Shown here piece after piece: positions 1 to 64,000 of a stretch of 64,000 nucleotides of DNA (its first letter is position 1; each line of letters starts with the position of its first letter). This DNA comes from Canna indica. Lineage: Eukaryota; Streptophyta; Magnoliopsida; Zingiberales; Cannaceae. A model generated the notes under the pieces. The model ran no database searches, was not told the DNA's origin, and saw only the letters and a program-made list of their open reading frames with translations. Position numbers and translations under genes: made by a program. The stretch spans positions 46,226,501 through 46,290,500 of the forward strand of contig CP136890.1 of NCBI GenBank assembly GCA_034359265.1. The letters run 5' to 3'.

Positions 1-287
1 TGGAGGACATGAATAAATTGTCTATTCTTCAATATGCTAATATGCGGAAGAAAGGCAAAGCATATGTTGTTGAACCAGAAATGCCACAGTCAAAAGGTAA
101 AATAACCTCTCCCAATAGGTTCGATGTCCTGGCAGATTCTTCAGATAATGATCTACACAATGATGATGATTATGATCCTATGGAGGAAGCTAATCTCCAT
201 GCACAAATTAAAAAGGCCAAAGGAGGTGCAGAAAGTTCTAGGAAACTGGGCAAGAAGAAGAGTACCGAATCCAATAGATGCAAGTAG
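1..287 (+). pseudogene. LINE A ORF1, C-terminal tail
   Basis: This is the last ~95 codons of a LINE ORF1 (gag-like, nucleic-acid-binding protein); the upstream part lies outside the window. Visible are an acidic Asp-rich stretch (DNDLHNDDDYDP) and a basic Lys-rich end (KLGKKK), both repeated in the ORF1 tails of LINEs B, G and J. The frame stops at TAG 285-287, and the ORF2 start ATG (278) overlaps that stop by 10 nt in another frame. The CCHC knuckle seen in the other copies would lie upstream of the window edge. The methionine at 9 is internal, not the true start. Confidence 0.85.
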
Positions 288-3200
288 CCTTTTGGAACAT
301 TCGGGGCCTGAACAGTTGTGCTAAGCAAAGGCCATCAGAAGTAAGATTTCCCAACACAAACTTCACTGTTTCTTTCTATTGGAGACTAGAGTCAAATTGG
401 AGAACTCAGCTCGTGTCTTGAATATTGTGGATGGATGGAATTATCATGTCAATGTTTGCCCTAATCATCACGGTAGAATATGGTGTATTTGGAATCCTGC
501 TGTTGTGGATATTTCTATCATAGCTTCTACAGATCAGGTTGTTTCGGGCAGCATTAAGTTTATTCAGCTAGGTACTACCTTTTCCTTCTCTGTGGTCTAT
601 GGACTTTATTCTAACGATGATAGGACCCATATTTGGACTGCTTTAAATGAATTTGCAAATCATGTTGAGGGGCCTTGGACCGTCTTTGGTGATTTTAATA
701 TGGTCTTCTCTCCTTCTGAAAAACATGGGGGCAGCGATGTTAATGGCTCATACATTGAGAGCATTACTGATAACCTTGATAACTTGGGCCTATTTAATAT
801 GACGAGTAAAGGTAATTTCTTTACGTGGACTAATTCTTCTACAGGCAGCAATAGAGTATGCGAAAAACTTGACAGGGTTCTATGTAATCAAAATTGGGTT
901 TCTGCATTTCCGGATTCAGAGGCTACATTCCATAATCCTGATGTATTTGATCATACTTTTGTCACATTTAGGGTGTGCACCTTACCTTGGCGACTTCGGA
1001 ATTTCCATTTCTTTAATTATTGGCCTCAGGAAACTGGCTTCCTAGATTGTGTTGAGGCAGCTTGGAACCTGCCTGTCACTAGCAGATTCGGCCACAGAAC
1101 TACAAGAATGTTTATTCTTATCCAAAAATTAAAAAGGACCAGGAGGGCTCTTCAAATGTGGTCTAGGGACTTGATGAAGGCTCAAAGGAGTCACATACAT
1201 TCACTGCACTCTAAGCTTCATGGCTTACAGACTATCACTCTCTCTACAAATATGGCTGATAGGGCTATCATTGAAGAGGCTGTAGGGCTGAACTTCTTAG
1301 GCTCTACGCTAATGAGGAGGCATCCTTTAGACAAAAATCAAGAGATACTTGGTTACGCCTTGGTGACTCAAACTCAAAGTTTTTCCATAATTCCTTAAAA
1401 TCCAAATATAGTAGAAATGCCTTACTTTCTATTAAAGATGCAGATGAGACTATTCTTGAGGTCCAAGCTCTTGATCAAGAAGCCATCACCTACTTTACTA
1501 GGATGTTTGCTCCTGAGATTCCTCATGTGAATTTTTCTAATGTTCAGGTCCAAAGTTACCTCTCTCAACAAAGCATATTCCTGTTGTCTCAGTCGGTTAC
1601 CCCTCACGAGATTGAACAAGTAATACTGTCATCAAATTCTGATAAGGCCCCTAGCGTTGATGGATTAAATGCTGAATTTTATAAATCGTGTTGGTCTATC
1701 ATTAAGGATGATGTTATTGCTGAAATTCTTGAGTTCTTTAGGACTGGTAAACTTCTTAGTGAAGTTAATATTACCTCCAACACTCTCATTCCTAAATCCT
1801 AGGAAGGAGAACACCAACTCATTTTCTGATTACCATCCTCTCTCTATTTGCAAGATGATCTACAGATTTATTTCAAAGCTTATTGCGAATAGGCTCAAGG
1901 TTGTATTACCTGATTTGATTAGCCCAACCCAACATGCCTTTATGCGTGGTAGGCTCATACATGACAATATTGCTCTATGCCATAGTCTTATGCACAACTA
2001 TCATCTTAACTCTGGGCAGAAACGCATGGCCATCAAAGTTGACCTCCATAAGGCCTATGATTCAGTTCGATGGGATTTCCTGCATCAGTTACTTCACTTG
2101 CTTGGGTTTCCTACTATGATGATCAGTTGGATTAGAGCCTGTGTTTCTAATCCCTCCTTTACTATCAATATTAATGGCTCTTCTGTGGGTTTCTTTCGGA
2201 GTTCTAGAGGCCTTAGACAAGGCTGCCCTATGGCTCCTTACTTGTTCCTTATTGTTATGCAGCACTTATCTTCTCGTCTTGATGACTTAGTCAGGCAAGG
2301 TATGATCACTCCACACCCGAGTTGTGCAAATCCACTTATTACTCACCTCGCATTTGCAGATGATCTCATTATATTTGCCGAAGCCTCAGAGTCCAATGCT
2401 CGAGCGATCAAGGATGTATTGGGGTCCTTTGCAGACATCTCAGGCCTATCCGCTAGTACTACCAAGTCTAATCTGTATATGGCAGGGTGCTCTAGAGACC
2501 TGATGAACAGAGTTCAGGACATTCTTGGTATTCCTATTGGTGCTCTCCCCACTCGATTCCTGGGTGTCCCTCTTATTACCAAGCAGCTTACATATAATGA
2601 TTGCCTCCCCCTTATTGCGAGCATCCAGAGCCGCATTCACTCTTGGAAGACAAAGCACTTATCTTACATGGGCAGGTTGGCACTTATTAAATCTGTTTTA
2701 CAAGGCAAGATCACTTATTGGTGCGCCACTTACAAGCTACCCCAGAGAGTCATATCTCGTATTGAACAATTTCTTGCTAGATTCCTGTGGAGTGGGGATG
2801 ATAAAAGAAGCATCCATAAGGTCTCTTGGGATGACATTTGTCAACCGTATCAAAATGGTGGGCTTGAGCTTCATCGACTCTCTCACCTTAACATTGCGTA
2901 CCTTATGAGGTATATTTGGGCTATTGCTTCAAAGAAAGACTCTCTATGGATCCGTTGGATCAGCTCTAAATTCCTCAACAATGATTCCATTTGGACTGTA
3001 CAACAGCCACAGGCCTGCTCTTGGTGCTTACGTAGTATCCTTTTTGCTCGTGATCAAGCAAAGGAACTTGTCGAGTATCTCATTGGTGATGGTATGAATA
3101 TATTTCTCTGGCTTGATCCTTGGATTCCTGGTTATCTTCTTATTGACAGGATGAATGATCACATTCCGGCCCGCCTCTACTCGAGTAGGACCGCTAGGGT

Positions 3201-3528
3201 TTCTTCTATTTGGCAGCACAATACTTGGCATCTGGGAAACCTTGGCCATGAACTTGTCTTGCATAGAGCTTGGGATTCCATTGGCACTATGAGCACTAGT
3301 TTGAATGGAGATCAGGTGCTTTGGAGGCCATCTGTAGATGGTCGTTATAGTATTGCTTCAGCTTGCATTGGCATTTCACTCGCTAAACCTATAACTTCTT
3401 GGCATCATCTTGTTTGGTTCAAAGGAAGGTTCCCGAGGTATTCTTTCATATTATGGCTTGTGCTCTTACGAAGACTACCTACTCTTGATCGCCTCTCACA
3501 TTGGGGGATAACTCACTCCACCTGTTCC
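278..3528 (+). pseudogene. LINE A ORF2: endonuclease + reverse transcriptase, frameshifted and 3'-truncated
   Basis: ORF2 of L1-type LINEs nicks target DNA and copies the element RNA by target-primed reverse transcription. The start region resembles the WNIRGLN endonuclease motif, but the frame is broken before 379. The first long frame (379-1398) holds LETRV (catalytic Glu), GDFNMVFS (catalytic Asp/Asn) and a decayed FDH where other copies have SDH. A deletion near 1285 and frame changes near 1400 and 1795 follow; near 1795 a 7-nt insertion is seen relative to LINE B. The 1669-3588 frame carries the RT blocks DLHKAYDSVRWDFL, GLRQGCPMAPYLF and AFADDLIIF (FADD in place of YADD), then the WFKGRFPRYSF linker. 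It ends before the CCFCGVDESIEH cysteine motif, where the A/B fusion occurs. It cannot make full-length protein. Confidence 0.92.
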
Positions 3529-4118
3529 ACATGTCATCTACAAAACAACGTTTGGGTTATCTACGTGCTTGCATTGAAGTGCCTTTAAATTGCACATATC
3601 CTAGAAAATTGTCTATGCATGTGAATAATGAAGAATATACTATCCGTGTTGAATATGATTGGATCCCGGTTCATTGTTCAAATTGCAAAAAGTTTGGCCA
3701 TGCTACTAGGAATTGTAGCAATGGCACCAGGTAAATATGGGTTCCAAAGAAGGCACAACCTCAACCACCGCTTGAACCACAACAAGAGATTTTTGCTGCT
3801 CACATTGAGGAGGCAGATCTAAATAAACAGGTGGAAGATATGAATTCGGTTGCCATTACTCAAGTTGATAATATTAGTAAGAAAGGCAAAGCTTATGTTG
3901 TTGAATCAGATATGTCACAGTTTGAAGGTAAAATAACGTCCCCTAATAGATTCGATATTCTTGCGGACCCCTCAGATATTGATGTGCACACTGATGATGG
4001 TTATGATTCCATTGAGGAAGCAAATCTTCATGTTAAAATTAAACAGGCCAAAGGAAATGCAGAGCGTTCTAGGAAACCGGGTAAGAAAAAGAGCTCCCAG
4101 CCGCCCAAATGCAAGTAG
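3529..4118 (+). pseudogene. LINE B ORF1 fragment with CCHC zinc knuckle
   Basis: This is the C-terminal half of ORF1, the RNA-binding protein of the LINE ribonucleoprotein. The fragment has the post-DUF4283 segment (LGYLRACIEV), then a zinc knuckle CSNCKKFGHATRNC (CX2CX4HX4C). The frame stops at 3732-3734, where a small deletion relative to LINE J creates TAA. A second frame (3831-4118) holds the acidic stretch and the Lys-rich end, stopping at TAG in the 10-nt overlap with ORF2. The N-terminus and most of the DUF4283-like domain are missing through 5' truncation. Confidence 0.88.
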
Positions 4119-7100
4119 CCTTTTGGAATATTCGGGGCCTGAACAGTTGTGCTAAGCAAAGGGCCGTCAAAACTAAGATCTCTAAACATAAACTTCACTG
4201 TTTTTTTCTCTTGGAGACTAGAGTTAAATTGGATAATTCAGGCCGAATTCTTACAAATATTGTGGAAGGATGGAGCTATCATGTTAATGTTTGTCCTAAT
4301 CATCATGGTAGAATATGGTGTATTTGGAATCCTGCTATTGTGGACATTGCTATCATAGCTTCTACAGATCAGGTGGTTTCGGGAATTATTAAATTTATTC
4401 AGCAAAGTACAACCTTTTCCTTCTCTATGGTTTATGGTCTTTATTCTAGATGATAGAACCCATATCTGGTCTGCTTTAAATGATTTTGCAAATCATGTTG
4501 AGGGGCCTTGGACTATTTTTGGGGATTTTAATATGGTCTTCTCCCCTTCTGAAAAACACAGGGGTAGTGATGTAAATGGTTCCTACATTGAGATTATTAC
4601 TGATCACCTTGATAACTTGGGCCTGTTTGATATGAAAAGTAAAGGTAACTTCTTTACGTGGACTAATTCTTCTACAGGCAACAATAGGGTATGCGAAAAA
4701 CTTGACAGGGTTCTATGCAATCAAAATAGGGTTTCTGCATTTCCGGATTCAGAGGCTACATTCCATACTCCTGATGTATCTGATCATACTTTTATCACAT
4801 TTAGGGTGTGCACTTTACCTTGGCGACCTCGGAATTTCCATTTCTTTAATTATTGGCCTCAGGAAATTGGCTTCCTAGATTGTGTTGAGGCAGCTTGGAA
4901 CCCGCCTGTCACTAGCAGATTCGGCCACAGAACTACGAGAATGTTTATTCTTATCCACAAATTAAAAAGGACCAGTAAGGCTCTACAAATGTGGTCTAGG
5001 GACTTGATGAAGGCTCAAAAAAGTCAGATACATTCACTGCAATCTAAGCTTCATGGTTTACAGACTATCACTCTCTCTACAAATATGGATGATAGGGCCA
5101 TCATTGAAGAGGCAGAGTGCAGGGCTGAACTTCTAAGGCTCTACGATAATGAGGAGGCATCATTTAGACAAAAATCAAGGGATACTTGGTTACGCCTTGG
5201 TGACTCAAACTCAAAGTTTTTCATAATTCCTTAAAGTCCAAATATAATAGGAATGCCTTACTTTCTATTAAAGATGCAGATGGGAATATTCTCGAAGGCC
5301 AAGCTCTTGATCAAGAAGCTATCACCTACTTTACTCGGACATTTGCTCCTGAGATTCCTCATGTGAATCTTTCTAATGTTCATGTCCAAAGTTGCCTCTC
5401 CCAACAAAGCATATCCCTGTTGTCTCAGCCGGTTACCCCCCAAGAGATTAAACAAGTAATCCTATCATCAAATTCTGATAAGGCCCCTGGCGTTGATGGA
5501 TTAAATGCTGAATTTTATAAATCTTGTTGGTCTATCATTAAGGATGATGTTATTGCTACCATTCTTGAGTTCTTTAGGACCGGTAAACTTCTTAGTGAAG
5601 TTAATATTACCTCCATCACTCTCATTCCTAAGAAGGAGAACACCAACTCATTTTCTGATTATCGTCCTCTCTCTATTTGCAAGATGATCTACAGATTTAT
5701 TTCAGAGCTTATTGCTAATAGGCCCAAGGTTGTATTACCTGATTTGATTAGCCCAACCCAACATGCCTTTATGAGTGGTAGGCTCATACAAGAAAATATT
5801 GCTCTGTGCCATAGTCTTATGCACAACTATCATCTTAAATCTGGGCAGAAACTCATGGCCATCAAAGTTGACCTACATAAGGCCTATGATTCAGTTCGAT
5901 GGGATTTCCTGCTTCAGTTACTTCACTTGCATGGGTTCCCTACTACGATGATGATCTTGTTGGGTTCACTTGCATGGCTCTTCTGTGGTTTTCTTTCGGA
6001 GTTCTCGAGGCCTTAGACAAGGCTGCCCCATGGCTCCTTACTTGTTCCTTATTGTTATGCAGCACTTATCTTCTCGTCTTGATGACTTAGTCAGGCAAGG
6101 TATGATCTCTCCACACCCGAATTGTGCAAATCCACTTATTACTCACCTCGCATTTGCAGATGATCTCATTATATTTGCCGAAGCCTCAGAGTCCAATGCT
6201 AGAGCGATCAAGGATGTATTGGGGTCCTTTGCAGACATCTCAGGGCTATCCGCTAGTACTACCAAGTCTAATCTGTATATGGCGGGGTGCTCTAGCGACC
6301 TGATGAACAGAGTTCAGGACATTCTTGGTATTCCTATTGGTGCTCTCCCCACTCGATTCCTAGGTGTCCCTCTTATTACCAAGCAGCTTACATATAATGA
6401 TTGCCTCCCTCTTATTGAGAGCATCCAGAGCCGCATTCACTCTTGGAAGGCAAAACACTTATCTTACATGGGCAGGTTGGCTCTTATTAAATCTATTTTA
6501 CAGGGTAAGATCACCTATTGGTGCGCAATTTACAAGCTACCCTAGAGAGTCATATCTCGTATTGAACAACTTCTTGCTAGATTCCTGTGGAGTGGGGATG
6601 ATAAAAGAAGCTTCCATAAGGTCTCCTGGGATGACATTTGTCAATCGTATCAAAATGGTGGGCTTGGACTTCATCGACTCACTCACCTTAACATTGCGTA
6701 CCTTATGAGATATATTTGGGCTATTGCTTCAAAGAAAGACTCTCTATGGATCCGTTGGATCAGCTCTAAATTCCTCAACAATGACTCCATTTGGACTGTA
6801 CGATAGCCACAGCCCTGCTCTTGGTGTTTCCGCAGTATCCTTTTTGCTCGTGATCAAGCAAAAAAACTTGTAGAGTATCGCATTGGTGATGGTATGAATA
6901 CATTTCTCTGCCTTGATCCTTGGATTCCTGGTTATCTTCTTATTGACAGGATGAATGATCACATTCCGGCCCGCCTCTACTCCAGTAGGACCGCTAGGGT
7001 TTCATCTATTTGGCAACATAATACTTGGCAGTTGGGCAACCTTGGCCATGAACTTGTCTTGCATAGTGCTTGGGATTCTATTGGCACTGTGAACACTAGT

Positions 7101-7739
7101 TCGAATGGAGATCGGGTGCTTTGGAGACCATCTGTAGATGGTCGCTTTAGTATTGCTTCAGCTTGCATTGGCATTTCACCCGCTAACCCTATAACTTCTT
7201 GGCATCATCTTGTTTGGTTCAAAGGAAGGGTCCCGAGGTACTCTTTTATACTGTGGCTTGTGCTCTTACGGAGACTACCAACTCTTGATCGTCTCTCACA
7301 TTGGGGGATTACTCACTCTACTAGTTGTTGTTTTTGCGGTGTGGATGAGTCCATTGAGCACCTATTCTTCCACTACCCCTTCTCAACTATCATCTGGTGC
7401 AAGATTCTAGATCGTTGTCTCTTGGCTAACCCCCTGCATCACTGGGAGGACCAGCTTAAATGGTGGGAAGACGTCATGCGTGGGGACACACTAGTTGGCT
7501 ATATTAGACGCATTGCTCTCACTGCTTCAGTTTACTTCATTTGGCGTGAGCGAAATAATCGTATTTTCTCTTATGTCTCCTCTACATCTACGAGCGTTCT
7601 TAGTAGTATTATTGCAGTAGTTAAAGGCAAGATCCTTCAGGATTATGCTACCAAAATAATCAAGGATACACCAAAGAATAGAGCCATTGCAGAGTGGTGG
7701 TGCATCCAGAGTTACCTCACTTATGTCCAACATGATTAA
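4109..7739 (+). pseudogene. LINE B ORF2: endonuclease-RT-cysteine motif, multiply broken
   Basis: Nearly full-length ORF2 by homology. It begins at ATG 4109 (MQVAFWNIRGLN) and ends at the stop near 7739 (YVQHD). Endonuclease motifs are LETRV, GDFNMVFS and SDHTF; RT motifs are DLHKAYDSVRWDFL, GLRQGCPMAPYLF and AFADDLIIF; then WFKGRVPRYSF and the zinc-ribbon-like CCFCGVDESIEHLFFH. No RNase H motif was recognised. Lesions include a frameshift near 4446, another near 5225, a ~45-bp replaced or deleted stretch at 5945-5985 between two RT blocks, a TAG near 6543 where relatives read CAG, and a TAG near 6804 where relatives read CGA CAG. The downstream frame 6894-7739 is open. Confidence 0.92.
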
Positions 7740-8093
7740 TGTCATGCTATGATCTTATGAGCTTTTTACTTGGCCCGAGTTGTGGGTATTCCGTGTGATA
7801 CAGTGCTTGTGCATGTGAGCTTTATTCCTTGGCCCGAGGTGTGGGTAATTGATGTCTTCTTGCATATTCTATATTGTGCCTGACCCCAGGCTGTGGGTTT
7901 CTTCTTTGTTCCTCTTCTCCCAAGGTTTTAGCTACTACCTTGCTGATGGCAATGCCGAAGGTGAGGGCGTGGTCTTTTCACTTGGGGGGATGAGAGAGTT
8001 CTACCATTCCTATTAATGGTAGTCGTGTATGAACTCCATTGTATCTTTTTTGTGCATTAATATATTTCCTTTGCCTTGTTGCAAAAAAAAAAA
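7740..8093 (+). other. LINE B 3' UTR with reiterated GTGGG boxes and terminal hairpin
   Basis: After the ORF2 stop lie three copies of a box around CCGAGTTGTGGGT (7772, 7831 and 7882), about 50-60 nt apart. A conserved block (GATGGCAATGCCGAAGG) and a terminal TTTGCCTTGTTGCAAA follow. That terminus can form a 5-bp stem (TTTGC/GCAAA) with a CTTGTT loop, next to the poly(A). The same layout recurs in C, E, F, K, L, M and N. Recognition of a 3' terminal stem-loop by the RT is established for some LINE clades; its use here is inference. Confidence 0.75.
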
Positions 8094-8550
8094 ATCAAGG
8101 ATACACCAAAAAATAGAGCCATTGCAGAGAGGTGGAGCATTCAGAGTTACCTCACTTATGTCCACCATGATTAATGTCACGCTATATGTTTATCTCATGA
8201 GCTTTATTACTTGCCCGAGTTGTGGGTATTCTGTGTGATACACTGCTTTTGCATGTGAGCTTTTATTTCTTGGCCCCGAGTTGTGGGTAATCCGTGTGAT
8301 GCATTTCTTGCATATTATATATTGTGCTTTACCCGGGCTGTGGGTTTCTTCTTGTTCCTCTTCCCCCAAGATTTTGGCTACTGCCTTGCTGATGGCAATG
8401 CCGAAGGTGAGGGGAGTGGTCTTTTCACTTGGGAGGATGAGAGAGCTCTACCATTCCTATTAATGGTCGGTCGTGTATGAACTCCATTGTATTTTTTTTT
8501 GAGAATTAATATATTTCCTTTGCCTTGTTGCAAAAAAAAAAAAAAAAAAA
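8094..8550 (+). mobile_element. LINE C, very short 3' copy (end of ORF2, 3' UTR, long poly(A))
   Basis: It begins with ATCAAGGATACACC, the last ~25 codons of ORF2, directly at the poly(A) of LINE B. It continues through a stop at about 8173 and a full 3' UTR, including GTTGTGGGT boxes near 8219 and 8282, to a ~19-nt A-run at 8532-8550. The join lies in an A-rich stretch present in the source (AAATAATCAAGG), compatible with microhomology or insertion into the tail of B. The 21-bp minisatellite starts immediately after the A-run. Confidence 0.88.
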
Positions 8551-11500
8551 GTTCGCAATTTTCGAAGTCAAGTTCCGAATTTTCGAAACCAAGTTCTCAA
8601 CTATTCGAACTAAGTTCCCAACTTTCCGAATCAAATTCCCAAGTTTCATAATAAACTTCTCAACTTTCCAAAACAAGCTCCCAACATTCCGAATCAAATT
8701 CCCAATTTTCAGAACAAATTTTTCAACTTTCTGAACCAAGTTCACAACTATGCGAACCAAATTCTGAACTTTCAGAATAAATTCCCATCTTTCCGAACCC
8801 AGTTTCTAATTTTCCTAACCAAGTTCTCAATTTTCAAAACCATTTTCCCAACTTTCCGAACTTTGTTTTGAGAACCAAGTTACCAACTGTCGGAACCAGG
8901 TTCCCACCTTTGGAAACTATATTCCCAACTTCCCAAAATAAGTTCTCAACTTTCTAAACCAAATTCCCAACTTTCCGAACCAAGTTCCCATATTTCGAAA
9001 CCAAGTTTCCAACTTTTCGAAACAAGTTCTCAACTTTTCGGACCAAGTTCCCAACTTTCCAACCAAAGTTCCCAACTTTCAGAACCATGTTCCCAACTTT
9101 CCGAACCAAATTACGAACTTTCAGAACCAAGTTCTCAACTTTCCGAACCACGTTACCAACTTTCCTAACCAAATTCCCAACTTTTGGAACAAAGCTTTCA
9201 TCTTTTCGAGTCAAGTTTCCAATTTTTCAAACCAACTTTTTCAATTTTGGAACCAAGTTCCCAATTTCGGAACCAACTTTCCAAACCAAATTCTCAACTT
9301 TTCGAAATGAATTCCAAACTTTTAAAACCAAGTTCTCAACTTTCTAAACCAAGATCCTAACTTTCGGAAAAAGTTCCAAACTTTCCGTACCAAGTTCCAA
9401 ACCTTTCGAACCAAGTTCTTAATTTTCGGAACCAAATTCCCAACTTTTCGAACCAAGTTCCCAATGTTTAGAACCAAGTTCGTAACTTTTTGAACCAAGT
9501 TCGCAACTTTCTGAACCAAGTTCCAACTTTCCGAACCAAGTTCCGAACGTTAGGAAGAAAGTTCCCAACTTTTTGAATCAAGTACGTTCTCAACTTTTCG
9601 AACGAACTTCCGAACTTTAGGAACCAAGTTCCCAACTTTTCGAATCAAGTTCTCAACTTCCAAAACAAAGTTCCCAATTTTCAGAACTAGGTTCTCAACT
9701 TTCCGAACTAAGTTCCCAACTTTTTGAAATAAGTTCTCAACTTTTCGAACCAAGTTCCCAACTTTTCGAACCAAGATCCAATTTTCCGAACCAAGTTCCC
9801 AACTTTAGGAACCAAGTTCTCAACTTTCTGAACCAAGTTCCCAACTTTCCGAACCAACTTCCAAACGTTCCGAACCAAGTTCCCAACTCTCCGAGCCAAG
9901 TTTCGAACTTTAGAAACCAAGTTCCCAACTTTCTGAACAAAGTTCCCAACTTTTCGAACAAAGTTCCCAACTTTCAACCAATTTCCCCCAACTTTCTGAA
10001 CTAAATTCCCACCTTTCTGAACAAACGTCCCAACTTTCCGAACCAAATTCTCAACTTTTCGAGCCGAGTTCCGAACTTTAGTAACCATGTTCCTAACTTT
10101 GCAAACCAAGTTCCCAACTTTCCGAACAAAGATCCCAAATTTCCAAACCAAGTTCCCAACTTTTTGAACCAAATTCTGAACTTCGAAATAAACATCCCAA
10201 CTTTCCGAACCAAGTTCCCAACTTTCTGAACCAAGTTCTCAATTTTCGGAACAAAGTTCCCAACTTTCAGAACTATGTTCCCAACTTCCCTAACCAAATT
10301 TCTTACTTTCTAAACTAAATTCCCAACTTTCTGAATCAAATTTTGAACTTTCGAAATAAACGTCCCAACTTTCCGAATGCAGTTCCCAACTATCCGAACC
10401 AAGTTCCCAATTTTCGGAGTCAAGTTCCCAATTTTCGAAACCAAGTTCCCAACTTTTCGAACCAAGTTCCCAACTTTCCGAATCAAATTCCCAAGTTTCA
10501 TAATAAACTTCTCAACTTTCCAAAACAAGCTCCCAACATTCCGAACCAAATTCCTAATTTTCAGAACAAATTCTTCAACTTTCTGAACCAAGTTCACAAC
10601 TATGCGAACCAAATTTTGAACTTTCAGAATAAATTCCCATCTTTCCGAACCCAGCTTCCAATTTTCCAAACCAAGTTCTCAATTTTCAAAACCATTTTCC
10701 CAACTTTCCGAACCAAAATCCCAACTTTCCGAACTTTGTTTCTAACTTTGAGAACCAAGTTACCAACTGTCGGAACCAAGTTCCCACCTTTCGAAACTAT
10801 GTTCCCAACTTCTCTAAACAAGTTCTCAACTTTATAAACCAAATTCCCAACTTTCCGAACCAAGTTCTCATATTTCGAAACTAAGTTTCCAACTTTTCGA
10901 ACCAAGTTCTCAACTTTCTAAACCAAATTCCCAACTTTCCGAACCAAGTTCCCATATTTCGAAACCAAGTTTCCAACTTTTCGAACCAAGTTCTCAACTT
11001 TTCGGAACCATGTTCCCAACTTTCCGAACCAAGTTCCCAACTTTCCGAATAAAGTTCCCAACTTTTCGAACCTAGTTTTCATATTTCGGAAACAAATTCT
11101 CAACTTTCGAAACCAAGTTCCCAACTTTTAGAACCATGTTCCTAACTTTCCGAACCAAATTACGAACTTTCAGAACCAAGTTCTCAACTTTCCGAACCAC
11201 GTTACCAACTTTCCTAACCAAATTCCCAACTTTCGGAACAAAGCTTCCATCTTTTCGAATCCAATTCCCAACTTTCCAAACCAACTTTTTCAATTTTGGA
11301 ACCAAGTTCCCAATTTCGGAACCAACTTTCCAAACCAAATTCCCAACTTTTCGAAATGAATTCCAAACTTTCAAAACCAAGTTCTCAACTTTCTAAACCA
11401 AGATCCCAACTTTCGGAACAAAGTTCCCAACTTTCCGTACCAAGTTCCAAACCTTTCGAACCAAGTTCTTAATTTTCGGAACCAAGTTCCCAATGTTCAG

Positions 11501-14500
11501 AACCAAGTTCGTAACTTTTTGAACCAAGTTCACAACTTTCTGAACCAAGTTCCAATTTTCCGAACCAAGTTCCCAACTTTCTAAATCAAGTTCCAAACGT
11601 TAGGAAGAAAGTTCCTAACTTTTTGAATCAAGTACGTTCTCAACTTTTCAAACGAACTTTCGAACTTTAGGAACCAAGTTCCCAACTTTTTGAATCAAGT
11701 TCCCAACTTTTCCAACTTTTTGATCCAAGTTATCAACATTCCAAACCAAAATCCCAACTTTTCGAACCAAGTTACCAACTTTCTGAACCAAGTTCCCAAC
11801 TTTTCGAACCAACATCCCAATTTTTCGAACCAAGTTCCCAATTTTTGGAACCAAGTTCGCAGCTTTTCGAACCAAGTTGTCAATTTTCCGGACCAAGTTC
11901 CCAACTTTTCGAACCAAGTTCCTATCTTTCGAAAATAAGTTCTCAACTTTCAGAACCAAGTTCCCAACTTTTCGAACCAATTCCGAACTTTCCGAACCAA
12001 GTTCCCAACTTTCCTAACCAAATTCCCAACTTTCGGAACAAAGCTTCCACCTTTTTGAATCAAGTTCCCAACTTTCCAAAGCAAGTTCCCAATTTTCGAA
12101 ACCAAGTTCCCAATTTCGGAACAAATTTCCAATTTTGAAACCAAGTTCCGAACTTTAGGAATCAAGTTCTTAACTTTTCGAACCATGTTCCCAACTTTCC
12201 GAACAAAGTTCCTAACTTTCGAAACCAAGTTTCCAACTTTTGTAACCAAGTTCCCAATTTTCGTAACCAAGTTCCCAATTTCGGAACCAAGTTCCCAATT
12301 TCAGAACCAAGTTTCTAATTTTCGAAAGCAAGTTACCAACTTTAGTAATCAAGTTCCCAACTTTCCGAACCATGTTCTCAACTTTCCGAACAAAGTTCCT
12401 TACTTTCGAAACCAAGTCACCAACTTTTGTAACCAAGTTCCCAACTTTTCCAACCAAATTCCAAACATTTCGAATCGAATTTTGAACTATCAAAACTAAG
12501 TTCTCAACTTTCTAAACCAAGATCCCAACTTTCGGAACAAAGTTCCCAACTCTCCGAACCAAGTTCCAAACCTTACGAACCAATTTCACAATTTTCGAAA
12601 CCAAGTTCCCAATTTTCCGAATCAAGTTCCCAACTTTTGGAACCAAGTTCTCAACTTTCTAAACCAATGTCCAATTTTTCGAACCAAGTTCCCAACTTTC
12701 TGAACCAAGTTCCCAACTCTCCGAGCCAAGTTCTGAACTTTAGGAACCAAGTTCTCAACTTCCGGAACCAAGTTCCAAACTTTCCAAATGAAGTTCCGAA
12801 CTTCCGGAACCAAGTTCACAACTTTCTAAACCATGTTTCCAACTTTCGAAACCAAGTTCCCAACTTTCGAAACTATGTTCGAAACTTTCCGAACAAAGTT
12901 CCCAACTTTCCGAGCCAAGTTCCGAACTTTAGGAACCAAGTTCCCAAATTTCTGAAACAACTTCTCAACTTTTCGAACCAAGTTCCCAACTTTTCGAACA
13001 AAGTTCTCAACTTTCCGAATCAAGTTCTCAACTTCCACAACCAAGTTCCCAACTTTCCGAATCAAGTTACCAACTTTCCGAACAAAGTTCCCAACTTTTC
13101 GAACCAAGATCCCAATTTTTCGAATCAAGTTCCCAAGTTTCGAAACCAAGTTCTCAACTTTTTGAACCAAGTTCCCAACTCTCCGAGTCAAATTCCGAAC
13201 TTTAGAAACCAAGTTCCCAACTTTCGGAGCAAACTTTCTAACTTTCCGAACCAAGTTCTCAACTTTTCGAGCCAAGTTCCGAACTTTAGGAAGCATGTTC
13301 CCAACTTTCTAAACCAAGTTCTCAACTTTCCGAACCAAGTTCCCAACTTTCCGAACAATTTCCAACTTTTCGAACAAAGATCCGAACTTTTCGAACTAAG
13401 TTCCCAACTTTCCGAACCAAATTCCCAACTTTCGGAATAAACTTCCCATCTTTTCGAACCAACTTCCCAATTTTCGGAACCAAGTTCCCAACTTTCGGAA
13501 CCAATATCCAAACTTTCCGAACTAAGTTTGCAACTTTCCAAACAAAGTTCCCAACTTTTCGAACCAAATTTTGAACTTTCGGAATAAACTTCCCAACTTT
13601 CCGAACCCAGATCCCAATTTTTCGAACCATGTTCCAAACTTTCAGAACCAAGTTCCCAACTTTCAGAACCAAATTCCAAACTTTCCGAACCATGTTCCAA
13701 ACTTTCGGAACCTAATTCCGAACTTTCGAAACCAAGTTCTCAACTTTCTAAACCAAGATCCCAACTTTCCGAACCAAGTTCCATACTTTTCGAACTAAGT
13801 TTTCAATTTTCGGAACCAAGTTCCCAACTTTCTGAACCAAGTTCCCAACTTTCCGAACAAAGTCTAACTTTCTGAACCAAGTTCCAACTTCCCAAACCAA
13901 GTTCCCAACTTTCTGAACCAAGTTCCGAACTTTAGGAACCAAGTTCTCTACTTTCCAAATTAAGTTCTCAACTTCCGGAACCAAGTTCCCAACGTTTCGA
14001 ACGAATTTTCAAACTTTAGGAACCAAGTTCCCTACTTTCAAAACCATGTTATCAACTTTCGAAACCAAGTTCCTAACTTTCGGAACCATATTTGCAACTT
14101 TCCAAAGAAAGTTTCAAACTTTCTGAGCCAAGTTCCGAACTTTAGGAACCAAGTTCCTAAATTTCTGAACCAAGTTCTCAAGGTTCCGAACCAAGTTCCC
14201 AACTTTCCGAAACAAGTTCTCAACTACCAAAACCAAGTTCCCAACTTTCAGAACTAGGTTGCCAACTTTCCGAACAAAGTTCCCAACTTTTTAAACCAAG
14301 TTATCAACTTTCCAAACCAAGATCCCAACTTTCAGAATCAAGTTACCAACTTTCTGAACCAAGTTCCCAACTTTTCGAACCAAGATCCCAATTTTTCGAA
14401 ACAAGTTCCCAACTTTCGGAACCAAGTTCTCAAGTTTTTGAACAAACTTCCCAACTCTCCGAGCCAAATTTCGAACTTTAGAAACCCAGTACCCAACTTT

Positions 14501-17335
14501 CTGAACAAAGTTCCCAACTTTCTGAACAAAGTTCCCAACTTTCTGAACAAAGTTCCCAACATTCTGATCAAAGTCTCTAACTTTCTGAACCAAGTTCTCA
14601 ACTTTCGGAACCAAATTCCCAACTTTCGGAACAAACTTTCTAACTTTCCGAACCGAGCCAAGTTCCGAACTATAGGAACCATGTTCTCAACTTTTCAAAC
14701 CAAGTTCTCAACTTTTTGAATCAAGTTCCTAATTTTCGAACCAAGTTCCCAACTTTCCGAACCATTCCAACTTTACGAACAAAGATCCCAAGTTTTCGAA
14801 CTAAGTTCCCAACTTTCTGAACCAAATTCCCAACTTTCCGAACCAAGTTCCCAACTTTCCGAATCAAGTTCCCAATTTTTGAAACCAAGTTCCCAACTTT
14901 CCGAACCAAGTTCCCAATTTTCGGAACCAAGTTCCCAACTTTCCGAACCAATATCCCAACTTTCCGAACCAAATTTGCAATTTCCAAACCAAGTTCCCAA
15001 CTTTCTGAACCAAATTCTGAACTTTCAGAATAAACTTCCCAACATTCCGAACCCAGTAACTAACTTTCGTAACCAAGTTCTCAATTTTTGAAACCAACTT
15101 CCCAACATTCCGGACCAAGTTCTCAACTTTCCGAACCATATTTCTAACTTTCAGAACCAAGTTACCGACTGTCGTAACCAAGTTCTCAACTTTCTGAACT
15201 AAGTTCCTAACTTCCCTAATCAAGTTCCCAACTTTCTAAGCCAAGTTCCCAACTTTTCGGACCAAGTTCCAAATTTCTGAACCAAGTTCTTAACTTTGCA
15301 AACCAAGTTTCCAATTGTCGGAACCAAGTTCCCAACTTTCGGAACTAAGCTCCCAACTTCCCTAACCAAGTTCCCTACTTTCTAAACCAAATTCACAACT
15401 TTCAGAACCAAGTTAATATTTTCGAAACCAAGTTCCCAACTTTCCCAACCATATTTCTAACTTTCAGAACCAAGTTAACATTTTCGAAACCAAGTTTCCA
15501 ATTTTCGAAACCAAGTTCCCAACTTTCCCAACCATGTTTCTAACTTTCAGAACTAAGTTACCAACTGTCGAAACCAAGTTCTCAACTTTCGGAACTATAT
15601 TCCCAACTTCCCTAACCAAGCTCCGAACTTTCAGAACCAAGTTACTAAGCTTTATAACCAACTTACCCATTTTCGAAACCAAGTTCCCAACTTTCTGAAC
15701 TAAGATCCCAACTTTTCGAACCAAGTTACCAACTTACCCACTTTCGGAACCAAGTTTCCAACTTTAGGAGCCAAGTTCTCAACTTTCCTAACCAAGTTCC
15801 CAATTTTCCGAACCAAGTTTCCAATTTTCGGAATCAAGTTCCCAACTTTCCGAACCACGTTGTCAATTTTCGGAACCAAATTCGCAACTTTCAGAACTAA
15901 GTTCGCAACTTTTGGAACTAAGTTCCCAACTTTTCGAACCAAATTCCTAATTTTCCGATCCAAGTTCCGAACTACAAGAACAAAGTTCCCAATTTTCCGA
16001 GCCAAGTTTAGAACTTTTGAAACCAAGTTCTCAACTTTTCGAATCAAGTTCCAAACTTTCTGAACTAAGTTTCCAACTTTCCGAACCAAGTTCCCAACTT
16101 TCCGAACCATGTTTCAAACTCTAGGAACCAAGTTCCCAATTTTTGGAACCAAGTTCCTAATTTTCCGAGCCAAGTTCAGAACTTTCGGAACCAAGTTCTC
16201 AACTTTCTGAATCAAGTTCCCAACTTTCTAAACCAAGTTTCCAACTTTCCGAGCCAAGAACGCAACTTTTCAAACCAACTTCCCAACTTTCCGAACCGAT
16301 TTCCCAACTTTCCGAACCAAATTCTCAACTTTCCTAGCCAAGTTCCGAACATTAGGAACCAAGTTCCCGACTTTCTAAACCAAGATCCTAACTTTCCGAA
16401 CCAAATTCATAACTTTTGGAACAAAGTTCCCAACTTTCCAAACCAAGTTCCTAACTTTCCGAACCAAGTTCTCAACTTTCCAATCCAAGTTCTCAACTTT
16501 TCGAGCCTAGTTTCGAACTTTAGGTACCAAGTTCCCAACTTTCCGAACTAAATTCCCAACTTTCGAAACAAAGTTCCCAAGTTTCCAAACGAAGTTCGCA
16601 ACTTTTCGAACCAAGTTTCCAATTTTTGGAATCAAGTTCCCAACTTTACGAACCATTCCCAACTTTACGAACCATTCTCAACTTTTCGAACCAAGATACC
16701 AACTTTTCGAACAAATTTTCCAACACTCCGAACCAAGTTCCCAACTTTCCTAACCAAATTCTCAACTTTCGAAATAAACTTCTTAACTTTCCGAACCAAG
16801 TTCCCAACTTTCCGAACCAAATTCCTAACTTTTGGAACAAAGCTCCCAACTTTCCGAACCAAGTTCCCAACTTTCCGAACCAAAATCCTAATTTTTGGAA
16901 CCAAGTTCCCAACTTTTCGAACCAAATTCCCAATATTTCGGAACAAAGTTTCCAGCTTTTCGAACCAAGTTCCCACCATTCCAACCCATTCATAACTTTC
17001 CGCACCAAGATTCCAACTTTTCAAATAGAGTTTCCAATATTTTGAACCAAGATCCCAACTTTCCAAACCAAATTCTCAACTATCGGAATAAACTTCGCAA
17101 CTTTCCGAACCAAGTTTCCAATTTTCATAATCAAGTTCCCAACTTTCTGAACCAAGATCCCAACTTTCCGAACCAAGTTCCTAATTTTTCAGAACCAACT
17201 TACCAACTTTCGGAACCAAGTTCCCTATTTTTCGAACCAAGTTTTCAATTTTCGGAACCAAGTTCCCAACTTTCCAAACCAAGTTCTCAACTTTCGGAAC
17301 CAAGTTCCTAAGTTTCGAAACCAAGTTCCCAATTA
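8551..17335 (+). repeat. 21-bp minisatellite array T1 (about 415 units)
   Basis: Degenerate tandem repeat with a 21-bp unit (some 20 or 22) made of GAACCAAGTTC followed by CCAACTTTCC. Most units differ by one to four bases; a frequent variant carries CGAACTTTAGG. The unit contains short inverted arms: GAAC-CAA-GTTC, AAGTT-CCC-AACTT and TTC-C-GAA. Because 21 is divisible by 3, long open frames exist on both strands (heptads like RKVGNLV on minus, NQVPNFP on plus). I treat these as accidental. The array starts at the poly(A) of LINE C and is cut at 17336 by element D. Confidence 0.95.
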
Positions 17336-17597
17336 TTTTTTTTGCAACAAGGCAAAAGAAGAAATTTATTGATATATCAAGTTTAACAATATAGGTTTAG
17401 ACTCAATGCAAACTCAAGGAAAAAAAAAAAACAAAAAGACAGCCACAACCAAAGTAGACATATTGCACCCACAAACTAGGTGAGCTAACATAACTCAAAA
17501 AAACAAACCCACAACTAGGGTCAAGTATGTAAATTAAAAGCACCTACAACTCAGGTATAGTGATATAACTCAAGGAATAAACACACAACCTATGTTG

Positions 17598-19010
17598 TTA
17601 CTCCACTTGCAGCTTAACTTTTTTCTTTTTCTTTTTTTTTGTTCTTTTTCTGTTTATGCATCTCGATGCTCCCAATAACTGAAGTAAATGTTTTCTCGGG
17701 CTCAAAATGAGGGTCATCATCACCACTAGTAAGATTATCAAAGCTATTTGAAATAGGGATGTTTTTCTCCTTTCTCATTGTAACTTTTCGTGGAATAGGG
17801 GTGGTGATAGAGTCCAGAGTCCACCATGTGATCTCTTTTCATTTCCTCTTTGTCACCATCTTGCAAGAAGGTACCATCAAATTTCTTAGTGTTGTCATTG
17901 CCGACTTGATGAGAGGGCTGCTTTGGCACCCATTTATGTGTCTCGATTTGAACCTTTTTCTTGGGGCAGTGCGTGAAGCTATGCCCAAAGATCTTGCAAT
18001 AATCACACCGCACGGGTTTCCATGCGTAATCCAGCTTGGTTGTAATATCCTCCACACCATTTATGCTAAAATTAATTGAATCAGGAAGTTCATCCGCTGC
18101 TTGTACCTCAATGCAAATGCGCGCATAGCCCAATCGGGATCTAGATGCAGTAGCCTTATCCATATACAACAGACGATCAATTTTGCTCATTATCTTTCCT
18201 AGCGCCACAGGTGTCCATAGGTGCAAAGGAAGGTTATAAACATTTACCCAGATTGGGATCTCACTAAAGTTTATCTTCTCCAATCTAAAGTTCTTGTCCC
18301 AATGACGCAACACCAACAGTCTATTTTGTATGAACCATGGTCCCCCCTCTAAGGCAATTAACATATCTTCAGATGTAAATCGAAAAGAAAAAAAAACCCG
18401 AGTGGAGGGAAAACACCTCAAGTGCACCTTGTGGTTTCCACATGGCCATAGCCTTGGCTTGAACAACATGAAATGAAGGTTGGGTCCCAACAAAGTGTCC
18501 AACAAGTGAGAGTTTCCATGATCGCATACCATCCTCAAGTTCCTCCTCAGATAAGTCAATCACAAACTTCCCATCAACATCAGCGGTGCGCGAGCGTAAC
18601 AAAGAAGACCAAGAAGTGGTTGCCTTATTCACTCTAGGCATAATCTTCACTCCACCCAAATTGATTTGCAAGCCAAACTCCAAGTGTCAGATCTTGAATG
18701 GCCACAAATCGAAGCATTCTAAGCTTCGATTGCTCAACTCTATCAGTAGTGAAGAAACACTCATCAATTTGAACACGAGTATTAGTCCGACAACAATAGG
18801 TGATGGAGCAAAAATGTAGTCCTCAAAAACTTGTTCACAATTTGAAGAGGTAATATGTAATCCTTCTCTAAGCAAGAAGTCCACCCAAACTCTGGATAGA
18901 TCCTCTTCTTTTGGGAGAAAACAATCTGTAGAAGCCAAATACAAAGACAGCTCATCAAACTCCACCTCCCTTGAAGGAGACGTCGTTAAAGCGCCTACAA
19001 CCCCATCCAC
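17598..19010 (-). pseudogene. Element D ORF1: DUF4283-like domain + CCHC knuckle, frameshifted
   Basis: ORF1-type nucleic-acid-binding protein of a different LINE subfamily. Reading 5' to 3' on minus: a divergent N-terminal frame (19010-18687); a segment with PRVNKATTSWSSLLRS and LVGHFVG (18683-18369); then, after a frame change near 18390, the DUF4283-like core (ALEGGPWFIQNRLLVLRHW, IPIWVNVYNLPLHLWTP); and a knuckle CDYCKIFGHSFTHC (CX2CX4HX4C). That frame stops at 17744. In a second frame an acidic then Lys-rich tail (SGDDDPHFEPE, KKNKKKKKK) continues to TAA at 17598. The end, CTGCAAGTGGAGTAA, resembles the ATGCAAGTAG overlap of the autonomous family, which suggests ORF2 was removed right at its start. 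The true start codon is uncertain. Confidence 0.8.
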
Positions 19011-19904
19011 AATCGTCAGACTAGAGAGGTGTGAGCCGTCTCTACTGGTGCATAACCAGATGTGACTCTAGAAATCCTCGGTAGAAGTGCTTTGGTGGGC
19101 GAAGACATCAGAGGTGGAAAATTGTCAGCGATGGGGAAGATAGAGGTGGAAGAAACCTGAATAGCTCTTCCCACACGATCTCAAAACCTGCAACCTCTTT
19201 GATCCATACACAAACTCCGGCAAGATGGTCTCTACTGGAAAAAACTCATCAACAGACACTGTTGAGAAGATGAAGCCACTTCCGAAGACAAGAATAATCA
19301 ATAGATAATGCAGTACTCAAGGAATGACAGCAATTTCAGAAAGGAATATCAACACTTTCAGCAATGAACAACATCAATTTCAGCAAATTTCAAGGAATAA
19401 TCAGCAAGGGATAGCAATTTCAATGTATAGCAGCAGATTTCAACAAAGGAATAGCAGCACCACAGTTTGAGAGCAACAATTTCAGCAATATCAGCAATGA
19501 TAATTCACCCAGGCCGGATTGAGAGCAAAAACACGGATAAAAAAAATTCAAGAATGATGCCGAAAATCAGTCGCACACTACCCGCCAGATCCGTGAAATC
19601 AGGAGGAAGAATCCACATCAAATACCCAACAAATCCAAGCAAAATCGTGAATAGACTCCGGCCAGGCTCATCCGCCGAGCATATCCATCAAGATCACACC
19701 GGAGAAGACGCCCCAAGCACGAAAAATGGTTGTGCTTCCACAAGCCGCCCGTGAGGAAGGAGAAGAGCAGCGACCAAGGAGCACCGTCGATCCTCAATAA
19801 TGCCCCACCAATGTGAAAATGGCACACTGTTTTGCTCCCAAACGCGCCAGAGAAAAACTGGAGCAGATCGCCTCAGCCGTCGCCCTCCAATCGCTAGCGG
19901 CGCA

Positions 19905-20342
19905 TAGGGCTGTCCATGGTTCGGTTCAAACCGAACCGAACCGAAAAACCGAACCGAATTTTTCGGTTCGGTTCGGTTTCAACCATGTGGGTTTGGTTCT
20001 TTGACCCGAACCGAACCGAAATTCGGTTCGGATTCGATTTTCGAAATTCGGAACCGACCCGAACCGAAAACCGAATTAATTAAAAAAATAATTTTTTTAA
20101 AATTTTTAACAGAATTACTTAAATAGGTATTAAGTAATTATTTTGAATTTTGAATTTTAAATTTTTAATTAAAATAATTAAAATTTCGGTTTTCGGGTTG
20201 AAAACCGAACCGAACCGAATAATTTCGGTTCGGGTTAAATCGGTTTAGGTATAGTTCGGTTCGGGTTCGGATTGGAATTCGGGTATAAAAAAATTTCGAT
20301 TTGGGCTTGTTCGGTTCGGTTCGAACCGAATGGACAGCCCTA
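19905..20342. mobile_element. hAT-like MITE rich in GGTTC/GAACC repeats, with 8-bp target duplication
   Basis: A 438-bp element bounded by perfect 12-bp terminal inverted repeats TAGGGCTGTCCA / TGGACAGCCCTA. It is flanked by an identical 8-bp direct repeat GCGGCGCA at 19897-19904 and 20343-20350. An 8-bp duplication and a TAGGG-type end are typical of the hAT superfamily. The interior near both ends is built from GGTTCGGTT / AACCGAACC runs that make it a long foldback; the centre (20070-20180) is AT-rich. There is no transposase, so it is non-autonomous. It lies in the 5' region of element D and is therefore younger than D. Confidence 0.85.
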
Positions 20343-20592
20343 GCGGCGCACCTTGAGGAGAGATCCCAAATGGGAAATAGGTTTTCCCAATCGGGTAAAC
20401 CTATTCCCGAGATGGACAAATGAAGTCCCAAGCAGCCAAAAACTATTCCCAAGAGAGTCAAACAGGTGCCGAGCCAAATAAAATAGGAAATATCTCCGTA
20501 AAATACCCCTCCGCAGCACTTAACCTATTCCCTATCGCCAAGAGAGCTCCATAAAAATTTGGGTAAGATCCGCCAAGAGAGCTCCCCCTCCG

Positions 20593-21399
20593 ATCCAAGT
20601 TCCGAACTTCAAGAACCAAGTGCCCAATTTTCAGAACAAAGTTCCCAATTTTTTGAGCCAAGTTCAGAACTTTCGGAACTAATTTGTCAACTTTCTGAAC
20701 CAAGTTCCCAACTTCCTGAACTAAGTTCCCAACTTTCCGAACCAAGTTCCCAATTTTCGAAACCAAGTTCCCAACTTTCCGAACCAAATTCCCAATATTT
20801 TGGAACAAAGTTTCTAATTTTCCAAACCAAGTTCTCAACTCTCTGAACCAAGTTCTCAACTTCCGAACCAAGTTCCCAACTTCCGAACCAAGTTCCCAAT
20901 TTTTGGAACCAAGTTCCCAACTTTCCGAATCAAGTTCCTAACTTTTCGAACCATTCCCAACTTTTCGAACCAAGATCCAAACTTTTTGAACAAAGTTCCA
21001 AACATTCCGAATCAAGATCCCAACTTTTCAAACCAAATTCTCAACTTTCGGAATAAACTTCTCAACTTTCTGAACCAAGTTCGCAACTTTTCGTACCATG
21101 TTCCCAACTTTACGAACCAAATTCCCAACTTTCCGAACCAAGTTCCCAACTTTCTGAACCAAGCTCCCAATTTTCGAAACCAAGTTCCCAACTTTCCGAA
21201 CCAAATTCCCAATATTTCGGAACAAAGTTCCAAATTTTCCAAACCAAGTTCCCAACTCTCCAAACCAAGTTCCCAACTTTCCGAACCAAGTTCCAAATTT
21301 TTGGAACCAAGTTCCCAACTTTCCGAACTATTCCCAACTTTTCAAACCAAATTCCTAATATTTCGGAATAAAATTCCAAACTTTCCAAATCAAGTTCCT
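20593..21399 (+). repeat. 21-bp minisatellite array T2 (about 38 units)
   Basis: Same unit and orientation as T1, resuming beyond element D. It is most simply the right part of one array split by that insertion. It ends abruptly at AAGTTCCTA, where AT-rich DNA beginning AGGGCGCGTTTGTTTG takes over. Confidence 0.93.
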
Positions 21400-22374
21400 A
21401 AGGGCGCGTTTGTTTGTGAAAATATTTTTTAACTTTTCATTTCCTAAAAATTGAAATGGATTTTCAAATTTTGAAATTTTGGTTTCGATTTTTTTGTTTG
21501 GCGAAAACGCGTTTGTTGGACATGTCCAAATTTCATGTTTCGTGAAAAAAAAACCAGCGAAAATTTATTTATTTTGTGTTGATTTTGTTGACAATTTTGG
21601 GGACGAAAACTGAAACTGAAACTGTGTTTGTTTATCAAACATAGTTTTAGTTTCAGTTTATTAAGTTATACTATTTTATTATAATTTATTTAATTTGATA
21701 TCATTAACTTAAATTTAAAAAATATATGAATAATATTAATTAGTTGATAAATATATTGTGAATATTATTTATTTAGGATATAAAAATCATTAAAATATAT
21801 TTTATTATATTTTTTAATTTATAAATAATTCAAAATAATATTAATTAATTAATTAATAAAAAAATAAGCTAAGTATTAATATTATCATGAATTAATTATC
21901 AATTAAATATCAACTTAATATGAGCTACGTATCAACTAAGTATGATTTTGTATTTTTTTACTTCTTTAACTAACCCAACTTAATAATGGTTGAAATTATT
22001 AATGTAGTAGTTTCCATGAAGTTATAAAGTTATAAAGTTACATTTAATTAATGCATTGATAGAGTTACATAGAATTACATGAGTTGAATATAAAGTTATT
22101 ATACACACATGATACTATTCATACCAGATTGATCTATTGATCCAGTGGCTGACATTTTGATAAAATGATGCTCAACCTTCCATTGACATTCTTGTGCTTA
22201 TAATTTAGATTCATAAGTTTAATGGGGCGGAGCTATACATATAGTGTAAAATTGTATAAGTATATATTAGTTAGTCCACATTCTTTCTTATTACTCTACA
22301 CATAACCAAAGAAAGCTGAGAATGATGCTATTGTTGTCGAGATAGAGCAGAGAAAGCGGCAGCTGAAGCAGCAA

Positions 22375-22690
22375 AGATATTTTTATCAACTTGGATTGAA
22401 ACTTGGTAATAATGATCAATGACATACAAGGTTTTTTAAGTATCAAATACAATGACATATTTTTATTAACTTAGATTGTAACCGGGTAATAATGATCAAT
22501 GGCATACAAGATTTTTTAAGTATCATATACAATAACATATTTTTATTAACCTAGATTGTAACCTGGTAACACTGATCAATGGCATACAAGATTTTTTAAG
22601 TATCAAATACAATAACATATTTTTATTAACATATTTTTATTAACTATTTTTATTAACTGATCAATGACATACAAGGTTTTTTAAGTATCC
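22375..22690. repeat. 80-bp tandem repeat, about 3.5 units
   Basis: The landmark GATCAATGRCATACAAG recurs at 22414, 22494, 22574 and 22659, giving spacings of 80, 80 and 85. Units contain ACATATTTTTATTAAC and GATTTTTTAAGTATC. The last spacing is altered by a local expansion of ATTTTTATTAAC (22618-22657). Confidence 0.85.
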
Positions 22691-22985
22691 TGAGCAGATT
22701 ACTGCATCCGTTTGAGGTTGATGAGTTGGAAGTTGCCCATCAGAAAATGTTGGCCGGGATCAAGCATTGTTACATTTCTTTTTTTTTTTCATACACTCAC
22801 CGATAAGCATTGCATAATAGTTACAACCCAACAGCCAAGCACCATCAACAATATTGTTGTCAATTTTGACGGTAAAAATATAGGACAATGAAGGAAAATG
22901 TGTATCACCATTAATTGGTGATCGTCTCTAATTCATAGTCCACCAAAATAAAGTTTGCCCATTATCTTAAAACAACCAAAGTATA

Positions 22986-23130
22986 AAGCACAACCACACA
23001 TTTATATAAGCACAACCAAACAATGAAATATATAAGCACAACCACACATTTATATAAGCACAACCAAATAATGAAATATAAGCACAACCAAACAATGAAA
23101 TATAAGCACAACCACGCATTTATATAAAAC
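22986..23130. repeat. Short alternating tandem repeat (22- and 24-bp units)
   Basis: Two related units alternate irregularly. One starts AGCACAACCACACATTTATA, the other AGCACAACCAAACAATGAAA. Together they form a composite of roughly 46 bp. No coding potential is visible. Confidence 0.8.
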
Positions 23131-23464
23131 CATAACTGATAAAGGGCAACATTACTTTACGACCTTAGGAGGAAAGTACGCATAACCATTGATTGGTTAT
23201 CGCCTCCAATTCCCCGCCGATATAAAACTAAAGTTAATCAAATAATAAGATAAAATAGTCAAATTACATTAGTAGTCCAATAAAGTATTTAGGTTTACAT
23301 CATTATTGTTATCTACCCTACTTAAATAAAAAAATAATTGCAATGAAAACAAGTACTATCAACCCCTTGCAACCCATATCAAGGAGCTTGTCCATTTTTG
23401 CCTCAAGTGAAAAGAGGTTCCTACTTCTTTGGTTCACTTCTTCTTCTTCCTCATCGCGTATTTC

Positions 23465-26400
23465 TTTTTTTTGCAACAAGGCAAAGGAAATATATTAATT
23501 CACAAAAAAGATACAATGGAGTTCATACACAACTACCATTAAATAGGAATGGTAGAGCTCTCTCATCCCCCCAAGTGAAAGGACCACGCCCCTCACCTTC
23601 GGCATTGCCATCAGCAAGGTAGTAGCCAAAACGTTGGGAGAAGAGGAACAAAGAAGAAACCCATAGCCCGGGGTCAGGCACAATATAGAATATGCAAGAA
23701 ATACATCAATTACCCACACCTCGGGCCAAGTAATAAAAGCTCACATGCACAAGCACTGTATCACACGGAATACCCACAACTTGGGCCAAGTAATAAAGCT
23801 CATAAGATCATAGCGTGACATTAATCATGGTGGACATAAGTGAGGTAACTCTGAATGCTCCACCTCTCTGCAATGGCTCTATTCTTTGGTGTATCCTTGA
23901 TTGTTTTGGTACCATAATCCTGAAGGATCTTGCCTTAAGTTCTGCAATAATACTACTAAGAACGCTCGTAGATGTAGAGGAGACATGTGAGAAAATACGA
24001 TCATTTCGCTCACGCCAAATGAAGTAAACTGAAGCAGTGAGAGTAATGCGTCTAATATAGCCAACTCGTGTGTCCCCACGCATGACGTCTTCCCACCATT
24101 TAAGCTGATCCTCCCAGTGATGTAGGGGGTTAGCCAAGAGACAACGATCTAGAATCTGGCACCAGATGATAGTTGAGAAGGGGCAGTGGAAGAATAGGTG
24201 CTCAATGGACTCATCCACACCGCAAAAACAACAACTGGTAGAGTGAGTAATCCCCCAATGTGAGAGACGATCAAGAGTTGGTAGTCTCTGTAAGAGCACA
24301 AGCCACAGTATAAAAGAGTACATCGGGACCCTTCCTTTGAACCAAACAAGATGATGCCAAGAAGTTATAGGGTTAGCGGGTGAAATGCCAATGCAAGCTG
24401 AAGCAATACTAAAACGACCATCTACAGACGGTCTCCAAAGCACCCGATCTCCATTCGAACCAGTGTTCACAGTGCCAATAGAATACCAAGCACTATGCAA
24501 GACAAGTTCATGGCCAAGGTTGCCCAACTGCCAATTATTGTGTTGCCAAATAGATGAAACCCTAGCTGTCCTACTTGAGTAGAGGCGGGTCGAAATGTGA
24601 TCATTCATCCTGTCAATAAGAAGATAACCAGGAATCCAAAGATTAAGCCAGAGAAATGTATTCATACCATCACCAATGTGATACTCTACAAGTTCCTTTG
24701 CTTGATCACGAGCGAAAAGGATACTGCGGAAACACCAAGAGCAGGCCTGTGGCTGTCGTACAGTCCAAATGGAGTCATTGTTGAGGAATTTAGAGCTGAT
24801 CCAACGGATCCATAGAGAGTCTTTCTTTGAAGTAATAGCCCAAATATACCTCATAAGGTACGCAATGTTAAGGTGAGAGAGTCGATGAAGCCCAAGCCCA
24901 CCATTTTGATACGATTGACAAATGTCATCCCAGGAGACCTTATGGAAGCTTCTTTTATCATCCCCACTCCACAGGAATCTAGCAAGAAGTTGTTCAATAC
25001 GAGATATGACTCTCTGGGGTAGCTTGTAAGTGGCGCACCAATAGGTGATCTTACCCTGTAAAACAGATTTAATAAGAGCCAACCTGCCCATGTAAGATAA
25101 ATGCTTTGCCTTCCAAGAGTGAATGCGGCTCTGGATGCTCTCAATAAGAGGGAGGCAATCATTATATGTAAGCTGCTTGGTAATAAGAGGGACACCTAGG
25201 AATCGAGTGGGGAGAGCACCAATAGGAATACCAAGAATGTCCTGAACTCTGTTCATCAGGTCGCTAGAGCACCCCGCCATATACAGATTAGACTTGGTAG
25301 TACTAGCGGATAGCCCTGAGATGTCTGCAAAGGACCCCAATACATCATTGATCGCTCTAGCATTGGACTCTGAGGCTTCGGCAAATATAATGAGATCATC
25401 TGCAAATGCGAGGTGAATAATAAGTGGATTTGCACAACTTGGGTGTGGAGTGATCATACCTTGCCGGACTAAGTCATCAAGACGAGAAGATAAGTGCTGC
25501 ATAACAATAAGGAACAAGTAAGGAGCCATGGGGCAGCCTTGTCTAAGGCCTCGAGAAGTCCGAAAGAAACCCACAGAAGAGCAATTAATATTGATAGTAA
25601 AGGAGGGATTAGAAACACAGGCTCTAATCCAACTGACCATCATAGTAGGGAACCCATGCAAGTGAAGTAACTGATGCAGGAAATCCCATCGAACTGAATC
25701 ATAGGCCTTATGGAGGTCAACTTTGATGGCCATGCGTTTCTGCCCAGAGTTAAGATGATAGTTGTGCATAAGACTATGGCACAGAGCAATATTTTCATGT
25801 ATGAGCCTACCACTCATAAAGGCATGTTGGGTTGGGCTAATCAAATCAGGTAATACAACCTTGAGCCTATTCGCAATAAATTTTGAAATAAATCTGTAGA
25901 TCATCTTGCAAATAGAGAGAGGACGGTAATCAGAAAATGAGTTGGTGTTCTCCTTCTTAGGAATAAGAGTGATGGAGGTAATATTAACTTCACTAAGAAG
26001 TTTACTGGTCCTAAAGAACTCAAGAATGGCAGCAATAACATCATCCTTAATGATAGACCAACAAGATTTATAAAATTCAGAATTTAATCCATCAACGCCA
26101 GGGGCCTTATCAGAATTTGATGATAGGATTACTTGTTCAATCTCTTGAGGGGTAACCGGCTGAGACAACAGGGATATGCTTTGTTGGGAGAGGCAACTTT
26201 GGACATGAACATTAGAAAGATTAACATGAGGAATCTCAGGAGCAAATGTCCGAGTAAAGTAGGTGATAGCTTCTTGATCAAGAGCTTGGCCTTCGAGAAT
26301 ATTTCCATCTGCATCTTTAATAGAAAGTAAGGCATTCCTATTATATTTGGACTTTAAGGAATTATGAAAAAACTTTGAGTTTGAGTCACCAAGGCGTAAC

Positions 26401-27292
26401 CAAGTATCCCTTGATTTTTGTCTAAATGATGCCTCCTCATTAGCGTAGAGCCTTAGAAGTTCAGCCGTGCACTCTGCCTCTTCAATGATGGCCCTATCAT
26501 CCATATTTGTAGAGAGAGTGATAGTCTGTAAACCATGAAGCTTAGATTGCAGTGAATGTATCTGACTTTTTTGAGCCTTCATCAAGTCCCTAGACCACAT
26601 TTGTAGAGCCTTCCTGGTCCTTTTTAATTTGTGGATAAGAATAAACATTCTCGTAGTTCTGTGGCCGAATCTACTAGTGACAAGCGGGTTCCAAGCTGCG
26701 TCAACACAATCTAGGAATCCAGTTTCCCGAGGCCAATAATTAAAGAAATGGAAATTCTGAGGTCGCCAAGGTAAATTGCACACCCTAAATGTGACAAAAG
26801 TATGTCAGATACATCAGGGGTATGGAATGTAGCCTCTGAATCCGGAAATGCAGAAACCCAATTTTGATTGCATAGAACCCTGCCAAGTTTTTCGCATACC
26901 CTGTTGTTGGCTGTAGAAGAATTAGTCCACGTAAAGAAGTTACCTTTACTCTTCATATCAAATAGGCCCAAGTTATCAACGGTATCAGTAATACTCTCAA
27001 TGTATGAGCCATTAACATCGCTGCCCCCACGTTTTTCAGAAGGTGAGAAGACCATATTAAAATCACCAAAGACGGTCCAAGGCCCCTCAACATGATTTGC
27101 AAATGCATTTAAAGCAGTCCAAATATGGGTCCTATCATCATTAGAATAAAGACCATAAACCACAGAGAAGGAAAAGGTTGTACCTAGCTGAATAAACTTA
27201 ATACTACCCGAAATAACCTGATCTGTAGAAGCTATAATAGAAATATCCACTACAGCAGGATTCCAAATATACCATATTCGACCGTGATGATT
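23465..27292 (-). mobile_element. LINE E, best preserved ORF2 copy, 5'-truncated in the endonuclease
   Basis: Minus-strand copy whose poly(A) is the T-run 23465-23472, preceded by TTGCCTTGTTGC and the family 3' UTR with GTGTGGGT-type boxes. It runs to about 27292, inside the endonuclease domain (NHHGRIWYIWNP). There it meets the plus-strand LINE tail F head-to-head, with no ORF1 or 5' UTR in between. Confidence 0.93.
23808..27290 (-). pseudogene. LINE E ORF2, 991-codon open frame plus frameshifted endonuclease
   Basis: The 26783-23808 frame is open for 991 codons. It covers the linker, RT (DLHKAYDSVRWDFL, GLRQGCPMAPYLF, AFADDLIIF), the WFKGRVPMYSF segment and CCFCGVDESIEHLFFH. Upstream, 27250-26711 holds most of the endonuclease with GDFNMVFS. 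A single missing base near 26804 turns the GATCATACT of relatives into GACATACT, so the frame breaks exactly at the catalytic SDH motif. A second small deletion near 23935 replaces the usual C-terminus (IKDTPKNRAIAE, LTYVHHD) with an unrelated short tail. The endonuclease N-terminus (WNIRGLN, LETRV) is lost by truncation. RT activity of the open part is conceivable but untested. Confidence 0.92.
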
Positions 27293-27468
27293 TAGTAATT
27301 TGGCTACTACCTTGCTGATGGCAATGCCGAAGGTGAGGGGCGTGGTCTTTTCACTTGGGGGGATGAGAGAGCTCTACCATTCCTATTTAATGGTAGTCGT
27401 GTATGAACTCCATTGTATCTTTTTTGTGAATTAATATATTTCCTTTGCCTTGTTGCAAAAAAAAAAAA
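27293..27468 (+). mobile_element. LINE F, 3' UTR tail only, with poly(A)
   Basis: About 170 bp of the family 3' UTR, from TTTGGCTACTACC through the GATGGCAATGCCGAAGG block to TTTGCCTTGTTGC and an A-run. It directly abuts LINE E at its left (E points the other way) and the 161-bp satellite at its right. Confidence 0.88.
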
Positions 27469-27469
27469 T

Positions 27470-30400
27470 ACTCGATTAACAACTTCTCCCATCACACTGA
27501 ATGTTCTGGAGTCGCTCGGGACTCAGATTGCTCATCATTTCGAGCCGATACGAGGAGTTCAATCAATCGGCTTCGTTCAAGATTCTGTTTGAAAAAGTGT
27601 GGAATTCTTTGCATTAGTCTGTCATAAATTACTCGATTAACAACTTCTCCCATCATAGTGAATTTCTGGAGTCGCTCGGATCTCAGATTTCTCATCATTT
27701 TGAGCCAATGCGGGGAGTTCAATCAGTCGGCTTCATTCAAGATTCTGTTCGAAAAAGCGTGCAATTCATTGCATTAGGCTGTCAAAAATAACTCGATTAA
27801 AAACTTCTCCCATCACAGTGAATGTTCTGGAGTTGCTCGGGTCTCAGATTGCTCATCATTTTGAGCCAATACGAGAAGTTCAATCTGTCGGCTTCGTTCA
27901 AGATTCTATTCGAAAAAGCGTAGAATTCTTTGCATTAGGCTTTAAAAAATAACTTGATTAACAACTTCTCCCATCATAGTGACTATTCTGGAGTCGCTCG
28001 GGACTCAGGTTGTTGGTCGTTTCGAGCCGATACCCCAGAAGTTCAATCAGTCGGCTTCATTCAATATTTTCTTCGAAAAAGCGTGCAATTCTTTGCATTA
28101 GGCTATGAAAAATAACTCGATTAACAACTTCTCTCAGCACCGTGAATGTCCTCGAGTCGCTCGGGACTCAGATTACTCATCATTTCGAGCCGATACGAGG
28201 AGTTCAATCTGTCGGCTTCGTTGTAGATTTTGTTCTAAAAAGCGTGTATTTCTTTGTATTAGTCTGTCAAAAATAACTCAATTAACAACTTCTCCCATCA
28301 CAGTGAATGTTCTGGAGTCGCTCGGGTCTCAAATTGCTCGCCATTTCTAGTCGATTCGGGGAGTTTAATGAGTCATCATCGTTCAAGTTTATGTTCGAAA
28401 AAGCGTGGAATTCTTTGCATTAGTCTGTCATGAATTACTCGATTAACAATTTCTCCCGTCACAGTGAATTTATGGAGTCGCTCGGGTCTCAGATTGCTCA
28501 TCATTTCGAGCCGATACGAGGAGATCAATCTGTCGGCTTCGTTGTAGATTTTGTTCTAAAAAGCGTGTAATTCTTTGCATTGGTCTGTCAAAAATAACTC
28601 AAATAACAACTTCTCCCATCACAGTGAATGTTCTGGAGTCGCTTGGGTCTCAAATTGCTCGGCATTTCAAGTCGATTCGGGGAGTTTAATGAGTCAGCAT
28701 CGTTCAAGATTCTATTCGAAAAAGCGTGTAATTCATAGCATTAGCCTGTTAAAAATAACTTGATTAACAACTTCTTCCATCACAGTGAATGTTCTGGAGT
28801 CGCTCGGGTCTCAGATTGCTCGTCATTTTGAGTCAATGCGGGGGAGTTAAATCAGTCGGCTCCGTTCAAGATTTCGTTCAAAAAAGCGTACAATTTTTTG
28901 CATTAGGTTGTCAAAAATAACTTGATTAACAACTTCTCCCATCACAGTGACTGTTCTGGAGTCGCTTAGGACTCAGATTGCTGGTCGTTTCGAACCGATA
29001 CCTCGAAGTTCAATCAGTCGGCTTCGTTCAAGATTCTGTTCGAAATAGCGTGTAATTCTTTGCATTAGGCTATGAAAAATAACTCGATTAACAACTTCTC
29101 TCAGCATCGTGAATGTTCTGGAGTCGCTCGGGACTCAGATTGCTCATCATTTTGAGCCGATAAGAGGAGTTCAATCTGTCGGCTTCGTTGTAGATTTTGT
29201 TCTAAAAAGAGTATAATTCTTTGCATTAGTCTGTCAAAAATAACTCGATTAACAACTTCTCCCATCATAGTGAATGTTCTGGGGTCGCTCGGGACTCTAA
29301 TTGCTCGTCATTTCGATCCGATATGGGCAGTTCAATCAATCGTATTCGTTCAAGATTTTGTTCGAAAAAGCATGCAATTCTTTTCATTAGGCTATCAAAA
29401 ATAACTCGATTAATAACTTATCCCATCACAGTGAATGTTTTTCGGGTCGATATGGGCAGTTCAATCAATTGGCTTTCTTCAACATATTGTTCGAAAAAGC
29501 GTGCAATTCTTTGCATTAGGCTATCAAAAATAACTCGATTAACAACTTCTTCCATCATTGTGAATGTTCTGGAGTCACTCGGGACTCAGATTGCTCGTCA
29601 TTTCGAGCGAATACGGGAGTTCAATCAGTCGCCTTTGTTCAAGATTTTGTTCGAAAAAGGGTGTAATTCATTGCATTAGTTTGTCGAAAATAAATCGATT
29701 AACAACTTCTCCCATCACAGTGAGTGTTCTAGAGTCGCTCTAAACTCAGGTTGCTAGTCGTTTTGAGCCGATACCCCAAAGTTCAATCAGTCGGCTTCGT
29801 TCAAGATTCTGTTCGAAAAAGCGTGTAATTCTTTGTGTTATTCTGTCAAAAATAACGCGATTAACAACTTCTCCGATCACAGTGAATGTTCTGGAGTCGC
29901 TCGGGACTCAGATTGCTGGTTGTTCCGAGCCGATACGCCGAACTTCAATCAGTCGACTTCGTTCAAGATTTTGTTCGAAAAAGCATTTAATTCTTTGTAT
30001 TAGGCTGTCAAAAATAACTCGATTAACAACTTCTCCCATCATAGTGAATGTTCTGGAGTCGCTTGGGACTCAGATTGCTGGTCGTTTCGAGTCGTTATGC
30101 CGAAGTTCGATCAGTCGACTTGGTTCAAGATTATGTTCGAAAAAGTGTAGAATTCTTTGCATTAGTCTATCAAAAATAACTCGATTAACAACTTCTCCCA
30201 TCACAGTGAATGTTCTGGAGTCGCTCGGGACTTAGTTTGCTCGTCAATTCGAGCAGATACAGGGAGTTCAATCAATCAATTTCGTTCAAGATTCTGTTCA
30301 AAAAAGCGTGTAATTATTTGTATTAGTCTGTCAAAAATAACTCGATTAACAACTTCTCCCATCACAGTGAATGTTCTGGAGTCGCTCGGGTCTCAAATTG

Positions 30401-33400
30401 CTCGCCATTTCTAGTCGATTCGGGGAGTTTAATGAGTCATCATCGTTCAAGTTTCTGTTCGAAAAAGCGTGGAATTCTTTGCATTAGTCTGTCATGAATT
30501 ACTCGATTAACAATTTCTCCCGTCACAGTGAATTTATGGAGTCGCTCGGGTCTCAGATTGCTCATCATTTCGAGCCGATACGAGGAGATCAATCTGTCGG
30601 CTTCGTTGTAGATTTTGTTCTAAAAAGCGTGTAATTCTTTGCATTGGTCTGTCAAAAATAACTCAAATAACAACTTCTCCCATCACAGTGAATGTTCTGG
30701 AGTCGCTTGGGTCTCAAATTGCTCGGCATTTCAAGTCGATTCGGGGAGTTTAATGAGTCAGCATCGTTCAAGATTCTATTCGAAAAAGCGTGTAATTCAT
30801 AGCATTAGCCTGTTAAAAATAACTTGATTAACAACTTCTTCCATCACAGTGAATGTTCTGGAGTCGCTCGGGTCTCAGATTGCTCGTCATTTTGAGTCAA
30901 TGCGGGGGAGTTAAATCAGTCGGCTCCGTTCAAGATTTCGTTCAAAAAAGCGTACAATTTTTTGCATTAGGTTGTCAAAAATAACTTGATTAACAACTTC
31001 TCCCATCACAGTGACTGTTCTGGAGTCGCTTAGGACTCAGATTGCTGGACGTTTCGAACCGATACCTCGAAGTTCAATCAGTCGGCTTCGTTCAAGATTC
31101 TGTTCGAAATAGCGTGTAATTCTTTGCATTAGGCTATGAAAAATAACTCGATTAACAACTTCTCTCAGCATCGTGAATGTTCTGGAGTCGCTCGGGACTC
31201 AGATTGCTCATCATTTCGAGCCGATACGAGGAGTTCAATCTGTCGGCTTCGTTGTAGATTTTGTTCTAAAAAGCGTATAATTCTTTGCATTAGTCTGTCA
31301 AAAATAACTCGATTAACAACTTCTCCCATCACAATGAATGTTCTGGAGTCGCTCGGGACTCAAATTGCTAGTCATTTCGAGTCGATACAGAGAGTTCAAT
31401 CAGTCGGCTTCGTTCTAGATTTTGTTTGAAAAAGCGTGCAATTCTTTGCATTAGTCTGTCAAAAATCACTCGATTAACAACTTCTCCCATCACAGTGAAT
31501 GTTCTGAAGTGGCTTAGGACTTAGATTACTCGTCATTTCGAGCCGATACAGAGAGTTCAATAAGTCAGATTCGTTCAAGATTTTGTTCTAAAAAGCGTGT
31601 AATTCTTTGCATTAGCCTGTCAAAAGTAACTTGATTAACAACTTCTTCCATCACAGTGAATGTTCTGGAGTCGCTCGGGTCTTAGATTGCTCGTCATTTC
31701 GAGTCAATGCGGGGGAGTTAAATCAGTCGGCGTCGTTCAAGATTTCGTTCAAAAAAGCGTACAATTCTTTGCATTAGGTTGTCAAAAATAACTTGATTAA
31801 CAACTTCTCCAATCACAGTGACTGTTCTGGAGTCGGTTGGGACTCAGATTGCTGGTCGTTTCGAGCCGATACCCCGAAGTTCAATAAGTCGGCTTCGTTC
31901 AAGATTCTGTTCGAAATAGCGTGTAATTCTTTACATTAGTCTGTCAAAAATAACTCGATTAACAACTTCTCCCATCATAGTGAATTTTCTGGAGTCGCTC
32001 AGGACTGAGATTGCTCGTCATTTCGAGCCGATACAGAGAGTTCAATTAGTCGGCTTCGCTCAAGATTCTATTCGAAAAAGCGTGTAATTCATTGCTTTAG
32101 GCTATCAAAAATATCTCGATTAACAACTTCTCTCAGCACAGTGAATGTTCTGGAGTCGCTCGGGTCTCAGATTGCTCGTCATTTCGAGCCGATAGGGGAA
32201 GTTCAATCAGTCGGCTTCATTCAAGATTTTCTTCTAAAAAGCGTGCAATTCTTTGCATTAGGCTATCAAAAATAACTCGATTAACAACATCTCTCAGCAC
32301 AGTGAATGTTCTGGAGTCACTCGGGACTCAGATTACTCATCATTTCGAGCCGATACGGGGAGTTCAATCAGTCTACTTCGTTCAAGATTTTCTTCGAAAA
32401 AGAGTTTAATTCTTTTCATTAGTTTGTCAAAAATAACTTGATTAACAAATTCTCCCATCACAGTGAATGTTCTGGAGTTGCTCGATTCTCAGATTGCTCG
32501 ACATTTCGAGCAAATACGGGGGAGTTCATTCAGTCGGCTTAGTTCAAGATTCTGTTCGAAAAAGTGAGCTATTCTTTGCCTTAGTCTTTCAAAAATAACT
32601 CGATTAAAAACTTCTCCTATCACAGTGAATGTTCTGGAGTCGCTCGGGACTCAGATTGCTGATCGTTTGGAGTCGATACCCCGAAGTTCAATCAGTCGGT
32701 TTTGTTCAAGATTTCGTTTGATAAAGCATGAAATTCTTTGTATTATTTTGCTCAAAATAACTTGATTAACAACTTCTCCTATCACAGTGAATGTTTTGGA
32801 GTTGCTCGGGACTCATATTGCAGGTTGTTTTGAGCCGTTACCCCAAAGTTCAATCAGTCGGCTTCGTTCAATATTTTGTTCGAAAAAGCAAGCAATTTTG
32901 TACATTAGGCTGCCAAAAATAACTCGATTAACAACTTCTCTCAGCACCATGAATGTTCTGGAGTCGCTCGGGACTCAGATTGCTCATCATTCTGAGCCGA
33001 TACGAGGAGTTCAATCAGTCGGATTCGTTCAAGATTCTGTTCGAAATAGTTTGTAATTCTTTACATTAGCCTGTCAAAAATAACTAGATTAACAACTTCT
33101 CCCATCACGGTGAATGTTCTGGAGTCGCTCAGGACTTAGATTGCTCGTCATTTCGAGTCGATACAGAGAGTTCAATAAGTCAGCTTTGATTAAGATTTTG
33201 TTCTAAAAAGCGTGTAATTCTTTGCATTAGTCTGTCAAAAATAACTCGATTAACAACATCTCCCATCACAGTGAATGTTCTGGAGTCGCTCGGGTCTCAA
33301 ATTTGTCATCATTTCGAGTCAATGCGGGGGGGGGGGGGGGAGTTCAATCAGTCGGCTTCGTTCAAGATTTTGTTCTAAAAAGCATTGAATTCTTTGCATT

Positions 33401-35985
33401 AGGCTATCAAATATAACTTGATTAACAACTTCTCCCATCAAAGTAACTGTTATGGAGTCCCTCGGGACTCAGATTATTTGTCGTTTCGAGCCGATACCCC
33501 AAAGTTCAATCAGTCGGCTTCGTTCAAAATTCTATTTGAAAAAAGCGTGCAATTCTTTTGATTTGTCTGACAAAAATAACTCAATTAATAACTTCTCCCA
33601 TCACAGTGAATGTTCTAGAGTCGCTAAGGACTTAGATTGTTAGCCATTTTGAGCCGATACATGGAGTTCAGTTAGTCGGCTTCGTTCAAGATTTTGTTCT
33701 AAAAAGCGTGTAATGCATTTGTCTATCAAAAATAACTTGATTAACAACTTCTCCCATCACAGTGAATGTTCTGGAGTTGCCGGGTCTCTGATTGCTCGTC
33801 ATTTCGAGTCGATGCGGGAATTTTAATCAATCGGCTTCGTTCAAGATTCTGTTCGAAAAACCGTTCAATTATTTGCCATAGTCTGTCAAAAATAACTCGA
33901 TTAACAAATTCTCCCATCACAGTGAATGTTCTGGAGTCGCTCGAGTCTCAGATTGCTCATCATTTTGAGCCGATACGGGGTGTTCAATCAGTCGGCTTCG
34001 TTCAAGATTCTGTTTGAAAAATCATGGAATTCTTTGCATTAGGCTCTCAAAAATAACTTGATTAACAACTTCTCCCATCACAGTGAATGTTCTGGAGTTG
34101 CTCGGGACTCCGATTGCTGGCCCTTTCAAGCCGATACCTAGAAGTTCAATCAGTCGGATTCGTTCAATATTTTATTTGAAAAAGCGTGTAATTCTTTGCT
34201 TTAGGCTGCCAAAAATAACTCGATTAACAACTTCTCCCAGCACTGTGAATGTTCTGGAGTCGCTCGGGACTCAGATTGCTCATCATTTCGAGCCGATATG
34301 AGGAGTTCAATCAGTCGGCTTCGTTCAAAATTTTCTTCTAAAAAGCGTGCAATTCTTTGCATTAGGTTGTCAAAAATAACTCGATTAACAACTTCTCTCA
34401 GCACAGTGAACGTTCTAGAGTCGCTCGGGACTCAGATTGCTCATCATTTCGAGCCGATACGGGGAGTTCAATCAGTCTGCTTCGTTCAAGATTTTGTTCG
34501 AAAAAGAGTTTAATTCTTTGCATTAGTTTGTCAAAAATAACTCGATTAACAACTTCTACCATCACAGTGAATGATCTGGAGTTGCTCGGGACTCAGATTG
34601 CTGGCCCTTTCAAGCCGATACCCAGAAGTTCAATCAGTCGGATTCGTTCAATATTTTATTTGAAAAAGCGTGTAATTCTTTGCTTGAGGCTGCCAAAAAT
34701 AACTCGATTAACAACTTCTCCCAGCACTGTGAATGTTCTGGAGTCGCTCGGGACTCAGATTGCTCATCATTTTGAGCCGATACGAGGAGTTCAATCTGTC
34801 GGCTTCGTTGTAGATTTTGTTCTAAAAAGCGTGTAATTCTTTGTATTAGTCTGTCAAAAATAACTCAATTAACAACTTCTCCCATCACAGTGAATGTTCT
34901 GGAGTCGCTCGGGTCTCAAATTGCTCGCCATTTCAAGTCGATTCAGGGAGATTAATGAGTCAGCATCGTTCAAGTTTCTGTTCGAAAAACGTGGAATTCT
35001 TTGCATTAGTCTGTCATGAATTACTTGATTAACAATTTCTCCCGTCACAGTGAATTTCTGGAGTCGCTCGGGTCTCAGATTGCTCATCATTTCGAGCCGA
35101 TACGAGGAGTTCAATCAGTCTGCTTCGTTCAAGATTTTGTTCGAAAAAGAGTTTAATTCTTTGCAATTGTTTGTCAAAAATAACTCGATTAACAACTTCT
35201 ACCGTCACAGTGAATGTTCTGGAGTTGCTCGAGACTCAGATTGCTTGCCCTTTCAAGACGATACCCAGAAGTTCAATCAGTCGGCTTCGTTCAAGATTTT
35301 GTTCAAAAAAGCGTGTAATTCTTTGCATTAGGCTGTCAAAAATAACTCGATTAACAACTTCTCCCATGATAGTGACTGTTCTGGAGTCGCTCGGGACTCA
35401 GATTGTTGGTCGTTTCGAGCCGATACCCAAGTGCAATCAGTCGGCTTCGTTCAAGATTGTGTTCAAAAAAGCGTGTAATTCTTTGCATTAGTTTATCAAA
35501 AATAACTCGATTCAACTTCTCCTATCGCAGTAAATGTTCTGGAGTCGATCGAGATTCAGATTGTTGGTCGTTTCGAGCTGATACCCCGTAGTTCAATCAG
35601 TCGGCTTCTTTCAGGATTATGTTCGAAAAAGTGTGCAATTCTTCGCATTAGTCTGTCAAAAATAACTCGATTAACAACTTCTTTCATCACAGTGAATGTT
35701 CTGGAATCGCTCGGGACTTAGATTGCTCGTCATTTCGAGCAGATACGGGAAGTTCAATCAGTCGGCTTCATTCAAGATTCTATTCAAAAAAGCGTGTAAT
35801 TCTTTGCATTAGTCTATAAAAAATAACTAGATTAACAACTTCTCCCATCACAGTGAATGTTCTGGAGTCGCTCGGGACTCAGATTGTTGATCATTTCGAG
35901 CTGATACGCCGAAGTTCAATCAGTCGACTTCGTTCAAGATTCTGTTCGAACAAGCGTATAATCTTTGCATTTGTCTGTCAAATAA
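27470..35985 (+). repeat. 161-bp satellite array S1 (about 53 units)
   Basis: Tandem satellite with a period of 160-162 bp, measured between successive CTCGATTAACAACTT landmarks (27471, 27632, 27792). Unit order: CTCGATTAACAACTTCTCCC, ATCACAGTGAATGTTCTGG, AGTCGCTCGGG, TCGAGCCGATAC, AGTTCAATCAGTCGGCTTCG, TTCAAGATT, CGAAAAAGCGT, TTTGCATTAG, CTGTCAAAAATAA. Monomers diverge at many positions, and blocks of higher-order repetition occur. The length is in the nucleosome-sized range typical of plant centromeric and heterochromatic satellites; a centromeric role is not shown. Short open frames inside are not genes. Confidence 0.95.
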
Positions 35986-36028
35986 AACTAGAGGTCCAAG
36001 TTCAAAACTCACTCATAACCATTAATTT

Positions 36029-36120
36029 TGCCAACTGTGGGTAGCACAGTTGGTGGAAACATGTTGATCGTTGCCTACAGATCTAGGGTTTGAATCCTAT
36101 TATGATCATCGTGACTTTTT
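36029..36120 (+). mobile_element. tRNA-derived SINE-like element (copy 1)
   Basis: Pol III promoter-like parts in order: box A-like TAGCACAGTTGGT (36042) and box B-like GGTTTGAATCC (36087-36097), followed by a T-rich end. The same module, with GTAGCAYARTTGGT and GAGATCT before box B, is found in minus orientation near 54632, 54731 and 57010, so it is a small dispersed family. It does not fold into a standard tRNA with a clear anticodon arm. Confidence 0.65.
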
Positions 36121-36154
36121 ATTTTTGTTCAATTAATTCTAAATTTTATATAGT

Positions 36155-36345
36155 ATAGCTTGCTTTAGTGGTTAAGATAAAATACTTTCCTCCCATCAAC
36201 TCAAGATCTAATCTTGATAGGGTAATATGATTATAAATGAATTATACTAATTTTTAGATCTCTCTATTTCTTTTGACCCCCTGGGAAGTCCTCGTGTTGC
36301 ACTACGAAAAATGAAGTTAAAAGTTGATGGTTCGAGTCTCATCGC
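36155..36345 (+). repeat. Second tRNA-like remnant fused to a 5S rRNA 3' fragment
   Basis: A box A-like segment (TAGCTTGCTTTAGTGGTTAA) starts near 36155. A 5S-rRNA-like 3' end lies at 36275-36302, and a box B-like GGTTCGAGTCT at about 36329. It seems to be a mosaic of Pol III-gene-derived pieces between satellite S1 and LINE G. The exact subunit limits are uncertain. Confidence 0.5.
36275..36302 (+). pseudogene. 5S rRNA 3'-end fragment (~28 bp)
   Basis: GACCCCCTGGGAAGTCCTCG followed by TGTTGCAC matches the conserved 3' end of plant 5S rRNA. The internal promoter region is absent. It is short enough to need comparison with a reference 5S; confidence comes from the near-perfect match and from two other 5S pieces at similar satellite boundaries. 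Confidence 0.65.
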
Positions 36346-36369
36346 CGGCCTTAAAAATTTAATTTTTGA

Positions 36370-37626
36370 AAACTTTTTTTGAATTTTGGTGTTGCATCCC
36401 TTGTTTTTGAACGCTTGTTAATTAATTTCTTTTGGCTCTCGTGGCAACTGGGAAGCTTTTTGGCTAATTTTGGCGTGTGGAGGGGTGTTTCTGGAAGAGA
36501 TATGGAGGTGGAGCGGATTGGGTGTTACTTTGGTCCGGTTGATATATTGATTGACCCGACTGGACTTTGATTTGTCCGGATTGGGAACATATTTTACCTA
36601 CAGTGGAAGAGTGTTGTCCTCCAGAGGAAGACGTTTGGGCATTCTTTTGCCCGATCGGGAACTGGTTTGGGCGATTGGGATATCTTTTGCCTCCAGTTCC
36701 TTGTTCGCTCGTGGGTTCCTCTCCGACGCTCATCCCTCCCGATTAGTGGCTTTCTTCGCTGTTGCAAAGGTGAGGTAGACCGGAGGTGGTGCTCCCCGGC
36801 GGTGGGTCTATTGGGTGGCGGGAGTGCTTGGCAGTGGAGCTGCAGATCTAGGGTTCGGGTGCTGTGACTAGGGTTTCCTCAAACCTAGCTCTTCTGGCAT
36901 GGATCCTGCTTGATTTCTCATCGAGATTGACCTCTCTCCGGCGCCTTGGTTTTGTCTTGGATTGGCTTCTTCCTTGGGTGGCTGCATCTTGGCGGAGAAG
37001 GACGTGGTTTGGTCTCGGTTCCAGGACTACCCCTCTCCTCTTTCGTTGGTGCGGCGATTGGTGCCTCTCCCCCGTGCAGGTTTGCCAACAGCGACGCTAG
37101 GTTCTTCTTGTGGCAGCGGCGATCTAGGGTTTGCCCTAGTTGTTGCGCCGCCGTCGTTCTATCCGTTTGGCGGCGTCCTCCGTTTGCTCCAGGGTCCTCT
37201 CTTCTTCCCGGAGTTCCCTCCTCTTTGGTGTTCCCGGAGGTGTAGCTGTTGCGGCGTCTATTTTTTTTTTGGGTTTGTGGCGGCGGCTATATAGGTTGTG
37301 TTTGCGCCGTGGCGTTACTCTTTCCGCCATCGATCTCTTCCTCCGGCGACTATTCCTGGTTTTGCTATAGTTATTGGAGGTCTCTTGGTTCTTCTGCTGC
37401 TCCATTCCCATCGGCGTTGTGGAGTAAGGCCTCCTGGTTTGTGCCGCATTCGTGGTGCAACAAAGTGGTTTCTGCTTCGCTTCTTGCTCGACTCTTGGTT
37501 TCTATCCGGTTACCAGCAGGTTTTCCTAGAGACTAGTGGGTGTGTGGTGGTTTCTGGCGACAGCAAAGTGGTGTTGTTGCTTCCTTGGGTGTTGTGTTCG
37601 GGTTTCCACTGGCTTCCGTTCGCGCT
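36370..37626 (+). other. Probable 5' UTR / leader of LINE G
   Basis: About 1.2 kb, GC- and CT-richer than the surroundings, directly upstream of ORF1. Several unlinked open frames occur on both strands, but none has recognisable domains or consistent frame. I read it as the LINE leader and internal promoter region, by position. A captured host exon cannot be excluded. Confidence 0.5.
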
Positions 37627-38945
37627 ATGGCCGATTTTGTGGTTCCGGGAAACTGTCCACCTCCTCTTGTCGGTGCTTCGACTTCTTCTTCCTCATCCTC
37701 GGATTTTCTCCGCTCTATTCTCAAGAGGAATACCGACTTGTCGACCATGAAGAACTCTAAGCTCGTGGACTCTAACATTCCTTCAAGTGATGTTCGTCAT
37801 GTTCGTTCTATACCAGGCGTGTTGAAATTGCAACTTCCTCACAGTGTGTTGCTCCAAGTTATCATGTCAATGCTGATGTCCTTGATTGTGCTAAGGCATC
37901 AAATGCTGAAGCTATGGCAATTCTTATGAAGACAATCGATGAATTAGATATTGATGAGGCTTCTCGTTCCTCCATCAAAGACATGCTCCCTTCAGTTCCT
38001 AATCATGATATGCATCCTTTGAATTGTCCACCTAGGTCTTCACCCAAACCTATGGTTGGACACGGAATTACTTCTTCTTGGAGTTCGCTATTCTCCTCAA
38101 ATGCTCATGGTTTATTCAGAATCGATTTCTTGCTCTTCGGAGATGGAATATTCTATTCTTGAGGGCGGCCCATGGTTTATTCAGAATCGATTTCTTGCTC
38201 TTCGGAGATGGAATAGAGTCTTGAAGTTGGAAAAAGCCGAAATGGCAACCATTCCTATATGGGTAAAGTTTTTTAATGTTCCATTATTTATGTGGACTCC
38301 TTTCTTTATTAACAAATTTTGCAGCGTTATTGGCAAGCCTGTCCATCTTGATCACATGTCATCCACAAAACAACGGTTGGGTTACATGCGTGCTTATATT
38401 GAAGTGACTTTGGATTGCACTTATCCTAGAGAACTACCTGTGCATGTTAATAATGAAGAATATATTATTTGTGTTGAATATGATTGGATACCGGTTCACT
38501 GCACAAATTGCAAAAAGTTTGGCCATGCTACTAGGACTTGCAGGAATAGCACCAATCAGATATGGATTCCAAAGAAGGCACAGCCCTAGCCACCTCCTCC
38601 TCCACAACAAGAAGTTATTGCTGCTCACAATGAAGAAGAGAGAAATCTTAAAAAGCATGTGAAGGACATGAATATGTCTCCTATTCTCTCAGATGCAAAT
38701 ATTCGAAAGAAAGGCAAAACAAGTGTTATTAACCAGATAGACCACAGTCTGAAAGTATAACAACATCTCCCAACAGGTTCAATGTTCTTGCAGACTTGTC
38801 AGATAATTATATGCATAATGATGATGATTATGATCCTACTGAGGATGCAAATGTCCATGTTAAGATTAAAAAGGCCAACGGAGGCGCAGAGAGTTCTAGG
38901 AAACCGGGTAAGAAAAAGAACACCCTGTCCCACAAATGCAAGTAG
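37627..38945 (+). pseudogene. LINE G ORF1: DUF4283-like + CCHC knuckle, broken
   Basis: Start chosen at ATG 37627 (MADFVVPGN), the first Met of a Ser-rich N-terminus (TSSSSSSDFL). The frame shifts near 37860 to one with NAEAMAILMKTIDELDID. At 38107-38215 a stretch of about 45 bp (from TGGTTTATTCAGAATCG) occurs twice, 64 bp apart; the ~280 bp found between the flanking points in LINE J is missing, so most of the first half of the DUF4283-like domain is gone. The 38056-38589 frame keeps GGPWFIQNRFLALRRW, IPIWVKFFNVPLFMWTP and the knuckle CTNCKKFGHATRTC. A TAG at 38587 replaces CAG of relatives. The acidic and Lys-rich tail follows, ending in the 10-nt overlap with ORF2. Confidence 0.87.
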
Positions 38946-40600
38946 CCTTTTGGAATATTCGGGGCCTTAATAGCTGTGCTAAGCAAAGGGCTATCAGAAG
39001 TAAGATCTCCTATCACAAACTTCATTGTTTCTTTCTCTTGGAGACTAGAGTTAAATTTGAAAATTCAGCTCGCGTCTTTACGAATATTATGGAAGGCTGG
39101 AATTATCATGTCGTCTGTCCTAACCATCATGGTCGGATATGGTGTATTTGGAATCCTGCTGTTGTGGATATTGCTATCGTTGCTTCTACAGATCAGGTGG
39201 TTTCTCGCAGTATTAAATTTATTCAGCAAGGTACAACATTTTCTTCTTCAGGGGTTTATGGCCTTTATTCTAATGATGATAGAACTCATATTTGGACTGC
39301 TTTAAATAATTTTGCAAATCATGTTGAGGGGCCTTGGACTATTTTCGGTGATTTTAATATGGTCTTCTCACCATCTGAAAAGCATGGGGGTAGTGATGTT
39401 AATAGCTCCTACATTGAGGTTATCACTGACCAGCTTGATAACTTGGGCCTATTTGATATGAAAAGTAAAGGCAACTTCTTTACATGGTCTAATTCTTCCA
39501 TAGGTAACAATAGAGTATGTGAAAAACTGGATAGGGTTCTATGCAATCAGAATTGGGTTCATACATTTCTGGATTCATAGGCTACCTTCCATAATCCCGA
39601 TGTATCTGATCATACTTTTGTCATATTTAGAGTGTGCAATTTACCCTGGCGGCCTCGTCATTTCTTTAATTATTGGCCTCAGGAGACTGGTTTTCTTGAT
39701 TGTATTGAGACAGCTTGGAACCCACCTGTTAGTAGTAGACTTGGCCACAGAACAACGAGAATGTTTGTCATTCAGAAGTTGAAAAGAACTAGGAAGGCAC
39801 TACAAATGTGGTCTAGAGACTTGGTAAAGGCTCAAAAAAATCAATTTTATTCTCTACAATCTAAGCTTCATGAGTTACAGGCTATCACTCTATCTATAAA
39901 TATGGATGATAGGGCCATTGCCTCTTGGCAGAATGCAGGGTTAAACTTTTAAGGCTCTACGCTAATGAGGAGGCCTCTCTTAGACAAAAATCAAGGGATA
40001 CTTGGTTGCGCCTTGGGGACTCAAATTCTAAGTTCTTTCATAATTCCTTAAAGCTCAAATGTAACCGAAATGTCTTACTCTCTATTACAGATGCCGATGG
40101 TAATTCCCTTGAGGGCCATGCTCTAGAGCAAGAGGCCATTAGCTACTTTACTAGGCAGTTTGCCCCTGAGATTCCTAATGTGGATTTCTCTGATGTGCGA
40201 GTCTCAAATCATCTCTCTCAACAAAGCATTTTCTTACTGTCTCAGCTGATCACACCTCAGGAGGTTGAAAAGGTGATCCTGTCATCAAACTCTGATAAGG
40301 CCCCCGGTGTTGATGGATTAAATGCTGAATTTTTCAAATCTTGTTGGCCCGTCATTAAGGATGATGTTATTGCTGCGATACTTGAGTTTTTAAGGACTGG
40401 TAAACTTCTTAATGAAGCTAATATTACCTCTCTTACTCTCATCCCTAAGAAGAGCAACACTACCTCATTTGCTGATTACCGTCCTCTCTCTATTTGCAAG
40501 ATGATTTATAGATTCATTTCTAAAATTATTGCAAACAGGCTCAAGGTTATTTTACCTGATTTGATTAGCGTAACACAACATGCTTTTATACGTGGTCGGG
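38936..40600 (+). pseudogene. LINE G ORF2: endonuclease and N-terminal RT, interrupted
   Basis: Begins at ATG 38936 inside the ATGCAAGTAG overlap. Endonuclease motifs: WNIRGLN, LETRV, GDFNMVFS and, further on, SDHTF. A TAG at 39578 replaces the Glu codon of relatives (DSEATF), and further frame changes occur near 39630 and 39940. The 39925-40600 frame carries NAEFFKSCW, PKKSNTTSFADYRPLSICK and QHAFIRGR. There the copy is interrupted by LINE H; the catalytic FADD and C-terminal parts are not found beyond it. Confidence 0.9.
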
Positions 40601-43600
40601 TTTTTTTTTTGCAACAAGGCAAGTGTATTGTATTAATAATGAAGAAGGTGTGTACATGTAAAGTTCAGTAACCAATCACCGTAGGACAAAAGAGTCGTGA
40701 ACCTCACCTACGGCATAGCCATCAGCAAGGTCGAGACCCAAAACCTAGGGTTGAAGGTCCCACTACGATACAACCGTAGCAATCTAAAAAGAAAAGACAT
40801 CCCATAGCCCGGGAAAGGCACACAAGTCATGATGACCTAAACCTCACAAACTGAAACAAGTAATAAGCAATAAATCCCACAGCCCGGGAAAGGCTCACAA
40901 TCATACCGACACGTCTAGCAACATAGAAATAGGAATAAGCACTAAGTCCCACAGCCTGAAAAAGACAATAACCAAGAGAAAATGATATGCTTGGCTCAAA
41001 TCAAGGGTCATAAAAACACTGAATCCCCACAGCCCGGGACAGGCAACATCTCATGAAAGAAAAACAAAAGAAATAGAAGTGCATGAATAAACAAAAGACG
41101 CAGCATATCAGATTTCTGCATAGTGTCATCCAGGATATGTTTGGCAAGGGCCTCCCAAGATAAGTGTCCTTCCTCATGCATTCGCTGATTCCGCTCTCTC
41201 CACAGATGGTGAATAATGGTAGTGAGAAGAAGCTTTCTCAATAACTTGGCTTCAGAGGAGCCGCCAAAATGATGCAGAAGTCATGGCATACAATCTGCCA
41301 AGGTCTCTCCATGTGGTATCAACCCAAGTACCTTGCGCCAGATCTTTTGAGAGTAAGTGCAGCATAATAGGATATGATCTATGCTCTCGCTATCTTCTCT
41401 ACATAGGTAACAAATATTTGGCCCTTGCTTTCCCCATCCACGCGTGCGGTCAAATGTTGGGAGCCTTCTCCAGAAAGCCAGCCATGAGATGAAGGAGAAT
41501 CGAGGTACATGGCCTTTAAACCATAGCAAACTATGCCAAGCTACATCAGGATCAGTGGAAGTCAATTTGTTGTATGCCGACTTAAGGCTGAAAGTACCTG
41601 ATGGGGAAGCTGTCCAAAGAATGGCATCACACCCATGTCTATCATGAAGTCGGATCTGGTGTAATCTTAGCCATGCATCGAATAAGCATGAATGGTGGAA
41701 ACCAACCGTGTTCCACCCTTCAGGGGAAAGGATATCAGATACCAGATCAGTAGAGAGAGCAGGGATACCATAAGGGTATCGTCTGACAATGTGAAAGAGA
41801 ATCCCATCAGGGTGCCATGGGTCATGCCATAGCCTAGTACCCTCGCCATTTCCTATGTGGTGCCTGATGAATGGTCGAGCAAGATATCTAACGTTGAAAA
41901 TGCTCCTTGTCACCCAGGCAGGCGTAGAAGGGACCTGGCGAGTCCAGATAGAGTGCTCCCTCAAGTAATTGCTATAAACCCATCTCACCCAAAGTGAGTC
42001 TTTCTTAGATGCAATGGCCCATATGTATCTCATCATACATGCCTGATTAAGCTTCCTGATATTTCTCAGCCCCAATCCACCCTTTTCTTTTGGTTTGCAC
42101 ACGGACAACCAGGCGATCCGCTGGTTACACTTGATCAATCGGCCAGACCAAAGGAACCAGGCCAAGAGCTGCTCAATATGGATAATAACTTGTTGAGGGA
42201 GAGAAAAAGAAGAGCAACAATATAATATCTTCCCCATCAAAACAGATTTAATAAGCTCCAAGAGACCTGCAAAAGAGAGACATTTACTAGTCCATCCATT
42301 GATTTGTGACGCAATGCTATCCATGAGGGGCTGGAAGTCCTGGAATGATGGCCTAGTCGATAGTAGAGGAATCCCCAAGTATCGAACCGGTAGAGAACCA
42401 AAAGGCATGTCCAACACTGTAGCAATAGAAGCCCTCAGCTCTGGGGATGTGCCAGAGATGTATAAGTGGGATTTCAAGTTGCTCGTACGCAGACCTGAAA
42501 CTTGGTGAAAGTGCTCCAGACAATCCTTTAATATCGTGGCTGACATAATATCTCCCTTGGAGAATAAAACTAGATCATCAGCAAAGGACAAATGAGTAAC
42601 AAGTGGAGTTAGGAACCTATGGTGTGGTGTAAGCCGTCCAGATGCAACTTGATCATCCAATAGATCCGAAAAATACTGCATAGCGAGGATGAACAAGTAA
42701 GGAGCCATGGGGCATCCCTGACGGAGACCTCTGCTACTCTGAAAGAAACCACAGCTAGTGTCGTTCATGTTTATTGTAAATTTGGGATTGGAGATGCGTG
42801 CTTTGACCCAGCTAATCATAATTCCAGGGAAGCCATATTGTCTCATCAGTTCAAGCAGGAAATCCCATCTAACTGAATCGTAAGCTTTATGAAGATCGAT
42901 CTTGACTGCCATTCTAGGTGACCCTCGCTGCAAGTGATAGCCAGTCATAAGCTCATGACATAGAGCAATGTTTTCATGGATAGGACGGCCTTTCAGAAAA
43001 GCATGCTGGTTGGGACCAATGAATTCACCCAGGACCTTCTGCAACCTGTTTGCAATGATTTTAGAGATAAATCGATAAATTATTTTACATACCGATATGG
43101 GTCGGTAATCTGCAAAAGTATCAGGGCGCTTCTTCTTTGCCACTAATGTTATTGAAGTGATGTTGATTTCCTGAAGGAGGTATTTGGAATCAAAGAAGCT
43201 CTGGATAGCTCTAGTAACATCTTTCCCAATGATTCCCCACGTGCCCACAAAGAATTCTTTGGTAAAACCATCAGTTCCTGGAGCTTTGTTATTAGGCGAT
43301 TGCCGAATAGCTTCCAGTATCTCTTGAACGTGGATTGGTTTTCCCAGAAGTTCAATGCTTTCTTGCTTCAATCTTCTATGAATCTTGAGCCCCGAGAAAT
43401 CTACAGGATCAAATGGAGCATTAAACAGGTTAGTAAAGAAATTCACCGCTTCTTGATTCACCTGATCACCGTATACCCGCTACCCCAAATCATTCACAAT
43501 AGAGTGGATAGCATTCTTGTGGCATCTCTGCTTAAAGGCCCTGTAGAAATACTTAGAGTTGGAATCCCTAAGTTTGAGCCATTGGACTCTAGATTTCTGC

Positions 43601-43933
43601 TTCAGGCTTGCTTCTTCATCATTCAGAAAAGACTGAAGCCGCCCCACTCAGATCTCTTTCCTCCTTGTGTAAAGCGTTATCAAGTGGGCTTGCTGAATTC
43701 GAGTCTGCAGGACTTCAAGGTGATCTACTAATTTCCTCTTCTCCGCAGTGTCTCAAATGTGATTATTATAGGCCCACTGTTTGAGGGAATGCTTGGCAAG
43801 CTTAAGCTTTTGAACCAGAGAGAACATAGGTGAGGGTCTTCTACCATCTCTACATATTACAGGCTGAGTCCAAGCCTCTTCAACTACATTCAGAAAGTCA
43901 TGCTTATGAATCCATTGATTAAAGAACTTAAAT
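40601..43933 (-). mobile_element. LINE H, second LINE family, minus strand, 5'-truncated
   Basis: Starts at the T-run 40601-40610 and terminal TTGCCTTGTTGC (minus). It then has a long 3' UTR with four CTGTGGG-type boxes at about 40800, 40876, 40948 and 41025, spaced 72-79 bp. ORF2 follows, truncated upstream within the endonuclease-RT linker. Protein similarity to the main family is clear but much lower, so this is a separate family. It meets tail I of the same family head-to-head at about 43934. Confidence 0.92.
41008..43933 (-). pseudogene. LINE H ORF2: reverse transcriptase and C-terminal cysteine motif
   Basis: The 43461-41281 frame (726 codons) has RT blocks KIDLHKAYDSVRWDFL, GLRQGCPMAPYLF and LSFADDLVLF, then WFKGHVPRFSF and the cysteine motif CYLCREDSESIDHILLC. 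A further C-terminal piece (HHLWRERNQRMHEE) lies in another frame at 41241-41008, so the end is frameshifted. Upstream, 43933-43461 shows linker sequence in broken frames (for example a TAG near 43480). The endonuclease is absent. No RNase H motif was seen. Confidence 0.9.
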
Positions 43934-44218
43934 GGGCATTTCCCGGGCTATGGGATTTACTGCTTATTGCTCATTTCTTTGAGAATATTTGAGTAGTGTG
44001 CCTTTCCCCGGGCTGTGGGGTTGTTCTTTATTGAGCTTGCTACATTTTTAAGGTAGCGGAACCATCACTACTAGGTTTTGGGCCTCGACCTTGCTGATGG
44101 CAATGCCGAAGGTGAGGTGCGCGACCCTTTTGTCCTAGGGTGATTGGCTATTGCACTTTTCATGTACACATCCCTTTTATTATTAATACAAATTCACTTG
44201 CCTTGTTGCAAAAAAAAA
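43934..44218 (+). mobile_element. LINE I, 3' UTR tail of the H family with poly(A)
   Basis: Plus-strand 3' UTR with two CCCGGGCTRTGGG boxes (about 43945 and 44006), GATGGCAATGCCGAAGG, and a terminal TTGCCTTGTTGC with A-run 44210-44218. It matches the 3' UTR of H in family-specific positions (GTCCTA.GGTGATTGG, TATTATTAATACAA). It is placed head-to-head with H and followed at once by LINE J. Confidence 0.88.
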
Positions 44219-44220
44219 TA

Positions 44221-45483
44221 AGGCCTCAAATGCTGAAGCTATGGCAATTCTCATGAAGACAATAGATGAATTAGATATTGATGAGGCATCTTGTTCCTCC
44301 ATCAAAGGCATGCTCCCTTTAGTTCCTAATCATGATATGCATCCTCTGAATTGTCCACCTTGGTCTTCACCAGAACCTATGTTGGACACGGAATTACTTC
44401 TTCTTGGAGTTCGCTATTCTCCTCAGATGTGCATACACTTGAAACTAAGCTTAATTTTGAGGAACCGAATCTTATGGATGGTAATATTATTATTGAGGCT
44501 ACTGAAGAAGAGATTTTAGCAGGGGAAAAGTATTGGCACTCCTCCTTAGTTGGACACTTTATTGGACCTCGCCTTCCTTACAGAGTTGTGAAAAATTGGG
44601 TGACTAAGATGTGGAAAATTAGTGGCAATGTCGATGTGCTTTCTATGGATTCTGGATTCTTTATCTTCCGATTCTCACAGAGGGACGATGCAGATTCTAT
44701 TCTTGAGGGCGGCCCATGGTTTATTCAGAATAGATTTCTTGCTCTTCGTAGATGGAATAGAGCCTTGAAGTTGGAAAAAGCCGAAATGGCAACCATTCCT
44801 ATATGGGTAAATTTTTTTAATGTTCCATTATTTATGTGGACTCCTTTCTTTATTAACAAATTTTGCAGCATTATTGGCAACCCTGTCCATCTTGATCACA
44901 TGTCATCCACAAAACAGCGTTTGGGTTATATGCGTGCTTGTATTGAGGTGACTTTGGACTGCACTTATCCAAGACTGTGCATGTTAATAATGAAGAACAT
45001 ATTATTCGTGTTGAATATGATTGGATACCGGTTCACTGCACAAATTGCAAAAAGTTTGGCCATGCTACTAGGAATTGCGGCAATAGCGCCAATCAGATTT
45101 GGGTTCCAAAGAAGACACAACCCCAGCCACCTCCTGAACCACAACAAGAGGATATTGCTGCTCACAATGAAGAAGAGAGAAATCTTAAAAAACATGTGAA
45201 GGACATGAATATGTCTCCTATTCTCTCAGATGCAAATATTCGAAAGAAGGGCAAAACAAGTGTTATTGAACTAGATAGGCCACAGTCTGAAAGTTTAACA
45301 ATCTCTCCCAACAGGTTCAATGTTCTTGCAGACTCGTCAGATAATGATATGCATAATGATGATGATTATGATCCTATTGAGGATGCAAATGTCCATGTTA
45401 AGATTAAAAAGGCCAAAGGAGGTGCAGAGAGTTCTAGGAAACCGGGTAAGAAAAAGAACACCCAGTCCCACAAATGCAAGTAG
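44221..45483 (+). pseudogene. LINE J ORF1: most complete DUF4283-like + CCHC protein
   Basis: Best copy of ORF1 in the window, although frameshifted near 44390 and near 44965 (a small deletion after CTYPR). In order: NAEAMAILMKTIDELDID, the SWSSLFSS linker, the DUF4283-like domain (LVGHFIGPRLPY, MWKISGNVDVLSMDSGFFIF, GGPWFIQNRFLALRRW, IPIWVNFFNVPLFMWTP), the zinc knuckle CTNCKKFGHATRNC, a Pro/Gln segment, the acidic DNDMHNDDDYDP and the basic KPGKKK, ending at TAG 45481-45483. The N-terminal ~90 residues are missing through truncation. Role by family: binds element RNA and chaperones nucleic acids in the LINE RNP. Confidence 0.88.
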
Positions 45484-45816
45484 CATTTTGGAACATTCGG
45501 GGCCTGAATAGCTGTGCTAAGCAAAGGGCTATCAGAAGTAAGATCTCACATCTCAAACTTGAGTTAAATTTGAAAATTCATCTCGCGTCTTTACGAATAT
45601 TGTGGAAGGCTGAAATTATCATGTCAATGTTTGTCCTAACCATCATGGTAGGATATGGTGTATTTGAAATCCTGCTGTTGTGGATATTGCTATCGTTGCT
45701 TCTACAGATCAGGTGGTTTCTAGCAGTATTAAATTTATTCAGCAAGGTACAACATTTTCTTTTTCAGTGGTTTATAACCTTTATTCTAATGATGATAGAA
45801 CTCATATTTGGACTGC
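45474..45816 (+). pseudogene. LINE J ORF2, N-terminal endonuclease remnant
   Basis: Starts at ATG 45474 in the 10-nt overlap with ORF1. The first catalytic motif reads HFGTFGA-like because of point changes, although AKQRAIRSKIS is kept. A ~25-bp deletion near 45555 removes the HCFFLLET segment including the catalytic Glu and shifts frame. Endonuclease sequence then continues (DIAIVASTDQVV) until LINE K interrupts it. Confidence 0.8.
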
Positions 45817-48800
45817 TTTTTTTTTTGCAACAAGACAAAGGAAATATATTAATTCACAAAAAAGATACAATGGAGTTCATACACGACTACCATTAAATAG
45901 GAATGGTACAGCTCTCTCATCCCCCAAGTGAAAAGACCATGCCCCTCACCTTCGGCATTGCCATCAGCAAGGTAGTAGCCAAAACCTTGGGAGAAGAGGA
46001 ACAAAGAAGAAACCCACAGCCCGGGGTCAGGCACAATATAGAATATGCAAGAAATACATCAATTACCCACACCTTGGGCCAAGTAATAAAAGCTCACATG
46101 CACAAGCACTGTATCACACGGAATACCCACAACTCGGGCCAAGTAATAAAGCTCATAAGATCATAGCGTGACTTTAATCATGGTGCACATAAGTGAGGTA
46201 ACTCTAAATGCTCCACCTCTCTGCAATGGCTCTATTCTTTGGTGTATCCTTGATTGTTTTGGTAGCATAATCCTGAAGGATCTTGCCTTTAACTTCTACA
46301 ATAATACTACTAAGAACGCTCGTAGATGTAGAGGAGACATGTGAGAAAATACGATCATTTCGCTCACGCCAAATGAAGTAAACTGAAGCAGTGAGAGTAA
46401 TGCGTCTAATATAGCCAACTAGTGTGTCCCCACGCATGACGTCTTCCCACCATTTAAGCTGGTCCTCCCAGTGATGCAGGGGGTTAGCCAAGAGACAACG
46501 ATCTAGAATCTGGCACCATATGATAGTTGAGAAGGGGCAGTGGAAGAATAGGTGCTCAATGGACTCATCCACACCGCAAAAACAACAACAGGAAGAGTGA
46601 GTAATCCCCCAATGTGAGAGACGATCAAGAGTTGGTAGTCTCCGTAAGAGCACAAGCCACAGTATAAAAGAGTACCTCGGGACCCTTCCTTTGAACCAAA
46701 CAAGATGATGCCAAGAAGTTATAGGGTTAGCGGATGAAATGCCAATGCAAGCTGAAGCAATACTAAAACGACCATCTACAGACGGTCTCCAAAGCACCTG
46801 ATCTCCATTAGAACCTGTGTTCACAGTGCCAATAGAATCCCAAGCACTATGCAAGACAAGTTCATGGCCAAGGTTGCCCAACTGCCAATTATTGTGTTGC
46901 CAAATAGATGAAACCCTAGCGGTCCTACTTGAGTAGAGGCGGGCCAGAATGTGATCATTCATCCTGTCAATAAGAAGATTACCAGGAATCCAAGGATCAA
47001 GCCAGAGAAATATACTACGGAAACACCAATGCGATACTATACAAGTTCCTTTGCTTGATCACGAGTGAAAAGGATACTACGGAAACACCAAGAGCAGGCC
47101 TGTGACTGTCGTACAGTCCAAATAGAGTCATTGTTGAGGAATTTAGAGCTAATCCAACGGATCCATAGAGAGTCTTTCTTTGAAGCAATAGCCCAAATAT
47201 TCCTCATAAGGTACGCAATGTTAAGGTAAGAGAGTCGATGAAGCCCAAGCCCACCATTTTGATACGATTGACAAATGTCATCCCAGGAGACCTTATGGAA
47301 GCTTCTTTTATCATCCCCACTCCACAGGAATCTAGCAAGAAGTTGTTCAATACGAGATATGACTCTCTTGGGTAGCTTGTAAGTGGCGCACCAATAGGTG
47401 ATCTTACCCTGTAAAACAGATTTAATAAGAGCCAACCTGCCCATGTAAGATAAATGTTTTGCCTTCCAAGAGTGAATGCGGCTCTGGATGCTCTCAATAA
47501 GAGGGAGGCAATCATTATATGTAAGCTGCTTGATAATAAGAGGGACACCTAGGAATCGAGTGGGGAGAGCACCAATAGGAATACCAAGAATGTCCTGAAC
47601 TCTGTTCATCAGGTCGCTAGAGCACCCCGCCATATACAGATTAGACTTGGTAGTACTAGTGGATAGCCCTGAGATGTCTGCAAAGGACCCCAATCCATCC
47701 TTGATCGCTCTAGCATTGGACTCTGAGGCTTCGGCAAATATAATGAGATCATTTGCAAATGCAAGGTGAGTAATAAGTGGATTTGCACAACTCGGGTGTG
47801 GAGTGATCATACCTTGCTGGACTAAGTCATCAAGACGAGAAGATAAGTGCTGCATAACAATAAGGAACAAGTAAGGAGCCATGGGGCAGCCTTGTCTAAG
47901 GCCTCGAGAAGTCCGAAAGAAACCCACAGAAGAGCCATTAATATTGATAGTAAAGGAGGGATTAGAAACACAGGCTCTAATCCAACTGACCATCATAGTA
48001 GGGAACCCATGCAAGTGAAGTAACTGAAGCAGGAAATCCCATCGAACTGAATCATAGGCCTTATGGAGGTCAACTTTGATGGCCATGCGTTTCTGCCCAG
48101 AGTTAAGATGATAGTTGTGCATAAGACTATGGCACAGAGCAATATTTTCATGTATGAGCCTACCACTCATAAAGGCATGTTGGGTTGGGCTAATCAAATC
48201 AGGTAATACAACCTTGAGCCTATTCGCAATAAGCTTTGAAATAAATCTGTAGATCATCTTGCAAATAGAGAGAGGACGGAAATCAGAAAATGAGTTGGTG
48301 TTCTCCTTCTTAGGAATAAGAGTGATGGAGGTAATATTAACTTCACTAAGAAGTTTACCGGTCCTAAAGAACTCAAGAATGGCAGCAATAACATCATCCT
48401 TAATGATAGACCAACAAGATTTATAAAATTCAGCATTTAATCCATCAACGCCAGGGGCCTTATCAGAATTTGATGATAGGATTACTTGTTCAATCTCTTG
48501 AGGGGTAACCGGCTGAGACAACAGGGATATGCTTTGTTGGGAGAGGCAACTTTGGACATGAACATTAGAAAGATTCACATGAGGAATCTCAGGAGCAAAT
48601 GTCCGAGTAAAGTAGGTGATAGCTTCTTGATCAAGAGCTTGGCCTTCGAGAATATTTCCATCTGCATCTTTAATAGAAAGTAAGGCATTCCTATTATATT
48701 TGAACTTTAAAGAATTATGAAAAAACTTTGAGTTTGAGTCACCAAGGCGTAACCATGTATCCCTTGATTTTTGTCTAAATGATGCCTCCTCATTAGCGTA

Positions 48801-48823
48801 GAGCCTTAGAATTTCAGCCCTGC
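45817..48823 (-). mobile_element. LINE K, main family, minus strand, 5'-truncated
   Basis: T-run at 45817-45826, the family 3' UTR, and ORF2 up to the region just after the endonuclease (RLYANEEASFRQKSR). At about 48823 it gives way to inverted 21-bp minisatellite (T3). It is very similar to LINE E over its whole length. Confidence 0.92.
46204..48822 (-). pseudogene. LINE K ORF2: RT and C-terminal domain, frameshifted
   Basis: The 48578-47037 frame (513 codons) contains NAEFYKSCW, PKKENTNSFSDFRPLSICK, DLHKAYDSVRWDFL and GLRQGCPMAPYLF. The catalytic box is AFANDLIIF: the first Asp of FADD has become Asn, which should abolish catalysis. Near 47030 a rearranged repeat of ACTACGGAAACACCAA (46994-47090) breaks the frame. 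The C-terminal part continues at 46962-46204 with WFKGRVPRYSF and CCFCGVDESIEHLFFH, and ends early at a TAG where relatives read CAG. Confidence 0.9.
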
Positions 48824-49526
48824 GAAAAGTTGAGAACTTGGTTTAGAAAGTTGAGATCTCTGTTCGGAAAGTTGGAAACTTGGTTCGGAAAGACAGAAAC
48901 TTGGTTCGAAAAGTTGGGAACTTTGTTCTAAAAGTTGAGAATTTGGTTCGAAAAGTTGGGAACATGGTTCTGAAAGTTGGGAACTTTGTTCGGAAAGTTG
49001 AGAACTTGGTTCGGAAAGTTGGAAATTTCGTTCGGGAAGTTGGGAACCTAGTTTCGAATGTTGGGAGGTTCCTTCCGAAAGTTGAGAACTTGGTTCCAAA
49101 AGTTAACAACTTGGTTCAGAAAGTTAGAAACTTGGTTCGGAAATTTGGAATTTTGGTTTCGAAAATTGGGAACCTCGTTCGAAAAGTTGGGAACTTTGTT
49201 CCTAAAGTTTTGAACTTGGTTCGAAAAGTTGAGCACTTGGTTCAGAAAGTTGGGAACTTGGTTTCTAAAGTTGGGAACTTGATTCGAAAAGTTGAGAACT
49301 TGGTTCGCAAAGTTAGGAACTTGGTTCGGAAAGTTGGGAACTTGGTTAGGGAAGTTGGAAAATTATTTCCGAAAGTTGGAAACTTCATTCCGAAAGTTGG
49401 TAACTTGATTCCGAAAGTTGGTAACTTGATTCTGAAAGTTAGGAAATTAGTTCAAAATATGGGAACTTTGTTCGGAAAGTTGGGATCTTGGTTTGGAATA
49501 TTGAGAACTTGGTTCCGAAAGTTGGT
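48824..49526 (-). repeat. 21-bp minisatellite block T3, inverted (about 33 units)
   Basis: Same repeat as T1/T2 but in opposite orientation (AAGTTGGGAACTTGGTTCGG units). It lies between the truncated 5' end of LINE K and the truncated 5' end of LINE L. The right junction shares AAGG with LINE L. A 237-codon plus-strand open frame through it is a by-product of the 21-bp period. Confidence 0.93.
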
Positions 49527-51170
49527 AAGGTATGATCACTCCACACCCGAGTTGTGCAAATCCACTTATTACTCACCTCGCATTTGCAGATGATCTCATT
49601 ATATTTGCCGAAGCCTCAGAGTCCAATGCTAGAGCGATCAAGGATGTATTGGGGTCCTTTGCAGACATCTCAGGGCTATCCGCTAGTACTACCAAGTCTA
49701 ATCTGTATACGGCGGGGTGCTCTAGCGACCTGATGAACAGAGTTCAGGACATTCTTGGTATTCCTATTGGTGCTCTCCCCACTCGATTCCTAGGTGTCCC
49801 TCTTATTACCAAGCAGCTTACATATAATGATTGCCTCCCTCTTATTGAGAGCATCCAGAGCCGCATTCACTCTTGGAAGGCAAAGCATTTATCTTACATG
49901 GGCAGGTTGGCTCTTATTAAATCTGTTTTAAAGGGTAAGATCACCTATTGGAGCGCCATTTACAAGCTACCCCAGAGAACCATATCTCATATTGAACAAC
50001 TTCTTGCTAGATTCCTGTGGAGTGGGGATGATAAAAGAAGCTACCATAAGGTCTCCTGGGATGACATTTGTCAATCGTATCAAAATGGTGGGCTTGGGCT
50101 TCATCGACTCTCTCACCTTAACATTGCGTACCTTATGAGGTATATTTGGGCTATTGCTTCAAAGAAAGACTCTCTATGGATCCGTTGGATCAGCTCTAAA
50201 TTTCTCAACAATGACTCTATTTGGACTGTACGACAGCCACAGGCCTGCTCTTGGTGTTTCCGCAGTATCCTTTTCACTCGTGATCAAGCAAAGGAACTTG
50301 TATAGTATCGCATTGGTGATGGTATGAATATATTTCTCTGGCTTGATCCTTGGATTCCTGGTAATCTTCTTATTGACAGGATGAATGATCACATTCCGGC
50401 CCGCCTCTACTCAAGTAGGACCGCTAGGGTTTCATCTATTTGGCAACACAATAATTGGCAGTTGGGCAACCTTGGCCATGAACTTGTCTTGGATAGTGCT
50501 TGGGATTCTATTGGCACTGTGAACACTGGTTCTAATGGAGATCGGGTGCTTTGGAGACCGTTTGTAGATGGTCGTTTTAGTATTGCTTCAGCTTGCATTG
50601 GCATTTCACCCGCTAACCCTATAACTTCTTGTCATCATCTTGTTTGGTTCAAAGGAAGGGTCCTGAGGTACTCTTTAATACTGTGGCTTGTGCTCTTACG
50701 GAGACTACCAACTCTTGATCGTCTCTCACATTGGGGGATTACTCACTCTACCAGTTGTTGTTTTTGCGGTGTGGATGAGTCCATTGAGCACCTATTCTTT
50801 CACTGCCCCTTCTCAACTATCATCTGATGCCAGATTCTAGATCGTTGTCTCTTGGCTAACCCCCTGCATTACTGGGAGGACCAGCTTAAATGGTGGGAAG
50901 ACGTCATGCGTGGGGACACACTAATTGGCTATAATAGACGAATTACTCTCACTGCTTCAGTTTACTTCATTTGGCGTGAGCGAAATGATCGTATTTTCTC
51001 ACATGTCTCCTCTACATCTACGAGCGTTCTTAGTAGTATTATTGCAGAAGTTAAAGGCAAGATCACCTCAGGATTATGCTACCAAAACAATCAAGGATAC
51101 ACCAAAGAATAGAGCCATTGCAGAGAGGTGGTGCATTCAGAGTTACCTCACTTGTGTCCACCATGATTAA
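49527..51170 (+). pseudogene. LINE L ORF2: C-terminal RT and cysteine motif
   Basis: Open from 49532 with AFADDLIIF and the thumb-like region to a TAG at 50303 (relatives TCGAG). It continues 50324-50827 with WFKGRVLRYSL and CCFCGVDESIEHLFFH to a TGA where relatives have TGG, then 50852-51112 with INDR/NDRIFSHVSS, and a frameshift near 51066. The final frame ends IKDTPKNRAIAE...HHD at about 51170. It is truncated before the RT active-site-proximal blocks and non-functional. Confidence 0.9.
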
Positions 51171-51524
51171 TGTCACGCTATGATCTTATGAGCTTTATTA
51201 CTTGGCCCGAGTTGTGGGTATTCCGTGTGATACAGTGCTTGTGCATGTGAGCTTTTATTACTTGGCCCGAGGTGTGGGTAATTGATGTATTTCTTGCATA
51301 TTCAATATTGTGCCTGACCCCGGGCTGTGGGTTTCTTCTTTGTTCCTCTTCTCCCAAGGTTTTGGCTACTACCTTGCTGATGGCAATGCCGAAGGTGAGG
51401 GGCATGGCCTTTTCACTTGGGGAGATGAGAGAGCTCTACCATTCCTATTTAATGGTAGTCGTGTTTGAACTCCATTGTATCTTTTTTGTGAATTAATAAA
51501 TTTCCTTTGCCTTGTTGCAAAAAA
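49527..51524 (+). mobile_element. LINE L, main family, 5'-truncated in RT, with poly(A)
   Basis: Starts within RT (GGTATGATCACTCCACACC) directly after T3 and runs through the ORF2 end and 3' UTR to an A-run near 51519. The tail carries an ATA/TAA expansion before the satellite resumes with ACTTGATTAAC. Left of it is minisatellite, so no target duplication can be recognised. Confidence 0.92.
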
Positions 51525-51536
51525 TAATAATAATAA

Positions 51537-54500
51537 TAACTTGATTAACAACTTCTCCCATCACACTGAATGTTCTGGAGTCGCTCGGGACTCAGATTGT
51601 TGGTCGTTTCGACCCGATATGCCGAAGTTGAATTAGTCGTCTTCGTTCAAGATTCTGTTCAAAAAAGCGTATAATTCTCTGCATTAGTCTATCATAAATA
51701 ACTCGATTAACAACATCTCCCATCACAATGAATGTTTGGAGTCGCTCGAGACTCAGATTGCTGGTCGTTTCGAGCCGATACACCGAAGTTCAATAAGTGG
51801 ACTTCGTTCAAGATTCAATCAAAAAAGCGTATAATTCTTTGCATTAGTCTGTCAAAAATAACTCGATTAACAATTTCTCCCATTGCAGTGAATGTGCTGG
51901 AGTCGCTCGGGACTTTGATTGCTCATCATTTTGAGCAGATACGGGGAGTTCAATCAGTCGGCTTCGGTCAAGATTTTGTTCGAGAAAACTTGAAATTCTT
52001 TTTATTAGTCTATCAAAAATAACTCGATTACCAACTTCTCCCATCACAGTGAAAGTTTTGCAGTCGCTCGGAACTCAGATTGCTGGTTGTTCCGAGCCGA
52101 TACGCCGAAGTTCAATCAGTCGACTTCGTTCAAGATTCTGTTCGAAAAAGCTTATAATTCTTTGCATTAGTCTGTCAAAAATAACTCGATTAACAACTTC
52201 TCCCATCATAGTGAATGTTCTGTAGTCGCTCGGGACTCAGATTGCTGTTCATTTCGAGCCGATATACCGAAGTTCAATTAGTCGACTTCGTTCAAGACTC
52301 TGTCCGAAAAAATGTATAATTCTTTGCTTCAGTCTGTCAAAAATAACTCGATTAACAACTTCTCCCATCATAGTGAATGTTCTGGAGTCTCTTAGGACTC
52401 AGATTGCTGGTCATTTTGAGCCGATACCACGAAGTTCAATCAGTCGGCTTCGTTCAAGATTCTATTCGAACATGTGTGTAATTCTTCGCATTAGTCTGTA
52501 AAAAATAACTCGATTAAAAACTTCTCCCATCACAGTCAATGTTCTAGAGTCGCTCGGGACTCAGATTGTTGGTTGTTTCGAGCCGATACGTCGAAGTTCA
52601 ATCAGTCGACTTCATTCAAGATTCTGTCCGAAAAATAGTATAATTCTTTGCTTCAGTCTGTCAAAAATAACTCGATTAACAACTTTTCCCATCATAGTGA
52701 ATGTTCTGGAGTTGCTCGGGACTCAGATTGCTGGTCGATTTGAGCCGATACCCCGAAGTTCAATCAGTCGGCTTCGTTCAAGATTTTGTTCGAAAAAGTG
52801 TGTAATTCTTCGCATTAGTTTGTCAAAAATATCTCGATTAACAACTTCTCCCATCATAGTGAATGTTCTGGAGTCGCTCGGGACTTAGATTGCTCGTCAT
52901 TTCGGGCCGATACGGGCAGTTCAATCAATCGGCTTCGTTCAATATTGGCTTCGTTTAAGATTTTGTTTGAAAAAGCATGCAATTCTTTGCATTAAGCTAT
53001 CAAAAATAACTCGATTAACAACTTATCCCATCGCAGTGAATGTTTTGGAGTCGCTCGGGACTTAGATTGCTCGTCATTTCGATCCGATACGGGCAGTTCA
53101 ATCAATCCGCTTCGTTTAAGATTTTGTTTGAAAAAGCATGCAATTCTTTGCATTAGGCTATCAAAAATAACTCCATTAACAACTTATCCCATCACAGTGA
53201 ATGTTCTGGAGTCGCTCGGGACTTAGATTGCTCATCATTTCGGGCCGATACGGACTGTTCAATCAATCAGCTACGTTCAACATTGTGTTCGAAAAAGCGT
53301 ACAATTCTTTGCATTAGGTTGTCAAAAATGACTCGATTAACAACTTCTCTCATCATAGCGAATGTTCTAGAGTCTCTCGGGACTCAGATTGCTGGTTGTT
53401 TCGAGCCGATACGCCGAAGTTGAATCAGTTGACTACGTTCAAGATTCTGTTCGAAAAACCGTGTAATTATTTGTATTAGACTATCAAAAATAACTCGATT
53501 AACAACTTCTCCGATCATAGTGAATGTTCTGGGGTCGCTCGGGACTCTGATTGCTCGTCATTTCATATGGATACGGGGAGTTCAATCAATCGGCTTCGTT
53601 CAAGATTTTGTTCGAAAAGGAGTGCAATTCTTTGCATTAGGCTGTCAAAAATAACGTGATTAACAACTTCTCCCATCACAGTGAATGTTCTGGAGTCTCT
53701 CAGGACTCAGATTACTTGTCGTTTCAAGCCGATACGCCGAAGTTCAATCATTCAACTTCGTTCAAGATTATGTTCGAAAAAGCGTGTAATTCTTTGTATT
53801 AGGCTGTCAAAAATAACTCGATTAACAACTTCTCCCATCATAGTGAATGTTCTGGGGTCGCTTGGGACTCTGATTGCTCGTCATTTCAAACGGATACAGG
53901 GAGTTCAATCAATCGGCTTCGTTAAAGATTTTGTTCGAAAAGGAGTGCAATTCTTTGCATTAGGCTGTCAAAAATAACTCGATTAACAACTTCTCCCATC
54001 ACAGTAAATGTTCTGGAATCGCTCGGGACTCAGATTGCTGGTCATTTCGAGCCGATACGCCGAAGTTCAATCAGTCGACTTCGTTCAAGATTATGTTCGA
54101 AAAAGCATGTAATTCTTTGTATTTGGTTGTCAAAAATAACTCGATTAACAACTTCTCCCAACATAGTGAATGTTCTGGGGTCGCTCGGGACTCTGATTGC
54201 TCGTCATTTCGAGCGGATACGGGGAGTTCAATCAATCGGCTTCGTTCAAGATTTTGTTCGAAAAGGAGTGCAATTCTTTGCATTAGGTTGTCAAAAATAG
54301 CGTGATTAACAACTTCTCCCATCACAGTGAATGTTCTGGAGTCGCTCGGGACTCAGATTGCTGGTCGTTTCGAGCTGATATGCCGAAGTTCAATCAGTCG
54401 ACTTCGTTCAAGATTATGTTAGAAGAAGCGTGTAATTCTTTGTATTTGGCTGTCAAAAATAACTCGATTAACAACTTCTCCCATCATAGTGAATGTTCTG

Positions 54501-54631
54501 GAGTCGCTTGGGACTCTGATTGCTCGTCATTTCCATCGGATACGGGGAGTTCAATCAATCGGCTTCGTTCAAGATTTTGTTCGAAAAAGAGTGCAATTCT
54601 TTGCATTAGGCTGTCAAAAATAACTCGATTA
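51537..54631 (+). repeat. 161-bp satellite array S2 (about 19 units)
   Basis: Same unit and orientation as S1. It starts at the ACTTGATTAAC phase directly after the tail of LINE L and ends at AACTCGATTA (54622-54631), which is one copy of a target duplication. From about 53500 onward two monomer types alternate, giving a dimer of 323 bp. Confidence 0.94.
54622..54631 (+). repeat. Target-site duplication, left copy (block 1)
   Basis: AACTCGATTA here equals 56220-56229 immediately after the poly(A) of LINE M. It brackets the composite insertion 54632-56219, and the satellite unit continues in phase on the far side. Confidence 0.75.
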
Positions 54632-54722
54632 GTCATAATAAGTGATCAAATTAAGATTCGAATCCTAAATCTTTAAGCAACGTTCAACGTGTTGCGACCA
54701 ATTGTGCTACTCACAATTGGCA
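54632..54722 (-). mobile_element. tRNA-derived SINE-like element (copy 2)
   Basis: On the minus strand: GTGAGTAGCACAATTGGT (box A-like), then GATTTAGGATTCGAATC (box B-like), ending next to the satellite. Same module as copy 1. No intact tRNA fold was recognised. Confidence 0.65.
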
Positions 54723-54728
54723 AAAAAA

Positions 54729-54812
54729 TAGTGTATAATGAGGTTTGAACTCCAGATCTCTAAATATATTCAAGATGTTATCACCAACTATGCTACTCAC
54801 GGTTCACTAATG
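54729..54812 (-). mobile_element. tRNA-derived SINE-like element (copy 3)
   Basis: On the minus strand: GTGAGTAGCATAGTTGGTGA (box A-like), GAGATCTGGAGTTCAAACC (box B-like), then a T-run separating it from copy 2. The head-to-tail pair of copies 3 and 2 may be a dimeric element. Confidence 0.65.
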
Positions 54813-54828
54813 ATGTGTTTTTTAAAAA

Positions 54829-54899
54829 GAGTGCAACACGAGGACTTCCGAGGGGGTCACCCATCCTAGTACTACTCTCACCCAAGCACGCTTAACTTT
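54829..54899 (-). pseudogene. 5S rRNA fragment (3' ~70 nt), fused to LINE M
   Basis: On the minus strand it contains AAGCGTGCTTGGG, GAGAGTAGTACTAGGATGGG, TGACCCCCTCGGAAGTCC and TCGTGTTGCACTC, that is, the promoter C-box region and 3' end of plant 5S rRNA. The 5' ~49 nt are missing: after AAGTTAAG the sequence switches to plus-oriented LINE ORF2. Not a functional gene. Confidence 0.88.
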
Positions 54900-55844
54900 A
54901 CAACGATTCCATTTGGACTGTACAACAGCCACAGGCCTGCTCTTGGTGCTTATGCAGTATCCTTTTTGCTCGTGATCAAGCAAAGGAACTTGTCGAGTAT
55001 CGCATTGGTGATGGTATGAATACATTTCTCTGGCTTGATCCTTGGATTCCTGGTTATCTTCTTATTGACAGGATGAATGATCACATTCCGGCCCGCCTCT
55101 ACTTGAGTAGTACCGCTAGGGTTTCTTCTATTTGGCAGCACAATACTTGGCATCTGAGAAACCTTGGCCATGAACTTGTCTTGCATAGTGCTTCGGATTC
55201 CATTCGCACTGTGAACACTAGGTCGAATGGAGATTAGGTTCTTTGGAGGCCGTCTGTAGATGGTCGTTATAGTATTGCTTCAGCTTGCATTGGCATTTCA
55301 CTCGCTAAACCTATAACTTCTAGGCATCATCTTGTTTGGTTCAAAGGAAGGGTCCCGAGGTATTCTTTCATATTATGGCTTGTGCTCTTATGTAGACTAC
55401 CCACTCTTGATCGCCTCTCACATTGGGGGATTACTCACTCCACCAGTTGTTCTTTTTGCGGTGTGGATGAGTCCATTGAGCACCTATTCTTCCACTGCCC
55501 TTTCTCAACTATTATATGGTGCGAGATTCTAGATCGTTGTCTCTTGGATAACCCCTTGCATCGCTGGGAGGACCAGCTTAAATGGTGGGAAGACGTCATG
55601 CGTGGGGATACACTAGTTGGCTATATCAGATGCATTACTCTCACTGCTTCAGATTACTTCATTTGGCGTAAGCGAAATGATCGTATTTTCTCTCATGTCT
55701 CCTCTACATCCACAAGCGTTCTTAGTTAAAGCCAAGATCCTTCAGAATTATGCTACCAAAACAATCAAGGATACACCAAAAAATAGAGCCATTGCAGAGA
55801 GGTGGAGCATTCAGAGTTACCTCACTTATGTCCACCATGATTAA
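54900..55844 (+). pseudogene. LINE M ORF2 C-terminal region
   Basis: Carries the DGMNTFLWLDPWIPGYLL segment, WFKGRVPRYSF and the cysteine motif CSFCGVDESIEHLFFHC, ending ...YLTYVHHD at 55844. Lesions: a TAG at 55235 where relatives have CGG, and a deletion near 55727 (SVLS followed by a shortened KAKILQNYATK). RT active-site blocks are absent through truncation. Confidence 0.9.
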
Positions 55845-56219
55845 TGTCACGCTATATGTTGATCTTATGAGCATTATTACTTGGCCCGAGTTGTGGGTAT
55901 TTCGTGTGATACGTTGCTTGTGCATGTGAGCTTCTATTACTTGGCTCGAGTTGTGGGTAATCCGTGTGATGCATTCCTTGCATATTCTATATTGTGCTTG
56001 ACCCGGGTTGTGGGTTCCTTCTGTGTTCCTCTTCTCCCAAGGTTTTGGCTACTCCCTTACTGATGGCAATGCCGAAGGTGAGGGGCGTGGTCTTTTCACT
56101 TGGGGGGATGAGAGAGCTCTACCATTCCTATTAATGGTAGTCGTGTATGAACTCCATTGTACTTTTTTTTGTGAATTAATATATTTCCTTTGCCTTGTTG
56201 CAAAAAAAAAAAAAAAAAA
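54900..56219 (+). mobile_element. LINE M, 5'-truncated C-terminal ORF2 + 3' UTR + poly(A)
   Basis: Starts at CAACGATTCCATTTGGACTG (late ORF2) immediately after the inverted 5S fragment. It has the full family 3' UTR with GTTGTGGGT boxes (about 55894, 55954, 56009) and an A-run ending at 56219. It is the right part of the composite insertion flanked by the AACTCGATTA duplication. Confidence 0.92.
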
Positions 56220-56713
56220 AACTCGATTAACAACTTCTCCCATCACAGCTAATGTTCTTGAGTCGATCGGAACTCAGATTGCTTGTCGTTTTAAGCCGAT
56301 ACCCCGAAGTTCGATCAGTCGGCTTCGTTCAAGATTCTGTTCGAAAAAGCGTGTAATTCTTTGCATTAGTCTGTAAAAAATAACTCGATTAACAACTTCT
56401 CCCATCACAGTGAATATTCTAGAGTCGCTCGGGACTCAGATTGCTGGTTGTTTCGAGCCGATACGCCGAAGTTCAATTAGTCGACTTCGTTGAAGATTAT
56501 GTTCGAAAAAGCATATAATTCTGTGCATTAGTTTGTCAAAAATAACTCGATTAACAACTTCTCCCATCACAGTTAACGTTCTAGAGTCGCTGGGACTTAG
56601 ATTGCTCGTCATTTCGAGCAGATACGGGGAGTTCAATCTGTCGGCTTCGTTCAAGATTATTTTCTAAAATGCGTGTAATTCATTGCATTAGTCTGTCAAA
56701 AATAACTTGATTA
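56220..56713 (+). repeat. 161-bp satellite block S3 (3 units)
   Basis: Three units between composite insertions 1 and 2. The left edge is the right copy of the AACTCGATTA duplication; the right edge is AATAACTTGATTA (56701-56713), the left copy of the second duplication. Confidence 0.93.
56701..56713 (+). repeat. Target-site duplication, left copy (block 2)
   Basis: AATAACTTGATTA is identical to 57694-57706 after the poly(A) of LINE N. Both carry the less common T in CTTGATTA (most monomers have CTCGATTA), so the match is not simply the repeat consensus. Confidence 0.85.
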
Positions 56714-56730
56714 ATTATTAAATCATAAAC

Positions 56731-56753
56731 GCTAGAAGGAGGGCTTGAACCTC

Positions 56754-56786
<33 letters not shown>

Positions 56787-56803
56787 AACTGAGCTATTCC
56801 AGC
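56731..56803 (-). tRNA. tRNA-Asn (GTT)
   Basis: Plant nuclear-type tRNA-Asn on the minus strand: 5' GCTGGAA acceptor pairing with TTCTAGC (7 bp, one G-T pair); D arm TAGCTCAGTTGGTTAGAGC (box A); anticodon stem TGTGG/CCACA with loop CTGTTAA giving anticodon GTT; T arm GGAGG-TTCAAGC-CCTCC (box B). The discriminator base is G at 56730. The fold is complete, without an intron. No run of four or more T follows closely on the minus strand (TTTATGATTTAATAA), so efficient Pol III termination is doubtful. It lies 24 bp downstream of a 5S copy in the same orientation, inside an insertion bounded by a 13-bp duplication. It may be expressed or may be a recently moved copy. Confidence 0.95.
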
Positions 56804-56827
56804 TTGTTAAAACAGGAGTGCAATACG

Positions 56828-56947
56828 AGGAGTGCAACACGTGGACTTCCTAGGAGGTCACCCGTCCTAGTACTACTCTCGCCCAAGCACGCTTAACTTC
56901 GGAGTTCTAATGGGATCCGGTGCGTTAGTGCTGGTATGATCGCACCC
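56828..56947 (-). rRNA. 5S rRNA, full-length single copy
   Basis: 120-nt plant-type 5S on the minus strand: start GGGTGCGATCATACCAGC; internal promoter region AAGCGTGCTTGGG and the C-box area GTACTAGGACGGGTGACC; end TGTTGCACTCCT. Differences at the 3' side (CCTAGGAAGTCCACG where CCTGGGAAGTCCTCG is usual) suggest a diverged, orphan copy. The 3' end is partly duplicated (GAGTGCAATACGAGG at 56815). The upstream sequence has no clear TATA-like motif at the usual distance. It stands outside any 5S tandem array and is probably not a main contributor to 5S rRNA. Confidence 0.92.
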
Positions 56948-57007
56948 TTAATAAGTAATCAAACATTAATTCCATACCCCTCTAACTATCTTAGCAAACT
57001 TCATTAT

Positions 57008-57076
57008 CGTAAAATTTATTGAGGTTCGAACCTCAAATCTCTAAGGAATTTGTAATTATTATCACCAACTGTGCTT
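57008..57076 (-). mobile_element. tRNA-derived SINE-like fragment (copy 4)
   Basis: On the minus strand: AGCACAGTTGGTGATAA (box A-like), GAGATTTGAGGTTCGAACC (box B-like), then an AT-rich end. It is truncated at its 5' side by the junction to LINE N. Confidence 0.65.
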
Positions 57077-57358
57077 AGATGGTGGGAAGACGTTATGAGT
57101 GGAGACTCATTCATTGGCTATATTAGGCGTATTGCTCTCGCTGATTCAGTTTACTTCATTTTGCGTGAGCGGAATGATCGTATTTTTTCTCATGTATCCT
57201 TTTCACCTGCTAGTGTGCATAGCAGTGTTATCACAAGAGTTAAAAGCAAAATTCTTCAGATATATGGTACCCAGGCCTATCACCGACACACCAAGGAACA
57301 AGCTATTGCAGAACGGTGGAGCGTTCAAGTCCATTTCACTCCTGTCCGTCAAGATTAG
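57073..57358 (+). pseudogene. LINE N ORF2 extreme C-terminus
   Basis: Uninterrupted ~95-codon frame (RWWEDVMSGDSF, YFILRERNDRIFSHVS, EQAIAERWSVQ) ending at TAG 57356-57358. It matches the last ~95 residues of the main family's ORF2 with many replacements. No catalytic domain is present, so it is not functional alone. Confidence 0.88.
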
Positions 57359-57693
57359 TGATTCACTGTGTGGGCTTTTATTGCTTGGCCCCGAGTTGTG
57401 GGTCGTCCATGTGATATTTCTTACTTGGCCCGAGTTGTGGGTAATCCGTGTGATGCATTGTTTGCATCTCTATATTGTGCTTGACCTGGGCTGTGGGTTT
57501 TCCTTTTGTTCCTCTTCTCCTAAGGTTTTGGCTACTACCTTGTTGATGGCAATGCCGAAGGTGAGGGGCGTGGTCTTTTCCTTTGGGGGATGAGAAGCTC
57601 TACCATTCCTATTAATGGTAGTCGTATATGAACTCTATTGTATCCTTTTACGTATTAATATATTTCCTTTGCCTTGTTGCAAAAAAAAAAAAT
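57073..57693 (+). mobile_element. LINE N, short 3' copy with poly(A)
   Basis: Begins at TTAGATGGTGGGAAGACG (ORF2 C-terminus) and has a 3' UTR with GTTGTGGGT boxes (about 57396, 57435, 57492) and an A-run to 57693. It is more diverged from the main group than M or L, so it is another subfamily. Right part of composite insertion 2. Confidence 0.9.
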
Positions 57694-60600
57694 AATAACT
57701 TGATTAACAAGTTCTCCCATCACAGTGAATGTTCTCGAGTCGCTCGGGACTTAGATTGCTCGTCATTTCGAGCAGATACGGGGAGTTCAATTAGTCGGCT
57801 TCGTTCAAGATTCTGTTCGAAAAAGCGTATAATTCTTTGCATTAGACAGTCAAAAATGACTTGATTAACAAATTCTCCCATCATAGTGAATGTTCTAGAG
57901 TCGCTCGAGACTCAGATTGCACGTTATTTCGAGCAGATACGGGGAGTTCAATCAGTCGGCTTCGGTCAAGATTTTGTTCAAAAAAGCTTGTCATTCTTTA
58001 CATTAGTCTGTCAAAAATAACTCGATTAACAACTTCACCCATCACAGTGAATGTTTTGGAGTCGCTCGGCAGTCAGATTGCTGGTCGTTCCGAGCCGATA
58101 CCACGAAATTCAATCAGTCGGCTTCATTCAAGATTCTGTTCGAAAAACCGTGCAATTCTTTGCATTAGGCTTTCAAAAATAACTTGATTAACAACTTGTC
58201 CCAACACAGTGAATGTTCTGGAGTCGCTCGGGACACAGATTGCTCATAATTTCGAGCCGATAGGGAAGTTCAATCAATCGGCTTCGTTCCTGATTCTGTT
58301 CGAAAAAACGTATAATTCTTTGCTTTAGTCTGTCAAAAATAACTCGATTAACAACTTCTCCCATCACACTGAATGTTCTGGAGTCGCTCGGGACTTAGTT
58401 TGCTCGTCATTTTGAGCAGATACGGGGAGTTCAATCAGTCAGCTTCGTTCAAGATTCTGTTCGAAAAAGCGTGTAATTCTTTGCATTAGTTTGTAAAAAA
58501 TAACTCGATTAACAACTTCTCCCATCACAGTGAATGTTCTGGAGTCGCTCGGGACTCAGATTGCTCGTTATTTCGAGCAGATACGGGGAGTTCAATTCGT
58601 CGGCTTTGTTCAAGATTCTGTTCGAAAAAGCGTGTAATCCTTTGCATTAGTCTGTCAAAAATAACTCGATTAACAACTTCCCCCATCACAGTGAATATTC
58701 TAGAGTCGCTCGGGACTCAGAATGCTGGTCGTTTGGAGCCGATACCCCGAAGTTCAATCAATCGGCTTCGTTCAAGATTCTATTCGAAAAAGCGTATAAT
58801 TCTTTGCATTTTGTTTATCAAAAATAACTCGATTAACAACTTCTCCCATAATAGTGAATGTTCTGGAGTCGTTTCGAGCCAATACCCCGAAGTTCAATCA
58901 GTCGGTTTCGTTCAAGATTCTGTTCCAAAAAGCGTGCAATTCATTGCATTAGGCTGTCTAAAATAACTCGATTATGAACTTCTCCCATTAGAGTGAATGT
59001 TCTGGAGTTGCTCAGGATTCAGATTGCTCGTCATTTCGAGCAGATCCGGGGAGTTCAATAGGTCGGCTTCGTTCAAGATTTTGTTCGAAAAAGCGTATAA
59101 TTCTTTGCATTAGTCTGTCAAAAATAACTCGATTAACAACTTCTCCCATCACAGTGAATGTTCTAGAGTCGCTCGGGACACAGATTGCTCATAATTTTGA
59201 GTCAATAGGGGAGTTCAATCAATCGGCTTCGTTCCTAATTCTGTTCGAAAAAACGTATAATTCTTTGCATTAGGCTATCAAAAATAACTCGAATAACAAC
59301 TTCTCCCATTACAGTGAATGTTCTGGAGTCGCTCGGGACTCAGATTGCTCGTCATTTCGGGCCGATACGAGCAGTTCAATCAATCGGCTTCGTTCAAGAT
59401 TCTGTTTGAAAAAGCGTGTAATTCTTTGCATTAGTCTGTCAAAAATAACTCGATTAACAACTTCTCCCATCACAGTGAATGTTCTGGAGTCGCTCGGGAC
59501 TCAGATTACTCATCGTTTCGAGCCGATACCCCGAAGTTCAATCTGTAGGTTTCGTTCAAGATTCTGTTCGAAAAAGCGTGCAATTCATTGCATTAGAATG
59601 TCTAAAATAACTCGATTAACAACTTCTCCCATCAGAGTGAATGTTCTGGAGTAGCTCAGAATTCAGATTCCTGGTCATTTCGATCCGATAAGGGCAATTA
59701 AGTCAATCGGCTTCGTTTAAGATTTTGTTCGAAAAAGAATGCAATTCTTTGCATTAGGCTATAAAAAATAACTAGATTAACAACTTATGCCATCACAGTG
59801 AATGTTCTGGAGTTGCTCGGGACTCAGATTGCTGGTTGTTTCGGGCCGATACGCCGAAGTTCAATCAGTCGACTTTGTTCAAGATTCTATTCGAAAAAGT
59901 GTATAATTATTTGCATTAGTATGTCAATAATAACTCGATTAACAACTTCTCCCATCACAGTTAATTTTCTGGAGTCGCTCGGGACTTAGATTGCTCGTCA
60001 TTTCGAGCAGATACGGGGAGTTCAATCAGTCAGCTTCGTTCAAGATTATGTTCTAAAATGCGTGTAATTCATTGCATTAGTCTGTGAAAAATAACTCAAT
60101 TAACAACTTCTCCCATCACAGTGAATGTTCTGGAGTCGCTCGGGACCTAGATTGCTCGTCATTTCGAGTAGATACGGGGAGTTCAATCAGTCGGCTTCGT
60201 TCATGATTCTGTTCGAAAAAGCGTGTAATTCTATGCATTAGTCTGTCAAAATAACTCGATTAACAACTTCTCCCATCACAGTGAATGTTTTGGAGTCTCT
60301 CGGGACTCAGATTGCTCGTCATTTCGATCCGATACGGGCAATTCAGTCAAACGGCTTCGTTTAAGATTTTGTTCGAAAAAGCATACAATTCTTTGCATTA
60401 AGCTATCAAAAATAACTCTATTAACAACTTATCCCATCACAACGAATGTTCTGGAGTTGCTCGGGACTCAGATTGCTGGTTGTTTCGAGCCGATACGCCG
60501 AAGTTCAATCAGTCGACTTTGCTCAAGATTTTGTTCGAAAAAGCGTATAATTATTTGCATTATTCTGTAAAAAATAACTCGATTAACAACTTCTCCCATC

Positions 60601-63600
60601 ACAGTTAATGTTCTGGAGTCGAAAGCGTGTAATTCTTTGCATTAGACTGTCAAAAATGACTCGATTAACAACTTCTCCCATCATAGTGAATGTTCTAGAG
60701 TCGCTCGGGTCTCAGATTGCACGTTATTTCGAGCAGATACGGGGAGTTCAATCAGTCGGCTTCGGTCAAGATTTTGTTCAAAAAAGCTTGTCATTCTTTG
60801 CACTAGTCAGTCAAAAATAACTCGATTAACAACTTCTCCCATGACAGTGAATGTTTTGGAGTCGCACGGCAGTCAGATTGCTGGTCGTTCCGAGCCGATA
60901 CCCCGAAGTTCTATCAGTCGGCTTCATTCAAGATTCTATTCGAAAAACCGTGCAATTCTTTGCATTAGGCTTTCAAAAATAACTCGATTAACAACTTCTC
61001 CCATCACAATGAATGTTCTGGGGTTGCTCGGGACTCAGATTGCTCGTCATTTCGATCCTATACGGGCAGTTCAATCAATCAGATTCGTTCAAGATTTTGT
61101 TCGAAAAAACATGCAATTCTTTTCATTAGGCTATCAAAAATAACTCGATTAATAACTTATCCCATCACAGTGAATGTTCTGGAGTCGCTCGGGACTCAGA
61201 TTGCTCGTCATTTCGAGCGGATACGGGGAGTTTAATCAATCGCATTCATTCAAGATTTTGTTCGAAAAAAAGTGCAATTCTTTTGCATTAGTCTGTCAAA
61301 AATAACTCGAATAACAACTTGTCCCATCACACTGAATGTTCTGGAGTTGCTCGTGACACAGATTGCTCATAATTTTGAGCCGATAGGGGAGTTCAATCAA
61401 TCGGCTTCATTCCTGATTCTGTTCGAAAAAACGTATAATTCTTTGCTTTAGTCTGTCAAATATAACTCGATTAACAACTTCTCCCATCAGAGTGAATGTT
61501 CTGGAGTCGCTCGGGACTTAGTTTGCTCGTCATTTCGAGCAGATACGGGGAGTTCAATTAGTCAGCTACGTTCAAGATTTTGTTCGGAAATGAGTGTAAT
61601 TCATTGCATTAGTTTGTCAAAAATAACTAAATTAACAACTTCTCCTGTCACAGTTAATTCTGGAGTCGCTCGAGACTTAGATTGCTAGTCATTTCGAGCA
61701 GATACGGGGAGTTTAATCAGTCGGCTTCGTTCAAGATTTTGTTCTAAAATGCGTGTAATTCATTGCATTAGTCTGTCAAAAATGACTCAATTAACAACTT
61801 CCCCCATCACAGTGAATGTTCTAGAGTCGCTCGGGACTCGGATTGCGGGTTGTTTCGAGCCGATACGCCGAAGTTCAATCAGTCGACTTCGTTCAAGATT
61901 CTGTTCGAAAAAGCGTATAATTCTTTGCATTAGTCTATCAAAAATAACTCGATTAACAACTTCTCCCATCACAGTGAATGTTCTGGAGTCGCTCGGGACT
62001 TAGATTGCTCATCATTTCGAGTCGATAGGGGAGTTCAATTAATCGGCTTCGGTCAATATTTTGTTCGAAAAAGCGTGTAATTATTTTTATTAGTCTATCA
62101 AAAATAACTCGATTACCAACTTCTCCCATCACAGTGAATGTTCTGGAGTCGCTCGAAACTCAGATTTCTGGTCATTTCGAGCCGATACGTCGAAGTTCAA
62201 TCAGTCGACTTCGTTCAAGATTTTGTTTGAAAAAGCGTATAATTCTTTGCATTAGTCTGTCAAAAATAACTCGATTAACAACTTCTCCCATCATAGTGAA
62301 TGTTCTGGGGTCGCTCGGGACTCTAATTGCTCGTCATTTCGATCCGATATGGGCAGTTCAATCAATCGTATTCGTTCAAGATTTTGTTCGAAAAAGCATG
62401 CAATTCTTTTCATTAGGCTATCAAAAATAACTCGATTAATAACTTATCCCATCACAGTGAATGTTTTTCGGGTCGATATGGGCAGTTCAATCAATTGGCT
62501 TTCTTCAACATATTGTTCGAAAAAGCGTGCAATTCTTTGCATTAGGCAATCAAAAATAACTCGATTAACAACTTCTTCCATCATTGTGAATGTTCTGGAG
62601 TCACTCGGGACTCAGATTGCTCGTCATTTCGAGCGAATACGGGAGTTCAATCAGTCGCCTTTGTTCAAGATTTTGTTCGAAAAAGGGTGTAATTCATTGC
62701 ATTAGTTTGTCGAAAATAAATCGATTAACAACTTCTCCCATCACAGTGAGTGTTCTAGAGTCGCTCTAAACTCAGGTTGCTGGTCGTTTTGAGCCGATAC
62801 CCCAAAGTTCAATCAGTCGGCTTCGTTCAAGATTCTGTTCGAAAAAGCGTGTAATTCTTTGTGTTATTCTGTCAAAAATAACGCGATTAACAACTTCTCC
62901 GATCACAGTGAATGTTCTGGAGTCGCTCGGGACTCAGATTGCTGGTTGTTCCGAGCCGATACGCCGAACTTCAATCAGTTGACTTCGTTCAAGATTTTGT
63001 TCGAAAAAGCATTTAATTCTTTGTATTAGGCTGTCAAAAATAACTCGATTAACAACTTCTCCCATCATAGTGAATGTTCTGGAGTCGCTTGGGACTCAGA
63101 TTGCTGGTCGTTTCGAGTCGTTATGCCGAAGTTCGATCAGTCGACTTGGTTCAAGATTATGTTCGAAAAAGTGTAGAATTCTTTGCATTAGTCTATCAAA
63201 AATAACTCGATTAACAACTTCCCCCATCACAGTGAATGTTCTGGAGTCGCTCGGGACTTAGTTTGCTCGTCAATTCGAGCAGATACAGGGAGTTCAATCA
63301 ATCAGTTTCGTTCAAGATTCTGTTCAAAAAAGCGTGTAATTATTTGTATTAGTCTGTCAAAAATAACTCGATTAACAACTTCTCCCATCACAGTGAATGT
63401 TCTGGAGTCGCTTGGGACTCAGATTGCTGGTCATTTCGAGTCGATATGCCGAAGTTCGATCAGTCGACTTGGTTCAAGATTATGTTCGAAAAAGTGTAGA
63501 ATTCTTTGCATTAGTCTATCAAAAATAACTCGATTAACAACTTCTCCCATCACAGTGAATGTTCTGGAGTCGCTCGGGACTTAGTTTGCTCGTCATTTCG

Positions 63601-63628
63601 AGCAGATACAGGGAGTTCAATCAATCAG
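57694..63628 (+). repeat. 161-bp satellite array S4 (about 37 units)
   Basis: Same unit and orientation as S1-S3; spacings of 162, 160, 161 and 161 were measured between 58021 and 58665. It starts with the right copy of the 13-bp duplication. It contains a ~1.1-kb block nearly identical to one in S1 and a 323-bp dimer repeat at its end. It stops mid-unit at TCAATCAG (63628), where LINE O begins. Confidence 0.95.
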
Positions 63629-64000
63629 ATCCCCCAATGTGAGAGGCGATCAAGAGTAGGTAGTCTTCGTAAGAGCACAAGCCATAATATGAAAGAATAC
63701 CTCGGGACCCTTCCATTGAATCAAACAAGATGTTGCCAAGAAGTTATAGGTTTAGCGAGTGAAATGCCAATGCAAGTTGAAGCAATACTATAACGACCAT
63801 CTACAGACGGCCTCCAAAGCACCTGATCTCCATTCAAACTAGTGCTCACAGTGCCAATGGAATCCCAAGCTCTATGCAAGAAAAGTTCATGGCCAAGGTT
63901 TCCCAGATGCCAAGTATTGTGCTGCCAAATAGAATAAACCCTAGCGGTCCTACTCGAGTAGAGGCGGGCCGGAATGTGATCATTCATCGTGTCAATAAGA
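63629..64000 (-). mobile_element. LINE O fragment, main family, minus strand (continues beyond window)
   Basis: ORF2 sequence in minus orientation covering MNDHIPARLYSSRTARV to ITSWQHLV (63987-63721), and beyond that, toward 63629, RLPTLDRLSHWGI. It starts mid-ORF2 at the satellite junction, without 3' UTR or poly(A), so this edge is a recombination or deletion breakpoint, not an insertion end. Confidence 0.9.

Follow-up and report, generated by a model that had tools for sequence, protein, structure and literature searches.

Inverted chains of small RNA sequences joined to LINE 3' ends in a satellite array of Canna indica: probable products of single insertions

Two neighboring insertions in a satellite array of Canna indica each consist of an inverted chain of small RNA sequences followed by the 3' end of a LINE, and each whole block is enclosed by a target-site duplication, of 14 bp in the first (composite A) and 10 bp in the second (composite B). 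Each composite probably arose in a single LINE insertion, during which reverse transcription extended both ends of the target and switched templates among Pol III RNAs. The window, by which we mean the whole 64-kb stretch of DNA analyzed, contains satellites of 161-162 bp and 21 bp along with numerous L1-type LINEs. The protein of one of these LINEs shows 27-49% identity to the best 120 of its 859 matched proteins, and within those 120 all the matches named by organism are from flowering plants. Away from the inserts, satellite markers one unit apart are mostly spaced 160-162 bp.

Composite A occupies 979 bp inside the 161-bp satellite (56715-57693). It is flanked by AATAACTTGATTAA at 56701-56714 and again at 57694-57707. 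The original prediction placed this repeat on both sides of the block, as found here, but gave its length as 13 bp; the two copies match over 14 bp. The target 14-mer has 117 near-matches in the window. The T form of the target is the minority variant that had been predicted, being present at 14 of the 77 exact AATAACTNGATTAA sites when both flanks of composite A are counted.

The chain of composite A lies entirely on the minus strand. Its first 15 nt (56715-56729) extend past the 3' end of a tRNA and may be a tRNA trailer or untemplated. The tRNA itself is a full-length tRNA-Asn(GTT) at 56730-56803, detected by ARAGORN and scoring 71.7 bits in Rfam. It is separated by GTTTTAACAA (56804-56813) from an imperfect 14-nt repeat of the 5S rRNA 3' end (56814-56827). 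The GTTTT of this spacer resembles a Pol III terminator following the 5S piece, and AACAA resembles a short tRNA leader; the 14-nt repeat may stem from an aborted copy or from later slippage. A 5S rRNA at 56829-56947 matches the Rfam model from position 1 to 120 with 107.9 bits. It begins at the first 5S nucleotide and directly adjoins the 3' end of a SINE, with no gene spacer between them. The SINE (56948-57075) has a tRNA-like head, is 5'-truncated, and matches its profile from model position 10; relative to the copies in composite B and in a third chain (chain C), it is missing approximately 36 nt internally. One profile covers it and three further copies from the window, but these four units, the composite A SINE included, are the ones from which the profile was built, and the ends of the SINE are those deduced from copies inside the chains themselves. 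On the plus strand, the 5'-truncated LINE 3' end (57073-57692) comprises 608 bp (57073-57680) and a 12-A tail, after which a single T precedes the right repeat. The SINE and the LINE have the 3 bp GCT in common at their joint. The analysis confirms the predicted interruption of the satellite by a tRNA-Asn, a 5S rRNA, and a SINE piece on the minus strand and a 5'-truncated LINE with poly(A) on the plus strand. Chance similarity was dismissed on the Rfam and ARAGORN scores.

A gap of 495 bp separates the end of composite B (54632-56219) from the start of composite A. Its target-site repeats are AACTCGATTA at 54622-54631 and its 10-bp counterpart at 56220-56229, the first AA of which merges with the A tail. 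The inverted chain begins with an apparently complete two-monomer tRNA-like SINE (54632-54806, minus), the 5' start of which is an estimate. This unit was initially considered as two separate RNAs; it is counted as one SINE because the alignment of the composite B and chain C copies spans both monomers. The 3' part of a 5S rRNA follows (54829-54899, minus), 5'-truncated at the LINE junction; it runs into T5, and then 16 nt of sequence that cannot be assigned precede the SINE. The 5'-truncated LINE with poly(A) occupies 54900-56219 on the plus strand. The 5S and LINE cDNAs meet bluntly or with one additional T. An extension of the 5S alignment over 54900-54930 was rejected as LINE sequence forced into the 5S model.

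The two composites are not copies of one event. Their LINE 3' parts are 82% identical and the orders of their RNAs differ, so they represent separate insertions by different LINE subfamilies. The composite B LINE is 93-98% identical to six other compared copies. The composite A LINE is 82-83% identical to five of the six copies with which it was compared and 93.5% identical to a short 160-bp copy at 27299. The GTTGC-poly(A) signature marks 11 recognizable LINE 3' ends in the window, 7 on the plus strand and 4 on the minus strand. Four of the 11 adjoin the 161-bp satellite, and all four stop at one phase of it, within about 5 bases; the bottom strand is T-rich at these same four ends, a possible site of LINE endonuclease type. 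The left ends of composites A and B lie at that phase too, and that of chain C approximately so; the window has eight satellite borders, and only the one at 63626 is off this phase.

Each satellite position in turn was paired, as a left breakpoint, with the fixed right flank. For composite A, 45 of 17,746 left breakpoints (0.25%, the real one included) yield a repeat of 14 bp or more, and a separate run counted 90 of 17,752 with 10 bp or more. The 10-bp repeat of composite B is matched at 577 of 17,746 left breakpoints and is not rare taken alone. Removal of the insert together with one repeat leaves a marker spacing of 160 bp in composite A and 161 bp in composite B. The earlier proposal that composite A was inserted in a single event is supported by the repeat around the whole block, the breakpoint control, and the 160-bp spacing after excision. 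Both parts of a composite are retrosequences that could use one site, and a small-RNA chain might have been joined later by an adjoining LINE. Such successive insertions are very improbable: in both closed composites the outer repeat spans the two parts, and no target repeat was seen between chain and LINE in either A or B.

Searches of the window with ARAGORN, Rfam, and profiles found 5S, tRNA, and the chain SINE only at A, B, and C, and 5S matches of at least 30 nt occur only there. A 12-nt 5S match at 2195 (E 0.83) was read as chance. The SINE profile recovers the four units from which it was built at E values of at most 3e-14 and gives five further weak matches (E 0.42-8.2). The weak matches include one to the tRNA-Asn and one to the opposite strand of the composite A SINE. 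When the window was scanned with Rfam at relaxed stringency, 14 matches were obtained, including the 5S and tRNA of composite A and the 5S of composite B; the other 11, to miRNA, snoRNA, and sRNA families, have E values of 0.09-6.8, fall far below the gathering thresholds, and were dismissed as chance.

Chain C (about 35993-36360) is in the sense orientation and collinear with the LINE that comes after it. It starts with a two-monomer SINE (35993-36137, plus) that is 5'-truncated and adjoins the satellite close to the phase seen in A and B. Thirty nt of the 5S rRNA 3' end (36274-36303, plus) lack the last 2 nt of the composite A copy, and they are followed by a possible tRNA 3' half (36304-36360, plus) with a box-B-like GGTTCGAGTCT motif. 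An Rfam rescan of chain C gave four matches, the best with an E value of 3, and none was to tRNA or 5S. The chain cannot be matched to any LINE 3' end or right flank; its right end has been lost among later insertions. Chain C is weaker evidence because it is collinear with the LINE and because its right end is lost, and its sense orientation sets it apart from twin-primed chimeras, in which the small RNA is inverted. With composite B and chain C present, neither of which figured in the original prediction, the event recorded in composite A is not a singleton.

The truncation of the units bears on how the chains were made. Four partial units were judged firm (the SINE of composite A, the 5S of composite B, and the SINE and 5S of chain C), and all four lack 5' sequence. 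The 3' end is kept in the first three, and the 5S of chain C misses only its last two bases. Loss of 5' sequence with 3' ends kept is the predicted pattern if copying starts from the RNA 3' end. The pattern is close to that of RNA-3'-end copying with jumps and unlike that of random genomic pieces, on the count of only four units. A rival origin is filler DNA: the LINE insertion would have left a gap, and repair would have filled it with genomic DNA copied or ligated from a small-RNA gene cluster. Flanking repeats and joints with microhomology also fit end-joining repair, and the unassigned stretches of 15 and 16 nt could be the flanks of genes. This origin is nevertheless unlikely. All identified units of the chains are of Pol III type, the four firm partial units are 5'-truncated without exception, the joints lie near RNA ends, and the neighboring composites A and B differ in RNA order, which would require separate donor clusters.

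The arrangement of composites A and B suggests the following course for a single insertion. The endonuclease of the LINE would nick the T-rich stretch of the satellite, and the LINE would copy its own poly(A) RNA from the nicked end. The plus-strand LINE 3' end with its A tail adjoins the duplicated site in both. The 3' end of the opposite strand would then prime on a Pol III RNA rather than on the LINE RNA, a twin priming in trans, by an enzyme that we infer to be that of the LINE. That enzyme would jump from RNA to RNA, taking tRNA-Asn, 5S, and SINE in composite A and SINE and 5S in composite B, and copying would halt inside the last small RNA to leave an unfinished cDNA. The two unfinished cDNAs may have been joined through the 3 shared bp in composite A and bluntly or with 1 nt in composite B, and repair would duplicate the 10-14 bp between the nicks. 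In both composites the small RNAs lie opposite to the LINE at its 5' end, the configuration of a twin-primed chimera, and the best explanation of the inverted chain is the one suggested earlier, that priming at the second target end used a different RNA.

Several details do not follow from this course. The 15-nt trailer of composite A and the 16 nt between 5S and SINE in composite B are unassigned, so that not every joint is end to end, and the approximately 36-nt internal gap of the composite A SINE is accounted for neither by plain copying nor by a 5' cut. The small RNAs might also have been ligated as RNA beforehand and the chimeric RNA then copied from the second target end. Ligation is among the published models for LINE chimeras (PMC13174262); it would yield identical anatomy, and the exact 5' end of the 5S in composite A is compatible with it. 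We consider it distinctly unlikely, and the possible aborted 14-nt copy of 5S in composite A suits template jumping better, although slippage may also have produced that repeat. A more general form of the template-switching proposal is tentative and on balance doubtful, namely that, for this LINE, the second target end is routinely extended on Pol III RNAs and that the reverse transcriptase passes end to end from each RNA to the next, leaving chains of small-RNA cDNA in the genome. Under this proposal, the satellite cut would give a T-rich end able to pair with the LINE poly(A), and a 3' end terminating in A would pair with oligo-U tails on Pol III RNAs.

Sequences of 5S or tRNA type inside a mobile element are also known from Cassandra, Helenus, and Ajax (PMC10886601), and the chain might accordingly be part of a fixed element, either an LTR element of the Cassandra type or a 5S-derived SINE, since such elements bear 5S or tRNA-like promoters (PMC10886601). 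As described in the available part of that source, Cassandra, Helenus, and Ajax are LTR elements with paired LTRs, and plant Helenus has 5-bp duplications, unlike composites A and B, whose outer repeats are 14 and 10 bp. The three 5S copies of the window are 1.9 and 18.5 kb apart, no LTR-like pair was found in 54500-57800, the stretch of composites A and B, and the two LTRs, each with a 5S segment, that mark Cassandra were not seen. The order of parts varies among A, B, and C, the copies in the window, instead of being constant as in a 5S-derived SINE. A fixed element is thus scarcely credible.

Close published parallels exist in mammals. In the available text of PMC13174262, human L1 chimeras with 5S and tRNA are predominantly antisense and are attributed to twin priming. 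The original prediction had held that mammalian chimeras of small RNAs with LINEs usually have their parts in the same orientation; this is true of U6, but human 5S and tRNA chimeras are mainly antisense (PMC13174262). As in composites A and B, the human antisense 5S/L1 and tRNA/L1 chimeras have the small RNA inverted relative to the LINE and carry target duplications (PMC13174262). The tRNAs of the human chimeras are mostly halves, whereas that of composite A is full length, and the human antisense 5S commonly starts at the LINE junction and lacks its 3' part, whereas the units of A and B are truncated on the reverse side (PMC13174262). Composites A and B differ further in having two or three RNAs in series with 3' ends kept; the terms "tripartite", "multiple RNA", and "two RNA" are absent from the main text of PMC13174262 in its available part. 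Inverted chimeras of U1, U2, U5, and one U6 with L1 have also been described (PMC4476161). They share with A and B the opposite orientation, a target duplication, and a model in which the top strand primes on a small RNA. They come from mammals, contain a single snRNA that is 3'-truncated and internally primed, and in these respects are unlike the chains described here (PMC4476161).

Multiple template jumps in one insertion have a precedent in the tripartite chimeras of Magnaporthe and mouse, which consist of another RNA, a SINE or snRNA, and a LINE, with 14-16-bp repeats and two jumps each (PMC2104539). Those jumps are described as belonging to first-strand synthesis of the LINE, whereas in A and B it is the opposite strand that carries the chains (PMC2104539). 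Composites A and B, being inverted, are not collinear tripartite chimeras, and chain C is collinear but has no paired right end. In plants, the Sadhu retroposons of Arabidopsis are non-LTR elements with foreign sequence attributed to template switching or transduction (PMC2848041). This sequence amounts to 19 bp or 150 bp, and the available text of PMC2848041 has no inverted small-RNA chain and no match for "5S rRNA". Among the matches listed in a literature search that left most subscription journals outside, there was no published case of serial small RNAs on the inverted strand. Likewise, the matches listed included no published case of an inverted part with small-RNA 3' ends kept and no report of a plant inverted small-RNA/LINE chimera.

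These comparisons suggest that composites A and B are an unusual plant version of an event known from mammals. The array offers a countable test bed for it, with the uninterrupted site visible in about a hundred neighboring satellite units and with a preferred phase of insertion. If the proposed course is true, twin priming in trans extends to plants, and repeated template switching is possible during the second-strand reaction too. Chains of this kind bring Pol III promoters, SINE heads, and LINE tails together at once, a plausible route for the birth of composite SINEs.

Three LINE pairs in the window are arranged head to head, at 23465-27464, 40601-44218 and 45817-51516, each with a minus-strand LINE on the left and the 3' part of a plus-strand LINE on the right. 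In all three, the T tail of the minus LINE lies to the left and the A tail of the plus LINE to the right. Within these pairs the two outer flanks do not match, and the pairs may therefore be rearrangement joints. In the pair at 45817-51516, approximately 700 bp of the 21-bp satellite separates the LINE 5' ends. The pair at 40601-44218 belongs, from 40602 on, to a second LINE family, approximately 66% identical to the main family over approximately 560 bp; between the two head-to-head pieces, identity reaches only 79% across approximately 300 bp.

At 3528-8095 one LINE copy is nested within another; the host copy apparently lacks approximately 326 bp where it resumes, after 8088. An inverted internal LINE piece at 63629-64000 adjoins the 161-162-bp satellite at a phase other than the usual one; it may be an ordinary 5' inversion that the end of the window truncates.

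Within the sense-orientation small-RNA chain (chain C), an Rfam scan of the stretch 36150-36273 returned no credible match. A box-A-like TAGCTTGCTTTAGTGGTTAAG is present in this stretch, which is perhaps another SINE.
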